Below, piece after piece: positions 1-49,633 of a stretch of 49,633 nucleotides of DNA. This stretch comes from Mogibacterium sp. (GTDB lineage: Bacteria > Bacillota > Clostridia > Peptostreptococcales > Anaerovoracaceae): positions 1 to 49,633 of the forward strand of contig JAFRKO010000035.1 of the NCBI GenBank assembly GCA_017431685.1, read 5' to 3'. Below the pieces are notes generated by a model, which worked only from the letters and a program-made list of their open reading frames with translations, ran no database searches and had not been told where the DNA came from. The first letter of the stretch is position 1, and every line of letters begins with the position of its first letter. The translations under genes were made by a program, and so were the position numbers.

Positions 1-2538
1 GTGCGCCCAGAAGTCGCCAGCGCACAATCAATAAAGGCGACGCGGTTAATGAAGAATACCGCCTTTAGCAAGCGGTAGGCAAAAGTATCAAGTGAATAAC
101 ACAGCCTATGTTCCTGCACCTTATCCGAGATACGAAAGTTGAAGGGGAGTATAGCATGGTGCGTGCGAATGCACAACGGGAAAGAATTGATAATTCCATG
201 AGAAAGACCCGAAAGGAACAGAATCTATGTATGAGGAGCAAAGCTAAACTGCTTGAACGATAGTCAGAGCAGGAGGATCCGTACTCCATGCGCGAAAGGA
301 ATTGAAACACGCAGTTCCAGTTGTTGGCGGTATTTCGCAGTTATGTCGTCAAGCGATACTCACTGGAAGGCAACCGCAGGATAGCGGTAAATGACGAAAG
401 TCGGCTCCGACAGCATAGAAAGCTAATTCTTCACTAACTAACTGGGGATACCCTAAACCCGGTGACGGGCATGGGTACACAGCACCCATAGTAGTCTGAG
501 AACCCTGAATCGACAGGGATAGCCGTAAAAACGGAAGCGAATAATAACGCTCACACGGCGAAGGGGTGCAGCTTATCGTTAATACTAAGAGGAAGGAGGA
601 TGCGAGAGGCATGAGAAATCCAACTGAAGTATTAAAAAGTTTGACGTCACAGTCAAAAGATGAATCGTACAAATTCCGTAGGCTTTACAGGAATCTGTAC
701 AACCCTGAGTTCTATTGGCTTGCTTACAAAAATATATATGCCAACGACGGCAGTATGACAGCAGGCGCCGATGGAACCACAATGGATGGCATGAGTAACG
801 AAAGAATCGAAAGGATAATAAAATCCCTGAGAGACCGCAGTTACCGTCCGAAGCCTGCGCGAAGGGCATATATTGCTAAGAAAAACAGCAACAAAAAGCG
901 TCCGCTCGGCATACAGTCGGGAGACGACAAACTCGTGCAGGAAGTCGTTAAGATGATTTTGGAAAGCATTTATGAGCCGACATTCAGCAATCGGTCTCAT
1001 GGATTCCGACCAAACAGAAGTTGTCAGACGGCACTGAAGCAAATACAGAACACCTTTACTGGTGCGAACTGGTTTGTGGAAGGTGACATACACGCATGCT
1101 TTGACAGTTTCGACCATCACGTAATCATCGATTTGCTCAGAAAGCGTATAGAGGATGAAGCGTTCATACAGCTAATATGGAAATTTCTGAAGGCAGGATA
1201 TATGGAACAGTGGGAATATAACAGAACATACAGCGGTGTTCCGCAGGGTTCAGGAGTAAGCCCAATACTGGCGAACATCTATCTGAACGAACTGGATAAG
1301 TTCATGGAAGTCTACAGCGAAGAATTCAGAAAAGGCGAAAAAAGGAAGCTGAAGTCCGAGTACAATGCACTATCCCACAAAATGTCAAGATACAGAATCA
1401 AGGGCAGAGAGGTATGGGAAGAACTGAGCGCAGAAGAGCGAAAAGAGCGTGCAACGGTATGGAAAGAAGCAAAGCGTAAGCAATTGAGCATGACGGTATA
1501 CGAGCCAAAAGACGACAACTACAAGCGAATCCAGTATGTACGCTATGCAGATGATTTCTTAGTCGGGGTCATCGGGAGCAAGGCGGACGCGGAGAAAGCA
1601 AAACGTGACATAGGGAACTTCCTCGCAGATGCTCTGAAACTGGAAATGTCAGAAGAGAAAACCAAAGTAACCCACACAAGTGAGAGAGCAAGGTTCCTCG
1701 GATACGATGTTACAGTCTCAAATAACCAAGAGCCACAGAAAAATGAAAACGGAAGAATCCAAAGATGTTACACGGGAGTAGTAAAGCTGTTGGTACCAAG
1801 GGAGAAATGGATAAATAAATTGTTGGAATACGGAGCAATAAAAGTCAAACTCAATGAACACGGCAAAGAGAGATTCGTAGCCCTGCACAGGGGCAAACTG
1901 GTGAACAAGAGTGACATCGAAATACTGACTGCATACAATGCGGAAGTTATGGGCATGTACAACTTCTATTCAATTGCGAACAACGTCTACAAAATAGGCA
2001 GATTCGCCAATCTGATGAAGTACAGCATGTACAAGACCTATGCCTGCAAGTACAAAACCAATGTGCACGAAATAAAGCGCAGATACTGCGTAAACGGATT
2101 GTTCACGGTGGAGTATGAAACAAGACAGGGCAGAAAATCCACAACATTCTACAGGGATGGCTACAAAAGAAAAGAAGTGGCTACAAAGTTCGACAACGTA
2201 AGCGAACTACCCCAGTTCTCGAAGTATGCCAAGACAAATACCCTGAAACAGAGAGTAGAGAGGAACTGCTGCGAGCTGTGCGGAAAGAGGACGAAAGAGC
2301 TTGAGATTCATCAGGTCAAGAAACTCAAGGACTTGAAAGGGACAGATGACTGGGTGCTCACCATGCGCAGGATGAGAAGAAAAACACTCGTCGTATGTAC
2401 CGAATGCCATCAAAGGATTCATAGCTGTAACGCGACCATGATAGGTGGAGAGCCGTATACACAGAGATGTGTACGTACGGTTCGGGAGGGAGTGGATGCG
2501 AGACCTCACTGAGGACACGCTGAAGCTTACCTCATGAC
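1..2538 (+). mobile_element. Group II intron inserted in a virD4-type gene
   Basis: The first bases read GTGCGCC, the usual 5' start of a bacterial group II intron, followed by about 600 nt of non-coding ribozyme sequence. Domain V is recognisable at 2450-2483: it starts GAGCCGTA and closes with TACGGTTC. The likely 3' end is CTCATGAC at 2531-2538, because reading from 2539 opens a frame that continues into the coupling-protein coding sequence. The intron is in the same orientation as that gene, so splicing could restore the mRNA. The 5' exon lies just outside the window, so the 5' boundary and the EBS/IBS pairings cannot be checked here. Confidence 0.85.
611..2512 (+). CDS. ltrA: Group II intron reverse transcriptase/maturase with HNH endonuclease domain
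   Basis: Intron-encoded protein that helps splicing and copies the intron into DNA targets by target-primed reverse transcription. The reverse transcriptase domain carries the catalytic YADD box (VRYADDFLVG), preceded by the SGVPQGSGVSP block. A maturase region follows, then a C-terminal HNH/zinc domain with CELCGKR, IHQVKKLKDLKG and CTECHQRIH. I chose ATG 611 because AGGAAGGAGG lies about 9 nt upstream. An in-frame ATG at 566 lacks such a site. The last 20 or so codons run through ribozyme domain V into domain VI, so the same bases serve as protein code and catalytic RNA. All key motifs are intact, so the intron may be active. Confidence 0.92.
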   Translation: MRNPTEVLKSLTSQSKDESYKFRRLYRNLYNPEFYWLAYKNIYANDGSMTAGADGTTMDGMSNERIERIIKSLRDRSYRPKPARRAYIAKKNSNKKRPLGIQSGDDKLVQEVVKMILESIYEPTFSNRSHGFRPNRSCQTALKQIQNTFTGANWFVEGDIHACFDSFDHHVIIDLLRKRIEDEAFIQLIWKFLKAGYMEQWEYNRTYSGVPQGSGVSPILANIYLNELDKFMEVYSEEFRKGEKRKLKSEYNALSHKMSRYRIKGREVWEELSAEERKERATVWKEAKRKQLSMTVYEPKDDNYKRIQYVRYADDFLVGVIGSKADAEKAKRDIGNFLADALKLEMSEEKTKVTHTSERARFLGYDVTVSNNQEPQKNENGRIQRCYTGVVKLLVPREKWINKLLEYGAIKVKLNEHGKERFVALHRGKLVNKSDIEILTAYNAEVMGMYNFYSIANNVYKIGRFANLMKYSMYKTYACKYKTNVHEIKRRYCVNGLFTVEYETRQGRKSTTFYRDGYKRKEVATKFDNVSELPQFSKYAKTNTLKQRVERNCCELCGKRTKELEIHQVKKLKDLKGTDDWVLTMRRMRRKTLVVCTECHQRIHSCNATMIGGEPYTQRCVRTVREGVDARPH

Positions 2539-2994
2539 GAGTTTGTATACCTGGGAGGCAATGAGAAGGAGACTCATAAGTATGTATCCGAACTGCTCGG
2601 AAAGGAAACGATAGACACAAATACCTATGGTAAGAGCACGGGCAGGAACGGTAACTATTCAACAAACTATCAGAATACAGGCAGGGAATTAATGCTTCCG
2701 GAGGAAGTGCGTATGCTGGACAACAGATACGCGCTTCTTTTTATAAGAGGTGAGAGACCGGTCATGGATCTCAAATATGACATTCTGAAGCACCCGGATG
2801 TTAGGTTGACGACAGACGGTCAGGCAGATCCATATATACACGGAGAACCGTGGGATGCCGGTCAATCCATAGAACTGGTATATGATCCGGAGCTCATCAA
2901 AGAGGCAGCTGAGTCTTCAAAACTGATCGAACTGTCAGATACGGACTATGTGCTTCTGTCGGAAGCGGATGTCGAAAAAGAGGTAGCCGAATAG
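2539..2994 (+). CDS. virD4: VirD4/TraG-type coupling protein, C-terminal exon (partial)
   Basis: Type IV coupling proteins are membrane-bound ATPases that bring the relaxase-DNA complex to the transfer channel. Only the 3' exon is present. It begins EFVYLGGNEKETHKYV, matching the stretch that in this family normally follows a TCD-type motif. It continues with GRELMLPEEVRMLDN and LLFIRGERPVMDLKYD, both typical of the C-terminus of Gram-positive VirD4 proteins. The frame is open directly from the intron 3' end (51 codons before the first internal ATG at 2692). The Walker A/B ATPase core must lie upstream of the window. Without splicing, only a fragment starting at 2692 could be made. Confidence 0.8.
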   Translation, partial: EFVYLGGNEKETHKYVSELLGKETIDTNTYGKSTGRNGNYSTNYQNTGRELMLPEEVRMLDNRYALLFIRGERPVMDLKYDILKHPDVRLTTDGQADPYIHGEPWDAGQSIELVYDPELIKEAAESSKLIELSDTDYVLLSEADVEKEVAE

Positions 2995-3026
2995 GCAAAG
3001 AAAAGAATAACGGAGGAAACAGATAA

Positions 3027-3365
3027 ATGACAAAGAAGGAAAACAAGTTGATCAATCTTAAAGGTGCGAACAGCACAATGAAATTAGGGCTGGTGCTTTA
3101 TTCTGTAATGGTAGTTGCATTCATACTGTGCGCGTGCGTTGCATACGCTGCAGGTGATCCGATCAGTACAGTGAACAAGCTGAGTGAATTCATATTCAGT
3201 CTTATCCGAGCTATCGGGCTCATACTGCTCGGTCTCGGCATCATGCAGGTAGGACTTTCACTGAAGTCGCATGATCCGAGTCAGAGGGCCAACGGGTTCC
3301 TGACTGTAGCGGGCGGAATCATAATAACTTTTACTAAAGAGATACTGACTATGATAACAGGCTAA
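3027..3365 (+). CDS. Small membrane protein, VirB2/Maff2-like
   Basis: A 112-residue protein with two hydrophobic segments: about residues 20-42, ending near AYAAGDP like a cleavable signal, and about 57-78. A third weaker segment lies near the C-terminus. The layout of two membrane helices separated by a short polar loop (SLKSHDPSQRANG) resembles the small pilin-like or Maff2 proteins that follow virD4 in Clostridial transfer modules. It lies 32 nt after the coupling protein with the site GGAGGAAA, so probably the same operon. The role as a VirB2-like subunit is inferred from size, topology and position. Confidence 0.6.
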   Translation: MTKKENKLINLKGANSTMKLGLVLYSVMVVAFILCACVAYAAGDPISTVNKLSEFIFSLIRAIGLILLGLGIMQVGLSLKSHDPSQRANGFLTVAGGIIITFTKEILTMITG

Positions 3366-3385
3366 TAAATGGAAGGAGAAACGAT

Positions 3386-3613
3386 ATGCAGCAGGAATCC
3401 AAGTTTTATCAGTGCTACGATCTGCACATGAAAAATGGGAAAGTGCTTAGTTATGCGGAGGATTATGACACCCCTGCCAGTAAAGGCATAGTTGGGGACT
3501 TCAAAAGAGGAACAAAGAAGTTCCTTGAATACGGAGATATGCTTCACGGCTATACGATCCCATTTGATCAGATCTCATTTATTGTTGCAACTGACGTGCA
3601 GAAGGTGATGTGA
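3386..3613 (+). CDS. Small conserved-type hypothetical protein in the transfer operon
   Basis: A 75-residue soluble protein that I do not recognise. It has a clear ribosome binding site (GGAAGGAGA, about 7 nt before the ATG) and lies 20 nt after the VirB2-like gene, so it is probably co-transcribed. The sequence is polar with a hydrophobic, strand-like C-terminal end (IPFDQISFIVATDVQ). No signal peptide or cysteine motif is visible. Confidence 0.6.
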   Translation: MQQESKFYQCYDLHMKNGKVLSYAEDYDTPASKGIVGDFKRGTKKFLEYGDMLHGYTIPFDQISFIVATDVQKVM

Positions 3614-3695
3614 TCCGAGGCAGCAGCAATGCTGCCCTGTACATGACATAGGCTGATGCCTGATATATATTTATAAACGGAAGGATGGTGACTTT

Positions 3696-4262
3696 ATGAC
3701 ACGAAGAACAAAAGGATTTATAGCAATAATGATGAGTCTGGTTCTTGTATTCGGGATAACGGCATGTGGCTCAAAGATTGAATCTGAGCCTGAAGAAGAG
3801 ACACAGACAGAAGAGCAGGCTGAGACCCAAGCAGATGAACCCGCAGATTATGACATAGCATCGAATCTGCAGATAGCAAATGGTGTCGACGGAGAAGGCG
3901 GAAACACACAGGTTATCGACACAGATCACTTCACGTTGACACTCTCGCATGGTGGCACGTGGGACTACACGGTAGACAGCAAGACGTCGATAACGATCTA
4001 CAACATCGCATCCAGAGAAGCGGACTGCGGCGGCAGACTTGTTTCAATAATCGCTTATGATGCTGGTGATAAAGATTATGAGATGCTTCCAAGCTATGGC
4101 GTTATAGGTGAAAAGGATGACAAGGTGTATATCGCTGAATACCCGTCAGATGTGCAGTTCAATTTCGAGGACGAGCAGGCGACAGCTGACTACCAGGCGG
4201 TATATGATGAACTCAACAAGATAAGGGATGGATCCGGCGACAGCCCGATCGTGCTCAAGTAG
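3696..4262 (+). CDS. Putative lipoprotein of the transfer region
   Basis: A 188-residue protein with a typical lipoprotein signal: a positively charged start (MTRRTKGF), a hydrophobic core and a lipobox GITAC with Cys 24 as the predicted lipidated residue. An acidic, Glu/Thr/Gln-rich linker of about 30 residues follows, then a folded domain with many beta-strand-like stretches (about 55-188). The protein would be anchored on the outer face of the membrane. Its position among transfer genes suggests a mating-channel or surface-exclusion role, but this is inference. The site GGAAGGATGGTG precedes the ATG. Confidence 0.75.
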   Translation: MTRRTKGFIAIMMSLVLVFGITACGSKIESEPEEETQTEEQAETQADEPADYDIASNLQIANGVDGEGGNTQVIDTDHFTLTLSHGGTWDYTVDSKTSITIYNIASREADCGGRLVSIIAYDAGDKDYEMLPSYGVIGEKDDKVYIAEYPSDVQFNFEDEQATADYQAVYDELNKIRDGSGDSPIVLK

Positions 4263-4337
4263 AAGAACAGAGTAGAAAGAATTGCGTTGGCCGGTGCGAA
4301 AGTGCCGGCTATTGTTGTGCAAAGAAACGGAGGTCAT

Positions 4338-4550
4338 ATGAATAACAACAAGGTAAAGAATGTGGATGGCATGGTCGGTGAGGGCGTCGGGTTCGAGCGA
4401 ATCCGAAGAATCACCGGATACCTCGTAGGCACTCTCGACAGATTCAATGACGGGAAGAGAGCCGAAGTTGAAGACAGAGTCCAGCATGGCTTTGGCGGTG
4501 ACTCGGCACAGACCCGAAAAGAAAAGAAACGAGACGAACCTGAGCGTTAG
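4338..4550 (+). CDS. Mini-protein resembling the C-terminal tail of anaerobic ribonucleotide reductase
   Basis: A 70-residue protein starting at ATG 4338 (GGAGG 6 nt upstream). Its core, RRITGYLVGTLDRFNDGK followed by RAEVEDRVQHG, is the type of sequence I associate with the extreme C-terminus of class III ribonucleotide reductase (NrdD). The catalytic domain is absent and so are the usual zinc-binding Cys pairs. Similar short reading frames are often annotated as anaerobic ribonucleoside-triphosphate reductase in Clostridial mobile elements. Function is unknown; catalysis is very unlikely. It ends facing the ParB-like gene on the other strand. Confidence 0.5.
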   Translation: MNNNKVKNVDGMVGEGVGFERIRRITGYLVGTLDRFNDGKRAEVEDRVQHGFGGDSAQTRKEKKRDEPER

Positions 4551-4555
4551 GTGCC

Positions 4556-4586
4556 GAGGATGTGGAGATCATTCTTCCGCATCCTC
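4556..4586. terminator. Shared hairpin between convergent genes
   Basis: An 11-bp stem (GAGGATGTGGA pairing with TTCCGCATCCTC, one G-U pair) lies at the meeting point of the transfer-operon segment and the opposite-strand ParB-like gene, overlapping the end of the latter. It lacks a clean U-tract, so it may act as a bidirectional barrier rather than a classic terminator. Confidence 0.45.
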
Positions 4587-5495
4587 AGTTACATCATAGT
4601 CTTTAGGTGGCTCAACATCATCGAATATGGTCGGCTGAGTATCTTCAGAGTACTCACTGCCGGTAATGCTTACAACAGGAGCGGAGGCAGTTTTTCTTTT
4701 GACCGGAGCTTTATGAGTGTACAGCTTCTCGTAAGTCAGCGGATACTTTTTGTTCTTGTTATAGAAAACGAGTAGCGTTTCCGCATAGCCAAGAGATCCG
4801 GAGTGGCGCTCCTTTGCGGAGCGGCTTATGTCCTTCGCTGAGATCTTGCTGAGCTTCTCTTTGAAAATGTCTTCTTTCAGCTGATCTTCATACGCAAAAA
4901 CCAGCCTGGCAGTCCCATTAAGCATGTTGGCGCTTAGTGAAATTGAATCGCCTTCCCATGTGCCGATCAGGAGCCTGAGTGTTTTGTCGAGGATCTGGAA
5001 GCCATACCTGTCGTAGATGCTTTCCAGCGTAGCTACGGCACATATGCCTCCCGGAGTATTGTTGTTTGTGATAGACAGATCATAGGATTCAACAAGATCC
5101 CGTATTAGCAGGTGCTTATCACTTCCAGCCTCGATATGCGCCATGAATGTCTCATATGGCAGAAGCGGCTTCACATATTTCATCTGATTAGCGAATATGT
5201 CTGCTTCGTGCTCATACACAAGATCATCGTATATCATGCACCATACCGGGGTCTCACGGGAGCCTGAAACAAGAGCAATGATTTCAACGGTATGCTGACC
5301 GTTGAACACATAATTGATGCCGTTACGGCGGCTGACTTTGACCGGATTGACCTGGTACAGATCGAAGTTCTTGGCAGCCTTCTGCACATGTTTTATGGAC
5401 AGATGCCGCTGATATTCCTGGTTGGAAACCAGATTCTTTATAGGGATCTGTTCGAAATACACATTAGGTACGTACTGATTGAGATCGAGTTCCAT
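4569..5495 (-). CDS. ParB/Srx-fold protein, DUF6551-like
   Basis: A 308-residue protein with an N-terminal ParB-like fold: a YQRHLS motif near residue 29, PVKVSRRNGINYVFNGQHTV near 52-70, then an alpha-helical domain. The C-terminus is charged and probably disordered. The NGQHT box takes the place of the DGxHR motif of ParB/sulfiredoxin-like proteins. Such proteins can bind or cut DNA or use CTP; I cannot tell which applies. It is the last gene of a tightly packed opposite-strand operon: its ATG lies one base after the stop codon of the upstream ParB-like gene, suggesting translational coupling. Confidence 0.65.
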   Translation of the reverse strand: MELDLNQYVPNVYFEQIPIKNLVSNQEYQRHLSIKHVQKAAKNFDLYQVNPVKVSRRNGINYVFNGQHTVEIIALVSGSRETPVWCMIYDDLVYEHEADIFANQMKYVKPLLPYETFMAHIEAGSDKHLLIRDLVESYDLSITNNNTPGGICAVATLESIYDRYGFQILDKTLRLLIGTWEGDSISLSANMLNGTARLVFAYEDQLKEDIFKEKLSKISAKDISRSAKERHSGSLGYAETLLVFYNKNKKYPLTYEKLYTHKAPVKRKTASAPVVSITGSEYSEDTQPTIFDDVEPPKDYDVTEDAEE

Positions 5496-5496
5496 T

Positions 5497-6456
5497 TCAT
5501 TGGTCCTTTCTGAGCGATTCTTCCATCGATGCTATAGCTTGGCTGAGCCTATTCAGTTGACTCAGGGTCCTGTCTCTGGCTGAGGGAGTGATCTTCTGAA
5601 AGTCTGTGTTCTTCTGCGAACGGCAGATCGAACTGATCCACGTCGGTATCGTATAAATCAGATTGGATATCTCCGAATCAGGATCGTATTGCGGGAGTTT
5701 GCGTATAGGCAGCTCCGAATCAACAACAGGTTTTCCTTTTGTCACTGAGAGCGACTTAGATGATGGTCTGCGCCTGATCACATCATTGATATCCGCATTT
5801 GCGATATGGCTGACTCTGCCCGGGGTTATATTGTTTTTGAAGAGTTTCAGTTCCCAGGAGGAGAACTTTTCAAGTTCAAGAAGATTCCTGTGAGATATCT
5901 TGATCTGACCTTCAAGTATGCCCTGAGCAATGGAAGGATCCTTCTTTCGTATGTTATCCACGCACTTAGCGAATACCGTATATTTCTGCACAGTCGAAAC
6001 ACAGACTCCAAGAAATGAAGAAACCTCCTGAACGATATCCTGCTTTCGGGAGACTGTCCCTGAAAGGTATTGTTCCCTGATCTTATTGGAGTTGAAGGAA
6101 TTGCTTGCTTTCAGATTGACTTCTGCAAGATAAAGCCGCCCGATAAGGTATTTGTACATTTCATTGGTGAGATCATCGCGAAGCAGTTGCTTCTTGCAGA
6201 CAAAAGAGTATGCTTCATCCTTTGATTTGAATGGCGCATTCACGGTATGGAACATGATGTTGTTGCTCTTGCAGATCTCGTAACTGTTATCTCCGTCAAT
6301 GATGACTCCGTCCCATACAGTGACCGGGTCTACACATCCGAATCTGAGAAGCTTTTGCCTCAGGCTCATCAGATCCAGTCTGGACAGAGGCTGCTTCAGA
6401 CGCTGGATATCCTCATCTTTTTTCAGCTCGTGGGAAAGACTGTAATTACCTATCAT
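5497..6456 (-). CDS. ParB-like DNA-binding protein with helix-turn-helix
   Basis: A 319-residue protein. Residues about 20-75 look like a ParB N-terminal domain (LSRLDLMSLRQKLLRFG, PVTVWDGVIIDGDNSYEIC). Residues about 110-210 form a helical DNA-binding region with SVSSFLGV-type and KISHRNLLELEKF segments, as in ParB/KorB helix-turn-helix domains. It overlaps the start region of the 131-residue gene upstream and is directly followed by the second ParB-like gene. Without a ParA ATPase nearby, I infer regulation or oriT/partition-site binding for the element rather than a full partition system. Confidence 0.6.
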   Translation of the reverse strand: MIGNYSLSHELKKDEDIQRLKQPLSRLDLMSLRQKLLRFGCVDPVTVWDGVIIDGDNSYEICKSNNIMFHTVNAPFKSKDEAYSFVCKKQLLRDDLTNEMYKYLIGRLYLAEVNLKASNSFNSNKIREQYLSGTVSRKQDIVQEVSSFLGVCVSTVQKYTVFAKCVDNIRKKDPSIAQGILEGQIKISHRNLLELEKFSSWELKLFKNNITPGRVSHIANADINDVIRRRPSSKSLSVTKGKPVVDSELPIRKLPQYDPDSEISNLIYTIPTWISSICRSQKNTDFQKITPSARDRTLSQLNRLSQAIASMEESLRKDQ

Positions 6457-6841
6457 ATGTATTCCTATCCTCCACGAGCACGATATCTTTCATTCGGAAA
6501 AATGCTACCTGCGACTGGCGGCTACATTCACCATAGATGCGATATGATTTGTTGTTTTCCCAGTCTGAACGGATAGACTTCAATGCCCTGAACAGATCCT
6601 TAGAGTAGATCTCATAGCAGTTCCCGTCAGTAAGCATCTCTTTTCGTATTTTAAGCGCAAGATGGTCCGTTGGAACAGTTTCCTTGATTGCCAGGACTCC
6701 TGTTTCCGGATTGATGAGAAGAAGTATGTAGTCAGGATCGTTCAAAGCATGAAGAGTGACCTTGTGTACACGGATCCGGTTCTTTTTAAGATCTATGCAG
6801 ACTATAGGGGTGACAGATGTTTCATTAGTGTTCATAGCCAT
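6446..6841 (-). CDS. Stand-alone copy of the recombinase-associated C-terminal module (131 aa)
   Basis: A 131-residue protein. Its pattern, YILLLINPETGVLAIKE followed about 40 residues later by SDWENNKSYRIYGE and a strand ending FFRMKDIVLVE, matches the module in the 227-residue protein encoded upstream and in the C-terminal half of the serine recombinase (VELLIHPVRKLLAVRA ... NWQKECRYRLLG ... LFDMKEIEVL). It carries no recombinase catalytic domain. It overlaps the upstream gene by 17 nt. A role as an accessory or modulator of the recombinase is inference from shared sequence and operon position. Confidence 0.6.
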   Translation of the reverse strand: MAMNTNETSVTPIVCIDLKKNRIRVHKVTLHALNDPDYILLLINPETGVLAIKETVPTDHLALKIRKEMLTDGNCYEIYSKDLFRALKSIRSDWENNKSYRIYGECSRQSQVAFFRMKDIVLVEDRNTYDR

Positions 6842-7499
6842 AAGTGCTCTCCTGATTGTCGGATGATTCTGAAGACTGCTGCTTAGGAGCCGTATCCCGG
6901 ACCCCGAAGATCGTATAATCGCTGAATGTATTTATAGACAGGCTGCGCTTATGCTCTTCGACAGAAACACCGAACTGATTCTTCCACTCATCCGGGTATA
7001 CGGGAGTTCTGGACACGCGAGGTTTCTCTCCTTCGCGATAGAAGCGCTCATATATCTCAGGATTATTGAGATTGAAGACAAAGAGAAGTTCCCCATTGGA
7101 TCTGACCAGCTTTCCGAGTAGCTTATAACGATAATCAAGGTTCCATCCCATCAGAGTGAAGATCTTGGCAAAGAATATCTTGCAGGTCACTTGCTTCGGA
7201 GACAGTTTCTTACCTGCAGAGCGCCACCTGAAGGAGTCCTTCTCTTCTTCATGACATGGTCTGATTATCAGCATCTTCTCTTCCGGGTGGACGAGAGCCT
7301 GGACATATTCGACATCCGGCAGTTTGCGGACACATGCCATGTTGACCGAGATCTTGTTCTGGTTGAGAGTAAAGGATGGTTCATATATGTGAGAGAAGAA
7401 TTCTCCGCGTACTACCTGAAATCCGTCATAGCTGAACGAATCATCTTCGATTATCTCTATGTCAGGCGTTCTCCTTGTAGTGGTTTCAGATTCTGTCAT
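6825..7499 (-). CDS. Stand-alone recombinase C-terminal-like protein
   Basis: A protein of 224 residues from ATG 7499, preferred because AAGGAGG lies 7-8 nt upstream; another in-frame ATG is at 7508. It shares with the serine recombinase both the central module (YVQALVHPEEKMLIIRP ... GWNLDYRYKLLGKL ... LLFVFNLNNPEIYE) and the downstream block YPDEWKNQFGVSVEEH, which corresponds to YPNEWGDRFGNSFYSQE in the recombinase. It appears to be a duplicate of the recombinase C-terminal region lacking the catalytic domain. It overlaps the end of the recombinase gene by 14 nt, so the two are translationally linked. Confidence 0.65.
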   Translation of the reverse strand: MTESETTTRRTPDIEIIEDDSFSYDGFQVVRGEFFSHIYEPSFTLNQNKISVNMACVRKLPDVEYVQALVHPEEKMLIIRPCHEEEKDSFRWRSAGKKLSPKQVTCKIFFAKIFTLMGWNLDYRYKLLGKLVRSNGELLFVFNLNNPEIYERFYREGEKPRVSRTPVYPDEWKNQFGVSVEEHKRSLSINTFSDYTIFGVRDTAPKQQSSESSDNQESTYGYEH

Positions 7500-9366
7500 A
7501 TGCTGCATCCTCCTTCATGGCTGCTATCATGGTTTCTATCTCGGATCTCAGTGTTGCCTGATCCGTTACTTTGATGTCCGGCTCCTTATATGGCGCGCTG
7601 GCGGGAACTTCAGGCATTTTCTCAAAATCGTCTTTGCCTTTGCGTGTGTCATACTCCTGGCTGTAGAACGAGTTGCCAAATCTATCGCCCCATTCATTTG
7701 GGTATGCGAGGATCTGCTTGGAAGAACCGTCCTTGAAAGGTGTGACATCGCTCGTGTCTTCAGCCTGCGCACCGGATTGATCTATTACATGCTGAGGGAT
7801 GAGAACTTCTATCTCCTTCATGTCAAACAGGAGAATTGAGCTGTTGTCCTTCCGGTAAAGTGAGCCAAGCAGCCTGTATCTGCATTCCTTCTGCCAGTTG
7901 AGCAGCTTGAATATGGTAGGCAGACATGCTGTACCGCTGATCTTACGGGGTATGATCTTACCATTGCTCTTCTTGGCCCAGGCAACTGCATTTACGGCAT
8001 CAGCACTGACAGCCCTGACGGCAAGAAGTTTCCTGACAGGATGGATCAGCAGCTCTACGGTCATCGTATCGACAAACCGCCTGATGGCAGCTTGTGAAAA
8101 AGTGATGCCATTATGAGCAATAGTGACGCAGCATCTGTCAGTGGCTTCGAAGAACTGACCGTGCGCGATCTCGTAGCCGCGCAGATCAAAATCGCCTTCG
8201 TTGGCAGCGTGCTCTTCGTGAAATATCTCAAGGCTGTCGTTATCATAGTCTGCGCTGTAACACGCATCGTAATAGTCTTCGACTTTGAAGCCTGCCCAGC
8301 GCGGATTGATGGAAACGAATCCGGAAAGAAGGCCGTCGTTTACCACATGCAGAGCAGGAAGAATGCTCTTGTTGCCGTACTTGGCGTTGCTGATAAGACG
8401 CTGCACAGCGATGAAGTCATCACGCGAGACGATACTTTCATGATGATCCTTCATTCTGTACTGATTGCGGTCATGACGGTTCTTTTTCGACTTGTGCGTA
8501 AGATAATCCGGCGTGAATGTCTTGCGTGCCAGAACGTCTCCGCAGTGCCGTTCATTTTGCAGGATCTCAAGTATGCTTCCGGGAGACCAGACGATATTGC
8601 CGCGTTTTGTGGATCTGCCTAATTCGGTCATCGTATCGGCAATTTCCTTTGTCGTATAACCGTACAGATACAGGAAAAAAATGAGGCGAACCGTCTTAGC
8701 TTCTTCTTCATTGATGACAAGATTTCCATCACTGTCCTGGTCATAGCCAAGAAGCACCGGAGTCAGGAAAATACCACGCTTGAATCGCATCTCTATGGAG
8801 GCATTCATGATTTCGCTTTTGGTATGACTTTCTTCCTGAGCCAGAGTAGCCATCAATGAGAGAGTCATTTCGCTATTGGCATCCAAGGTATACAGGTGCT
8901 CAGTTTCAAAGAACACGCCTACGGGAGGAGCCAATGCCCTGAGTTTCCTGATATAACCAACGCAGTCCATAAGATTTCGTGCGAATCGGGAAATGCTCTT
9001 TGTAACGATAAGATCAAGCTTTCCGGCTTCACAGTCGGCGATCATACGCTTGAATTCGTCACGATGTGCAAGAGAAGTACCGGAAATTCCTTCGTCTGCA
9101 TAAATATCTACCAGATCCCAGTCCGGCCTTCGGCTGACCAGGTCATTATAATAATTCTTCTGGAGTTCATATGAGGAAGTCTGACGCGGGTCATCGGTGG
9201 AGACTCTTGCGTAGACTCCTACGCGTTTGATTTTGTCTTCATCATAGAAACCATCCTGCTTGATTGCAGGGATCACATCGAGCAGTTCTTCATCTATGCC
9301 TTTGTATCTTTCTCTGATCCGGATCTTTCTTTCCTGTGAAGAAAGACGCTCTTCGGTTTCTTTCAT
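7486..9366 (-). CDS. Large serine recombinase (site-specific, resolvase/invertase family)
   Basis: A 626-residue recombinase that would cut and rejoin DNA through a serine-phosphate intermediate. The N-terminal catalytic domain holds VGVYARVSTDD with catalytic Ser 56, then DEGISGTS and KSISRFARN. A recombinase domain follows (LLGYDQDSDGN ... TTKEIADTM ... LQNERHCGD), then a C-terminal region shared with the two smaller genes downstream. It is the first gene of a five-gene operon on the minus strand lying inside an otherwise plus-strand transfer operon. It may be the integrase of a nested element or a regulatory invertase; no att sites could be identified with confidence. Confidence 0.88.
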   Translation of the reverse strand: MKETEERLSSQERKIRIRERYKGIDEELLDVIPAIKQDGFYDEDKIKRVGVYARVSTDDPRQTSSYELQKNYYNDLVSRRPDWDLVDIYADEGISGTSLAHRDEFKRMIADCEAGKLDLIVTKSISRFARNLMDCVGYIRKLRALAPPVGVFFETEHLYTLDANSEMTLSLMATLAQEESHTKSEIMNASIEMRFKRGIFLTPVLLGYDQDSDGNLVINEEEAKTVRLIFFLYLYGYTTKEIADTMTELGRSTKRGNIVWSPGSILEILQNERHCGDVLARKTFTPDYLTHKSKKNRHDRNQYRMKDHHESIVSRDDFIAVQRLISNAKYGNKSILPALHVVNDGLLSGFVSINPRWAGFKVEDYYDACYSADYDNDSLEIFHEEHAANEGDFDLRGYEIAHGQFFEATDRCCVTIAHNGITFSQAAIRRFVDTMTVELLIHPVRKLLAVRAVSADAVNAVAWAKKSNGKIIPRKISGTACLPTIFKLLNWQKECRYRLLGSLYRKDNSSILLFDMKEIEVLIPQHVIDQSGAQAEDTSDVTPFKDGSSKQILAYPNEWGDRFGNSFYSQEYDTRKGKDDFEKMPEVPASAPYKEPDIKVTDQATLRSEIETMIAAMKEDAAYDRI

Positions 9367-9388
9367 AGTAAGAGACCCTTTCGTTTAG

Positions 9389-9403
9389 ATATGATTATCA
9401 TAT
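9389..9403. promoter_or_regulatory. 15-bp perfect palindrome upstream of the serine recombinase
   Basis: ATATGAT-T-ATCATAT is a perfect dyad about 22 bp upstream of the recombinase start codon. It is a plausible operator for the XRE repressor encoded just upstream (9467-9856), but no binding evidence is visible. Confidence 0.4.
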
Positions 9404-9422
9404 TGTTTTGAGCCGCTTAGTC

Positions 9423-9460
9423 CATAAACCAGAGGTCAGGTGCTTGACCGCTGGTTTATG
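9423..9460. terminator. Long hairpin between the XRE gene and the recombinase operon
   Basis: CATAAACCAG pairs with CTGGTTTATG, and GGTCA continues with TGACC across a single mismatch, giving a 15-bp stem with a 6-nt loop. It lies 6 nt after the stop codon of the minus-strand XRE gene, so it probably ends that transcript, although no U-tract follows on that strand. The dyad could instead be a recombinase binding site. Confidence 0.45.
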
Positions 9461-9466
9461 AAATGC

Positions 9467-9856
9467 TCAAAATTTTTTTCTTATGTAGTCGATTTCTTCA
9501 GGCGTGATCAGTTCCCACTCGTTTTTTCTGATAATACTAAGCAGCGCATACATCAGCTCATATATGAGTCTTTTCTCAGTTGCGGAAGTGCCTTTCATTA
9601 TCATTGCCACATCAGTCTGATAATCAAAACTACTGTGTTTCTGATTCCCTGCAAGCAGATCATCCACAGTTATACCGAGCACATTGCATATCGAGACCAG
9701 TGATTCCAGACTGGGCTTCTTTGTTCCGCTCTCAATATAAGAAATGTACGTTGCTGACAGATCTGCCTCCCATGCGAGCTGCTCCTGCGAATACTTTGCA
9801 AGAAGCCTACGCTCTTTTATGCGGCGCCCAATCAATTTATAGTCAATAGTTGCCAT
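9467..9856 (-). CDS. XRE-family transcriptional regulator
   Basis: A 129-residue protein starting at ATG 9856 with ACGGAGGT upstream. The N-terminal helix-turn-helix of the Cro/C1 type spans about residues 8-66: IGRRIKERRLLAKYSQEQLA, ATYISYIESGTKKPSLESL, then ICNVLGITVDDLL. A helical C-terminal half follows. A longer open frame extends upstream to 10573, but it lacks a ribosome binding site and overlaps virB6 antisense, so I rejected it. It lies between the recombinase operon and the divergent second half of the transfer operon, and so is well placed to repress one or both. Confidence 0.88.
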   Translation of the reverse strand: MATIDYKLIGRRIKERRLLAKYSQEQLAWEADLSATYISYIESGTKKPSLESLVSICNVLGITVDDLLAGNQKHSSFDYQTDVAMIMKGTSATEKRLIYELMYALLSIIRKNEWELITPEEIDYIRKKF

Positions 9857-9952
9857 AGCGTTACCTCCGTATACATAGCAGCGATGTCTTACAGAACTGT
9901 TATGCAATGGCGACCAATGTGAATCCATGACACGAAAAATGCGATCACAGAG

Positions 9953-9981
9953 TTGACTTTTACATGCACTATGCAGATAAA
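9953..9981 (+). promoter_or_regulatory. Candidate promoter for the virB6-virB4 part of the transfer operon
   Basis: TTGACT at 9953-9958 and GATAAA at 9976-9981 are separated by 17 nt and lie about 75 nt before the virB6 start, in the region divergent from the XRE gene. The -35 box is good and the -10 box is weak (4 of 6). Confidence 0.4.
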
Positions 9982-10055
9982 AGCGCAGGCTGTTTATGCA
10001 GGAGGGAGGTGAACACCAGGATGTGCAATAAACGAAGAAGGAAGGGAGGTCCTTT

Positions 10056-10895
10056 ATGGATAGTGATAACTGGGTAGTGCAAAACCTTGAAAATGCACTC
10101 AATACGTGGAATACGAAGATGGCTGAAGTGTGGTCGCTTCTGACCATGTCACCACAGAGCTTTAAAGGCGGAGGCATATGGCATGTGATCGTGCAGATAA
10201 ATGGAGCAGTGAAGGGTATAGGACTCGCACTGCTCGTTTTGTTTTTTCTGGTAGGCGTGGTCAAGACAAGCGGCAGCCTGACTGATGTGAAACGGCCTGA
10301 GCACGCACTGAAACTGTTCATCAGGTTCGCCATAGCAAAGGGCGTGGTCACATACGGACTTGACCTGATGCTGGCTCTTTTCGACATAGCGCAGGGCATC
10401 ATGCGTACGATCATGAATGCATCGGGCGTGGGATCGGCTACAAAGACCACCTTGCCGAGCGAGATGGTTACCGCAATAGAGGACTGCGGGTTCTTCGAGA
10501 GCATACCTCTCTGGGCGGTGACTCTTATAGGCAGCCTGTTCATAACTGTGATGTCGTTCATCATCATACTCACCGTGTACGGCAGGTTCTTCCGCCTGTA
10601 TATGTATACAGCTATATCACCGGTGCCGCTTTCGACCTTTGCAGGGCAGCCAACTCAGAACATCGGAGTCAGCTTCCTGAAGAGCTACGCTGGCGTCTGC
10701 CTTGAAGGAGCGATCATAGTGCTTGCCTGCATCATATTCAGCAAGTTTGCTGCGACACCGCCGGTCGTAGATAAGGATGCAGCTGCAGCGACTATGGTGT
10801 GGAAATATGTCGGAGAGATCGCGTTCAACATGCTCGTGCTCGTGGGAATGGTAAAGATGAGCGACCATGTGGCAAAGGAGATACTCGGATTGTAA
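10056..10895 (+). CDS. VirB6/TrbL-like conjugation channel protein
   Basis: A 279-residue integral membrane protein of the type IV secretion inner-membrane channel. Hydrophobic segments are at about residues 52-68 (GIGLALLVLFFLVGVV), 90-108, 155-180 (LWAVTLIGSLFITVMSFIIILTV), 215-235 and 250-268. The arrangement of several helices with a short polar N-terminus (NLENALNTWNTKMAEVW) is typical of the VirB6-like proteins of Clostridial ICEs. The start is supported by GGAAGGGAGG. An 18-codon frame at 10021-10077 with its own GGAGG overlaps this start and may tune translation. Confidence 0.75.
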   Translation: MDSDNWVVQNLENALNTWNTKMAEVWSLLTMSPQSFKGGGIWHVIVQINGAVKGIGLALLVLFFLVGVVKTSGSLTDVKRPEHALKLFIRFAIAKGVVTYGLDLMLALFDIAQGIMRTIMNASGVGSATKTTLPSEMVTAIEDCGFFESIPLWAVTLIGSLFITVMSFIIILTVYGRFFRLYMYTAISPVPLSTFAGQPTQNIGVSFLKSYAGVCLEGAIIVLACIIFSKFAATPPVVDKDAAAATMVWKYVGEIAFNMLVLVGMVKMSDHVAKEILGL

Positions 10896-10911
10896 GGAAG
10901 GAGGACTAAGT

Positions 10912-11043
10912 ATGGAAGTTATTACTAAAGAAGTGATCCGCCTGAACAAGGATCGCCAGGCAAAGAGGATCGAAGGATATCGTTTCAAACTGTGGATGAT
11001 AGAAAGGATGAGAAGAGAGAATGGAAGTAAAGGAATTCATTAA
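10912..11043 (+). CDS. 43-aa small protein coupled to the DUF5688 gene
   Basis: A short reading frame starting MEVITKEVIRLNKDRQAK with a strong ribosome binding site (AAGGAGG, 9 nt upstream). Its 3' end overlaps the first codons of the next gene by 23 nt in another frame. It is highly charged with no membrane segment. The site and overlap suggest it is translated and couples translation to the next gene. Function is unknown. Confidence 0.5.
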   Translation: MEVITKEVIRLNKDRQAKRIEGYRFKLWMIERMRRENGSKGIH

Positions 11044-11977
11044 GACTATCAAAGAGGAACTGCCGGATTTCCTGCCGGATGAGATCTACCAGGACATCAT
11101 TATAGATGACGTGGAAGTTTCCAAGATGAACGATCAGAAGCTGCATGGCCTGACGTTCAGACCGAAGGGCAGTGATGCAGCACCTACGCTGTATATAGAT
11201 GATCTGTATGAGCGTTATGAGAACGGAGAGGATATGGGGTTTCTTATGATCGACCTCGCAAACAGGTATGAGCAAACAAGACATGCCCCGACTCCACCTC
11301 AGGTAGACCTTGACTGGGAGAGTGTCAGGGACAACCTGACTGTAAGACTACTTGAGAAGAGCAGAAACCGCGAATTCCTGGCTAATATGCCATATGCAGA
11401 TGTAGGCAATGGGCTTGCCATCATTGCGGATATCAACATGGGCGAAGACAAAGGCGGTGACTGGAGGATCGCGGTCAATCACGGGGTGATGGAGCAGCTG
11501 GGTGTAGATAAGGAAGCTCTCTTCATCACGGCGATGGATGGTTCTCTTGTAAATGATCCGCCAGTGCTTACAGATATGAGTCAGGCGCTCTTTAGCAGTG
11601 AGAGAGAGAACCTGCTTGACAGGGATGTGCCTATCGACCCTGCTGATGTTGGCGGCATGTATGTGCTGACCACAGAGAGCTCTACTCTCGGCGCATGCGC
11701 TATGTACTACCCGGATGTGAAGGAGAAGGCAGGCGAACTTATAGGCTCAGACTACTATATTCTCCCAAGCAGTGTGCACGAGGTCATTCTTGTCCCTGAT
11801 ACTGCAGGCATCAATGCGAAGGAGCTCTGCGACATGGTGAAGCAGGCAAACAGGACTGTGGTAGAGCCACAGGACGTGCTCTCGGATAATGTTTATCACT
11901 TCAGCAGGGACGAGCGCAGGCTGGACAAGGTGAATGCGGAGCCTAATCGTGCTGACAAAGTCGCTGAAGTAAGGTGA
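11021..11977 (+). CDS. DUF5688-like protein
   Basis: A 318-residue soluble protein of the kind annotated as DUF5688, common in Clostridial mobile elements. Features include PTLYIDDLYERYENGED near residue 65, a central domain with GDWRIAVNHGVMEQLGVDKEALF and DVGGMYVLTTESSTLGACAMYYP, and a C-terminal stretch DYYILPSSVHEVILVPD. No signal peptide, membrane helix or catalytic motif is evident, so it is probably cytoplasmic. Its place between VirB6 and PrgI makes it part of the transfer operon by position, but its role in transfer is unknown. Confidence 0.65.
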   Translation: MEVKEFIKTIKEELPDFLPDEIYQDIIIDDVEVSKMNDQKLHGLTFRPKGSDAAPTLYIDDLYERYENGEDMGFLMIDLANRYEQTRHAPTPPQVDLDWESVRDNLTVRLLEKSRNREFLANMPYADVGNGLAIIADINMGEDKGGDWRIAVNHGVMEQLGVDKEALFITAMDGSLVNDPPVLTDMSQALFSSERENLLDRDVPIDPADVGGMYVLTTESSTLGACAMYYPDVKEKAGELIGSDYYILPSSVHEVILVPDTAGINAKELCDMVKQANRTVVEPQDVLSDNVYHFSRDERRLDKVNAEPNRADKVAEVR

Positions 11978-12015
11978 CCAAATTGAAAATCTTGGGAGGA
12001 GGAGACTGAAAAATC

Positions 12016-12453
12016 ATGGAAGTGAGAATCAATCGTGAGATCCGTGATTACACGGAGTCTATGTTCTTCGGACTGTCGCTGAGGCAGTTCTTTTTTTCTG
12101 TCCTTGCATGCGGCGTAGCAGTCGGCATCTATCTTGGTCTCAATCCTATCATTGGGACTGAGACCACCAGCTGGCTATGCATAGTAGCAGCGTTCCCATT
12201 CGCAGTGATGGGATTCCTCAAGTACAACGGCATGACCGCAGAGAAGTTCATCGCAGCATGGATCAAATCGACATTCATGATCCCGAAGGTGCTGCTGTTC
12301 GGCAACACGAACTTCTATTACACAGCGCTTGTGGAAGAACAGCCAAAAACTGCCAAAAATCGCCAGTACCACAGACGCGGAGGAAGGAAAAAGAGGTATC
12401 CGATCAAAAGACAGGGAATCAGGGGCGAGGTAAAAGGCGCCCGTGAGAAGTGA
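12016..12453 (+). CDS. PrgI-family membrane protein of the transfer channel
   Basis: A 145-residue protein. The start MEVRINREIRDYTESMFFG followed by LSLRQFFFSVLACG is characteristic of PrgI proteins, the small partner of VirB4 in Gram-positive conjugation systems. Two adjacent membrane segments lie at about residues 25-42 and 53-72, then a basic C-terminal tail rich in Arg and Lys. GGGAGGAGG precedes the start. In most such operons virB4 follows directly; here a TetR/FabK pair separates them. Confidence 0.85.
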   Translation: MEVRINREIRDYTESMFFGLSLRQFFFSVLACGVAVGIYLGLNPIIGTETTSWLCIVAAFPFAVMGFLKYNGMTAEKFIAAWIKSTFMIPKVLLFGNTNFYYTALVEEQPKTAKNRQYHRRGGRKKRYPIKRQGIRGEVKGAREK

Positions 12454-12462
12454 TCATTAACA

Positions 12463-12482
12463 TTGGAGGCAAATGCCTCCAA
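12463..12482. terminator. Hairpin between convergent prgI and tetR
   Basis: A perfect 8-bp inverted repeat, TTGGAGGC-AAAT-GCCTCCAA, sits between the stop codons of prgI and the minus-strand tetR gene. It is a likely bidirectional terminator, though U-tracts are short. Confidence 0.55.
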
Positions 12483-12483
12483 A

Positions 12484-13056
12484 TTACATCGCTGCTTCTG
12501 TGAACAGCTCTGTCATTTTTTCGAGGACGTTCACAATAATATCCGAGAGTTCTTCAGCACTCTCTTTCTGTCCGGTCCTTGCCCAGGTGAGGAGGGAGGA
12601 TGAAATAAGTGAGACTGCTATGGACACGGCATATTCGCTGCCTGCACCGGGGACCTGATCTGCTTCAGGAAAGCAATATGACAGTATAAGAGGATAGTGC
12701 CTTGAAAATGATTCCATTAGTATGTTCTGATACCCTGCCTTATCTATCACTTCCAGCAGCCTCTTGTGCTGCATCCAGTATTCTCCGGTAAGCAGCATAA
12801 CGCTGCGGATCCCTTCGTTAAGATGCAGAGCATGTATCCCTGTCAGTTCATCAAATGTACGGTCACACAGATATGCCAGGACGTCGGTCGTGTTGTCGAA
12901 TAGCCGGTAGAATGTCGATCTGGCGACGGTCGAAGCCTTCTCTATGTCTGTGATGGTTATATCTGCATAACTCTTCCTTGATGCCAGCTTCATAACAGCA
13001 TCTGCAATGAGCTCCGCAGACTTCTTTGCCCGCTTATCGTTCCTGATGTGATACAT
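12484..13056 (-). CDS. TetR-family transcriptional regulator
   Basis: A 190-residue regulator. The N-terminal TetR helix-turn-helix covers about residues 10-55: SAELIADAVMKLASRKSYAD, ITDIEKASTVARSTFYRLFDN. A helical ligand-binding/dimer domain follows. It is divergently transcribed from the FabK-like oxidoreductase and probably controls it through the shared intergenic region. Both genes form a self-contained cargo pair inside the transfer operon. Confidence 0.85.
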   Translation of the reverse strand: MYHIRNDKRAKKSAELIADAVMKLASRKSYADITITDIEKASTVARSTFYRLFDNTTDVLAYLCDRTFDELTGIHALHLNEGIRSVMLLTGEYWMQHKRLLEVIDKAGYQNILMESFSRHYPLILSYCFPEADQVPGAGSEYAVSIAVSLISSSLLTWARTGQKESAEELSDIIVNVLEKMTELFTEAAM

Positions 13057-13069
13057 AATTCCGCCTTTC

Positions 13070-13102
13070 GTTGTACAAGTTCAGAAACTATTGTAGCACA
13101 AC
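13070..13102. promoter_or_regulatory. Imperfect dyad in the tetR/fabK-like divergent region
   Basis: GTTGTACAA and, 12 nt on, TTGTAGCACAAC form an interrupted inverted repeat 14 to 46 bp upstream of tetR, a reasonable candidate for the TetR operator. The match is imperfect and no promoter boxes are certain. Confidence 0.3.
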
Positions 13103-13173
13103 TCGCCGGAATGATACAATCCAGCCAACGTAAGTCAGCAACATATAATGATGCAAAACAGGAGGATATACAT

Positions 13174-14142
13174 ATGGGTAACAGAGTATGCGAAGTGTTG
13201 GGTATAGAGAAGCCGGTCATCCAGGGACCGATGGCATGGTGTGCCTTCGCTCCACTGGTAGCAGCGGTATCAAATGCAGGCGGATTTGGAGTGCTCGGAG
13301 TAGCATCAGCACCTAACGAACTGGTCAGAGAGCAGATCCATAAGACAAGAGAACTCACAGATAAGCCGTTCGGAGTAAATGTATTCATGATCCCGCCGCT
13401 TGTAGAAGCAGTGCTCCCGGTACTGATTGAGGAGAGGCCGGCAGCAGTATATGCGGACATACTGTTTGATCTTGATCCGGAGCTGTGCAAGGTGTTCTTT
13501 ACACCCCTCAAGGCAGCAGGGATCAAGGTGATAGTCAAGGCAAGCACACTCAAAGACGCTATGGTAGCAGAAGAAGCCGGAGCAGACCTTGTCATCGCAA
13601 AGGGCTGGGAAGGCGGCGGTCATGTAACACCTGAAGCAACGATGGCGCTTCTTCCGCAGGTCACGCAGGCACTGTCGATTCCTGTGGTGGGAAGCGGCGG
13701 CATCGCGGACGGAAGAGGCATGGCGGCAGCTATCGCGCTCGGTGCCGATGGCATAGAGATGGGGACCAGGTTCCTTTGTTCTGAAGAGTGCCCGATCCAC
13801 CAGAATGCCAAGGATGCCATCCTCGCGCAGCAGGACAATCAGTCTGTGATAATACTTTCAAGCATAATGGAGCCTTGCAGGCAGATCCCTAACGCATTCT
13901 CAGATGAGCTTCTTGCTCTTGAAGCAAATAATCCTGTCAAGGATGTCGAAGGCATTCTCAGAGAGAAATTCGGACCTTGCCTCAAGAATGGCATGCACGA
14001 CGGGGACACAGAAGGCGGCTCGGTAATGTCCGGCATGATAGCACCACTCGTAACGGAGATAAAGCCGGCAGCTGAGATCATCGATACAGTGATCGCAGAG
14101 TGCAAGGAAGTAATAGCCAGGAGCAACAGCTTCGAGTTCTGA
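13174..14142 (+). CDS. FabK-type enoyl-ACP reductase II / nitronate monooxygenase family flavoprotein
   Basis: A 322-residue FMN-dependent TIM-barrel enzyme. It shows PVIQGPMAWCAFAPLVAAVSNAGG at the N-terminus, KGWEGGGHV near residue 146, and the phosphate-binding signature VVGSGGIADGRGMAAAIALGADG then MGTRFL. The family includes FabK, which reduces enoyl-ACP in fatty acid synthesis and is insensitive to triclosan, and nitronate monooxygenases, which oxidise nitroalkanes. Sequence reading alone does not separate the two. ATG 13174 is chosen for CAGGAGG 8 nt upstream, although the frame is open further 5'. It has its own terminator and sits with tetR between prgI and virB4. Confidence 0.8.
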   Translation: MGNRVCEVLGIEKPVIQGPMAWCAFAPLVAAVSNAGGFGVLGVASAPNELVREQIHKTRELTDKPFGVNVFMIPPLVEAVLPVLIEERPAAVYADILFDLDPELCKVFFTPLKAAGIKVIVKASTLKDAMVAEEAGADLVIAKGWEGGGHVTPEATMALLPQVTQALSIPVVGSGGIADGRGMAAAIALGADGIEMGTRFLCSEECPIHQNAKDAILAQQDNQSVIILSSIMEPCRQIPNAFSDELLALEANNPVKDVEGILREKFGPCLKNGMHDGDTEGGSVMSGMIAPLVTEIKPAAEIIDTVIAECKEVIARSNSFEF

Positions 14143-14182
14143 TTCCCTGTAAAGCGGCGTACATAAATTCAGCTAAGAGAGC

Positions 14183-14219
14183 GGCTGACCTGAAGTATTA
14201 CTTCGGATCAGCCGTTTTG
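14183..14219 (+). terminator. Intrinsic terminator after the FabK-like gene
   Basis: GGCTGACCTGAAGT pairs with ACTTCGGATCAGCC (short internal mismatch) around an ATT loop, followed by GTTTTGT. It lies 41 nt after the stop codon and 23 nt before virB4, and would isolate the cargo gene from the transfer operon unless read-through occurs. Confidence 0.75.
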
Positions 14220-14241
14220 TAATGGAAGGAGATGTACGCCT

Positions 14242-16716
14242 ATGATAAAAACACTTACAAACGTCCTGAAGCAGGACAAGGAGAAGTTCGCTGTGCCAAA
14301 GAAGGTGCAGGACATCATACCCGTCAGGTCCATATGGCCTGACGGTATTTTTATGACCGGAAAGAACAAGTTCAGCAAGATGTACCGCTTCACGGATATA
14401 AACTACGCGGTCGCTTCCCGTGAGGACAAGGCGGGTATGTTTCTTCAGTATTCCGAGCTTCTGAACTCACTCGATTCCGGCTGCACTGCCAAGATCACGA
14501 TCAACAACCGCAGGCTCAACATGCTGGATTTTGAGGATCGGATACTGCTCAAAATGATGAGCGATCCGCTCGATGCCTATCGCAAAGAGTACAATGACAT
14601 GCTGACTGATAAGGCTACCGGCAGCAATGCGATCATCCAGGATAAGTATATTACCATCTCTGTTAACCGAAAGAGTATCGAGGATGCCAGGCTGTACTTT
14701 GCCAGGATAGGCGCTGATCTGACAGCGCATTTCTCAAGACTTGGATCCAAGTGTATTGAGCTGAACTGCAATGACAGACTACGTATCATTCACGACTTCA
14801 TGAGGACAGGCGAAGAAACATCGTATCACTTCGACCTGAAGGATCACATGAGAAAGGGCCATGACTTCCGCGACTATATCTGCCCGGATGTCTATGAGAA
14901 CAACGCCGACTATTTCAAAGTTGGAGACCGCTTTGGCCGTGTGCTGCTACTGAGGGACTATGCATCGTATATATCCGATGACATGGTAGCAGAGATCACG
15001 GATCTTTCCCGCAACATGATGCTGTCGATCGATATTGTTCCGATACCGACTGATGAAGCTGTAAAGGAAGTGGAGCAGAGACTGCTCGGAGTCGAGACGA
15101 ATATCACAAACTGGCAGCGTAAACAGAATATGAACAACAACTTCTCTGCTGTCGTCCCATACGACATGGAGCAACAGAGGAAGGAGACGAAGGAGTTCCT
15201 TGACGATCTGACTACCAGAGACCAGAGGATGATGTTCGCGGTGCTGACTCTGGTTCATACGGCAGATACAAAAAAGCAGCTCGATAACGATACTGAGGAA
15301 ATACTCACTATCGTCAGAAAAAGACTCTGCCAGATGGCTGTCCTGAAGTATCAGCAACTGGACGGGCTCAAGACTGCACTGCCATTCGGTGTACGAAGGA
15401 TAGATGCTTTCAGGACACTTACCACTGAGTCGCTCGCGGTATTTATGCCTTTCAGAGTGCAGGAGGTCTATGACAGTCACGGCATCTACTATGGCAACAA
15501 CGTCATTTCCAAGAACATGATAATCGCTGACCGCAGACGGCTGATGAATGGAAATTCGTTCATTCTTGGCGTGCCGGGCGGCGGAAAGTCGTTTACAGCG
15601 AAGAATGAGATAGTGAGTCTGATGCTCTCAAGCGATGCGGACATCATCATTATCGATCCTGAAAGCGAGTACGGCCCGCTTGTGAGAGCGCTCGGCGGCA
15701 GCGTGATCAACATATCCGCCAATTCGCCGAATCACATCAACGCGATGGATATGTCGAGAGACTACGGAGAGACAGACCCAATCATCGAGAAGTCGCAGTT
15801 CCTGCAGTCGCTCTGCGAGCAGATAGTAGCAGGGCACAAGTTCCAGAAAGGCCAGCAGTCCATCATTGACCGCTGCACGGAGAACGTGTACCGCTACTAC
15901 AAGCAGGGCAACTATATGGGCACACCGCCTACACTGCAGGATTTCAGGGAAGAGCTGCTGAAGCAGCCAGAGCCTGAGGCACACTCGCTTGCGCTTGAGC
16001 TTGAGCTCTTCACAAGAGGTTCTCTCAACACCTTCGCGAAGCAGACCAACGTGGATACGAGCAATCGCCTGATCTGCTATGACATCCTTGAGCTTGGTGA
16101 GCAGCTGAGAGCTATAGGCATGCTGGTAATACTCGATTCGATCTTAAACCGCATCACTCAGAACAGGCAGGCCGGAAAGCGCACATATATTTTCATAGAT
16201 GAGATATATCTGCTGTTCATGCACGAGTACTCTGCGCAATTCCTCTACAAGCTGTGGAAGCGTGTCCGTAAGTACGGAGCTTTCTGTACCGGCATCACAC
16301 AGAACGTTGCCGATCTGCTGCAGTCTTACACAGCGAGAACGATGCTTTCAAACTCTGAATTCATTGTGATGCTGAACCAGGCCGCGACGGACCGTATAGA
16401 GCTGGCGAAGCTTCTGAACATCTCAAATGAGCAGCTCTCATATATTACCAATGTGGATGCAGGCCACGGACTCCTGAAGGTAGGCTCAAATTTGGTGCCT
16501 TTCGAGAATAAGTTTCCGAAGGACACAAAGCTCTACGCATTGATGACGAGCAAATTCGGTGAGGGGTATTTTGCAGGCAATGCCGGTATGCTGGGAAGCC
16601 AGCCAGGCGAGCTGAGTGGAAATCATGACGAGCAAGAGATACTCAGGAAGATCCGCGAGGTATCGATGAACAATGCAGAATTCGACACTATGGTGAAGCA
16701 GTATATGAGTCAATAG
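14242..16716 (+). CDS. virB4: VirB4-family conjugation ATPase
   Basis: An 824-residue ATPase that powers assembly and substrate passage in type IV secretion. The N-terminal half (1-420) is the family-specific membrane- or channel-associated domain. The C-terminal ATPase domain has Walker A GVPGGGKS at residues 443-450 and Walker B TYIFIDEIYLLF near 648-658. A conserved CTGITQNVADLLQS block near 685 acts as a sensor-like motif. Length and motifs are complete. GGAAGGAG precedes the ATG. The next gene begins 14 nt after the stop. Confidence 0.93.
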   Translation: MIKTLTNVLKQDKEKFAVPKKVQDIIPVRSIWPDGIFMTGKNKFSKMYRFTDINYAVASREDKAGMFLQYSELLNSLDSGCTAKITINNRRLNMLDFEDRILLKMMSDPLDAYRKEYNDMLTDKATGSNAIIQDKYITISVNRKSIEDARLYFARIGADLTAHFSRLGSKCIELNCNDRLRIIHDFMRTGEETSYHFDLKDHMRKGHDFRDYICPDVYENNADYFKVGDRFGRVLLLRDYASYISDDMVAEITDLSRNMMLSIDIVPIPTDEAVKEVEQRLLGVETNITNWQRKQNMNNNFSAVVPYDMEQQRKETKEFLDDLTTRDQRMMFAVLTLVHTADTKKQLDNDTEEILTIVRKRLCQMAVLKYQQLDGLKTALPFGVRRIDAFRTLTTESLAVFMPFRVQEVYDSHGIYYGNNVISKNMIIADRRRLMNGNSFILGVPGGGKSFTAKNEIVSLMLSSDADIIIIDPESEYGPLVRALGGSVINISANSPNHINAMDMSRDYGETDPIIEKSQFLQSLCEQIVAGHKFQKGQQSIIDRCTENVYRYYKQGNYMGTPPTLQDFREELLKQPEPEAHSLALELELFTRGSLNTFAKQTNVDTSNRLICYDILELGEQLRAIGMLVILDSILNRITQNRQAGKRTYIFIDEIYLLFMHEYSAQFLYKLWKRVRKYGAFCTGITQNVADLLQSYTARTMLSNSEFIVMLNQAATDRIELAKLLNISNEQLSYITNVDAGHGLLKVGSNLVPFENKFPKDTKLYALMTSKFGEGYFAGNAGMLGSQPGELSGNHDEQEILRKIREVSMNNAEFDTMVKQYMSQ

Positions 16717-16730
16717 AAGGAGGGATGCAG

Positions 16731-18494
16731 GTGGCAGACATAAAAACAAGAGACGTTACCAGGGGGACCATAAAGACTCTGGACAGGGCTGCGAGTTCTA
16801 TGCATCACCTGAAGGAAGAGACTATCAGGAGCAAGACGCTTGAAGTCGGAAGCAGAGCGGATAACGAATCTTCGGGATCATATGCGCAGGATTCAGCAGA
16901 ACACTATGCCGGGGACGGAACTGCATTTGCCATGCATGCCGGCACCGACATGATAATAAAGTCAAGAGAGCATATCGGCGGCAGTATCTCGGAGAACACC
17001 GATTCTGCTCTCCATAGCGGAGTTGAATCGCCAGAAATCGCCCATGGTCTGCCTGATACCAGCGAGCAGGTGCAGCATGCATTCAAAGAACAGGGCGTGA
17101 AGAATATACTCGGTCGAAGAGAAAAAGCAAGAATGGCCGATGAGGAAGTGCTTCGGAATACTGAGCACGACAGGCTTACCGGACAGATCAGAAGAACCTC
17201 TATTGAAAGGCGTGAAAAACAATCCCTTCACAGGACCGGCAGGATCGCCAAAAACCGCCAGAATGTGCACCAAAGCGCTGACCCGATCCAGCGAAGACGC
17301 AAGGAATATGCTATAAAGCGTATGACCGACAGGAAAGCATCTGTCGGTATCCTCGGAAGAATAATAGGAAGAGGCACTGCCGGAGCCGGACAGAACGTCA
17401 GGAAATCCGGACGTGCGCTCAGAGGGATCATTGAGGGTTCGAAAGTACTCTTCGGGAGCATATCTATCGGCGCTGCTGTGGCTATAGGGATAATAGTTGT
17501 GATGGTGTTCTTTGGTGCTGCAATGAACATGACTGAGGACGGCAACTATATAGCCGGAACCGGCGACACTGCCATAGTAGAGGTAGCAAGAGCACAGCTT
17601 GGCAATGTGGGCGGCGATAAGTTCTGGAAGTGGTATGGCTTCAAGAGCCATGTCCATTGGTGCGCATGCTTTGTCAGCTGGTGCGCTGATCAGTGCGGAT
17701 ATATAGATGCAGGAATATATCCGAAGTTCGCAGGAGTTGATACCGGAGCAAGCTGGTTCAAGTCACATCACCGATGGTCGGGGGGAGGGTATGCTCCTAA
17801 TCCGGGTGATACTATCTTCTTCGACTTTGAACGAGACGGAGTCTTTGATCATGTCGGTCTGGTAGAGACCTGCGATGGCAAGACGATCACCACTATAGAA
17901 GGCAACTACAGCAATGCGTGCAAGAGAGCTTCATACAGAGTCGGTGATCCGCGTATAGCAGGATACGGTCTTATGATAAGACCTGCAGGTAACAAAGCCA
18001 GGCTCATAGCGCTCAAGGCAACGCAGCTGGCTTATCCTGATGCTCCGAGGGAAGCGAAATACCATGGCGGCAAACCGACTGCTGCATATGCAGAAGCTCT
18101 AAAGCGTGCATATCCTAATCGCTCAGATTGGGGTAAGCCGTCAAAGGACGGAGCGAGCTGCGATGTGTTTGTGGGAACATGTATCGTTGACAGCGGCGTG
18201 GACAAAGGCTTTCCAAGAGGCTACAGAGATCAGGCTATAAGACTGGCCAAAAGGACAGATCTGTATGAATGCGTAGTAAGTACAACATCGCGAAACGTCA
18301 AGGAGAGTGAGCTTAAGGATGGTGATATATGCACCTGGGAGAAGGCTTCCGGTACTGTCCATATATGGATCTATGCCGGCGGCAAGGCAAGACAAGCTGC
18401 GCATGACAAATGGTATCCGAGAACGACATCGCCTGCGAGCAACCTGAAGATCAAAGGCAAGAAGGTTATCAGAGTTTATAGGGTAAAAGAATGA
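16731..18494 (+). CDS. Membrane-anchored CHAP-type cell-wall hydrolase (VirB1-like function)
   Basis: A 587-residue protein starting at GTG 16731. AAGGAGGG lies 7-8 nt upstream of this codon, whereas the ATG at 16725 directly abuts it. Order: a long charged cytoplasmic region rich in Arg/Lys/Glu (1-235), one membrane helix near 240-262, then an outer CHAP amidase/peptidase domain with WCACFVSWCADQCG (catalytic Cys about 310) and DHVGLVETCDG and TIEGNYSN (His and polar partner). A second NlpC/CHAP-like domain follows (SCDVFVGTCIVDSG ... GTVHIWIYAGG). It probably opens peptidoglycan for the mating channel. It is the last transfer gene. Confidence 0.85.
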   Translation: MADIKTRDVTRGTIKTLDRAASSMHHLKEETIRSKTLEVGSRADNESSGSYAQDSAEHYAGDGTAFAMHAGTDMIIKSREHIGGSISENTDSALHSGVESPEIAHGLPDTSEQVQHAFKEQGVKNILGRREKARMADEEVLRNTEHDRLTGQIRRTSIERREKQSLHRTGRIAKNRQNVHQSADPIQRRRKEYAIKRMTDRKASVGILGRIIGRGTAGAGQNVRKSGRALRGIIEGSKVLFGSISIGAAVAIGIIVVMVFFGAAMNMTEDGNYIAGTGDTAIVEVARAQLGNVGGDKFWKWYGFKSHVHWCACFVSWCADQCGYIDAGIYPKFAGVDTGASWFKSHHRWSGGGYAPNPGDTIFFDFERDGVFDHVGLVETCDGKTITTIEGNYSNACKRASYRVGDPRIAGYGLMIRPAGNKARLIALKATQLAYPDAPREAKYHGGKPTAAYAEALKRAYPNRSDWGKPSKDGASCDVFVGTCIVDSGVDKGFPRGYRDQAIRLAKRTDLYECVVSTTSRNVKESELKDGDICTWEKASGTVHIWIYAGGKARQAAHDKWYPRTTSPASNLKIKGKKVIRVYRVKE

Positions 18495-18503
18495 TGCAGA
18501 AAA

Positions 18504-18572
18504 GCGAGCGGATAGGATGTGGTTGGCGCTCTCGATAGCGCATTATGGTTGACCATCCGTATCCTGGCTCGC
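18504..18572 (+). terminator. Large branched hairpin ending the transfer operon
   Basis: GCGAGC pairs with GCTCGC over nested stems GGATAGGATG/CATCCGTATCC and an inner hairpin GCGCT/AGCGC. It begins 9 nt after the last transfer gene and is followed by only a short CTTTA tract, so it may be a terminator or an mRNA-stabilising end. Confidence 0.5.
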
Positions 18573-18727
18573 CTTTACATAAGATAGCACATTAAGGATG
18601 TATTTTCATCTCCTCTGTTGGTTCCGTGAATTATTCTTCACATGCTGCCCAAAATACAAGAATGTACATGTGCTACTATTCGAAATTATTTACCAGGTAC
18701 TTTTTAAGACTCAAAGGGGGTGTGTAT

Positions 18728-19489
18728 ATGTCAGTCAAAGAGAGGCGCAAAGCATTAAAACCACTGCCATCAGAAAATGTGATCATGAAAAGACAGTCTG
18801 ACGGACTAGATAGCATCCTAAGGGAAGAAGAGATAATACCATCGATACGCAGCAGGCTGAGACACAACATACTTACCATGCCTGCAGAGATACAGGAAGC
18901 GAGCGGCATCCTTATATACGGACGCAGGATCCGAAGTCTGGTATTCACAACAGACCTCGCGATCATCAAGAACTGCGACGCGGATGCTGTGCTCGCGGTA
19001 TATCCGTTTACCCCGCAGCAATCAATAAGCGATGCAATTATAAGAGCTGCAGCAGTCCCCGTCTTCACCGGAGTGGGAGGCGGCATCACCAAGGGTGTCC
19101 GTACGGTCAGCCTTGCCAAGGACGCAGAGAGTCAGGGAGCATTTGGCGTGGTTTTAAATGCTCCGACATCGAACCGCACGTTGCGTGCAGTATCGGTCGC
19201 TGTTGACATTCCTGTCGTGATCACAGTGACCGGTGACAAGACCGATGTGAAAGACAGACTTCGCCACGGTGCATCGATCATCAATGTTGCAGCAGGTGCA
19301 AGGACTCCTGAAATAGTCAGGGTGATAGATAAGCAATTTCCGGATGTACCGATCATCGCATCAGGCGGCGGCGAACCTGAACTGATCCGAGAAACGATAC
19401 GGGCAGGAGCCAATGCTATAACATATACTCCTCCATCGACCAAAGAACTCTTTGCAGAGACGATGGAAAAATACAGAGATATATATTGA
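18728..19489 (+). CDS. Conserved TIM-barrel protein often annotated as hydrolase
   Basis: A 253-residue protein. It starts MSVKERRKALKPLPSENVIMK and contains glycine-rich phosphate-binding style loops typical of (beta/alpha)8 barrels: VFTGVGGGITKG near residue 120, VPIIASGGGEPELIRETI near 212 and GANAITYTPPS near 232. I recall similar Clostridial proteins annotated only as hydrolase, so the substrate is unknown. The start is chosen at ATG 18728 after AAGGGGGTG; the open frame extends upstream without a binding site. It stands alone between two hairpins and may be a chromosomal-type cargo gene. Confidence 0.65.
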   Translation: MSVKERRKALKPLPSENVIMKRQSDGLDSILREEEIIPSIRSRLRHNILTMPAEIQEASGILIYGRRIRSLVFTTDLAIIKNCDADAVLAVYPFTPQQSISDAIIRAAAVPVFTGVGGGITKGVRTVSLAKDAESQGAFGVVLNAPTSNRTLRAVSVAVDIPVVITVTGDKTDVKDRLRHGASIINVAAGARTPEIVRVIDKQFPDVPIIASGGGEPELIRETIRAGANAITYTPPSTKELFAETMEKYRDIY

Positions 19490-19509
19490 ACCAGTTTATA
19501 TCGACCTGC

Positions 19510-19531
19510 CGGCACCGCAAGGTGCCGTTTA
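19510..19531 (+). terminator. Intrinsic terminator after the TIM-barrel gene
   Basis: CGGCACC-GCAA-GGTGCCG followed by TTTAT, 20 nt after the stop codon. A perfect 7-bp GC-rich stem with a GNRA-like loop. Confidence 0.8.
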
Positions 19532-19715
19532 TCTTGCGAGTAATTACAAGCATGCTGAATTTAGTCTTACACAACTCGAATTCAAAAAATTAATTTAACG
19601 ATTTAAAAATATACAACAGGGTTCGGGTTTGCCCACAAAATGAGCATATTTGCTACACATGAAAGAAATTATTGTCCCGATAATTAGCCGTTTATTCTCG
19701 AATGCTTATTTCAAC

Positions 19716-19744
19716 TTTATGTTGTGTATAATCTCTTGTATAAT
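19716..19744 (+). promoter_or_regulatory. Promoter of the restriction island; near-leaderless start
   Basis: Two TATAAT boxes (19727-19732 and 19739-19744) lie just before the methylase ATG at 19753. TTTATG at 19716-19721 is 17 nt from the second. Transcription from the second box would begin within a few bases of the start codon. No Shine-Dalgarno sequence is present, unlike nearly every other gene here. Confidence 0.5.
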
Positions 19745-19752
19745 GATTCTGT

Positions 19753-21732
19753 ATGATTATCAATATTCAAGATGACATTTTAATACTGCATAATCACGGA
19801 TTGCTGAAAAGGCTTCTTGAGGATAAGACCACTAAGAAGAACATCATGTGGGCGACAGATGCTTATAGCGCTTTTGGTGAGCGCTATTTTCGTAATGAAG
19901 AGATAAAACCAGAATTCATTACAGGCGCTAATTCGGACATCATAAAGACTCGTGCCAGAAAAGCAATGGAACAGCAATTCGAACGCACACGTCAACGAGC
20001 TGAAGTCTTCACTCCGCTGTGGGTCTGCAGGATGATGAATGATGATGCAGAACGATTCTGGTTCCAGAATGTTATCCCAGAAAGTGATGGGAAATCCGAT
20101 GAGGATCTCTTGGAAGTTGTTCTCAATGATGCCAAGCTGTTCAAGAGATATATCGATTCGAAAAGACTTGAAATTACCTGTGGAGAAGCTCCATATCTGG
20201 CCAGCAGGTATGATGTCGCTACCGGCGAGATGATCCCTGTTTCAAAGAGAATCGGTATCTTGGACAGGAAGCTTCAAGCTATCGGGAAATATGCCCAAAC
20301 AGAAGACGAGTGGATCAAATGGGTCATGAGGGCATATCAGTCGACATTCGGGTATGAGTTCCAGGGAGACAATGTTCTGATAGCCAGAGTCAATATGCTG
20401 ATGACCTTTGATGAATACATGGAGGATCGATGGGATAGACGGCCATCGGATAAAGAGTTCGAAAAGCTTGCAAATGTTATCTCCTGGAATATATGGCAGA
20501 TGGATGGGCTAACAGGAACTATTCCATACAGCAAAGCAGAGGAACATCTTAAGCAACTGGATATATTCGGGCTTCTTCAGGATGAAGATAGTGAAGCGTT
20601 GCAAGAACTACCTGAAGCATTAGACAAGCAGCCATATTGCAGAATATATGACTGGCGTAACAAGAAAAAAAGTATAGAGTTTCAAGAACTGAAGAAAGGG
20701 ATGCATATGAAATTTGACTTTATTATTGGCAATCCACCGTATCAGGAAGAAACAGAATCAGAAAGCACCCGAAAACTTCCAATTTATAACAGTTTCATGG
20801 AAGAATCGTACGAGATTGCTAGTGTTGTGGAACTTATTACGCCGGCACGATTTCTGTTCAATGCAGGACAAACCCCGAAAGCATGGAATCAAAAAATGCT
20901 AGAAGATCCACATCTTAAAGTTCTATATTTCGAACAGAATGCATCAAAAATTTTTCCTAATACAGATATTAAAGGCGGAGTGGTTATAACACTTAGGGAC
21001 TATAACAAGAACTATGGACCGATTCGAGCTTTTGTTCCATATGCTGAACTAAGGTCAGTATTAGATAAGGCTGGAGCGAAAGATATCAAAGACAGTTTGA
21101 CTGATATAGCTGACAGTTCAAATGTATACGATTTAAAGAATATATATGCTGACCATCCAGATTATAGAAAATACATTGGAGATGGAGGCAGACATAGCCA
21201 ATTAAAGACAAACGTTTTAAACATTAACCCAATTTTTACAGACCTACCGACTGAGGATGACGACTATTTGGTTTTAGGGTTAGTTAACGGTAAGAGGGGA
21301 AAAAAGTATTGCCATAGGAGATATATAAAATCTAAGCACAAAAGCCTTTATAAATACAAGGTTCTTGTGCCTAAAGCTGCTGGATCAGGAAAGTTTGGGG
21401 ATGTATTTCCAGAAATGATAGTTGTGAAGCCTGAGGTTGCGTTTACCCAGACATATATTTCTGTAGGAGCATTTGAAAACGAAGTTGAAGCTAATAACCT
21501 TTCTAAGTATATAAAAACAAAATTCTGCCGTGCATTGCTATATGTTCTTAAAGTAACTCAGGACAATTTGCCTGCAGCTTGGCGCTACGTACCTAAGCAG
21601 GATTTTTCAGATAATTCAGATATTGACTGGTCACAATCAATATCTGATGTCGATCGCCAGTTATATGCAAAATATGATCTTGATCAGAATGAAATTGACT
21701 TTATTGAGTCGCATGTGAAGGAGATGAAATAG
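19753..21732 (+). CDS. Eco57I-like N6-adenine DNA methyltransferase (restriction-modification)
   Basis: A 659-residue methylase that would modify adenine in host DNA. Visible motifs: AEVFTPLWVCRMMND (motif X-like region), the SAM-binding region variant LEITCGEAPYLASRYD, and the catalytic NPPY box in KFDFIIGNPPYQ at residues 327-330, followed by IELITPARFLFNAG-type motifs of the Eco57I group. A C-terminal specificity-like region follows. It starts an operon with the helicase gene 2 nt downstream. Base composition becomes more AT-rich across this island than in the transfer genes, consistent with separate acquisition. Confidence 0.82.
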   Translation: MIINIQDDILILHNHGLLKRLLEDKTTKKNIMWATDAYSAFGERYFRNEEIKPEFITGANSDIIKTRARKAMEQQFERTRQRAEVFTPLWVCRMMNDDAERFWFQNVIPESDGKSDEDLLEVVLNDAKLFKRYIDSKRLEITCGEAPYLASRYDVATGEMIPVSKRIGILDRKLQAIGKYAQTEDEWIKWVMRAYQSTFGYEFQGDNVLIARVNMLMTFDEYMEDRWDRRPSDKEFEKLANVISWNIWQMDGLTGTIPYSKAEEHLKQLDIFGLLQDEDSEALQELPEALDKQPYCRIYDWRNKKKSIEFQELKKGMHMKFDFIIGNPPYQEETESESTRKLPIYNSFMEESYEIASVVELITPARFLFNAGQTPKAWNQKMLEDPHLKVLYFEQNASKIFPNTDIKGGVVITLRDYNKNYGPIRAFVPYAELRSVLDKAGAKDIKDSLTDIADSSNVYDLKNIYADHPDYRKYIGDGGRHSQLKTNVLNINPIFTDLPTEDDDYLVLGLVNGKRGKKYCHRRYIKSKHKSLYKYKVLVPKAAGSGKFGDVFPEMIVVKPEVAFTQTYISVGAFENEVEANNLSKYIKTKFCRALLYVLKVTQDNLPAAWRYVPKQDFSDNSDIDWSQSISDVDRQLYAKYDLDQNEIDFIESHVKEMK

Positions 21733-21734
21733 AA

Positions 21735-24700
21735 ATGAAGGCACCTAATATTCAATCCTTTCATCAGGTCGTTCCGATGATCTACGCATATACGACTCCT
21801 GGGGTCTCATATAATGATGGTTGGATCAAGATCGGATATACAGAAAAACAAAGTGTAGAGGAGCGAGTCAAACAGCAGACGCATACTGCCGGAATACAGG
21901 CAAACATTGAATGGCAGGATAATGCCATGTATAAAGATGGCTCCGGCAAATACTTCACTGACCATGATTTTCACAACTATCTTGAGGTAGAGCGCAGCAT
22001 CGAAAGACGGCCTAAAACCGAGTGGTTCCATACAGATGGCGTCGGTTCGCTTAAGATGTTCGGAGATTTCACTTTCAGAAGATCTTCGTTCACTGAGGCA
22101 GATAAGCTTACATATGAATTGAGAGATGAGCAGCAGAGGGCTGTTCAGATGACGAAAGAGTACTTTGAAGGAGGAGGCAAGGAGTTTCTGTGGAACGCAA
22201 AACCTCGCTTCGGCAAAACTCTTTCTTCATATGACCTTGTTTCGTCTATGTGTCTTAAAAAGGTACTTATCGTCACAAACAGGCCAAGCATAGCAAATTC
22301 ATGGGCTGAAGACTTTCGCAAGTTCTTTGGATGGAGAGAAGAATTGCTCTTTGTGTCTGAAACTGATGCACTAAAGGGGCAGCCAGGCGTTATTTCAAGA
22401 CAAGAATATTTGGACAGACTTACACCGATTATGGGCGAAGAGCCAAAAGGCATGGTTGCTTTCGTATCACTCCAGGATTTAAAGGGATCCGTATACTTCG
22501 GCGGTGAATATGATAAGTTACAGTGGATACACGATAACTCCTTTGACATGCTGATTATCGACGAGGCGCAGGAAGGCGTAGATACTATACGTACCGATGC
22601 AGCATTCAGACATATCAAGAGAGACTATACATTATATCTTTCCGGCACACCATTCAAGGCACTTGCAAGCAATCAGTTCGGCGATAACCAGATATTCAAC
22701 TGGACCTACGCAGATGAACAGGAAGCAAAGGTCACATGGGAGCGTGAGGACTACAATCCTTATGAGGCTTTGCCTCGGATGGAGATGTATACGTATCAGC
22801 TCTCAAATATGATATTCGAAAAAATCAGCAGAGGTCTTGATGGCATCGATGATGAAGCACCTGTTGACTATGCATTCGACCTTAATGAATTCTTTGCAAC
22901 AAATGATTCCGGTAAGTTTATTCATGAGGAGGATATCAGGAAGTTCCTTCATGCACTTACAACACAGGAGAAATATCCGTTCTCAACTTCAGAACTAAGA
23001 GAAGAGCTGTCACATACACTATGGATCCTGAACCGGGTAAATTCGGTCAAGGCGCTCAGTAAGCTTCTGAAGGATGAAGAATTTGCAGATATTTTTGGAG
23101 ATTACGAGATCGTAATTGCTGCAGGTGATGGCAGCGTTGATGAAGAGAGAGTCAGGGCAAAAGCGTATAACAGAGTTAAGGAGGCAATAGCCAACAACGA
23201 GAAGACTATTACTCTAAGTGTTGGGCAGCTCACGGTAGGCGTGACGATCCCTGAGTGGAGCGGTGTACTGATGCTGTGTAATCTTCAGAGTCCGTCATCG
23301 TATATGCAGGCGGCGTTCAGAGCACAGAATCCATGCATATTTACAAAGAATGGTCAAAGGATGCGCAAGCAGGTATCTTATGTCTTCGATTTCGATCCTG
23401 CAAGAACGCTTATAGTCTTTGATGAGTTCGCCAATAATCTGTCCAGATCGACCGCTGCCGGAAGAGGCACCGCAGCTGACAGAAGCAATAACATCAAGAG
23501 GCTTCTGAACTTCTTCCCGGTACTGGGCGAAGATGATGAAGGAGAAATGGTAGAACTCGATGCTGCTCAAGTGCTTTCGATACCGAGAAAAATCAAGAGC
23601 CAAGAAGTCGTACGAAAGGGCTTCATGAGCAACTTCTTGTTCCAGAATATCAGCAACATATTCGGAGCACCTAAGATAATTCAGGATATCGTAGGCAAGC
23701 TTACTCCGGCACAAGAGGAAAAGAGCACAAAGAAGGACTTCGAGATGAAAGAGCTTCCAGTAGATGAAGATGGTGAAGTAGATATCCCGGAGGAAATCAT
23801 CATAGGAAAAACACAGGATCTGTTTGGCGATAAGATATATGAATATCTGGAATCCGATATTCATGATCAGATGGACTCAGCGTTTAGCGTAAGAGAAGGG
23901 ACTGAATTCTCAGCTGAATCTGTGACAAAGGCCATGGATGATCTTACAGATGCCCTTAAGGAGCGTATTAAAGAAGCTGCATTGAAGCCTGCGGCGGAAG
24001 AATACGATATCAAGAAAGGAGCACAGAACAGAATTGAAAAGGAAATCAACACAGATATCGATGTAAGCTTCGACAGACTTAAACGCGACTTCCAGCGTCA
24101 AACCAAGGTGGCGGAAGCTGAAAGGGACAGAAAGAAGAGTGAAGCTGTTACCAGAGAGGATCTGTGGGAAGCAGACCGTGAATACAAAGACAGGTTTCGT
24201 GAAGCTCTGGAAGCCTTCCATGCTGCTGCGGAATCAGCAGTAAAGGAAACAATAGAGGAAAAACCAAAAGAAATTGTTGAAAAAGTTGAAAAACAGAAGA
24301 CAGAAGAGGAAAAGCGCGGCATAGAGGATGATGTTAGAGCGCATCTTCGTGGCTTTGCACGCACCATACCAAGCTTTATTATGGCATATGGTGATGACGG
24401 CTTGACTCTGGCAAACTTTGATGACTATACGGAAGACGATGTTTTCGAAGAGGTCACAGGCATATCCGAAGCGGACTTTAGATTCCTCAGAGATGGTGGT
24501 GATTATGTCGATCCTGACACAGGAGATACAGAACATTTTTACGGGCATCTGTTTGACGAAGTGGTGTTCAATGACTCAATAAAGGAGTTCCTCGCAAAGA
24601 AGGCAGCTTTAGCTAATTATTTCGACGAGGATCAGAAAGAAGACATTTTTGACTATATTCCACCGCAGAAGACTAACCAGATCTTTACACCAAGATGGGT

Positions 24701-25067
24701 TGTGGAAAAGATGGTAGATCAGCTTGAAGAGAATAATCCAGGATGCTTTGATGATCCGACGAAGACTTTTGCAGACCTATACATGAAATCCGGGCTGTAT
24801 ATTACGGAGATCGTAAAAAGGCTCTTCAGAAGCGAAGGCCTCAAAGCTGCATTCCCAGATGAAGATGAAAGGATTCGGCATATTCTCAGAGAGCAAGTCT
24901 ATGGTATGGCGCCAACAAGAATAATCTACCTGATAGCCACAAACTTCATCCTTGGCTTTGATGAAACTCTCAAGGGAGAAATAAAGAACTTCGTTCAGTG
25001 CGATGCAGCAGAGGCTGCTAAGAATGGCGAACTGAATTATATGGTAAATGACTACTTTGGTATGTAG
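21735..25067 (+). CDS. GIY-YIG-like nuclease fused to superfamily 2 helicase with partial methylase-like end
   Basis: An 1110-residue multidomain restriction protein. Residues about 15-50 (MIYAYTTPG ... GWIKIGYTEKQSVEERVKQQ) look like a GIY-YIG/T5orf172 nuclease domain. The helicase core follows with KPRFGKT (156-162), IIDEAQ (274-279) and LSGTPF (302-307), plus a second RecA-like half with a QAAFRAQNP box. A long charged coiled region spans about 760-880. The end (about 970-1110) resembles motifs X and I of N6-methylases (QIFTPRWVVEKM, TFADLYMKSGLYITEI) but stops before any NPPY box. It probably translocates DNA and cuts; the upstream methylase supplies NPPY. Confidence 0.75.
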   Translation: MKAPNIQSFHQVVPMIYAYTTPGVSYNDGWIKIGYTEKQSVEERVKQQTHTAGIQANIEWQDNAMYKDGSGKYFTDHDFHNYLEVERSIERRPKTEWFHTDGVGSLKMFGDFTFRRSSFTEADKLTYELRDEQQRAVQMTKEYFEGGGKEFLWNAKPRFGKTLSSYDLVSSMCLKKVLIVTNRPSIANSWAEDFRKFFGWREELLFVSETDALKGQPGVISRQEYLDRLTPIMGEEPKGMVAFVSLQDLKGSVYFGGEYDKLQWIHDNSFDMLIIDEAQEGVDTIRTDAAFRHIKRDYTLYLSGTPFKALASNQFGDNQIFNWTYADEQEAKVTWEREDYNPYEALPRMEMYTYQLSNMIFEKISRGLDGIDDEAPVDYAFDLNEFFATNDSGKFIHEEDIRKFLHALTTQEKYPFSTSELREELSHTLWILNRVNSVKALSKLLKDEEFADIFGDYEIVIAAGDGSVDEERVRAKAYNRVKEAIANNEKTITLSVGQLTVGVTIPEWSGVLMLCNLQSPSSYMQAAFRAQNPCIFTKNGQRMRKQVSYVFDFDPARTLIVFDEFANNLSRSTAAGRGTAADRSNNIKRLLNFFPVLGEDDEGEMVELDAAQVLSIPRKIKSQEVVRKGFMSNFLFQNISNIFGAPKIIQDIVGKLTPAQEEKSTKKDFEMKELPVDEDGEVDIPEEIIIGKTQDLFGDKIYEYLESDIHDQMDSAFSVREGTEFSAESVTKAMDDLTDALKERIKEAALKPAAEEYDIKKGAQNRIEKEINTDIDVSFDRLKRDFQRQTKVAEAERDRKKSEAVTREDLWEADREYKDRFREALEAFHAAAESAVKETIEEKPKEIVEKVEKQKTEEEKRGIEDDVRAHLRGFARTIPSFIMAYGDDGLTLANFDDYTEDDVFEEVTGISEADFRFLRDGGDYVDPDTGDTEHFYGHLFDEVVFNDSIKEFLAKKAALANYFDEDQKEDIFDYIPPQKTNQIFTPRWVVEKMVDQLEENNPGCFDDPTKTFADLYMKSGLYITEIVKRLFRSEGLKAAFPDEDERIRHILREQVYGMAPTRIIYLIATNFILGFDETLKGEIKNFVQCDAAEAAKNGELNYMVNDYFGM

Positions 25068-25088
25068 AAGAAATAAATAGGAGCTGGT

Positions 25089-27629
25089 ATGAGAGGCGAT
25101 GCAAAGAAACTGCTGAAATACATGGAGGGATCCGAAAAGAGATTTATTATCCCAGTATATCAGCGAAACTATGACTGGAAGATTGAGAACTGCAAGCAGC
25201 TTTTCGATGATCTTGAGCGTGTTATAAGAAACAACAGAAAGAGCCATTTCTTTGGTAGCATAGTTGCTGCTCAGGACGAAGATGGCGGCCTTAGTGAGCA
25301 CCTGATAATCGATGGACAGCAGAGACTCACAACTGTGTCACTGCTGCTTCTTGTCATGTACCATCTTCTGAGTCAGGGTGTAAAAGAATCTAACGATCCG
25401 CAGCTGAAAGATAAGATCTTTGAAGAGTATCTTGTAGACAAATGGCAGCCGAAGGAAAAGCGAATCAAGCTTAAGCCTATCAAAGATGATCAGAAGGCCT
25501 ACAACTCTCTGTATAGCGACTCCGCTGAAAATGTAAAGGATTCAACCCTTACGGCAAATTATGAGTACTTCAGAGATCGTGTGATCAACACCTCAATCAG
25601 CATGGACGATCTGTACAAAGCTATCCAGCGACTTGAGATCATTGATATATCGCTGAACAAAGATGATGATCCACAGCTCATATTTGAAAGCCTGAATTCT
25701 ACTGGCCTTGATCTAAGCGAAGGTGACAAGATCAGGAACTATGTCCTTATGGGGCTTCCAAAAGATAAGCAGGAAGACTATTACGAAAAATACTGGAACC
25801 CGATCGAAGTCAATTCAGATTACGGAGTGGACGGCTTTATTCGAGACTACCTCAGTATGAAGAAACTTCGTATTCCTAATATAGGCAAGGTGTATGTCGC
25901 ATTCAAGGAATATCTGGAAGAGAAGCAGATTGCAGATATTGAACCGGTCCTCGAGGATCTCAAACGGTATTCTGTTCGATACAAAAAGCTGATCAAATCC
26001 AGTGATCCTTCGAACGAGATGGAGTGGTATATCTTCAGGCTGAACAAACTTGAAACGAATGTTGCCAGACCGTTCTTTCTTGAAGTTCTAAGACTGCTCG
26101 ACGAAGGAAAAATCACGCAAGATGATGCCACGGCTATCTTTGCTACTGTGGAAAACTACATATTCCGCAGGATAATATGTGACGTCCCGACTAACGCGCT
26201 GAACAAGATATTTGTGACTCTTCATAACGAAGTAATGCGTTATGATGGAACTCCTGATAAGTATCTTGAAAAAACAAAATATGCTCTATCGGTAAAACGT
26301 GAGAGCGGCAGATTCCCTTCAGACGAAGAGTTTGCTGAATGCCTTGCAAATAAAAACATCTATGGAATGAGATCAAAGAATCGAAAGTATTACTTTGAAA
26401 GGATTGAAAACTTTGGGATCCTTGAGACCAAAGATGTTTGGAATCATCTTGAGAACGGCACATATTCTATCGAACACATCATGCCGCAGAGCCTGTCAGA
26501 CAGGTGGAGGAAGGATCTGAGTCAGGATGGTGATCCTGATGAGATCCATGAGATCTGGCTTAATAAAGCGGCGAATCTGACACTTACCGCATATAACAGC
26601 AATTATTCCAATAGCCCATTTGTAGAAAAGCGCGACATGGATAAGGGCTTTGATAAAAGCGGCCTGAGGATGAACAAATGGATCAGCGATCAGGATAGAT
26701 GGGGAGTGAGTCAGCTGGAAGAGAGAAGTGCGGCTTTGGTAGAGCAGGCACTTAAGATATGGGCGTATCCGGAGACTGAGTTCGTTCCGGAAAAGAAGCA
26801 GGATGACTTCATAACACTTGACGATGATGCTGAAACTAAAGGTCTTGATATTTCTAAATACTCATTCCGAGGAGTTGAACAGGCTGTAGGTTCGTGGGTA
26901 GACATGTACCAGCAGGTGCTGTTGGCATTACATACGGAAAATAAGGCTGTCTTGAGAAAACTCGCATACTCTTCAAGCCAGGAATCCCCGTACACACACT
27001 TCACAACTTCACCAACGGGATTCAGCACATGCAGAAAAATCGATGATGACGTTTATGTCTGGACAGGAAATAACACTGAAGTAAAGGTCAACATGCTCAG
27101 ACAGCTATTCCCGCTGTTTGGCGAGACCGAGGGTGATCTTGTTTTCTATATCCGTAAAAATGAGGATGAGAACAACGATAATATTGCCGATAGATATAAA
27201 CTCAGAAAAGAATTCTGGACTCAGGTAATACCATCGCTCAGAGAAGCGTTTGGCGAGGGCGGCCCTTTCAGCAATGTCAATCCTTCAAAGGATAACTGGA
27301 TAAGCGGATTCCTCGGCGTTTCCGGCATAACCATTAACTGCGTCGTTAGGTATGATTCGGCTAGGGTAGAATTCTACATTTACAAGTCGAATGAAAAAGA
27401 GACAAAAGAAATCTTCGACAAGATTTATGCCTATAAATATGAGATTGAACGAGAATATGGAAGACCTCTTGTTTGGGATAGAGGGGATGACAAGAAATCC
27501 AGCAAGATATATACGGTGCTTGAAAACACAAGCCTGACAAATCCTAGCGACTGGGATACTATCAGAGATTTCATGGTAAGCAACGCTAAGGCGATGTACA
27601 AATGTGTTTATAAGAGGATGGAGGATTAA
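25089..27629 (+). CDS. GmrSD-like DUF262/DUF1524 nuclease
   Basis: An 846-residue protein related to type IV restriction enzymes of the GmrSD kind. The N-terminal DUF262 (ParB-like, NTP-dependent) domain has FIIPVYQRNYDW near residue 20 and the signature IIDGQQRLTT (DGQQR at 75-79). The C-terminal DUF1524 HNH nuclease has IEHIMPQSL (461-469) and KAANLTLTAYNSNYSN near 497. A further C-terminal domain of about 250 residues is unassigned. The genes are 21 nt apart in the same operon. It could attack modified phage DNA or act as the cutting subunit of the whole island. Confidence 0.82.
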   Translation: MRGDAKKLLKYMEGSEKRFIIPVYQRNYDWKIENCKQLFDDLERVIRNNRKSHFFGSIVAAQDEDGGLSEHLIIDGQQRLTTVSLLLLVMYHLLSQGVKESNDPQLKDKIFEEYLVDKWQPKEKRIKLKPIKDDQKAYNSLYSDSAENVKDSTLTANYEYFRDRVINTSISMDDLYKAIQRLEIIDISLNKDDDPQLIFESLNSTGLDLSEGDKIRNYVLMGLPKDKQEDYYEKYWNPIEVNSDYGVDGFIRDYLSMKKLRIPNIGKVYVAFKEYLEEKQIADIEPVLEDLKRYSVRYKKLIKSSDPSNEMEWYIFRLNKLETNVARPFFLEVLRLLDEGKITQDDATAIFATVENYIFRRIICDVPTNALNKIFVTLHNEVMRYDGTPDKYLEKTKYALSVKRESGRFPSDEEFAECLANKNIYGMRSKNRKYYFERIENFGILETKDVWNHLENGTYSIEHIMPQSLSDRWRKDLSQDGDPDEIHEIWLNKAANLTLTAYNSNYSNSPFVEKRDMDKGFDKSGLRMNKWISDQDRWGVSQLEERSAALVEQALKIWAYPETEFVPEKKQDDFITLDDDAETKGLDISKYSFRGVEQAVGSWVDMYQQVLLALHTENKAVLRKLAYSSSQESPYTHFTTSPTGFSTCRKIDDDVYVWTGNNTEVKVNMLRQLFPLFGETEGDLVFYIRKNEDENNDNIADRYKLRKEFWTQVIPSLREAFGEGGPFSNVNPSKDNWISGFLGVSGITINCVVRYDSARVEFYIYKSNEKETKEIFDKIYAYKYEIEREYGRPLVWDRGDDKKSSKIYTVLENTSLTNPSDWDTIRDFMVSNAKAMYKCVYKRMED

Positions 27630-27644
27630 GAGAAGGTACAATCT

Positions 27645-28469
27645 ATGGCAAATAAAATATGTAAGATTGTCTATTTTGATGAAGAGTCCGTTACCGACTA
27701 TGTGCAGATTGTTGCAGGTGGAAAACTGGAAACGACGACAGAGCTTCTTAATTCAAGAGAAGCCAATGAAGGCCAGTCGATAAGCGCTGAAGGAAAGGCA
27801 GGAATTGGAGGAGTCTTCAAGGCCCTGCTTGGGTGGGATGCATCTGTTGAAGGAAATGTTTCAGGGCGCCTGTCTTTTAATTCTGACAAAATGGTAAAGA
27901 ATATTGTCAAAAACACAATATTGACAGATTTTCTACAGCTGTTGGATGAAGAAGAAGCCAATAAAGCAGTGTCAAAAACCAACAAAGGAGCAATAAAGAA
28001 ATTTGACGGATATATTATTTCGGCAGAAAAAGATTCCCTGTCATATATGGTGATGGTTTCCCCTTACTTATCGATGCTGAGGAGTGGAACATCAGTCCCG
28101 GCAGGCGAGTTTAATATTGCAATTGAAAAGCTCGAAAGTGCATTAAAAAACGCAAAAGGATATTATGAATTCGTAGGCACGAAAGGAAGAAGCAAGGTAA
28201 TATTACGTTTTAATATCAATTCATTTAAGAATGGATATACCATTTCAGATTTATTGAAAATGAATTTATCTATTTATGCGATAAAGGTAGGAAGAACAAC
28301 TTTGGATATGTTGAATGTAAGTAAAGAACTTGATATGGATGTTTCCATCATACCAAAAGATAATCCTTCATACACAGACAAAGACGAGAATTTGCACACT
28401 GTAGCAAATGCAAACCAAGCAATGGATGTTTTTGATGTTCTTCTGGCAGGGGTAGAATCTGATGACTGA
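27645..28469 (+). CDS. DUF6414-like protein
   Basis: A 274-residue soluble protein starting KICKIVYFDEESVTDYVQIVAGG, a pattern I associate with DUF6414. A glycine-rich region (SAEGKAGIGGVFKALLGWDASVEG) follows, then an alpha/beta domain. No catalytic motif is evident. Its stop overlaps the ATG of the AAA+ gene by 8 nt (ATGACTGA), so the two proteins are probably made in a fixed ratio and work together. Its place in a restriction island suggests a defence role; the mechanism is unknown. Confidence 0.6.
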   Translation: MANKICKIVYFDEESVTDYVQIVAGGKLETTTELLNSREANEGQSISAEGKAGIGGVFKALLGWDASVEGNVSGRLSFNSDKMVKNIVKNTILTDFLQLLDEEEANKAVSKTNKGAIKKFDGYIISAEKDSLSYMVMVSPYLSMLRSGTSVPAGEFNIAIEKLESALKNAKGYYEFVGTKGRSKVILRFNINSFKNGYTISDLLKMNLSIYAIKVGRTTLDMLNVSKELDMDVSIIPKDNPSYTDKDENLHTVANANQAMDVFDVLLAGVESDD

Positions 28470-29658
28470 TAAAGTTGTGATTTTTACTGGGTCCAAGAGA
28501 GATTTTGATGCATATTTGGAGACAGTGATAAATGAATATGAAGAAACTATACCATTCATGGAGCTGATCCAGCACTATAACGCCAGACTTAGACCTAATG
28601 AGTCGGGTGTTGGGGAGGATGCACTCTTTGAAAAACTATCAGTTGAAAACTGTATCGTTAGAGCTGATGATTATGGATCGGTTCTTCCACATGTCCTCTC
28701 AAACTTCACCAATATAGTTACTCTCAATTACGATATAGGAACACTATATGTTCAAAATCCACCACGCCGAGTAGTCGAATCCTTACGGGCTGGATATGGA
28801 AATGATATTGAATACCATGAGAGCAAATATCCTGAAATAAGCAGGGCAGTACTTAAAGAGGTATATTCTGCCATAAATGAAGATGTGTTAGGACAGGAAG
28901 AATGTAAACATCAGATAATAAGCGGCGTGTATAGATTAACAACCGGCGATAGTAAAAAACCTGTTGTTTTAATGCTGTATGGACCATCAGGAGTGGGAAA
29001 GACCGAAAGTGCAAAAAGTATAAGTAGAGCTTTGGGCGGAAACCTGCTTCGTGTTCAGTTCTCGATGATGCAGACGGAAGAGGCTTTTAATTATATATTT
29101 GGTTCTGAGCACTCAAAGAGCAGCTTTGCAAAAGATATGACAGGCAGAGAATCCAATGTCATATTGATTGATGAATTCGATAAGGTCAGCCCATCTTTTT
29201 ATAATGCTTTTTATGAGTTGTTTGATGAAGGAAAATATGCAGATACAAACTATGATGTTAGATTAGGTCAGGCAATTTTTCTTCTAACATGCAACTTTGG
29301 CAGTGAAGAAGAAATCAAGAAAGTGTTAGGGCCAGCAATGTTTTCTAGAATCGGTTGTTGTATCGAATACGCGGATATTACAACCGAGCAGAAGCAAGAA
29401 ATAATACATCGCTGGTATAAAACAATTCTTTCATCACTAAAAGATGATGAGAGAGATTTTATTTCAACAACTAATATCAAAGACTGGTTTGTAAAGAACG
29501 CAGATAGATATGATAACATTCGGATTCTAAAAAGCAAACTGGAAAATGCAGTGTTTGGTAAATTAACGGATCATTTTATTCTTCCAGATTTGGATAATAT
29601 CGGCGAGTATAAAGACATATCTGTAGAGACAAGTCTGGAAGTACAGGAAGATAAATAA
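28462..29658 (+). CDS. AAA+ ATPase, ClpX/ClpB-type, of the defence island
   Basis: A 398-residue AAA+ protein. The first 130 residues are unassigned. The ATPase core has Walker A GPSGVGKT (174-181), Walker B VILIDEFD (233-240), a sensor-like LTCNFGS and an arginine-finger-type SRIGCCIEYAD segment, similar to the second ATPase domain of Clp/torsin-type unfoldases. It has no protease-binding loop or peptidase domain that I can see. It is translationally coupled to the DUF6414-like gene. It may remodel that partner or a target on sensing infection. Confidence 0.75.
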   Translation: MTDKVVIFTGSKRDFDAYLETVINEYEETIPFMELIQHYNARLRPNESGVGEDALFEKLSVENCIVRADDYGSVLPHVLSNFTNIVTLNYDIGTLYVQNPPRRVVESLRAGYGNDIEYHESKYPEISRAVLKEVYSAINEDVLGQEECKHQIISGVYRLTTGDSKKPVVLMLYGPSGVGKTESAKSISRALGGNLLRVQFSMMQTEEAFNYIFGSEHSKSSFAKDMTGRESNVILIDEFDKVSPSFYNAFYELFDEGKYADTNYDVRLGQAIFLLTCNFGSEEEIKKVLGPAMFSRIGCCIEYADITTEQKQEIIHRWYKTILSSLKDDERDFISTTNIKDWFVKNADRYDNIRILKSKLENAVFGKLTDHFILPDLDNIGEYKDISVETSLEVQEDK

Positions 29659-29691
29659 TCAAAAATACAACAAGATAGTGTAATAAGCTTA

Positions 29692-30537
29692 ATGGAGAAG
29701 ATAGTTAGCACGGCAAGTATAAAAGAAGCAGAGAACTGCAGTGTTTTTGTAGTATTTGATACAGAAACGACCGGGCTGTATCCGTGGAGCGATAAGATCA
29801 TCGAGATAGGTGCTGTCAGATTCAGAGGCGGAGAGCCGGTAGAGAGATTCGATATGATGGTAAACCCAGGGATCCATATCCCGCAGACCATCACGGACAT
29901 AACACACATCACTGATGATATGGTCGCAGAAGCACCGATGATTCAAGATGCTTTGCCTGCCTTCGAAGAGTTCGTCGGCGATGATACTCTTGTCGGGCAC
30001 AATATAGACTTTGATCTGAGGTTCATCAAGGCCGCCGGGAGCAAGCTTCCTGATAGGAATCGCCTGTATATCGATACTGCAGAACTATCGCGGCAGCTGG
30101 TCAAAGGCCCTGATAAGGTATATGACGAAGCGTCCGGCAGATGGGTAAACAACTACGATTCGCAGTATGAAGTGAGAGGTCACAACCTTGGACTTATGCT
30201 TGAGTTCTACGGGATCGAGCACGGAGAACTGCACAGGGCAGACGAAGATGCCCTTGCGACCGGCAAGCTGCTTATGGCGCTTATTGGCGAAAAAGAGCGT
30301 ATAAGGAAAGCGAAGAGGAATTCACGTATGGCAAAGGACTTTGATTTCGAGATAGTAGAGCACATCGGTGTGCTTGCCGAGAAGACCAAGGGTTGGAAGA
30401 GAGAGATCAACCGCATATCCTGGAGCGGCGCGGAGCCGAAGATCGATATACGCGACTGGTCGCCTGATCACAGCAAAATGGGCAAAGGGATCACTCTGAC
30501 CGCAGAAGAGATAGAGAAACTGAAAGAACTGCTCTGA
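29692..30537 (+). CDS. DEDDh 3'-5' exonuclease (DnaQ-like)
   Basis: A 281-residue exonuclease. ExoI motif VVFDTETTGLYP (Asp 23, Glu 25), ExoII VGHNIDFDLRFIKA and ExoIII HRADEDALATGKLL give the full DEDDh catalytic set found in DNA polymerase III epsilon and related nucleases. A basic C-terminal extension of about 80 residues lies after the nuclease domain. It is not fused to a polymerase or helicase. No strong ribosome binding site is visible before ATG 29692. The WYL gene follows after 14 nt. It could process DNA or RNA, including tRNA ends. Confidence 0.85.
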   Translation: MEKIVSTASIKEAENCSVFVVFDTETTGLYPWSDKIIEIGAVRFRGGEPVERFDMMVNPGIHIPQTITDITHITDDMVAEAPMIQDALPAFEEFVGDDTLVGHNIDFDLRFIKAAGSKLPDRNRLYIDTAELSRQLVKGPDKVYDEASGRWVNNYDSQYEVRGHNLGLMLEFYGIEHGELHRADEDALATGKLLMALIGEKERIRKAKRNSRMAKDFDFEIVEHIGVLAEKTKGWKREINRISWSGAEPKIDIRDWSPDHSKMGKGITLTAEEIEKLKELL

Positions 30538-30551
30538 CGGGAGGCAGCATC

Positions 30552-31589
30552 ATGGCTGAAAAGAAAACTGTATTGGCAGAGAAGGAACATGTGGAGCCTA
30601 ATACCATGAAGCGCCGCATGGTGCTTCTATGGAAACTGCTCTATGATCAGACGGACGAGGATCATCCGGTCACGACCTACGACATCGTCGACTATATGGC
30701 TGAGCATGGCATCAAGGTGAGCCGCAAGACTATCAAGCCAGATGTGGATCTCATGATCGAGTGTGGCTTCGATATCATCACGCAGAGCGGCAAACCGAAT
30801 AAATACTTCTGGGGCACCAGAGATTTTCAGCTGCCTGAGATCAAGCTGCTGCTGGATGCGGTATCTTCATCACGTTTCCTGACCAAGAAGAAAAGCGATG
30901 AACTCAAACACAAACTCACGGGTCTTGCCAGCGTCCACCAGAGAGATCAGCTGTCCAGACATATCTACACGACCAATGTGGTGAAGCAGCGTAATGAATC
31001 GATCTACTACACAGTAGACAGGATCAATGATGCGATCGAAAAGAAGCGCAAGATCAGCTTCCAGATTATAGAGTTCGATGGAAAACGCAAAAAAATACAC
31101 CGCGGTGATGGTGAGACATATGTCGTCAGCCCTTATGCCATGTACTGGAATGATGATTTCTACTATGTGGTCGGCTGGTGCGATAAGCATCAGGGTGTCT
31201 CGGCATTCAGGATAGACCGCATGGATCATCTGGATGTGCTTGATGAGAAAGCTGTCAGAAGGCCGAAGGGCTTCAGGGTATCCGACTACTCGCATAAGGT
31301 CTTTGAGATGTTCAATGGCGAGGAAGTCACGGTCAGACTCCAGTGCAAGGATCAGCTGATGAAGTATGTCATGGACCGGTTCGGAGACAAGTTCAAGTTT
31401 GAGCCTGGCGATGATGGCACCTTCACATGCGATGTAGATGTATGCCTCAGCCCTACGTTCTATGGATGGGTATTCGGCTTTGGCGGAGATATTCGGATCC
31501 TGGAGCCGGAAAATGCAGTAGAAAAAATGCTGGAAATGTCCGGACAAATGATTGCTGCGGAAAACGAAGTAAAAAAGAAAGAGCAATGA
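30552..31589 (+). CDS. WYL-domain transcriptional regulator
   Basis: A 345-residue regulator. It has an N-terminal winged helix (HPVTTYDIVDYMAEHGIKVSRKTI) and a WYL-type domain near residues 150-235 (YVVSPYAMYWNDDFYYVVGWC, AFRIDRMDHLDVL), then the usual C-terminal WCX-like region. WYL proteins often sense nucleic acids or nucleotides and regulate defence loci. It lies just after the exonuclease and the restriction island, and so is a candidate regulator for them. GGGAGGCAGCATC precedes the ATG. Confidence 0.88.
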   Translation: MAEKKTVLAEKEHVEPNTMKRRMVLLWKLLYDQTDEDHPVTTYDIVDYMAEHGIKVSRKTIKPDVDLMIECGFDIITQSGKPNKYFWGTRDFQLPEIKLLLDAVSSSRFLTKKKSDELKHKLTGLASVHQRDQLSRHIYTTNVVKQRNESIYYTVDRINDAIEKKRKISFQIIEFDGKRKKIHRGDGETYVVSPYAMYWNDDFYYVVGWCDKHQGVSAFRIDRMDHLDVLDEKAVRRPKGFRVSDYSHKVFEMFNGEEVTVRLQCKDQLMKYVMDRFGDKFKFEPGDDGTFTCDVDVCLSPTFYGWVFGFGGDIRILEPENAVEKMLEMSGQMIAAENEVKKKEQ

Positions 31590-31614
31590 AAGCCTGAGAA
31601 TACGTTGTGTTTTG

Positions 31615-31649
31615 AGCGAAACGTCCCGATAATCGGCGCTTCGCTTTTT
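31615..31649 (+). terminator. Intrinsic terminator after the WYL gene
   Basis: AGCGAA pairs with TTCGCT around an inner CCGAT/ATCGG stem, followed by TTTTT. It lies 26 nt after the stop. Confidence 0.8.
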
Positions 31650-31664
31650 GCTTGCAAAAAATAC

Positions 31665-31693
31665 TTGAACATACGTTCGACTATAAATATAAT
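31665..31693 (+). promoter_or_regulatory. Promoter with overlapping LexA (SOS) box
   Basis: TTGAAC (31665-31670), 17-nt spacer, TATAAT (31688-31693). GAACATACGTTC at 31667-31678 overlaps the -35 box and fits the Gram-positive LexA/DinR consensus GAAC-N4-GTTC. Transcription would run toward the DNA-binding protein at 31958, through about 265 nt in which I see no convincing gene (only a 31-codon frame at 31705-31800 without a ribosome binding site). Confidence 0.65.
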
Positions 31694-31957
31694 TACCTCG
31701 TCAGATGAAAGAAGCACCGGTTCGGGATACAACTATTATGCCGGAAGCTTCACAGGATCTGGCACTTGCTGTTCGAACCGCAACCATCAGATACGACTGA
31801 TGCAATAACAAACACACTTATATTAAGAACGTTTTGTGCGGACTGCACCATAGTTACAGGCTGGGATGATACGGGACCTTTTCCCTTGTTCCATACACCC
31901 TGGCTCAAGGACGGAAGGGACATACGCGCAGGACCATTCACAAGGGAGGAAAAGAGA

Positions 31958-32533
31958 ATGGCAGATAGTCTTGAAACAAGGATAGACAGATTATGCAGAT
32001 TGATCGGAAGAACGACTGATGACATGCAGCGTGAGGGAGAATTCATCCTCAGCATCGTCAGCGATGCCTGCAGAGATACCGGCCTGTATGCGAATGAGCT
32101 GGTAGAAGATATCTGCAGTGATTCATATGAAAGCGATGAATTCAGAAAGATGAGTGAGGGCCTGGTCAAACTGGAGATCTTCGCATCGGATATGACCCGT
32201 CAGAGATACCAGGCAGAGATCAATGAGATCTTCCGCACTGCGTGGATGATAAAAGTCATAGATACTGTAAAGGACAACATATATACATTCAAGAAGTATG
32301 GTCCGCAGTTTGTCGACATAATCACGCTCGCCTATACGAGCAGCTTCGATTCCACTGTAGAAGAGATGGCAGAGGAACTGCAGATGTCCACGCAGAACTT
32401 CTATAAGAAGAAAAGATATGCGACCATACTGTTCGCCTATGAGTTCGAGAGGTTCAGGAATGCCCTGAAGGTATCAGCGGAGGCTGCCGGTTGGCACGGC
32501 GAGCAGATGACTATCGACGATTACATGAACTGA
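31958..32533 (+). CDS. Putative helix-turn-helix regulator under SOS promoter
   Basis: A 191-residue soluble, helical protein. ATG 31958 follows GGGAGG by about 8 nt; the frame is open upstream but with no binding site. The region SSFDSTVEEMAEELQMSTQNFYKKKRYATILF near residues 125-155 reads like a helix-turn-helix of the kind found in phage late regulators and sigma-like proteins. Its promoter carries a LexA box, so it may link DNA damage to ICE activation. Three 11-bp direct repeats lie just downstream. The family is not recognised with certainty. Confidence 0.6.
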   Translation: MADSLETRIDRLCRLIGRTTDDMQREGEFILSIVSDACRDTGLYANELVEDICSDSYESDEFRKMSEGLVKLEIFASDMTRQRYQAEINEIFRTAWMIKVIDTVKDNIYTFKKYGPQFVDIITLAYTSSFDSTVEEMAEELQMSTQNFYKKKRYATILFAYEFERFRNALKVSAEAAGWHGEQMTIDDYMN

Positions 32534-32558
32534 AAACGGAGAGTTTTCAGAGAGGTTC

Positions 32559-32591
32559 CGGAGAGTTATCGGAGAATTATCTGAGAATTAT
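32559..32591. repeat. Three 11-bp tandem repeats
   Basis: CGGAGAGTTAT, CGGAGAATTAT and CTGAGAATTAT follow each other without gaps, with a looser related unit just upstream. They lie 26 nt after the regulator gene and could be protein-binding iterons or an operator. The rest of 32534-32889 holds a terminator and a hairpin but no supported gene. Confidence 0.5.
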
Positions 32592-32687
32592 CGGAAAGAA
32601 AATAGAGTGGAAACAGGTAGGGACAAGAGAATTGTCAAGGGGTACACTGTATATGCTGGGAGACCGGCGGCTTAAAAATTAAATAAG

Positions 32688-32747
32688 AAGGGCAAGCAGC
32701 CTCGTATTCGCAAAAGCGGGTACGGGGCTTTTCTTATGCCCTTTTTT
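32688..32747 (+). terminator. Intrinsic terminator before the sigma-like gene
   Basis: AAGGGCA pairs with TGCCCTT, with an inner imperfect stem (AGCC...GGGCT), followed by six T residues. Confidence 0.75.
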
Positions 32748-32839
32748 AGCTGCATGTCTGCCGGACATAACCGAAAGGAGCATGACAGACATGCGTATAC
32801 AGTTACACTCGCTGCCGAAGTGCAGATCGCCGTGATCCA

Positions 32840-32882
32840 CCGATTTTTCAAACGTTACATCAACATTTCGAAAAATCGGAGG
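32840..32882 (+). promoter_or_regulatory. Hairpin abutting the ribosome binding site of the sigma-like gene
   Basis: CCGATTTTTC pairs perfectly with GAAAAATCGG over a 20-nt loop. The 3' arm ends in the CGG of CGGAGG, the ribosome binding site of the gene at 32890, so folding would partly hide it. Translational or temperature-type control is possible. Confidence 0.45.
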
Positions 32883-32889
32883 AATCACA

Positions 32890-33498
32890 ATGAAAGTAAA
32901 AATCGATGGCCATACAGTAGTAGTCAACAAGATGTCCATTTACATCGATGGACTGATGGAATTCCAGGCAGTAAACATGATCACTGAATACGGTCAGAAA
33001 CTGAATGGCTGCAAATATGCAGTCGCATCTCGTTACAGCAAGGAAAGGCTGGAAGAACTCTATACGGAGAACCTCAGGAAGTTCAGCCCGTATATCTACC
33101 TGACCGAGGAAGAGTACAAACCTATCCGTGAATCCAACAACAATAACAACAAGCATCATATGAGAGACGTCAATAATCACGATGATTACGGTTACACGGA
33201 AGATATGATGGAAGCCATGCATGAGTGTACGCTGCTCCTGGCTGATCCGGATCCGGATGTGCTGACTGCGATCATCGAAAGAGAAGACGCGGCGCTTATG
33301 GCCAGGCAGATAGCAGCTCTTCCGGAGGCCATGGCAACACTTACAGAAAAACAAAGAAAAAGGATCGTCATGCATTTCTATGAGGGCAAGACGTTCAGAG
33401 AGATCGCTGAGATAGAAGGAACGGCAGAAGCACCGATCGACAGATCCATCCAGGATGCAAAGAAAAAACTCAGAGATTTTTTGAAAAAAGTTTCATAA
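32890..33498 (+). CDS. Sigma-70 region 4-type protein (sigma-like factor of the ICE)
   Basis: A 202-residue protein. The C-terminal region (about 140-198), PEAMATLTEKQRKRIVMHFYEG then KTFREIAEIEGTAEAPIDRSIQDAKKKLRDFL, is a clear sigma region 4 helix-turn-helix. No region 2 is visible, as in the small sigma-like proteins of Tn916-type elements. A poly-Asn/His linker divides it from an N-terminal domain of unknown role. Immediately after its stop codon comes a 51-nt sequence repeated at 41435. It probably regulates element genes with host RNA polymerase. Confidence 0.8.
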   Translation: MKVKIDGHTVVVNKMSIYIDGLMEFQAVNMITEYGQKLNGCKYAVASRYSKERLEELYTENLRKFSPYIYLTEEEYKPIRESNNNNNKHHMRDVNNHDDYGYTEDMMEAMHECTLLLADPDPDVLTAIIEREDAALMARQIAALPEAMATLTEKQRKRIVMHFYEGKTFREIAEIEGTAEAPIDRSIQDAKKKLRDFLKKVS

Positions 33499-33547
33499 AG
33501 AGGGGTGTCAAACCCGGTTTCTATTGCTCATAAGTGAGAGGGCTTAT
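33497..33547 (+). repeat. Direct repeat copy A, left edge of the RNA-repair/tRNA region
   Basis: A 51-nt sequence starting AAAGAGGGGTGTCAAACCCG overlaps the last bases of the sigma-like gene. Copy B at 41435-41485 differs at one position (G/A at nt 45). The two copies bracket the RNA ligase, rtcB and all tRNA genes. Confidence 0.85.
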
Positions 33548-33553
33548 GTAAAC

Positions 33554-33659
33554 GGCATGACAGTTGCGGTATCACTGCTTCTGTCATGCCGGGATGCGGG
33601 GACATTAAACCACAGCATTATAGAACGGGAACGCTACGCCGTGATATAACTCCGTAGCG
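33554..33659 (+). promoter_or_regulatory. Structured leader of the RNA ligase gene
   Basis: Two stable hairpins lie in the 147 nt between repeat A and the ligase: GGCATGACAG/CTGTCATGCC at 33554-33590 and CGCTACG/CGTAGCG at 33632-33659. Neither has a U-tract. They may form a regulatory or processing element. Confidence 0.4.
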
Positions 33660-33694
33660 GGACGCCCCGAACACTGAAAGAAAGGATGAACATT

Positions 33695-34738
33695 ATGAGA
33701 AAACTGGCAAGCATACAAAGGATATGGAAGATAGAGCCGATCGAAGGGGCTGACAGGATAGAACTTGCGCATGTGCTGGGTTGGCAATGCGTTGTGAACA
33801 AAGGTCAGTTCAAGGAGCAGGACCTTGCTGTATATTTCGAAGTAGACAGCTTCCTGCCGATCCGCCCTGAGTTCGAATTCATGAGGGCGTCAAGCTATAA
33901 GAATACCAATATAATGGGAGAAGGATTCAGGCTCAGAACAATGAAGTTCAGAGGGCAGATCTCGCAGGGACTGCTCCTGCCTGTATCGGAGTTCCCGGAG
34001 ATCCCGGCAGAGGCGGAACTTGGCACAGATGTATCCGAGGTCATCGGTGTGAGAAAGTGGGAGATCGAAGAGAAAATCACTACAGGGGGAACAGTTATAG
34101 GAACTCTTCCGTATGACATCCCTCACACTGATGAGACGAGGGTACAGACAAAACCTGGTCTTATACAGGCATTTGCAGGACTTGAGTACTACATCTCAAC
34201 AAAGATGGATGGATCTTCGCATTCGATAGGTCTCGATGAAGACGGATTCCATGTGACCGGCCATAACTATGAATACAAAGACGATGGGACTAGTGCATTC
34301 TATGAACTCATCAATAAGCGCGGTATCAGGGAAAAACTCGAAGCATTCGCTGAAGAGAACGGGCTCAGGACCATCACACTGCAAGGCGAGCTGTGTGCGC
34401 CGGGCATCCAGAAGAACCCGCTGAAGCTGACCTCACCTGAATGGTATGTATTCACGGTCAGAGAGGACGGTAAAAGAGTCGGCCTTGAAAGGATGCTCAA
34501 AGTATGCGAAGCACTTCAGATAGAGCATGTCCCGATCGAAGAGACAGGTTTCGACCTTCCATCGAAGTACCCTACGGTGGATGCGCTCCTTGAGCGTGCT
34601 GACGGAGAATATCCGAAAGGCGGCAAGAAGGAAGGCATCGTTATCAGACCGACAGAACCTGTATACTGTGAACTGATCAGCGCATCTCTTTCCATGAAGG
34701 TTGTCAGCAATAAATACCTGCTGAAGAAGGAAAAGTAA
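33695..34738 (+). CDS. RNA ligase, DRB0094/DraRnl (Rnl5) type
   Basis: A 347-residue ATP-dependent RNA ligase that seals 3'-OH/5'-phosphate nicks. Residues 1-120 match the N-terminal OB-type domain of the Deinococcus-type ligases (LASIQRIWKIEPIEGADRIE, AVYFEVDSFLPI). Nucleotidyltransferase motifs: I KMDGSS (nucleotidyl-Lys 170), LQGELCAPGIQKNPL near 229-243, IV KEGIVIRP (312-319), V KVVSNKYL (335-342). The motif set is complete. ATG 33695 is preferred over ATG 33686 because GAAAGAAAGG then sits at proper spacing. It is first in a run of RNA-repair genes. Confidence 0.9.
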   Translation: MRKLASIQRIWKIEPIEGADRIELAHVLGWQCVVNKGQFKEQDLAVYFEVDSFLPIRPEFEFMRASSYKNTNIMGEGFRLRTMKFRGQISQGLLLPVSEFPEIPAEAELGTDVSEVIGVRKWEIEEKITTGGTVIGTLPYDIPHTDETRVQTKPGLIQAFAGLEYYISTKMDGSSHSIGLDEDGFHVTGHNYEYKDDGTSAFYELINKRGIREKLEAFAEENGLRTITLQGELCAPGIQKNPLKLTSPEWYVFTVREDGKRVGLERMLKVCEALQIEHVPIEETGFDLPSKYPTVDALLERADGEYPKGGKKEGIVIRPTEPVYCELISASLSMKVVSNKYLLKKEK

Positions 34739-34753
34739 AGGAATCGGAAGAAT

Positions 34754-35290
34754 ATGAATGAGCCTAAGATCTTTATCACTGCGGATCTGCATCTGGGACA
34801 TGCGAATATCATCAGATATTGCGGCAGGCCATATCGGGATTTCAATGAAATGAACGAAGATCTGATCCGCAGATGGAACAGTGTCGTGTCAGATAATGAC
34901 AGAGTTTTCTTCCTCGGTGATTTTGCTCTTGGCGATACGGAAAAGACGATCCGTTGGGGACAAAGGCTCAATGGACGAAAGGTCATGATATATGGCAATC
35001 ATGATCATCATAAGCCAAAGGTATACTATGAGGCCGGTTTTGAGCACGTATCAAAGTGGCCGATCGTTATCCAGAACCGATTCCTGCTGTCGCACGCCCC
35101 GATGTTCGCAGGATCTGACAGCGGAGTGAATCCCGGTGAACTTATCAACATCCACGGCCACATCCATGATAAGATCGACCAGGGACCTACTGTCAGTGCG
35201 AAGTCCGCGTGTGTCTGCGTAGAAAGATGGGACTATACGCCTGTAGAATTAAGGGTCCTGGAACAGGAGATCCGGAAAGCCTCGAAATAA
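34754..35290 (+). CDS. Calcineurin-like metallophosphoesterase
   Basis: A 178-residue two-metal phosphoesterase. The motifs are TADLHLGH (metal-binding Asp/His), FFLGDFALGD, YGNHDHH, LLSHAPMF and INIHGHIHD, a complete set. Such small enzymes include 2',3'-cyclic phosphodiesterases and nucleotide or end-processing phosphatases. It lies 15 nt after the RNA ligase and upstream of rtcB, so I infer it trims cyclic phosphate or phosphate ends so that one of the two ligases can seal them. Direct evidence for the substrate is lacking. Confidence 0.85.
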   Translation: MNEPKIFITADLHLGHANIIRYCGRPYRDFNEMNEDLIRRWNSVVSDNDRVFFLGDFALGDTEKTIRWGQRLNGRKVMIYGNHDHHKPKVYYEAGFEHVSKWPIVIQNRFLLSHAPMFAGSDSGVNPGELINIHGHIHDKIDQGPTVSAKSACVCVERWDYTPVELRVLEQEIRKASK

Positions 35291-35402
35291 TAGGTTTAAA
35301 CCACAGGGTTAATATACATATCTTGACACATATGGTATATTGATTGCGGAAAAGAAGCTGCGAATGCGGCAATCAACTATTAATAAGAGGAACACAAAAC
35401 AA

Positions 35403-35531
35403 ATGTTATATCTACACTTTGCAGTCAAGAGCATAAATACAGAAACGAAACCGCAGGGTATTGACCTGATGGGACGCTGCTTTGTGTGCAAAAATGAGAC
35501 AAGTAGAAGGAGTGTGCGGCATGTGAGTTAG
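35403..35531 (+). CDS. 42-aa leader peptide of the rtcB attenuator
   Basis: A small frame, MLYLHFAVKSINTETK through RCFVCKNETSRRSVRHVS, preceded by AGAGGAA. It is homologous to the 41-aa frame at 39240: both share an M-Y start, a VxSI segment and FVCK followed by Glu two codons on. Codons for the NETSR part contain TGAGACAAG (35495-35503), which is complementary to the 5' arm of the terminator before rtcB. A translating ribosome would cover this strand and favour termination; stalling further upstream would free it. Confidence 0.6.
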   Translation: MLYLHFAVKSINTETKPQGIDLMGRCFVCKNETSRRSVRHVS

Positions 35532-35597
35532 GTGCCGGGCATATTGGATAGACTGTTAACATCCGCTTGTCTCAAAGAAGAGATGAGCGGATTTTTT
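35495..35597 (+). promoter_or_regulatory. Transcription attenuator upstream of rtcB
   Basis: Antiterminator strand TGAGACAAG (35495-35503) pairs over 9 bp with CTTGTCTCA (35566-35574). The latter is part of the terminator stem ATCCGCTTGTCTC/GAGATGAGCGGAT (35561-35592), followed by TTTTT. The two folds exclude each other. The rtcB ribosome binding site CGGAGG follows directly. The same design recurs at 39328-39432 with compensating G-U pairs. Confidence 0.75.
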
Positions 35598-35613
35598 AAT
35601 CGGAGGAAAAGAA

Positions 35614-36813
35614 ATGTTAGAGATCAAGGGCAAAGTGAATACAGCTGTCTGCTTTGCCAGAGTAATAGAAGATGAGGCGATCGAGCAGATCCGTCGCATG
35701 TGCGATACCGAGATGACGAGAGGAAGTCAGATCAGGATCATGCCTGACGTGCACGCCGGAAAGGGCTGCACCATCGGCACGACCATGACCATCACAGATA
35801 AGGCAGTGCCAAACGTCGTCGGCGTAGATATCGGCTGCGGCATGTACACAGTCAAGCTCGGCAAGGTAAACATCGACTTCGAGAAGGTCGATGAAGCATG
35901 CCATATCATCCCATCAGGCTTCGCCACCTGGGAAGGAGTGAAGTGGCCGTTCGACCTGACAGAGCTGAGATGCTACAGAGAGCTAAGAGATGCCAAGAGA
36001 CTGAACAGATCTCTCGGTACGCTTGGCGGAGGCAACCACTTCATCGAGATAGACGAATCTGCGGATGGTACAAAGTATCTCGTGATCCACTCAGGCTCGA
36101 GAAATCTCGGCAAGCAGGTCGCTGAGTACTACCAACAGCTCGCCATAGACCTGAACCACGGCAAGGAGGAGTACTTTGCAAAGCGTGATCAGATCATCGA
36201 GGAATACAAGGCTGCAGGCAGAAAGAGCGAGATCCAGGCTGCACTGAAAGCCATCAAGTGGGAGAAGAAGGATGCAACAGTTCCTGATGACCTTTGTTAC
36301 CTGTACGGCAGCTATCTCGACGATTATCTGCATGATGTAGAGATCTGCCAGGCCTTCGCAAAACTGAGCAGAGAGAAGATGGCTGAAGTGATACTCGAGC
36401 ATACAGGACTCGAGATGATCGAAGCCTTCCACACAATCCATAACTATATCGATACAGACGAGATGATCCTCAGAAAAGGGGCCATCGCAGCCCACGAAGG
36501 TGAGCTCGTACTGATCCCGATCAATATGAGAGACGGATCAGTCCTGGCATACGGCAAGGGAAACCCTGACTGGAACTACTCAGCGCCGCACGGCGCAGGA
36601 CGCATCATGTCGAGAACGAAGGCTAAAGATGTCATCGAGATGGAAGACTACAGAAAAGCAATGGATGGCATTTACACCACATCTGTAAGTACAGCAACTT
36701 TGGACGAAGCGCCGATGGCATACAAGTCACTCGAAGACATCATCGATGTCATCGAGGAGTCAGTAGACGTAATAGAAGTATTAAAACCAATATTCAATTA
36801 TAAGGCAGGCTAG
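35614..36813 (+). CDS. rtcB: RtcB RNA-splicing ligase
   Basis: A 399-residue GTP/Mn-dependent ligase joining RNA 3'-phosphate or 2',3'-cyclic phosphate ends to 5'-OH ends, the type left by tRNA anticodon nucleases and toxins. Motifs: DVHAGKGCTIG (45-55), VGVDIGCGM (69-77; Cys 75 metal ligand), GGGNHFIEI (138-146), HSGSRNLG (159-166), IHNYID (275-280) and HGAGR (326-330), with His 326 the expected guanylylated residue. All are intact. No archease gene is nearby. The gene sits behind an attenuator and just upstream of the tRNA genes, which argues for tRNA repair. Confidence 0.95.
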   Translation: MLEIKGKVNTAVCFARVIEDEAIEQIRRMCDTEMTRGSQIRIMPDVHAGKGCTIGTTMTITDKAVPNVVGVDIGCGMYTVKLGKVNIDFEKVDEACHIIPSGFATWEGVKWPFDLTELRCYRELRDAKRLNRSLGTLGGGNHFIEIDESADGTKYLVIHSGSRNLGKQVAEYYQQLAIDLNHGKEEYFAKRDQIIEEYKAAGRKSEIQAALKAIKWEKKDATVPDDLCYLYGSYLDDYLHDVEICQAFAKLSREKMAEVILEHTGLEMIEAFHTIHNYIDTDEMILRKGAIAAHEGELVLIPINMRDGSVLAYGKGNPDWNYSAPHGAGRIMSRTKAKDVIEMEDYRKAMDGIYTTSVSTATLDEAPMAYKSLEDIIDVIEESVDVIEVLKPIFNYKAG

Positions 36814-36824
36814 GCCGGTACTTT

Positions 36825-36851
36825 CTTTCCGGCCTGGACATGGCCGGAAAG
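36825..36851 (+). promoter_or_regulatory. Hairpin masking the ribosome binding site of the first XRE gene
   Basis: CTTTCCGGCC pairs perfectly with GGCCGGAAAG over a 7-nt loop. The 3' arm contains the GGAAAGGA-type ribosome binding site of the gene at 36865. It starts 12 nt after rtcB and could set the expression ratio of the two genes. Confidence 0.5.
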
Positions 36852-36864
36852 GACGGACAATGCA

Positions 36865-37206
36865 ATGAACATGAGAGCGGTCGGTGTAACAAGAGTGCCC
36901 GTCATCGACCTCAGAGCAACAGGGCAGAACATCAAGAACCTCAGGACAGCTGCAGGTGTTTCTGTAAGAGACCTCCAGATGATCCTTGGTTTCACTAACC
37001 CGCAGGCTATCTACAAGTGGCAGAACGGTGACTGCATGCCAACGATCGACAACCTCGTGATCCTTGCAGCGGTACTCGGTGTCACAGTAGACGAGATCCT
37101 TGTCACTGATGAGGATCCCGCCGACGGAGATGTGGTTATCAAAGGTTCAGTAATATTACAAGCGGAGCTCATGGCGTGCTCGCACGTCGTTGACGGAGCG
37201 CAGTAA
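36865..37206 (+). CDS. XRE-family regulator, paralogue 1 of the tRNA region
   Basis: A 113-residue protein with a Cro/C1-type helix-turn-helix in residues about 18-72: GQNIKNLRTAAGVSVRDLQM, LGFTNPQAIYKWQNGDCMPT, DNLVILAAVLGVTVDEIL. It is clearly paralogous to the protein at 39447 (shared PVIDL/PAINL, GFTNPQAIY and IDNL-ILAA-LG segments). The C-terminal 35 residues differ. It is the last protein gene before the first tRNA block, 51 nt after rtcB, and could regulate the leader promoters or the tRNA operon. Confidence 0.85.
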   Translation: MNMRAVGVTRVPVIDLRATGQNIKNLRTAAGVSVRDLQMILGFTNPQAIYKWQNGDCMPTIDNLVILAAVLGVTVDEILVTDEDPADGDVVIKGSVILQAELMACSHVVDGAQ

Positions 37207-37231
37207 TACAACGAAGTTATAACAGGCATAA

Positions 37232-37284
37232 GTGTGCAGTGGTGACGACTGCTGCACACATGCACTCGGCTCAGTGATGAGCCG
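37232..37284 (+). other. Two hairpins before the first tRNA
   Basis: GTGTGCAG/CTGCACAC (37232-37259) and CGGCTCA/TGAGCCG (37267-37284) lie between the XRE gene and tRNA-Gly. They lack U-tracts, so processing sites or 5' boundary structures are more likely than terminators. Confidence 0.4.
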
Positions 37285-37289
37285 GAATG

Positions 37290-37365
37290 AGTGGCATTAG
37301 TGTAATGGCCAGCATATCAGTCTTCCAAACTGATGGTATGGGTTCAAGTCCCATATGCCGCTCCA
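37290..37365 (+). tRNA. tRNA-Gly (TCC)
   Basis: Cloverleaf with acceptor AGTGGCA/TGCCGCT, anticodon loop CTTCCAA and encoded CCA. First of 28 tRNAs in the array. It reads GGA/GGG glycine codons. Confidence 0.93.
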
Positions 37366-37368
37366 TAA

Positions 37369-37445
37369 GCTCCAGTATCCCAATCGGTAGAGGAGATGGA
37401 CTGAGAGTCCATACAGTACAGGTTCGAATCCTGTGTGGAGCACCA
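37369..37445 (+). tRNA. tRNA-Leu (GAG), short variable loop
   Basis: Acceptor GCTCCAG/GTGGAGC (last pair G-G mismatch), anticodon stem ATGGA/TCCAT with loop CTGAGAG, T-arm ACAGG/CCTGT, discriminator A, encoded CCA. The variable loop is only 5 nt, whereas bacterial leucine tRNAs normally have a long variable arm. Confidence 0.85.
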
Positions 37446-37449
37446 ATTT

Positions 37450-37525
37450 GTGACAGTAGTTCAGTCGGCAGAATATCGGCTTGCCAAGTCGAAGGTCACG
37501 GGTTCAAGCCCCGTCTGTCACTCCA
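37450..37525 (+). tRNA. tRNA-Gly (GCC)
   Basis: Acceptor GTGACAG/CTGTCAC perfect, anticodon loop TTGCCAA, encoded CCA. Second glycine isoacceptor, reading GGC/GGU. Confidence 0.94.
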
Positions 37526-37530
37526 GTTAT

Positions 37531-37607
37531 GGGCCTGTAGCTTAGACAGGGAAAGCATCTGCCTTGCAAGCAGAAAGACGTGGGTTCAAGCCCCACTGGG
37601 TCCACCA
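37531..37607 (+). tRNA. tRNA-Ala (TGC)
   Basis: Acceptor GGGCCTG/TGGGTCC with G-U pairs, anticodon stem TCTGC/GCAGA with loop CTTGCAA, encoded CCA. Confidence 0.94.
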
Positions 37608-37612
37608 ATCAT

Positions 37613-37690
37613 CGGAGCGTAGCTCAGTTTGGCTAGAGCGTCCGGCCTGGGACCGGAAAGTCGGGAGTTCGAGTCTCTCCACTCCGACCA
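37613..37690 (+). tRNA. tRNA-Pro (TGG)
   Basis: Acceptor CGGAGCG/CACTCCG, anticodon stem TCCGG/CCGGA with loop CCTGGGA, encoded CCA. Confidence 0.94.
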
Positions 37691-37695
37691 CTTAT

Positions 37696-37780
37696 CGGTA
37701 GGTAGCGTAGCGGCGAGCGCAGGGGTCTGTAAAACCCTGACACAGAAACATCGGTGGTTCGAGTCCACCCCTGCCGACCA
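37696..37780 (+). tRNA. tRNA-Tyr (GTA)
   Basis: Acceptor CGGTAGG/CCTGCCG, loop CTGTAAA, and the long variable arm expected of bacterial tRNA-Tyr. CCA is encoded. Confidence 0.94.
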
Positions 37781-37785
37781 AAATG

Positions 37786-37873
37786 GAGAGGTAACCCTAA
37801 TGGTAAGGGAGCGGTTTGCTAAACCGTCAGTAGCCCTTAAGGCGTGGAGGTTCAAGTCCTCTTCTCTCCGCCA
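37786..37873 (+). tRNA. tRNA-Ser (GCT)
   Basis: Acceptor GGAGAGG/TCTCTCC, loop TTGCTAA, long variable arm, discriminator G and encoded CCA. Reads AGC/AGU. Confidence 0.94.
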
Positions 37874-37877
37874 TCAC

Positions 37878-37966
37878 GGATGGTTACCGAAACTGGTTAT
37901 AACGGCGCGGTCCTGAAAACCGATGTGGCGAAAGCCCTGTGGGTTCGAATCCTACACCATCCGCCA
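37878..37966 (+). tRNA. tRNA-Ser (TGA)
   Basis: Acceptor GGATGGT/ACCATCC perfect, loop CCTGAAA, long variable arm GTGGCGAAAGCCC, discriminator G, encoded CCA. Reads UCN codons. Confidence 0.93.
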
Positions 37967-37970
37967 ACTT

Positions 37971-38049
37971 GCTCCAGTATCCCAATCCTGGCAGAGGAAA
38001 TGGCCTCAGACACCATCAAGTACAGGTTCGAGTCCTGTCTGGAGCACCA
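37971..38049 (+). tRNA. tRNA-Leu (CAG), short variable loop
   Basis: Acceptor GCTCCAG/CTGGAGC perfect, anticodon stem ATGGC/ACCAT (one C-A mismatch) with loop CTCAGAC, discriminator A, encoded CCA. The variable loop is 5 nt. Closely related to the Leu(GAG) and Leu(TAA) genes of this array. Confidence 0.8.
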
Positions 38050-38053
38050 TTAT

Positions 38054-38128
38054 ATCTCGTTCGTCTAAAGCAGAGGACGCGGAGCTACGGACTCCGTAAT
38101 ACGGGTTGGAATCCTGCACGGGATACCA
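38054..38128 (+). tRNA. tRNA-Arg (ACG)
   Basis: Acceptor ATCTCGT/ACGGGAT, anticodon stem CGGAG/CTCCG with loop CTACGGA, encoded CCA. The T-loop reads TTGGAAT instead of TTCGAAT and the T-stem is weakened. Confidence 0.85.
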
Positions 38129-38132
38129 ATAT

Positions 38133-38208
38133 GATTCTCTCGTCCAACTGGTAGGACACCGGCCTCTTAATCCGGGAGATGTGAGTTCGAATCTCACGGG
38201 GATCACCA
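38133..38208 (+). tRNA. tRNA-Lys (CTT)
   Basis: Acceptor GATTCTC/GGGGATC, loop CTCTTAA, encoded CCA. The innermost anticodon-stem pair is a C-T mismatch. Very similar to Lys(TTT) at 38338. Confidence 0.88.
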
Positions 38209-38217
38209 AACCGTCAT

Positions 38218-38248
38218 AAGGGATCCACCACCTACGGTGGTCCCCCTT
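38218..38248 (+). other. Stable hairpin between tRNA genes
   Basis: AAGGG...ACCACC-TAC-GGTGGT...CCCTT forms a nested stem in the 51-nt gap before tRNA-Thr. Probably a processing signal or internal attenuator of the tRNA transcript. Confidence 0.45.
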
Positions 38249-38259
38249 GTGACAAACAT

Positions 38260-38334
38260 GCTCCTGTGGCGCAATGGTAACGCGGCTGCCTTGTAAGCAG
38301 CGGACTGTCGGTTCGAATCCGACTGGGAGCTCCA
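38260..38334 (+). tRNA. tRNA-Thr (TGT)
   Basis: Acceptor GCTCCTG/TGGGAGC, anticodon stem GCTGC/GCAGC with loop CTTGTAA, encoded CCA. Confidence 0.94.
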
Positions 38335-38337
38335 TAT

Positions 38338-38412
38338 GATTCTCTCGTCTAATGGAAGGATACCGGACTTTTAATCCGGGAGATGTGGGTTCGAATCCCA
38401 CGGGGATCACCA
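38338..38412 (+). tRNA. tRNA-Lys (TTT)
   Basis: Acceptor GATTCTC/GGGGATC, anticodon stem CCGGA/TCCGG with loop CTTTTAA, encoded CCA. It lies 5 nt before the large non-coding RNA. Confidence 0.93.
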
Positions 38413-38417
38413 TTACA

Positions 38418-38990
38418 ATCGAATATCTTCTTATGCTTTTGATCCAACTCGGTGCAGAAGGCTTTACAACCTGCCGAGGCGCGATGGAATTCTTAGTGAG
38501 CATCCCGAGGGATACCTTGGGAGAGGAGCTGTTGTATATCAGCGATGGTATACAGGGAGGCGGAAACCGCCAACAGAAAAGTCGTGGCACCGTGTGATAG
38601 CGAGATAAAAGTTACTGGACTCGCGGGGCGGGCAATAGACGCTCCAGTGGAGAATAATCCTGTATGCCTTGTCCGTGGCTGGATGATGACACAGCAGGAA
38701 AGCCACTAACCGCCTGAGAGTTGATGCCCGGAAACGGGATATAACGCGAGAAACAGGTGCGAGTAGCCAAAGCTCTCGGTGAAGAACCGGTCTGTATCAA
38801 CCGCTAGATACTCAAGCTGAAGTTTGGTGAAAGTTATGGGTATCAATCCCATGTGGTCACGGCGAAAGCGATGTGAAAATGTTAGGGGTCGCTCCCCGAA
38901 GCACAGCGTCACATCACCACTGAACGAACATTATCGATGATTATGCGGCATCCCGAAGGGGAGGATGAAAGGCATAAGAGGGTATTCGAT
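38418..38990 (+). ncRNA. Ornate large non-coding RNA, ROOL/GOLLD-like candidate
   Basis: 573 nt without a plausible gene, closed by a 19-bp terminal helix: ATCGAATATCTTCTTATGC (38418-38436) pairs with 38972-38990 with two G-U pairs and no mismatch. Inside are many compact hairpins, several with GNRA or similar loops: GGCGGAAACCGCC, CCCGGAAACGGG, GGCGAAAGC-type and CCCGAAGGGG. Position within a tRNA array and a length near 580 nt match what is known of ROOL RNAs, which occur near tRNAs in phages and rumen bacteria; GOLLD RNAs are a longer alternative. The class assignment is inference from size, structure and context; the existence of a structured RNA is well supported. Confidence 0.7.
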
Positions 38991-38996
38991 CAAGAT

Positions 38997-39072
38997 GCTC
39001 CTGTATCCCAACGGTAGAGGAAGCGGTCTTAAAAACCGCACAGTGCAGGTTCGAATCCAGCCAGGAGCACCA
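38997..39072 (+). tRNA. tRNA-Leu (TAA), short variable loop
   Basis: Acceptor GCTCCTG/CAGGAGC perfect, anticodon stem GCGGT/ACCGC with loop CTTAAAA, T-stem with one A-A mismatch, discriminator A, encoded CCA. The variable loop is ACAGT (5 nt). It starts 6 nt after the large RNA. Confidence 0.85.
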
Positions 39073-39083
39073 GAAAACAATGA

Positions 39084-39160
39084 TGCGGAGTGGTAGCAGT
39101 GGTTAGCTCAGCAGCCTCATAAGCTGAAGGTCGAGGGTTCGAATCCCTCCTCCGCAACCA
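39084..39160 (+). tRNA. tRNA-Met (CAT), elongator type
   Basis: Acceptor TGCGGAG/CTCCGCA perfect, loop CTCATAA, encoded CCA. A paired 1-72 position and no G-C run in the anticodon stem argue against an initiator. An Ile(CAU) identity cannot be fully excluded, but a separate Ile(TAT) tRNA is present. Confidence 0.88.
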
Positions 39161-39239
39161 ATTATTAAACTACGACCTTACTATACAGAGACATGTTCCG
39201 GTGATATATTGATGCCGGATAAGGAAAGGAATCAAAGTA

Positions 39240-39365
39240 ATGGCTTACAGACTCGTATTTGTACAGAGCATCATATGCGAACAAGACTTCCATGTCATCG
39301 ATTGGGAGAATGATTTTGTGTGCAAATATGAGATGAGAGGGAAAGCCGTGGGGCAGCCTAGCTGA
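39240..39365 (+). CDS. 41-aa leader peptide of the second attenuator
   Basis: A small frame, MAYRLVFVQSIICEQDF ... NDFVCKYEMRGKAVGQPS, with the strong site AAGGAAAGG upstream. It is homologous to the leader peptide before rtcB (FVCK and the M-Y/V-SI start). Its codons around YEMR contain ATGAGATGAG, the antiterminator strand. No other function is apparent. Confidence 0.6.
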   Translation: MAYRLVFVQSIICEQDFHVIDWENDFVCKYEMRGKAVGQPS

Positions 39366-39432
39366 CAGCCTCACAGAAACAGATGACGATTTCATATCCG
39401 CTTGTCTCATATATGGGATAAGCGGATTTTTT
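39328..39432 (+). promoter_or_regulatory. Transcription attenuator upstream of the second XRE gene
   Basis: ATGAGATGAG (39328-39337) pairs over 10 bp, two of them G-U, with CTTGTCTCAT (39401-39410). The terminator ATCCGCTTGTCTC/GGGATAAGCGGAT (39396-39427) is followed by TTTTT. The pairing is conserved with the rtcB leader despite sequence change, which supports a real antiterminator/terminator switch. Confidence 0.75.
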
Positions 39433-39446
39433 ACGGGAGGAATGAA

Positions 39447-39758
39447 ATGCGTACCGGAGTAGCCGGCGGAAGAGTGCCGGCAATCAATCTTAAAAAAACA
39501 GGCGAGAATATCACGAGGATGAGGAAGGAAGCAGGGATCTCTGTCAGAGAGCTGCAGATCATGTTCGGATTCACAAATCCGCAGGCGATCTATAGCTGGC
39601 AGAGCGGAAAGAGTCTTCCGGCCGTGGATAACCTTATCATCCTGGCTGCGATCCTTGGGACTACCATCGATGAGATCATTTCCACGGAGGAAGATGATCA
39701 TGAAGATATCGGTGATGTCGAAGAAGGAATAGTGATCTTCACGCAAACAATTTCATAA
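39447..39758 (+). CDS. XRE-family regulator, paralogue 2 of the tRNA region
   Basis: A 103-residue protein. ATG 39447 follows GGGAGG by 6 nt. The helix-turn-helix is in residues about 17-70: GENITRMRKEAGISVRELQI, FGFTNPQAIYSWQSGKSLPA, DNLIILAAILGTTIDEII. It is paralogous to the protein at 36865. The acidic C-terminus (STEEDDHEDIGDVEEG) is different. It lies between tRNA-Met and tRNA-Asn; tRNA-Asn begins 5 nt after its stop, so it must share a transcript with downstream tRNAs. Control by an rtcB-like attenuator ties it to the same signal. Confidence 0.85.
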   Translation: MRTGVAGGRVPAINLKKTGENITRMRKEAGISVRELQIMFGFTNPQAIYSWQSGKSLPAVDNLIILAAILGTTIDEIISTEEDDHEDIGDVEEGIVIFTQTIS

Positions 39759-39763
39759 CCACG

Positions 39764-39839
39764 GTCTCTTAGCTCAATAGGTGGAGCGGCGCCCTGTTAA
39801 GGCGAGGGGTGCAGGTTCGATTCCTGCAGAGACCGCCAT
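39764..39839 (+). tRNA. tRNA-Asn (GTT)
   Basis: Acceptor GGTCTCT/AGAGACC perfect, loop CTGTTAA, encoded CCA. Confidence 0.94.
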
Positions 39840-39841
39840 AT

Positions 39842-39917
39842 GGTCTTCTCGTCTAAAGGATAGGACGTCGGGTTTTCATCCCGGAAATGTCGGGTTCAAG
39901 TCCCACGGAGATCACCA
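39842..39917 (+). tRNA. tRNA-Glu (TTC)
   Basis: Acceptor GGTCTTC/GGAGATC, anticodon stem TCGGG/CCCGG with loop TTTTCAT, encoded CCA. Confidence 0.92.
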
Positions 39918-39921
39918 ATAT

Positions 39922-39997
39922 GTCCCGTTAGTTCAACGGATCAGAACCTCGGTCTTCTAAACCGATAATGAGAGTTCGAGTCTCTCGCGGGATACCA
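39922..39997 (+). tRNA. tRNA-Arg (TCT)
   Basis: Acceptor GTCCCGT/GCGGGAT, anticodon stem TCGGT/ACCGA with loop CTTCTAA, encoded CCA. Reads AGA/AGG. Confidence 0.93.
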
Positions 39998-39998
39998 T

Positions 39999-40073
39999 GC
40001 TCTGATAGCTCAACGGGAGAGCGCCTGCCTTACAAGCAGGAGGGCGCAGGCTCAACACCTGCTCGGAGCACCA
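39999..40073 (+). tRNA. tRNA-Val (TAC)
   Basis: Acceptor GCTCTGA/TCGGAGC, anticodon stem CCTGC/GCAGG with loop CTTACAA, encoded CCA. The T-loop is CTCAACA, departing from the usual TTC-containing sequence. Confidence 0.88.
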
Positions 40074-40077
40074 ATGT

Positions 40078-40152
40078 GGTCTATTAGTATAACGGCCATT
40101 ATACCGGCTTGTCAGGCCGAAGATCCGGGTTCGATTCCCGGATAGACCGCCA
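40078..40152 (+). tRNA. tRNA-Asp (GTC)
   Basis: Acceptor GGTCTAT/ATAGACC perfect, loop TTGTCAG, T-arm CCGGG/CCCGG, encoded CCA. Confidence 0.94.
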
Positions 40153-40162
40153 TATACCATAT

Positions 40163-40238
40163 GCCCTGATAGTTCAACGGCGAGAACACCGGTCTCCAAA
40201 ACCGCAAGATGAGAGTTCGAATCTTTCTCAGGGTGCCA
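40163..40238 (+). tRNA. tRNA-Trp (CCA)
   Basis: Acceptor GCCCTGA/TCAGGGT, loop CTCCAAA, encoded CCA. Confidence 0.93.
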
Positions 40239-40266
40239 ATTCTTAAGGAGGGGAGGACATAAGAAT

Positions 40267-40761
40267 ATGTGGAATTCTGAGACATACGGACAGCTGGGTC
40301 TGAACGAGATCCCTGATAAGCTGATGCTTTTCTATGACCGAAATGCTGTATATGGAGAGCCAATGGAACTTACCATAGGTACAGATTCTCAGAACCATGC
40401 CTCAGGTACAAAGATCGTTACAGTGATCTCCATGATCTGCAAGGGCCATGGCGGGATATTCTTCTACGAGACAGAGTTCCGTGATCTCATCAAAGTGGTC
40501 AAGCAGAAGCTCGAAACTGAGACCTATATCAGCCTTGAGACTGCAAAGATGCTTCTGGATGAGTTGGACAACGGCGGCTACCGGATCCTCGTAGACAATT
40601 GTCCTCTCTCCATCCACATCGATGCAGGAAATGCACCGCAAGGAAAGACCAGAGATCTTATCCAGGGACTTACCGGATGGGTGCATGCGATGGGATATGA
40701 CTGCGAGGTAAAGCCGGATTCATATTCCGCATCGACTATAGCTGACAGGCTCAGTAAATAA
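40267..40761 (+). CDS. YkuK-like (DUF458) RNase H-fold protein
   Basis: A 164-residue protein resembling Bacillus YkuK, a predicted RNase H-like nuclease family. Key stretches: MELTIGTDSQNHASGTK near residue 32 (Asp-containing first strand), GHGGIFFYETEF near 59, LSIHIDAGNAPQGKTRDLI near 113-131 (second Asp strand), then GYDCEVKPDSYSASTIADR near 143-161. The acidic residues are at the positions expected for a metal-binding nuclease core. It is embedded in the tRNA array with AAGGAGGGG upstream. I infer a role in tRNA maturation, turnover or repair; this is untested. Confidence 0.8.
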   Translation: MWNSETYGQLGLNEIPDKLMLFYDRNAVYGEPMELTIGTDSQNHASGTKIVTVISMICKGHGGIFFYETEFRDLIKVVKQKLETETYISLETAKMLLDELDNGGYRILVDNCPLSIHIDAGNAPQGKTRDLIQGLTGWVHAMGYDCEVKPDSYSASTIADRLSK

Positions 40762-40762
40762 C

Positions 40763-40783
40763 CGGCGGTCATCGTGATCGCCG
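40763..40783 (+). other. Hairpin between the YkuK-like gene and tRNA-Gln
   Basis: CGGCGGTCA-TCG-TGATCGCCG, a 9-bp stem with a 3-nt loop, 2 nt after the stop codon and 5 nt before tRNA-Gln. No U-tract, so it is probably a processing site. Confidence 0.45.
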
Positions 40784-40787
40784 CTAT

Positions 40788-40861
40788 TGCCCCTTCGTCT
40801 AATGGCAGGACATCAGACTTTGATTCTGACGGTGTAGGTTCAAATCCTGCAGGGGCAGCCA
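40788..40861 (+). tRNA. tRNA-Gln (TTG)
   Basis: Acceptor TGCCCCT/AGGGGCA perfect, anticodon stem TCAGA/TCTGA with loop CTTTGAT, encoded CCA. Confidence 0.94.
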
Positions 40862-40867
40862 TAATAT

Positions 40868-40944
40868 ACGCACTTAACTCAGCGGTATAGAGTACCCGTC
40901 TGATACGCGGGCGGTCCGCAGTTCGAATCTGCGAGTGCGTACCA
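40868..40944 (+). tRNA. tRNA-Ile (GAT)
   Basis: Acceptor ACGCACT/AGTGCGT perfect, loop CTGATAC, T-arm GCAGT/CTGCG-type, encoded CCA. Confidence 0.92.
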
Positions 40945-40948
40945 ATAG

Positions 40949-41024
40949 GGTCCCTTCGTCTAAAGGGTAGGACACCAGACTCTCAATCTGGAAATGCCGG
41001 GTTCAAGTCCCGCGGGGATCACCA
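40949..41024 (+). tRNA. tRNA-Glu (CTC)
   Basis: Acceptor GGTCCCT/GGGGATC with G-U pairs, anticodon stem CCAGA/TCTGG with loop CTCTCAA, encoded CCA. Second glutamate isoacceptor. Confidence 0.92.
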
Positions 41025-41029
41025 CTTGT

Positions 41030-41105
41030 GTGGTCGGTAGCTTAATGGTAGAGCAGCGGATTGTGATTCCGTCCGGTGCAGGTTCAAATCCTGTCCTTCC
41101 ACCCA
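41030..41105 (+). tRNA. tRNA-His (GTG), degenerate acceptor stem
   Basis: Extra G at -1 facing C73, the histidine identity pair, loop TTGTGAT and encoded CCA. The acceptor stem has two adjacent mismatches (T4-T69 and C5-T68), so stability or editing is in question. Confidence 0.87.
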
Positions 41106-41110
41106 ATTAT

Positions 41111-41187
41111 GAGCACGTATCCGAGAGGCCTAAGGATGCAGGTTGCAACCCTGTTATTCGCTGGTTCGAATCCAGCCGTGCTCTCCA
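41111..41187 (+). tRNA. tRNA-Cys (GCA)
   Basis: Acceptor GAGCACG/CGTGCTC perfect, loop TTGCAAC, T-arm CTGG/CCAG, discriminator T, encoded CCA. Confidence 0.92.
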
Positions 41188-41192
41188 CATAT

Positions 41193-41268
41193 GGTAAAGT
41201 AGCTCAGCTGGTAGAGCGTTCGGTTGAAGCCCGAAAGGTCGCTGGTTCAATGCCAGCCTTTACCACCA
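41193..41268 (+). tRNA. tRNA-Phe (GAA)
   Basis: Acceptor GGTAAAG/CTTTACC perfect, loop TTGAAGC, encoded CCA. Confidence 0.94.
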
Positions 41269-41275
41269 TCAATAA

Positions 41276-41352
41276 TGGGGAGTAACTCAACGGTCAGAGT
41301 GGGGTCCTTATAAGGCTCTGGTAGCTCGGTTCAACTCCGGCCTCCCCAACCA
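41276..41352 (+). tRNA. tRNA-Ile (TAT)
   Basis: Acceptor TGGGGAG/CTCCCCA perfect, anticodon stem GGGTC/GGCTC (two G-U pairs) with loop CTTATAA, encoded CCA. It would read AUA directly, without the lysidine modification bacteria normally need. Confidence 0.87.
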
Positions 41353-41358
41353 TTATCA

Positions 41359-41403
41359 GCCCTGTGATGTGAATTTATCAGTTCACTTCGCAGGGCGTTT
41401 TGT
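41359..41403 (+). terminator. Intrinsic terminator of the tRNA array
   Basis: GCCCTGTGA...TTCGCAGGGC with an inner GTGAA/TTCAC stem, followed by GTTTTGT, 6 nt after the last tRNA. Confidence 0.8.
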
Positions 41404-41434
41404 ATGCAAAAAAATTTTTTCAAAATATTTTGAA

Positions 41435-41485
41435 AAAGAGGGGTGTCAAACCCGGTTTCTATTGCTCATAAGTGAGAGGACTTAT
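41435..41485 (+). repeat. Direct repeat copy B, right edge of the RNA-repair/tRNA region
   Basis: 51 nt identical to copy A at 33497-33547 except one base. A palindrome TTTTTCAAAA-TA-TTTTGAAAAA overlaps its start, and the sequence just before it looks like a remnant of the A/T-rich end of the sigma-like gene. Confidence 0.85.
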
Positions 41486-41489
41486 TAAA

Positions 41490-41885
41490 AACCTCTCGCG
41501 AACCTTAGAAAACTGAATACACATTCAATCAGGTACCTTCTCTGAGATATCGGCTAACACCCGTGAGCATGCAGGATCGATACGCCAGGACTACGCGAAA
41601 GCGTACGAGCGATCAAGGTCATGGATCCAAAAGGCAGCCAGCAACTGTTTTGTGCGATGACAGTCTCAGAGGACAATGATACTTCCGTCCAGCCACAGAC
41701 ATCGCAATGGGGGCGGCTCCGTAAGATCTGCGGAGAGGGGTAATGCCCTATGAGGGAGCATAGCTGACTCCCGCCTGACTGTTTCCCTGCGAACTGGGGG
41801 CGTCGTGGACAAATACAGGATCGAATCAATGGAAAAGACAACAGCGTGTCAGGGGACACATTTTGCGTCCCCGGCACGCTTTGCT
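41490..41885 (+). ncRNA. Second structured non-coding RNA candidate with terminator
   Basis: About 390 nt without a supported gene. Pairings seen: TACGC-GAAA-GCGTA, GATCG/CGATC, CTCCG/CGGAG, GGGAG/CTCCC, and a long-range CTCTGAGA/TCTCAGAG helix. A strong 14-bp hairpin (41843-41880: AGCGTGTC and GGGGAC pairing with GTCCCC and GGCACGCT) followed by TTGCTT would end the transcript. Near the start, CCTTAGAAAACTGAATAC resembles the conserved pre-23S spacer sequence of Firmicutes rRNA operons. No known RNA class was recognised. Confidence 0.5.
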
Positions 41886-41971
41886 TATATTACATTTTTC
41901 GACCTGTATCTGCGAATATCCAGTCCGGGGAAACTGTGTATTCAGTGAATGAGACAACGGAGGAAACGAAA

Positions 41972-42229
41972 ATGGCAAAACTCTTTGAGAACAACTACAA
42001 GCACAACCCATATGTATATGGAATGGTCAATGTGCTCTCAAGCTTCTGCAGAGATTACAACGAAGCGAACCGGGCACTGGAGAAGAACCCGAACGATACG
42101 CGCTGCATGATGGTCAGAGCCTACTGCGTAGACTTCGCCAACTGGCTGAGCGAGACAACCGAGATGGACTACGGCACAGTCGGTCAGCTGATCGTAAGGA
42201 TGATGGAGGTCGGAAATGGCGAGGAATAA
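41972..42229 (+). CDS. Small hypothetical protein
   Basis: An 85-residue protein starting MAKLFENNYKHNPYVYGM at ATG 41972 (ACGGAGGAAA upstream). It is helical and soluble (FCRDYNEANRALEKNPNDTR). I do not recognise it. Its end overlaps the next gene by 14 nt, indicating coupled translation in a small regulator operon ahead of mazF, xis and int. Confidence 0.65.
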   Translation: MAKLFENNYKHNPYVYGMVNVLSSFCRDYNEANRALEKNPNDTRCMMVRAYCVDFANWLSETTEMDYGTVGQLIVRMMEVGNGEE

Positions 42230-42536
42230 CTACAGAGATGACGGCATCATCTGGTTCGAGGATCAGATAAGCGAGATGGCAGACCTCCTGATCACTGTAC
42301 AGGGCATCCGCTACATATATATGAAGAGACACGACCACAGCTGGATCAGCAGGGTCGGTGACGAAGGAATGAGGTTCGCTCTTTGGAGCATGTCAGAGAT
42401 ACAGCTAAGGATCATCGAAGCTCTGGTATTCGAAGATAAGACCGTGACGGATGTACGCAGAGAAATGGATCTCACGATCACAGAGATCCGCGTGGAAATA
42501 AGAGATATGAGAAAGGCGCTGCTTGCGGCGATTTGA
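42216..42536 (+). CDS. Sigma region 4/helix-turn-helix-like small protein
   Basis: A 106-residue protein. The C-terminal half (WSMSEIQLRIIEALVFEDK then TVTDVRREMDLTITEIRVEIRDMRKALLAA) reads like a sigma region 4 or similar helix-turn-helix. The N-terminal half is unassigned. It is coupled to the 85-aa gene. Such small regulators are common before xis/int in Gram-positive ICEs. Confidence 0.6.
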   Translation: MARNNYRDDGIIWFEDQISEMADLLITVQGIRYIYMKRHDHSWISRVGDEGMRFALWSMSEIQLRIIEALVFEDKTVTDVRREMDLTITEIRVEIRDMRKALLAAI

Positions 42537-42548
42537 TAGGTAACAGAA

Positions 42549-42860
42549 ATGAAGACATTGAAGATAGTAAAGATTGACGACCCGGAAGCGCTGGATCATA
42601 TCGCCAGGTGTGAGATCTATCAGGCGATCAGCGATTACGAGATATGGAGAAGGATCATGCTGAAAGATCCTTCAGACACTGAAGCATATCAGATGATGGA
42701 GGACTGCGCAGAATTCATATTGACGGACCCGAGAGTGGAACGCTGCATCAAGGACCCTGCCGGATTCCTCTGGAAGCTGGGCATGAAGGTAGATAAAGAT
42801 ATCAAAAAGTGGAGGAAGGAATGCAGACAGCAGACAAGTGGAAAAAACCCTTCAATGTAG
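42549..42860 (+). CDS. Small hypothetical protein overlapping mazF
   Basis: A 103-residue helical, charged protein (DPEALDHIARCEIYQAISDYEIWRR ... KVDKDIKKWRKECRQQ). Its last 40 nt overlap the start of the MazF-like gene. The weak site AGGTAACAG precedes the ATG. It occupies the place of an antitoxin but does not resemble MazE, so antitoxin function is only a positional guess. Confidence 0.5.
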   Translation: MKTLKIVKIDDPEALDHIARCEIYQAISDYEIWRRIMLKDPSDTEAYQMMEDCAEFILTDPRVERCIKDPAGFLWKLGMKVDKDIKKWRKECRQQTSGKNPSM

Positions 42861-43219
42861 AAAGGGGAGATATATACCTTGCGGACCTGGGAACAGCTGA
42901 CGAAGTAGTAGGTTCAGAACAATTTGGGATCCGTCCTGTGATCGCGACCCAATCCAATTTTCTGAATAAAAAATCTCCTACTGTCATAGTCGCTGTGATA
43001 ACGAGCGAACTGAAAAAAATCGATCTTGATACGCATATCCTGCTTCCATCCCTGAAAGGTTTGCCTCTTAGGTCGATGGTTTGTACAGAGCAGCGTTTCA
43101 CCATTGACAAGCAGCGATTGTTGAAATACTGCTGTTCCGTTCCCGCCCCTGTTATGGAGGAAGTGACCCGGGCCTGTCGCAAGGCTGAAGAAGCTGACAA
43201 GAAACGCCGAAAGCACTGA
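42821..43219 (+). CDS. mazF: MazF/PemK-type endoribonuclease toxin
   Basis: A 132-residue protein of the MazF fold. N-terminal VERGDIYLADLG, then GSEQFGIRPVIATQSNFLN and SPTVIVAVITSELKKIDLDTHILL, are the standard blocks. MazF enzymes cut single-stranded RNA at short sequences, leaving 2',3'-cyclic phosphate and 5'-OH ends, the ends RtcB joins. ATG 42821 is chosen because GGAGGAAGG lies just upstream; a GTG at 42809 is possible. No clear MazE is adjacent. Presence in the same element as rtcB is notable. Confidence 0.88.
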   Translation: MQTADKWKKPFNVERGDIYLADLGTADEVVGSEQFGIRPVIATQSNFLNKKSPTVIVAVITSELKKIDLDTHILLPSLKGLPLRSMVCTEQRFTIDKQRLLKYCCSVPAPVMEEVTRACRKAEEADKKRRKH

Positions 43220-43312
43220 AATTTCAACGTTTGTCAAGTACACAATTTCGACTCTCGTGGCGTGGAAAAGAAAGGAGACAGGGGATTACGATAGCGGCAT
43301 CCCGGGAAATAT

Positions 43313-43549
43313 ATGGATATTACAGATCTGGCGATAGACAAGCCGTATCTCTCAAGCGAGGTACGATTCTATACGATCTCGGATCTGACTCAGATGCTTG
43401 GATGGAGTCACGGAACAGTGGAAAAGCTTTTCAACGACCCGAAATTCCCTGCTGCAGATTTTGGCAGACAGAAGGTCGTGGAGGCGCATGCTCTGATCGA
43501 CTACTTCTCCAAGAGACATGAGAAAGCGAGGGATCGTTTCTGGAAGTAA
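43313..43549 (+). CDS. xis: Excisionase (Xis-like helix-turn-helix)
   Basis: A 78-residue small DNA-binding protein directly before the integrase. FYTISDLTQMLGWSHGTVEKLFNDPKFPAADFGRQKVVEAHALIDYF is a MerR-like winged helix typical of Tn916-type excisionases and phage helix-turn-helix-17 proteins. It would bend DNA at the attachment site and favour excision. The ribosome binding site is weak. It ends 12 nt before the integrase. Confidence 0.8.
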   Translation: MDITDLAIDKPYLSSEVRFYTISDLTQMLGWSHGTVEKLFNDPKFPAADFGRQKVVEAHALIDYFSKRHEKARDRFWK

Positions 43550-43561
43550 AGGAGATCGATA

Positions 43562-44773
43562 ATGGCTACAAAAGCTACGAATAGAAAAAAGGCAGAATAT
43601 GCAACCGGTACGCTGGGAGCGAACAACGGGAAAAGAGCGGAGTTCGGAGCGGGATCATTTAGGTACACAGACTCAGGAAAGGTTGAATACAGATTCGGGT
43701 ATACGGATGAATTCGGAAAGCCTCAGAGAAAGTCATTTACATGCGATGACCTGAACGAATGTATCGCAAAGGCGGAGGCTTTCAAGAAGAGGATGGAACT
43801 CCTGAGGGATGACATCAATCCGGATGAATCGATTTGCAAGGTCCTCAGGAGAGCTTATCAAAAGGATTATGATATGGGATTCGTCAGAGAGCAGGGATAC
43901 TGCAGGAATCTCGCGAACCTCAGGATACTGGAGAAGTCCAGGATAGCGAAAATGCCCATAAGGGAAGTGACAAAAAACGATGTGACAAAATACTTCGCTA
44001 CTCTGACGGATTACTCTGAGAGCATGGTGAAGAAGCTATATGCTCAGGTGAAGCTGGCGTTCTCGATCGCTCTTATGGAAGGCCTGATAACTGAGAACTT
44101 CATGGAGCAAAGAGATATGAAGTGCCCGAAGGTGGGCAAGCCCAAAAAGAAAGTCAGCGGGCTTACGACGGAGCAGCAGAAAAAGTTCGTGGAGGCTCTT
44201 GAGACTACAGATCCGCCGAACGGACGCAATGATTATCGGCTCCAGCTGATGATCGAGTTGTACAGCGGTATGAGGATGGGTGAGATCAATGCCCTTCGCA
44301 GGGAGGACATCGATTTCAAGAAGAATGTCATCCATGTGAGGAGGACCATATCCAGGGGCTTTGAGTACAGGGAGTTCCTCAACGATACTACCAAGACTGA
44401 CGCCGGCCAGAGAGATGTCCCTATTAGCAGCAAGCTGAGGCCATATCTTGAGCAGGCGTTGGAGAGGCAGAAGCCGAATGCTGATGATCTGATATTCTAC
44501 GATTACTGCAAGAACTCTCTCGTAACGACATCGCAGGTCAACTGCTATTACAAGAGAGTGTGCAGGAAAATCGGCATCCCGGCTGACGGACAGCATGCAC
44601 TGAGACACACGTTCGCTACCAGATGCATCGAGTCCGGCATCCCGGCGATAGTGCTCAAGAACTGGCTCGGCCACACCAACATACACATCACACTCGACAC
44701 ATATACAGACGTATTTGACAGCCTCAACAACGAAGCTGTAAACAATTTCGATAAATACCTTGAAGCAATGTAG
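43562..44773 (+). CDS. int: Tyrosine integrase (Tn916/lambda type)
   Basis: A 403-residue site-specific recombinase. An N-terminal arm-binding region (FGAGSFRYTDSGKVEYRFGYTD), a core-binding SAM-like domain (about 90-180) and a catalytic domain with Arg 238 (SGMRMGE), H345-x-x-R348 (HALRHTFATR), His 371 (LGHTNIHITLD) and nucleophile Tyr 381. All catalytic residues are present. AAAGGAG precedes the ATG. In this ICE class the attachment site is usually just beyond int, so the element end probably lies between 44774 and about 45080. Confidence 0.95.
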   Translation: MATKATNRKKAEYATGTLGANNGKRAEFGAGSFRYTDSGKVEYRFGYTDEFGKPQRKSFTCDDLNECIAKAEAFKKRMELLRDDINPDESICKVLRRAYQKDYDMGFVREQGYCRNLANLRILEKSRIAKMPIREVTKNDVTKYFATLTDYSESMVKKLYAQVKLAFSIALMEGLITENFMEQRDMKCPKVGKPKKKVSGLTTEQQKKFVEALETTDPPNGRNDYRLQLMIELYSGMRMGEINALRREDIDFKKNVIHVRRTISRGFEYREFLNDTTKTDAGQRDVPISSKLRPYLEQALERQKPNADDLIFYDYCKNSLVTTSQVNCYYKRVCRKIGIPADGQHALRHTFATRCIESGIPAIVLKNWLGHTNIHITLDTYTDVFDSLNNEAVNNFDKYLEAM

Positions 44774-44818
44774 ATTGTGCGGATCGCATTCATAACACTT
44801 TTTCCTTTCGGAGACAGA

Positions 44819-44855
44819 AGAGAGGCTCACGGGCTGGCATACCCGAAGCCTCTCT
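44819..44855 (+). terminator. Hairpin after the integrase gene
   Basis: AGAGAGGCT pairs with AGCCTCTCT around an inner GGG/CCC stem, 45 nt after int. No U-tract follows. The remaining sequence to 45081 is AT-rich with a TATAAT-like box near 44915 but no gene or certain att core. Confidence 0.55.
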
Positions 44856-45081
44856 TCGCGTGTGGGTACATTTCACTTTGTGAAAAACCAGATTATTGTA
44901 ATAGCAGGTGGTATATAATAATGTAAAACGAGTTCTATAATCGTGATTGTCCCGAAAAAGGGATGTTATATTTGTTGATGAAAATAGTAAGTGCATATGC
45001 GATCATAAAACCTTATTATTAGAGTAAGATGATGAAAAACAAGCATGGATTGGTGGACTGAATAACGGAGATTTATGAGGC

Positions 45082-45735
45082 ATGGATTATAACGAATTAA
45101 TAAAAACGACAGTGAATACCTTGCAGCCGGATATGTATGAACAAATAAAACCTGTATTGATTCCGGAATACCTGTCTTTTTCTATCATTCCTGAAGAGGA
45201 AATCACACTTGGGATATTGTCGGAAAAACTCTGTGATTACTTTGAGAAGCTTGAGCTGAAAACAGGGAAAAGCTTCGATAAGTATGTCGAATCATATCTT
45301 AAGGATCTAGATTCTATTGTTGAAAGACGTATTGAAAAAACTCCTCAGCCTAAGAAGAATGATCCTACTCCAGTAGCCGTTCCAAGAGCCAGAAAATACT
45401 ACGAGAAAGCTGCTTCAATGAAAAAAACAAGAGCGCTTTCAACTAACAATCTGGTTGACTATACACGGATTATGCTCTGCCTTTATACAGCCATAATAAA
45501 GAATGGTTTTAAGGAGATCGACAATTTTGATTTTTCTTCAGATTGCTTAAACCCGCTTGATATAATTGGTGCTATGAAGAATGAGCAGGAGCCGGTAGCG
45601 ATTAAAATCGGGAAGAAATCGAAGTTTGATATTAAGGATCTCTATTGCTCAGACACATGTACATTTATTCTTACAATCGTGATTGTATATAAGATCTTAA
45701 ACGACAGAGTTCAGGAGGAGGCAGATAATGAGTAA
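45082..45735 (+). CDS. Hypothetical protein of the AAA+ cassette
   Basis: A 217-residue protein that I do not recognise. It is mostly helical, with a charged mid-region (RRIEKTPQPKKNDPTPVAVPRARKYYEKA) and a hydrophobic C-terminal segment near 193-209 (CTFILTIVIVYKIL) that could be a membrane anchor. Its stop overlaps the next start by 8 nt with AGGAGG between, so it is first in a coupled three-gene unit ending in an AAA+ ATPase. Confidence 0.7.
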   Translation: MDYNELIKTTVNTLQPDMYEQIKPVLIPEYLSFSIIPEEEITLGILSEKLCDYFEKLELKTGKSFDKYVESYLKDLDSIVERRIEKTPQPKKNDPTPVAVPRARKYYEKAASMKKTRALSTNNLVDYTRIMLCLYTAIIKNGFKEIDNFDFSSDCLNPLDIIGAMKNEQEPVAIKIGKKSKFDIKDLYCSDTCTFILTIVIVYKILNDRVQEEADNE

Positions 45736-46762
45736 TACTGTTGTGGTGGAAACACTGGAACAACTGAAGCCATACCTGAACGATAAGCATGTAATTGAAA
45801 TAGTTCAGAGGGGAAAAAATAAGAAGTTCAAGAATTTCGTCAAGGTGGCCTTGAACGAGCTTCCGCAGACCGAGGAAAAGGCTTTAGTTGAGAATGCTGT
45901 TAATCTGTTAAATAAGAATCTGCAGCTAAATGAAAGAAACCTACAGCTTTTGGCTAATGTATCTAAGATACAAAAGCTTGGACTTTTGATTAATGGGCTG
46001 AATCTATGCGCAACATGTGTTGGATTTGCTGTTATGTATGCAAAGCTGGATAGTATGAGTGCAGAAATTAATCAGCAGATTGCCAAGGTAGAGAAGACTG
46101 TCAAAAAGGTTCAGGACTTGCAGACAGGTTTCGAATTCAATAAGGTATTGTCCGATCATACAGATATGCTTGACTGCCGAAAAAAACAGCAGCCATATTC
46201 TGAAGAGAAAATGCGGGAACTTGTTGACAACGAGTATAACGTACTTACATTGCTGATAAGCGCATTACAGATGAATGTATCATCAGATCAGAAGAATACA
46301 ATCTTTTCCATATATTCACTCTTATCGATGCTTACCGTATCGCTGATGTATTTCGATGAAGTTTATTATCAGAATAATCATGAAGTCCTTGGCGCGGGAG
46401 AAATCTGGCATACGGCTCATGAGAAGTGGATGGGTGTATATAAGACTCTATCCGAAGACTGGGTTATTGAAAAACTGCAGGATTATGGAATGTTCGAAAC
46501 CACATTAAATACTCTGGGAGTAGATGTCTTCTACAAAGGACTGCTTGATCAGGTAAGAGAAGAACGAGAGAACGTTGAAGATAATCAGGCTTTGATTCTG
46601 GCTCTGGGAGATATCGATCTTTTACACACGCTGCAGGAAAACACAGATCGTGAGGTAAAAGAAACCATTAAGGCCGCCTTTGAAAATGCAGGAGCAGAAT
46701 CAGATTCCACAACTGTACAAGAAGCTTATAATAATGCATTAAAACTGGCTGTTATAGCGTAA
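45728..46762 (+). CDS. Coiled-coil hypothetical protein of the AAA+ cassette
   Basis: A 344-residue protein, unrecognised. Residues about 75-92 (LQLNERNLQLLANVSKIQK) are helical. One hydrophobic stretch near 91-110 (LGLLINGLNLCATCVGFAVMYAKL) may enter a membrane. It is followed by a coiled-coil-like region (INQQIAKVEKTVKKVQDLQTG) and a helical C-terminal domain. It is coupled to the upstream gene and 12 nt from the AAA+ gene. The architecture suggests a membrane-associated partner of the ATPase. Confidence 0.7.
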   Translation: MSNTVVVETLEQLKPYLNDKHVIEIVQRGKNKKFKNFVKVALNELPQTEEKALVENAVNLLNKNLQLNERNLQLLANVSKIQKLGLLINGLNLCATCVGFAVMYAKLDSMSAEINQQIAKVEKTVKKVQDLQTGFEFNKVLSDHTDMLDCRKKQQPYSEEKMRELVDNEYNVLTLLISALQMNVSSDQKNTIFSIYSLLSMLTVSLMYFDEVYYQNNHEVLGAGEIWHTAHEKWMGVYKTLSEDWVIEKLQDYGMFETTLNTLGVDVFYKGLLDQVREERENVEDNQALILALGDIDLLHTLQENTDREVKETIKAAFENAGAESDSTTVQEAYNNALKLAVIA

Positions 46763-46774
46763 TCAGGGTGAATT

Positions 46775-48169
46775 ATGATGGAAATTGATGTTAAGAATGC
46801 GTTGAACAAATTGCTGACAGCTTGTGATGCTATTGATTCAGAAAACAGCGGCAGTTCACAGAAGATAAAAAATGCTGTTGTATGCGACATTTTCTCCTTT
46901 ATCCGTGTCATTTCCAGATCGGGTGCGGAAGAACGAATCCAGCTATTCAATACAATGTATCTGAATGGTGATTATGAGGAGCTGATCGAGTCAACAGATA
47001 CAGGCGTGGTAGCTGCTTCATATTTCGATGATTTGTGTCGATTTGATAGATCATTTTTGAAAAACAGTGAGATTAAAACGACTGCTTTATACATCGCTTT
47101 CATTGTAGAACTGGGAAAACATTATTTGCATAGCAAATATGACAAGGCAGATATTGATCAGCAGAAATATCTGGACTATATTAAAGCTCTGCAGGCGCGC
47201 CAGAAAGAAAACCATAGTTCCATTAATAATTGTCAGTTGGATGGTGCTCTGAATGTAGCAAAAAAGCAGGAGTCTGCTTGTCAGGACATATCAAGTGAAA
47301 AAAAGGAAGAGCAGTCAGAGGCATCTGAACCGGAAGAGACACTAGAGGAGTTGCTAGATAAACTAAACAACCTAATCGGGTTGGCAGGCGTAAAGAAAGA
47401 AGTAACATCCCTGATTAATTTGTTGAAGATCAAGAAGATCAGAGACGAACGGGGCTTTGAAACTGCTAATGTATCCAAACATCTGGTTTTCCTTGGAAAT
47501 CCAGGGACTGGCAAAACAACAGTGGCCAGATTGCTTTCGAAGATTTATAAGCAGCTCGGGGCTTTGGAAAAAGGTCAATTAGTCGAGGTTGATCGTGCCG
47601 GGTTAGTAGCAGGACATGTCGGCCAGACTGCACTGAAGACCACAGACAAGATCAATGAGGCGATGGGCGGCATCTTATTCATAGATGAAGCATATACACT
47701 TGCTAAAGGCGGAAATGATTTCGGTCAGGAAGCAATAGATACCATCTTAAAAGCGATGGAGGATAATCGTGAAAATTTTGTTGTGATTGTTGCCGGTTAT
47801 CCGGAGCCAATGGAACAGTTCCTTGAGTCAAATCCAGGATTAAAATCACGCTTCAATAAGAACATCACATTTGAAGACTATTCCAAAGAAGAGCTTTTTT
47901 CGATATTCTGTTTTTTCTGTCAGCCATATCAGATGAAACTAAGTGAGGATGCTGAGCGCAATCTGAAAGTTTACCTCGGATGGCTTGTTCAGAATAAAGA
48001 CGCGAATTTCGCAAACGGAAGAGAGATGAGAAATCTATTTGAAACAGCATTGTCTAATCAGGCAAACAGGTTGGCGAATATGTCTGATATCACAAATGAG
48101 GAATTAAATACGATTGAAGTGGTGGACTTCCCAGAGTGGGTTAATAATTCTATGCAAAAGACAGAATAG
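46775..48169 (+). CDS. AAA+ ATPase, CbbX/SpoVK type
   Basis: A 464-residue protein. The N-terminal 190 residues are specific to this protein and end in an acidic linker. The AAA+ domain starts at NLIGLAGVKKEVTSLINLLKI, with Walker A GNPGTGKT (241-248), Walker B ILFIDEAYTL (300-309), and a sensor/Arg-finger region GLKSRFNKNITFEDYS. This is the CbbX/SpoVK group of hexameric remodelling ATPases. With the two upstream genes of unknown type it could be a defence or stress cassette. A terminator follows 16 nt after its stop. Confidence 0.85.
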   Translation: MMEIDVKNALNKLLTACDAIDSENSGSSQKIKNAVVCDIFSFIRVISRSGAEERIQLFNTMYLNGDYEELIESTDTGVVAASYFDDLCRFDRSFLKNSEIKTTALYIAFIVELGKHYLHSKYDKADIDQQKYLDYIKALQARQKENHSSINNCQLDGALNVAKKQESACQDISSEKKEEQSEASEPEETLEELLDKLNNLIGLAGVKKEVTSLINLLKIKKIRDERGFETANVSKHLVFLGNPGTGKTTVARLLSKIYKQLGALEKGQLVEVDRAGLVAGHVGQTALKTTDKINEAMGGILFIDEAYTLAKGGNDFGQEAIDTILKAMEDNRENFVVIVAGYPEPMEQFLESNPGLKSRFNKNITFEDYSKEELFSIFCFFCQPYQMKLSEDAERNLKVYLGWLVQNKDANFANGREMRNLFETALSNQANRLANMSDITNEELNTIEVVDFPEWVNNSMQKTE

Positions 48170-48184
48170 ACTATAATGAGCCAT

Positions 48185-48219
48185 AGAACTTCCAACAATA
48201 AAGTTGGGGGTTCTTTTTT
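48185..48219 (+). terminator. Intrinsic terminator after the AAA+ gene
   Basis: AGAACTTCCAAC pairs with GTTGGGGGTTCT around an AATAAA loop, followed by six T residues in all. Confidence 0.8.
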
Positions 48220-48394
48220 CAAGGTATTGTTTAATGATCATGACTTAGAGGATATTTGCTATGTGAGGGGCTATGATATCTCCAAACTTGTGAACATATT
48301 TAAGACACAGATAGATAATTACGCTTTGCGACCCCTATACAATATTCGCAAGAATTACAAGCATTATAATAGCAGATAAGCATTTTTCAGTTTT

Positions 48395-48423
48395 CGCGCC
48401 TTCAGTTGAGGGCGTGTTTTATT
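48395..48423 (+). terminator. Short hairpin with T-tract before the SIMPL gene
   Basis: CGCGCC pairs with GGCGTG (one G-U pair) over a 10-nt loop, followed by TTTTATT. The 230 nt between this and the AAA+ gene hold no supported gene. Confidence 0.5.
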
Positions 48424-48443
48424 ACAATGAAAGGAGTTTGATT

Positions 48444-49091
48444 ATGGGAACTATCAGAACAACCGGTAAGGCACGAAGAGAAGTCGAATACGACAGGATG
48501 ACAATTAATGTAACGTTTAGCACTAGGAACAAGCGCAGCAAAGATGCAATAAAAAAGGTAATCAATGATTGCGAGACATTTCTTAAAGAACTGAAGAAAA
48601 TGGGAATAGATATCAGCCGTATTAAAGGCAACAAAAACAGTATCGAGAAACGTAATTACAGTGATGACAGGGAGACAGAGGCACAGCGTGCGATTTCATG
48701 GGATTTGGATTATGATCTGGCTTTCATCGATGCAGTAATGACTCTTTCCGAAAAGGAATCATATGATGTTGATGTCAGCGTGGAGCCGAGATATTCCAGG
48801 AAAAGTGAACTCTGTAAGGAACTAATGAGAGAAGCTGTTCTTGATGCAAAAGAAGTTGCTGAAATGTTAGCCACTTCTCTTGGTAAAACAATAAAAGGCC
48901 CATCAAAAATAAATGCCAGTGGGGATTATGATTACATAACAGATGAACAGTATATAGAAGGGGATCATAAGGATGGGACTGTTAATGGGATTGATATATT
49001 AGGTTATGGCGGAAATCTGTTTGCAACTTTGCAGAATCCCACTACAACACAGGAGGAGGAAATAACTATTGAGTGGGAGCTCGAAGAATAG
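48444..49091 (+). CDS. SIMPL-domain (DUF541) protein
   Basis: A 215-residue protein of the SIMPL/DUF541 type. It starts MGTIRTTGKARREVEYDRM with the usual early strand INVTFSTRNKRSKDAIKKVI, then FLKELKKMGIDISRIKGNKNSI, and later REAVLDAKEVAEMLATSLGKTIKGP. ATG 48444 follows AAAGGAG. No signal peptide is visible, so it is probably cytoplasmic, unlike many family members. It stands alone and may belong to the chromosome beyond the element. Confidence 0.8.
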   Translation: MGTIRTTGKARREVEYDRMTINVTFSTRNKRSKDAIKKVINDCETFLKELKKMGIDISRIKGNKNSIEKRNYSDDRETEAQRAISWDLDYDLAFIDAVMTLSEKESYDVDVSVEPRYSRKSELCKELMREAVLDAKEVAEMLATSLGKTIKGPSKINASGDYDYITDEQYIEGDHKDGTVNGIDILGYGGNLFATLQNPTTTQEEEITIEWELEE

Positions 49092-49536
49092 ACGGTAAAA
49101 ATCTAAGGCAGGAGGTAACGACCTTGACAGAAAGAAAGAGATTGACAGCTAACAAACTGGGTACATTTATATATTAGGATAGTTAAGTTGAAGCAAATGA
49201 CGCCTCTATCAGAAGGGATTGGCCGCATGCCATAAACTTCGACTCTCGTTATACATCAAAACGAGACCAGATTGTATACATCGCATTTTCAACAATTGGA
49301 GGAAAATGAGGCAAATTTGTGGGTTGATATTTTTTCTACAGGCTGTATGCCAGTAATTGCAAGGGGTTGAAAATCACGAGTCCCGTACATCAGCTCCATT
49401 TTTGAGGACTTTCGGGTAATTCCGGAGGTCCTTTATTTTACTGGAATTCGTTGAAATTTCAACATTTTAGGCCTCTCAGCACTTCGCCGCACAACGCCGT
49501 TTATCGGCAGTTATCACTTTTGGCTTCGCAAATCTC
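49092..49536. other. Intergenic region without a supported gene
   Basis: 445 nt with no credible frame or RNA gene. It contains a TTGACA box near 49143, a GTTGAAATTTCAAC palindrome near 49450, and the 12-mer TTCGACTCTCGT also found near 43246. Confidence 0.6.
49405..49438. terminator. Hairpin downstream of the LysR-like gene
   Basis: AGGAC/GTCCT with inner CGGG/CCGG pairing, T-rich on the plus side (TTTATTTTA). It could end plus-strand transcripts or the minus-strand gene. Confidence 0.5.
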
Positions 49537-49633
49537 TTAATCAGAAAACTCGGCATTAAGCCAATCTGTCAAGGTTTCGAGTGCAGGATTAGAATTGTTC
49601 TTATTCCAGGCAAGAACGAGCTTCTCAGAAGAA
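49537..49633 (-). CDS. C-terminus of a probable LysR-type regulator (partial)
   Basis: The last 31 codons of a minus-strand gene cut by the window edge. The frame reads SSEKLVLAWNKNNSNPALETL then TDWLNAEFSD and stops at 49537-49539. The LVLAW-N-NPAL-TL-DWL pattern resembles the end of the LysR substrate-binding domain. Too little is visible for a firm call. Confidence 0.5.
   Translation of the reverse strand, partial: SSEKLVLAWNKNNSNPALETLTDWLNAEFSD

Follow-up and report, generated by a model that had tools for sequence, protein, structure and literature searches.

Why would a stretch of bacterial DNA that bears conjugation genes also carry tRNA genes for every amino acid, and what might switch them on? 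We analysed a window of 49,633 nucleotides from the gut bacterium Mogibacterium sp. (contig JAFRKO010000035.1, positions 1 to 49,633, assembly GCA_017431685.1), whose genome is a draft, probably assembled from a metagenome like those of its nearest relatives. Between positions 37291 and 41352, ARAGORN identified exactly 28 tRNA genes, all on the plus strand and together serving 20 of 20 amino acids, with the anticodons that the original prediction had listed, and all 28 have the encoded CCA end that it had described. The array is laid out as follows.

37291-38412, plus strand: tRNA block 1, 13 tRNAs, Gly-TCC to Lys-TTT (ARAGORN and Rfam)
38424-38981, plus strand: ROOL RNA (RF03087) inside the array, 305.9 bits (gathering score 99.1)
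38997-39160, plus strand: tRNA-Leu(TAA) and tRNA-Met(CAT) (ARAGORN and Rfam)
39763-40238, plus strand: tRNA block 2, Asn, Glu, Arg, Val, Asp and Trp (ARAGORN and Rfam)
40788-41352, plus strand: tRNA block 3, Gln, Ile, Glu, His, Cys, Phe and Ile(TAT) (ARAGORN and Rfam)

All 28 have Rfam tRNA matches (36.2-68.5 bits) above the cut-off of 29. A tRNA array unit consists of at least 20 clustered tRNA genes at a density of at least 2 per kb; here, 28 genes in 4.06 kb give 6.9 per kb. Arrays of phages and plasmids are described as having 21-37 genes at 2-9 per kb (PMC5966550). Nor is this the tRNA cluster of the host itself: the window's genome has 67 Rfam tRNA matches, 27 on this contig (the genome-wide count missed the weakest window tRNA) and 40 elsewhere, and the array tRNAs are only 57-79% identical to the host tRNA with the same anticodon, for the 22 of 28 that could be compared in the incomplete draft. 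The array is a near-complete, one-of-each spare set that is divergent in sequence from the host tRNAs. Under standard wobble rules, the set can read every sense codon except CUA (Leu) and CGG (Arg). The claim that the set has no initiator tRNA needs a qualification: its single CAT tRNA resembles the host initiator most (score 0.78, while the two remaining host CAT tRNAs score 0.62 and 0.57), but it lacks the GGG/CCC anticodon stem. The tRNA-Leu genes are of class-I size, and their products might fail to be charged with leucine. All 28 tRNAs occur in the same order in a sister array in another genome, G286.

Genes on either side of the array bear on whether it belongs to a mobile element.

12016-12453, plus strand: PrgI (Pfam)
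14242-16716, plus strand: VirB4/TraG (Pfam)
16725-18494, plus strand: CHAP hydrolase (Pfam)
43562-44773, plus strand: tyrosine integrase (Pfam PF00589)

The integrase and the type IV secretion system (T4SS) ATPase VirB4 thus lie on one contig, and VirB4 and the array share a contig in 4 of the 18 genomes searched (G000:C66, G301:C136, G304:C45 and G270:C16). An integrase relative that is 68% identical, aligned over residues 4-377 of 403 only, lies on the G286 contig that carries the sister array. The part of the original prediction that placed an integrase and T4SS genes around the array stands, but the identity of the element as an ICE is not proved: no relaxase family is among the Pfam matches of the subset of ORFs scanned, on a contig that may be cut, and in the search for att sites the 3' end of the G286 tRNA-Thr had no second copy in the G286 contig or in the window.

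The protein genes next to and within the array include RNA ligases, as had been predicted; they are of two kinds, both with catalytic motifs.

33686-34738, plus strand: ATP-dependent RNA ligase, Rnl5/NgrRnl-like (Pfam PHA02142 OB and RNA_ligase)
34754-35290, plus strand: calcineurin-like phosphoesterase (Pfam PF00149, 27.5 bits, cut-off 21.5)
35614-36813, plus strand: RtcB RNA ligase (Pfam PF01139, E 4.8e-55)
36865-37206, plus strand: HTH_3 protein 1 (Pfam PF01381)
39447-39758, plus strand: HTH_3 protein 2, a paralogue of protein 1 (Pfam PF01381 on ORF 39402-39758)
40267-40761, plus strand: RNase-H-like protein between tRNA blocks (Pfam PF04308, E 1.2e-36)

The best PDB relative of the Rnl5-like ligase is the Naegleria gruberi RNA ligase 5cot (E 1.2e-50); its KMDGSS aligns with NgrRnl, giving it the KxDG motif together with an N-terminal OB domain, and it scores 136.4 bits against TIGR02306, under the cut-off of 151.15. 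By analogy, it presumably seals 3'-OH to 5'-P ends. The RtcB motifs CGM, GGGNHF, HSGSR and HGAGR align with the solved RtcB 4dwr, and we take the catalytic Cys and His residues to lie within them. The two HTH_3 proteins match at 59% identity.

Some amino-acid and antibiotic-resistance genes are controlled by leader-peptide attenuators, which consist of a leader ORF, an antiterminator and a terminator, and in which the position of the ribosome decides the outcome. Two arrangements that look like this can be recognised in the window; compared with the classic cases, they precede tRNA genes and an RNA ligase gene, and their leaders sample nearly all amino acids.

35403-35531, plus strand: leader ORF 1, 42 aa, 19 of 20 amino acids (coding constraint)
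35495-35503, plus strand: predicted antiterminator strand 1, TGAGACAAG, complementary to the terminator 5' arm at 35566-35574
35561-35597, plus strand: intrinsic terminator 1, upstream of rtcB (13-bp hairpin, six T)
39240-39365, plus strand: leader ORF 2, 41 aa, 19 of 20 amino acids (coding constraint)
39326-39337, plus strand: predicted antiterminator strand 2, 12 nt, 12 contiguous pairs with 39401-39412
39396-39432, plus strand: intrinsic terminator 2, before HTH_3 protein 2 and the last 13 tRNAs, hairpin and T-run

Comparison of related leaders shows that the leader ORFs are under coding constraint, and their translation is predicted. Among the nine leaders of type 1, 84 of 197 single-base codon differences are synonymous (0.43, vs. 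0.24 expected), and among the seven of type 2, 68 of 160 (0.43, vs. 0.21 expected); for both types, the in-frame fraction of 0.43 compares with 0.18-0.31 in shifted frames, these being pairwise counts over related sequences. Complementarity equally good as that of antiterminator strand 1 was obtained in 5 of 200 shuffles, and as that of strand 2 in 1 of 200. With an ORF, a terminator and a competing strand inside the ORF, both leaders look like ribosome-dependent attenuators. A covariance model (R1), whose training set included both sequences, matches leader 1 at 35456-35597 (133.7 bits) and leader 2 at 39293-39432 (120.8 bits).

We aligned 24 leader sequences chosen by their terminator pattern; L130, the only one of 24 scanned places that lacks a complement, was left out, and an extra G294 leader was added. 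The hairpin core and T-run columns of the terminator are invariant. In the 9-pair antiterminator helix, 96.3% of cells are paired (25-60% in slid controls) and three pairs are altered on both sides; 8 of 500 column shuffles did as well on four measures, and the number of further pair types did not exceed what shuffling gives (217 of 500). The terminator itself also keeps its 5' arm constant. Of the 41 leaders that could be tested singly, 33 outdid 95% of shuffles (37 when the spacing was 54-66 nt) and 8 did not; in 3 of 44 leaders, no 5' arm could be recognised. For 40 of the 41, the terminator has a higher predicted stability than the antiterminator duplex, so that the switch would have to work kinetically. 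Sixteen leaders contain 17-20 kinds of amino acid each (about 16.3 expected), three of them all 20, and further leaders fall to 15 or 16; as the leaders are related to each other, this diversity is only suggestive.

Across 349 genomes of this family, the R1 model finds 44 strong copies, and the nearest recognised feature downstream is rtcB in 18, an HTH gene in 17, a tRNA in 7, an RNase-H-like gene in one (locus L197) and a phosphoesterase gene in one. For copies outside the training set, tRNAs follow within 2.5 kb in 17 of 19, the remaining two being followed by an RNase-H-like gene and by rtcB. In a control set of 398 genomes from the phylum, strong matches were confined to three in the window's own genome, and of the other 19 loci, all with weak matches and taken with flanks of 1.5 kb, one holds a tRNA; outside the family, an antiterminator was detected at p 0.05 in only 17 of 43 weaker matches. 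Among 80 rtcB loci in named genomes, 54 have a model match up to 700 nt upstream (taken at E up to 0.001, many of them weak), 37 have tRNAs nearby, 26 have both and 10 have tRNAs between leader and rtcB; no tRNA was found near the other 43, some of which are cut by contig ends. At 30 of the 80 loci there are only 1-8 tRNAs, and these small rtcB-linked sets in named Clostridia are rich in Glu-TTC, Tyr-GTA, Ser-GCT and Lys-TTT. A single tRNA follows a leader match in two cases, Leu-CAG at 32 nt and Lys-CTT at 19 nt.

We consider it probable that the locus is a mobile, stall-induced operon for tRNA replacement and repair, an emergency translation kit on a conjugative element. During healthy translation, a ribosome would trail RNA polymerase through the leader ORF and cover the antiterminator strand; the terminator would then form and keep rtcB and the HTH genes off, together with a large part of the array. 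A shortage of charged tRNA, for example under anticodon-nuclease attack, would stall the ribosome soon after it enters a leader in which nearly all amino acids are sampled. The antiterminator strand, left free, would pair with the terminator 5' arm and polymerase would continue; RtcB would rejoin cut tRNAs, fresh divergent tRNAs would replace lost ones, and the upstream Rnl5-like ligase and phosphoesterase would take other end chemistries. A replacement pool beside RNA ligases, as originally proposed, fits the conserved ligase motifs, the one-of-each set and the bias of the small sets; tRNA shortage may have any of several causes, however, and tRNA-cutting defence is only one candidate trigger. 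Tyr and Lys tRNAs are targets of the tRNA-destroying defences retron-Eco7 and PrrC (PMC11555353), and phages counter such depletion with replacement tRNA-Tyr and tRNA-Lys, respectively (PMC10264068, PMC11555353); those reports concern phages, as opposed to the conjugative element here, and as described there do not mention a stall switch. If the proposal is true, a cis-acting switch would explain how an element can afford a complete spare set and release it only in an emergency, and would tie tRNA arrays to RNA repair in one operon; the leader switch offers a reporter-testable route to the purpose of tRNA arrays.

In the literature examined, the only known trigger of an accessory tRNA array is that of Anabaena sp. 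PCC 7120, whose large (26 genes), extrachromosomal trn operon is normally silent and is induced jointly with rtcB by translation-blocking antibiotics (PMC10272220). Control there lies with the RHH repressor TrcR, whereas the leaders here apparently act in cis and the two local regulators are both HTH_3 rather than RHH proteins (Pfam, this locus only); rtcB is chromosomal there and beside the array here, and 'attenuat' and 'leader' occur 0 times in the main text of that report (PMC10272220). Our locus adds an Rnl5-like ligase, ROOL and T4SS genes; its predicted attenuators, the link to ROOL, the conjugative setting and a tRNA-Leu of class-I size set it apart from the Anabaena precedent.

GOLLD, a large structured RNA, is said to occur in Mycobacterium tRNA arrays. 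Mycobacterial plasmid and phage array units, with 26-37 tRNAs on plasmids, have been reported, and the antidefence idea for tRNA arrays has been published before (PMC12803027). Neither main text contains 'RtcB' (PMC5966550, PMC12803027), whereas the locus here combines a ligase operon and predicted attenuators with ROOL in place of GOLLD. In Salmonella, damaged tRNAs induce rtcBA, the sensor of the rsr-yrlBA-rtcBA operon being the protein RtcR, which binds tRNA halves; the main text of that report contains none of the terms 'tRNA gene', 'attenuat' and 'leader peptide' (PMC7790460).

An attenuator built on a short leader ORF responds to stalled ribosomes whatever the cause of stalling. Elongation inhibitors induce the Anabaena trn operon (PMC10272220); it is therefore possible, although we doubt it, that the locus is a broad antibiotic or translation-stress operon that any ribosome inhibitor triggers, with no special role for tRNA-cutting enzymes. 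The two RNA ligase classes and the divergent spare tRNAs point instead to tRNA loss, and the bias of the small sets also speaks against this reading. Feedback in which each leader senses the shortage of its own tRNA, as in the attenuation of amino-acid operons, would account for the single Leu-CAG and Lys-CTT genes after leader matches; yet neither of these leaders has a run of the matching amino acid, and the 17-20 amino acids sampled in 16 leaders make such feedback very unlikely.

A constitutive array that improves translation of the element's own genes in varied hosts, with the leaders as ordinary regulation, is somewhat less unlikely than such feedback. The codon usage of seven T4SS and island genes correlates with that of host ORFs at 0.84 (0.94 for the whole element), and AAG, ATC, GAG and CAG are commoner in these seven; however, the array is flat, without weighting to over-used codons, terminators directly precede tRNA genes or their operons, and many rtcB loci have only the small sets. 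That the locus is a decaying phage or integrative remnant without current function is highly improbable given the scores of all 28 tRNAs, their shared order in G286, the constrained leader ORFs and the intact ligase motifs, even though the G286 integrase relative aligns only in part and relatives of the Rnl5-like ligase occur in 26 IMG/VR loci, 8 of them with a few tRNAs.

Extending the stall-induced replacement and repair operon to a regulatory class is tentative, and we would not presume it: a mobile attenuator whose near-all-amino-acid leader detects the loss of any tRNA would switch transferable tRNAs and ligases across many Clostridia, the class-I tRNA-Leu and initiator-bodied tRNA-Met would have been reshaped against nucleases, and ROOL would be a co-transcribed RNA shelter or sink.

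ROOL is a family of homo-oligomeric nanocage RNAs; the copy in the window, a member by sequence, matches the covariance model over its full length (positions 1-574 of 574). ROOL often lies near tRNA islands of phages and prophages, and here too a full-length member stands beside tRNAs, on a T4SS-linked element, whereas 'plasmid' and 'conjugative' occur 0 times in the main text of that report (PMC12286853). ROOL is absent from the sister array with the same 28 tRNAs; its presence thus differs between otherwise equivalent arrays, of which it may be an optional passenger, and sister arrays with and without it offer natural variation in the context of this nanocage RNA. The original prediction had missed two features, the ROOL RNA inside the array and the leaders, which hint at induction when ribosomes stall.

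ARAGORN and Rfam concordantly place 28 tRNA genes on the plus strand at 37291-41352, the number given in the original prediction; the window itself forms bases 1-49633, the full length, of contig C66 in a draft genome of 2.74 Mb and 74 contigs. The array is split into tRNA blocks of 13, 2, 6 and 7; between the blocks stand ROOL RNA at full length, then an HTH gene together with its leader, and finally an RNase-H-like gene (PF04308). The 5' side of the array holds genes for an Rnl5/NgrRnl-like RNA ligase, for a phosphoesterase, for RtcB and for a further HTH protein, and, farther 5', parts of a type IV secretion system (T4SS) of the Gram-positive kind. The 3' side of the array holds a pemK RNA motif, followed by a PemK-type toxin gene and a tyrosine integrase. 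The features with assigned coordinates are as follows.

35403-35531 and 39240-39365: leader ORFs, 41-42 codons each, with an intrinsic terminator next
38424-38981: ROOL RNA within the array, 305.9 bits
41673-41753: pemK RNA motif (RF02913), after the array
42809-43219: PemK/MazF-like toxin gene, after the array

The array is not the host's own tRNA cluster, because its genes are only 57-79% identical to host tRNAs with the same anticodon (a counterpart was found for 22 of 28) and because 40 of the genome's 67 Rfam tRNA matches lie on other contigs. The tRNA-Leu genes of the window (37369-37445, 37971-38049 and 38997-39072) are 76-79 nt long and are missing the long variable arm. In 17 attenuator-linked loci, several of them close relatives, all 36 tRNA-Leu genes are 79 nt or shorter and therefore lack this arm; by comparison, lengths are 83-89 nt for the five host tRNA-Leu genes and 81-89 nt for tRNA-Leu genes at nine rtcB loci from named genomes. 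The original prediction had seen no initiator tRNA. This stands insofar as the tRNA-Met(CAT) at 39084-39160 has no GGG/CCC stem and carries a T1-A72 pair, but not for the body of the molecule, which is initiator-like, with the host initiator as the closest match (0.78). Codon compensation was considered as a role of the array and set aside, support for it being weak.

Similar leaders stand directly 5' of rtcB and of the gene HTH 2, and a segment in the late part of each leader ORF is complementary to the 5' arm of the terminator. A scan for this type of terminator in the loci fetched for rtcB, RNA ligase or ROOL yielded 24 places, and at 23 of them a complementary stretch of 8-12 bases lies 42-71 nt upstream. 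In an alignment of 24 leaders, from which the sole place without a complement (L130) was omitted and to which a second leader of genome G294 was added, 96.3% of the cells of a 9-pair antiterminator helix are paired, and sliding the partner by 1-3 columns lowers this value to 25-60%. Three pairs of the helix have changes on both sides, and 8 of 500 column shuffles matched the four helix measures; further pair types were not above column shuffles (217/500).

The leader ORFs themselves are under coding constraint. In the rtcB-type leaders (n = 9), 84 of 197 single-base codon differences are synonymous, against an expected fraction of 0.24, and in the array-type leaders (n = 7), 68 of 160, against 0.21, counts that are pairwise and not independent; in shifted frames, the synonymous fraction is 0.18-0.31. 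The 16 peptides contain 17-20 kinds of amino acids, compared to about 16.3 for random peptides of equal length and composition, with 19 kinds in both window leaders and all 20 in 3 of the 16; leader peptides beyond these 16 have as few as 15 or 16. This diversity is consistent with a general shortage sensor without proving one, the sequences being related. No Rfam family matched the leaders at the gathering score in the whole window, nor did any match leader 2, the one before HTH 2, at E up to 1 in 37200-42300.

We ran a covariance model of the leader, with no tRNA in it, over 349 genomes of the family and obtained matches at E 0.01 in 67 of them, including 44 strong places (E below 1e-11) in 22 genomes. 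The nearest recognised downstream feature (the recognised set being tRNAs and six island proteins, with contigs ending early in some cases) was rtcB in 18 strong places, HTH in 17, a tRNA directly in 7, and a phosphoesterase (29% identical to that of the window) and an RNase-H-like gene in one each. A same-strand tRNA follows within 2.5 kb in 33 of the 44. For the places with a core outside the training set, tRNAs were found within 2.5 kb in 17 of 19; five of the 17 have them 3-66 nt past the match. A terminator 5' arm is recognisable in 41 of the 44 strong matches; among these 41 leaders, the complement beats 95% of shuffles in 33 and the spacing is 54-66 nt in 37. In the phylum control of 398 genomes, the only strong matches were three, all in the window's own genome, and the other 19 scored 26-36.5 bits, with a tRNA in the 1.5 kb flanks of one locus. 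The window's genome also has a second rtcB (contig C28, L151 5533-6882) that is 88% identical to the first and has its own putative attenuator; the 14 kb fetched contain no tRNAs.

Among named genomes, 275 RtcB relatives were found, and the best 80 of the 275 were kept. At E up to 0.001, the leader model matches at most 700 nt upstream of rtcB in 54 of these best 80 loci; 37 have tRNAs close by, 26 have both tRNAs and a leader match, and in 10 the tRNAs are placed between leader and rtcB. The titles of the host records name Lachnospiraceae, Blautia, Oribacterium and other Clostridia. In the small tRNA sets (30 loci with 1-8 tRNAs), the frequent members are Glu-TTC (20), Tyr-GTA (15), Ser-GCT (11), Lys-TTT (9) and Glu-CTC (7). 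The antiterminator exceeds 95% of shuffles in 17 of 43 weaker leader matches, and such matches outside the family are less certain than the strong ones.

A viral origin of the attenuator was considered and rejected: the exact 16-base pattern occurs in five viral_contigs stretches, none with tRNAs, and R1, the covariance model built from aligned leaders including those of the window, scored no more than 16.9 and 13.7 bits in two of the five. At E 1e-4, R1 found nothing in the 26 viral loci that encode a relative of the RNA ligase, and neither blastn of the leader DNA in plasmids and phages nor tblastn of the leader peptide in plasmids produced a match. These viral relatives of the RNA ligase (IMG/VR loci L054-L079) are 51-80% identical to it, and ARAGORN reports 1-7 tRNA hits in each of 8 of the 26 loci.

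At the level of sequence, the analysis shows the array, the ligases with their motifs, the constrained leader ORF, the terminator, the antiterminator pairing and the linkage to tRNAs and rtcB. Under the proposed mechanism, the signal would be ribosome stalling, the response read-through of the terminator, and the benefit tRNA replacement and repair. RNA repair systems are reportedly the subject of Burroughs and Aravind 2016. Among the papers listed in searches of an open-access library, we found none that describes an attenuator controlling rtcB or tRNA arrays, the sole match for RtcB with leader-peptide attenuation concerning MexXY, and none that describes ROOL inside a T4SS-linked array. The closest functional precedent is the trn operon of Anabaena, with 26 tRNAs on a megaplasmid, which is repressed together with rtcB by TrcR and induced together with rtcB by translation-targeting antibiotics (PMC10272220). 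An antidefence role of tRNA arrays has already been proposed (PMC12803027), and such a role has been demonstrated for phage tRNAs (PMC11555353).

ROOL is an optional part of the array. In genome G286, the set of 28 tRNAs and its order are the same, ROOL has no match, and at that position a 5-base spacer joins tRNA-Lys to tRNA-Leu; G265, with 28 tRNAs in a somewhat different set, likewise has no match. ROOL occupies the same position as in the window in G301 and lies between other tRNAs in G294, G315 and G270. Across the family, 10 of 296 genomes have a ROOL match with E 0.001 or better, and in 8 of the 10 it exceeds the cut-off; of 11 loci fetched, 7 show no tRNA in their flanks of at most 1.5 kb. 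In G288 (contig C13, L083), two ROOL RNAs stand in tandem (11840-12392 and 12491-13060), with no tRNAs in the 20 kb fetched.

The island at 32354-43696 is common to the window and G286, of the same genus, with 94-99% DNA identity in three main aligned pieces; in G301, also of this genus, most of it is present up to the end of the contig. The T4SS segment 15115-19491 is found in G301 as well (97%), and no G301 match above 120 bases was seen between this segment and the island. The array and VirB4 share a contig in 4 of 18 genomes; VirB4 had no match in the G286 genome, and an att-site search with the G286 tRNA-Thr did not find a second copy. On contig C18 of G286 (L085, L093), the integrase relative aligns over residues 4-377 of 403 only, and the rtcB relative is flagged with TAG. 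A direct repeat of 77 bp (91%) is found on either side of the island, with copies before the RNA ligase (33476-33552) and before the pemK region (41414-41489), possibly as a shared promoter or operator. At 19753-29658, the window carries defence cargo comprising restriction-modification-like genes, a GmrSD/BREX-Orf5-like protein and DolA/DolB (Dodola) matches; G301 has the flanking sequences on both sides, with no match above 120 bases to the cargo stretch seen. After the integrase (45728-48169) come low-GC genes whose JukB and IetA/TRIP13-like matches are weak, and a group II intron reverse transcriptase with an intron domain match lies near the left end (566-2535).
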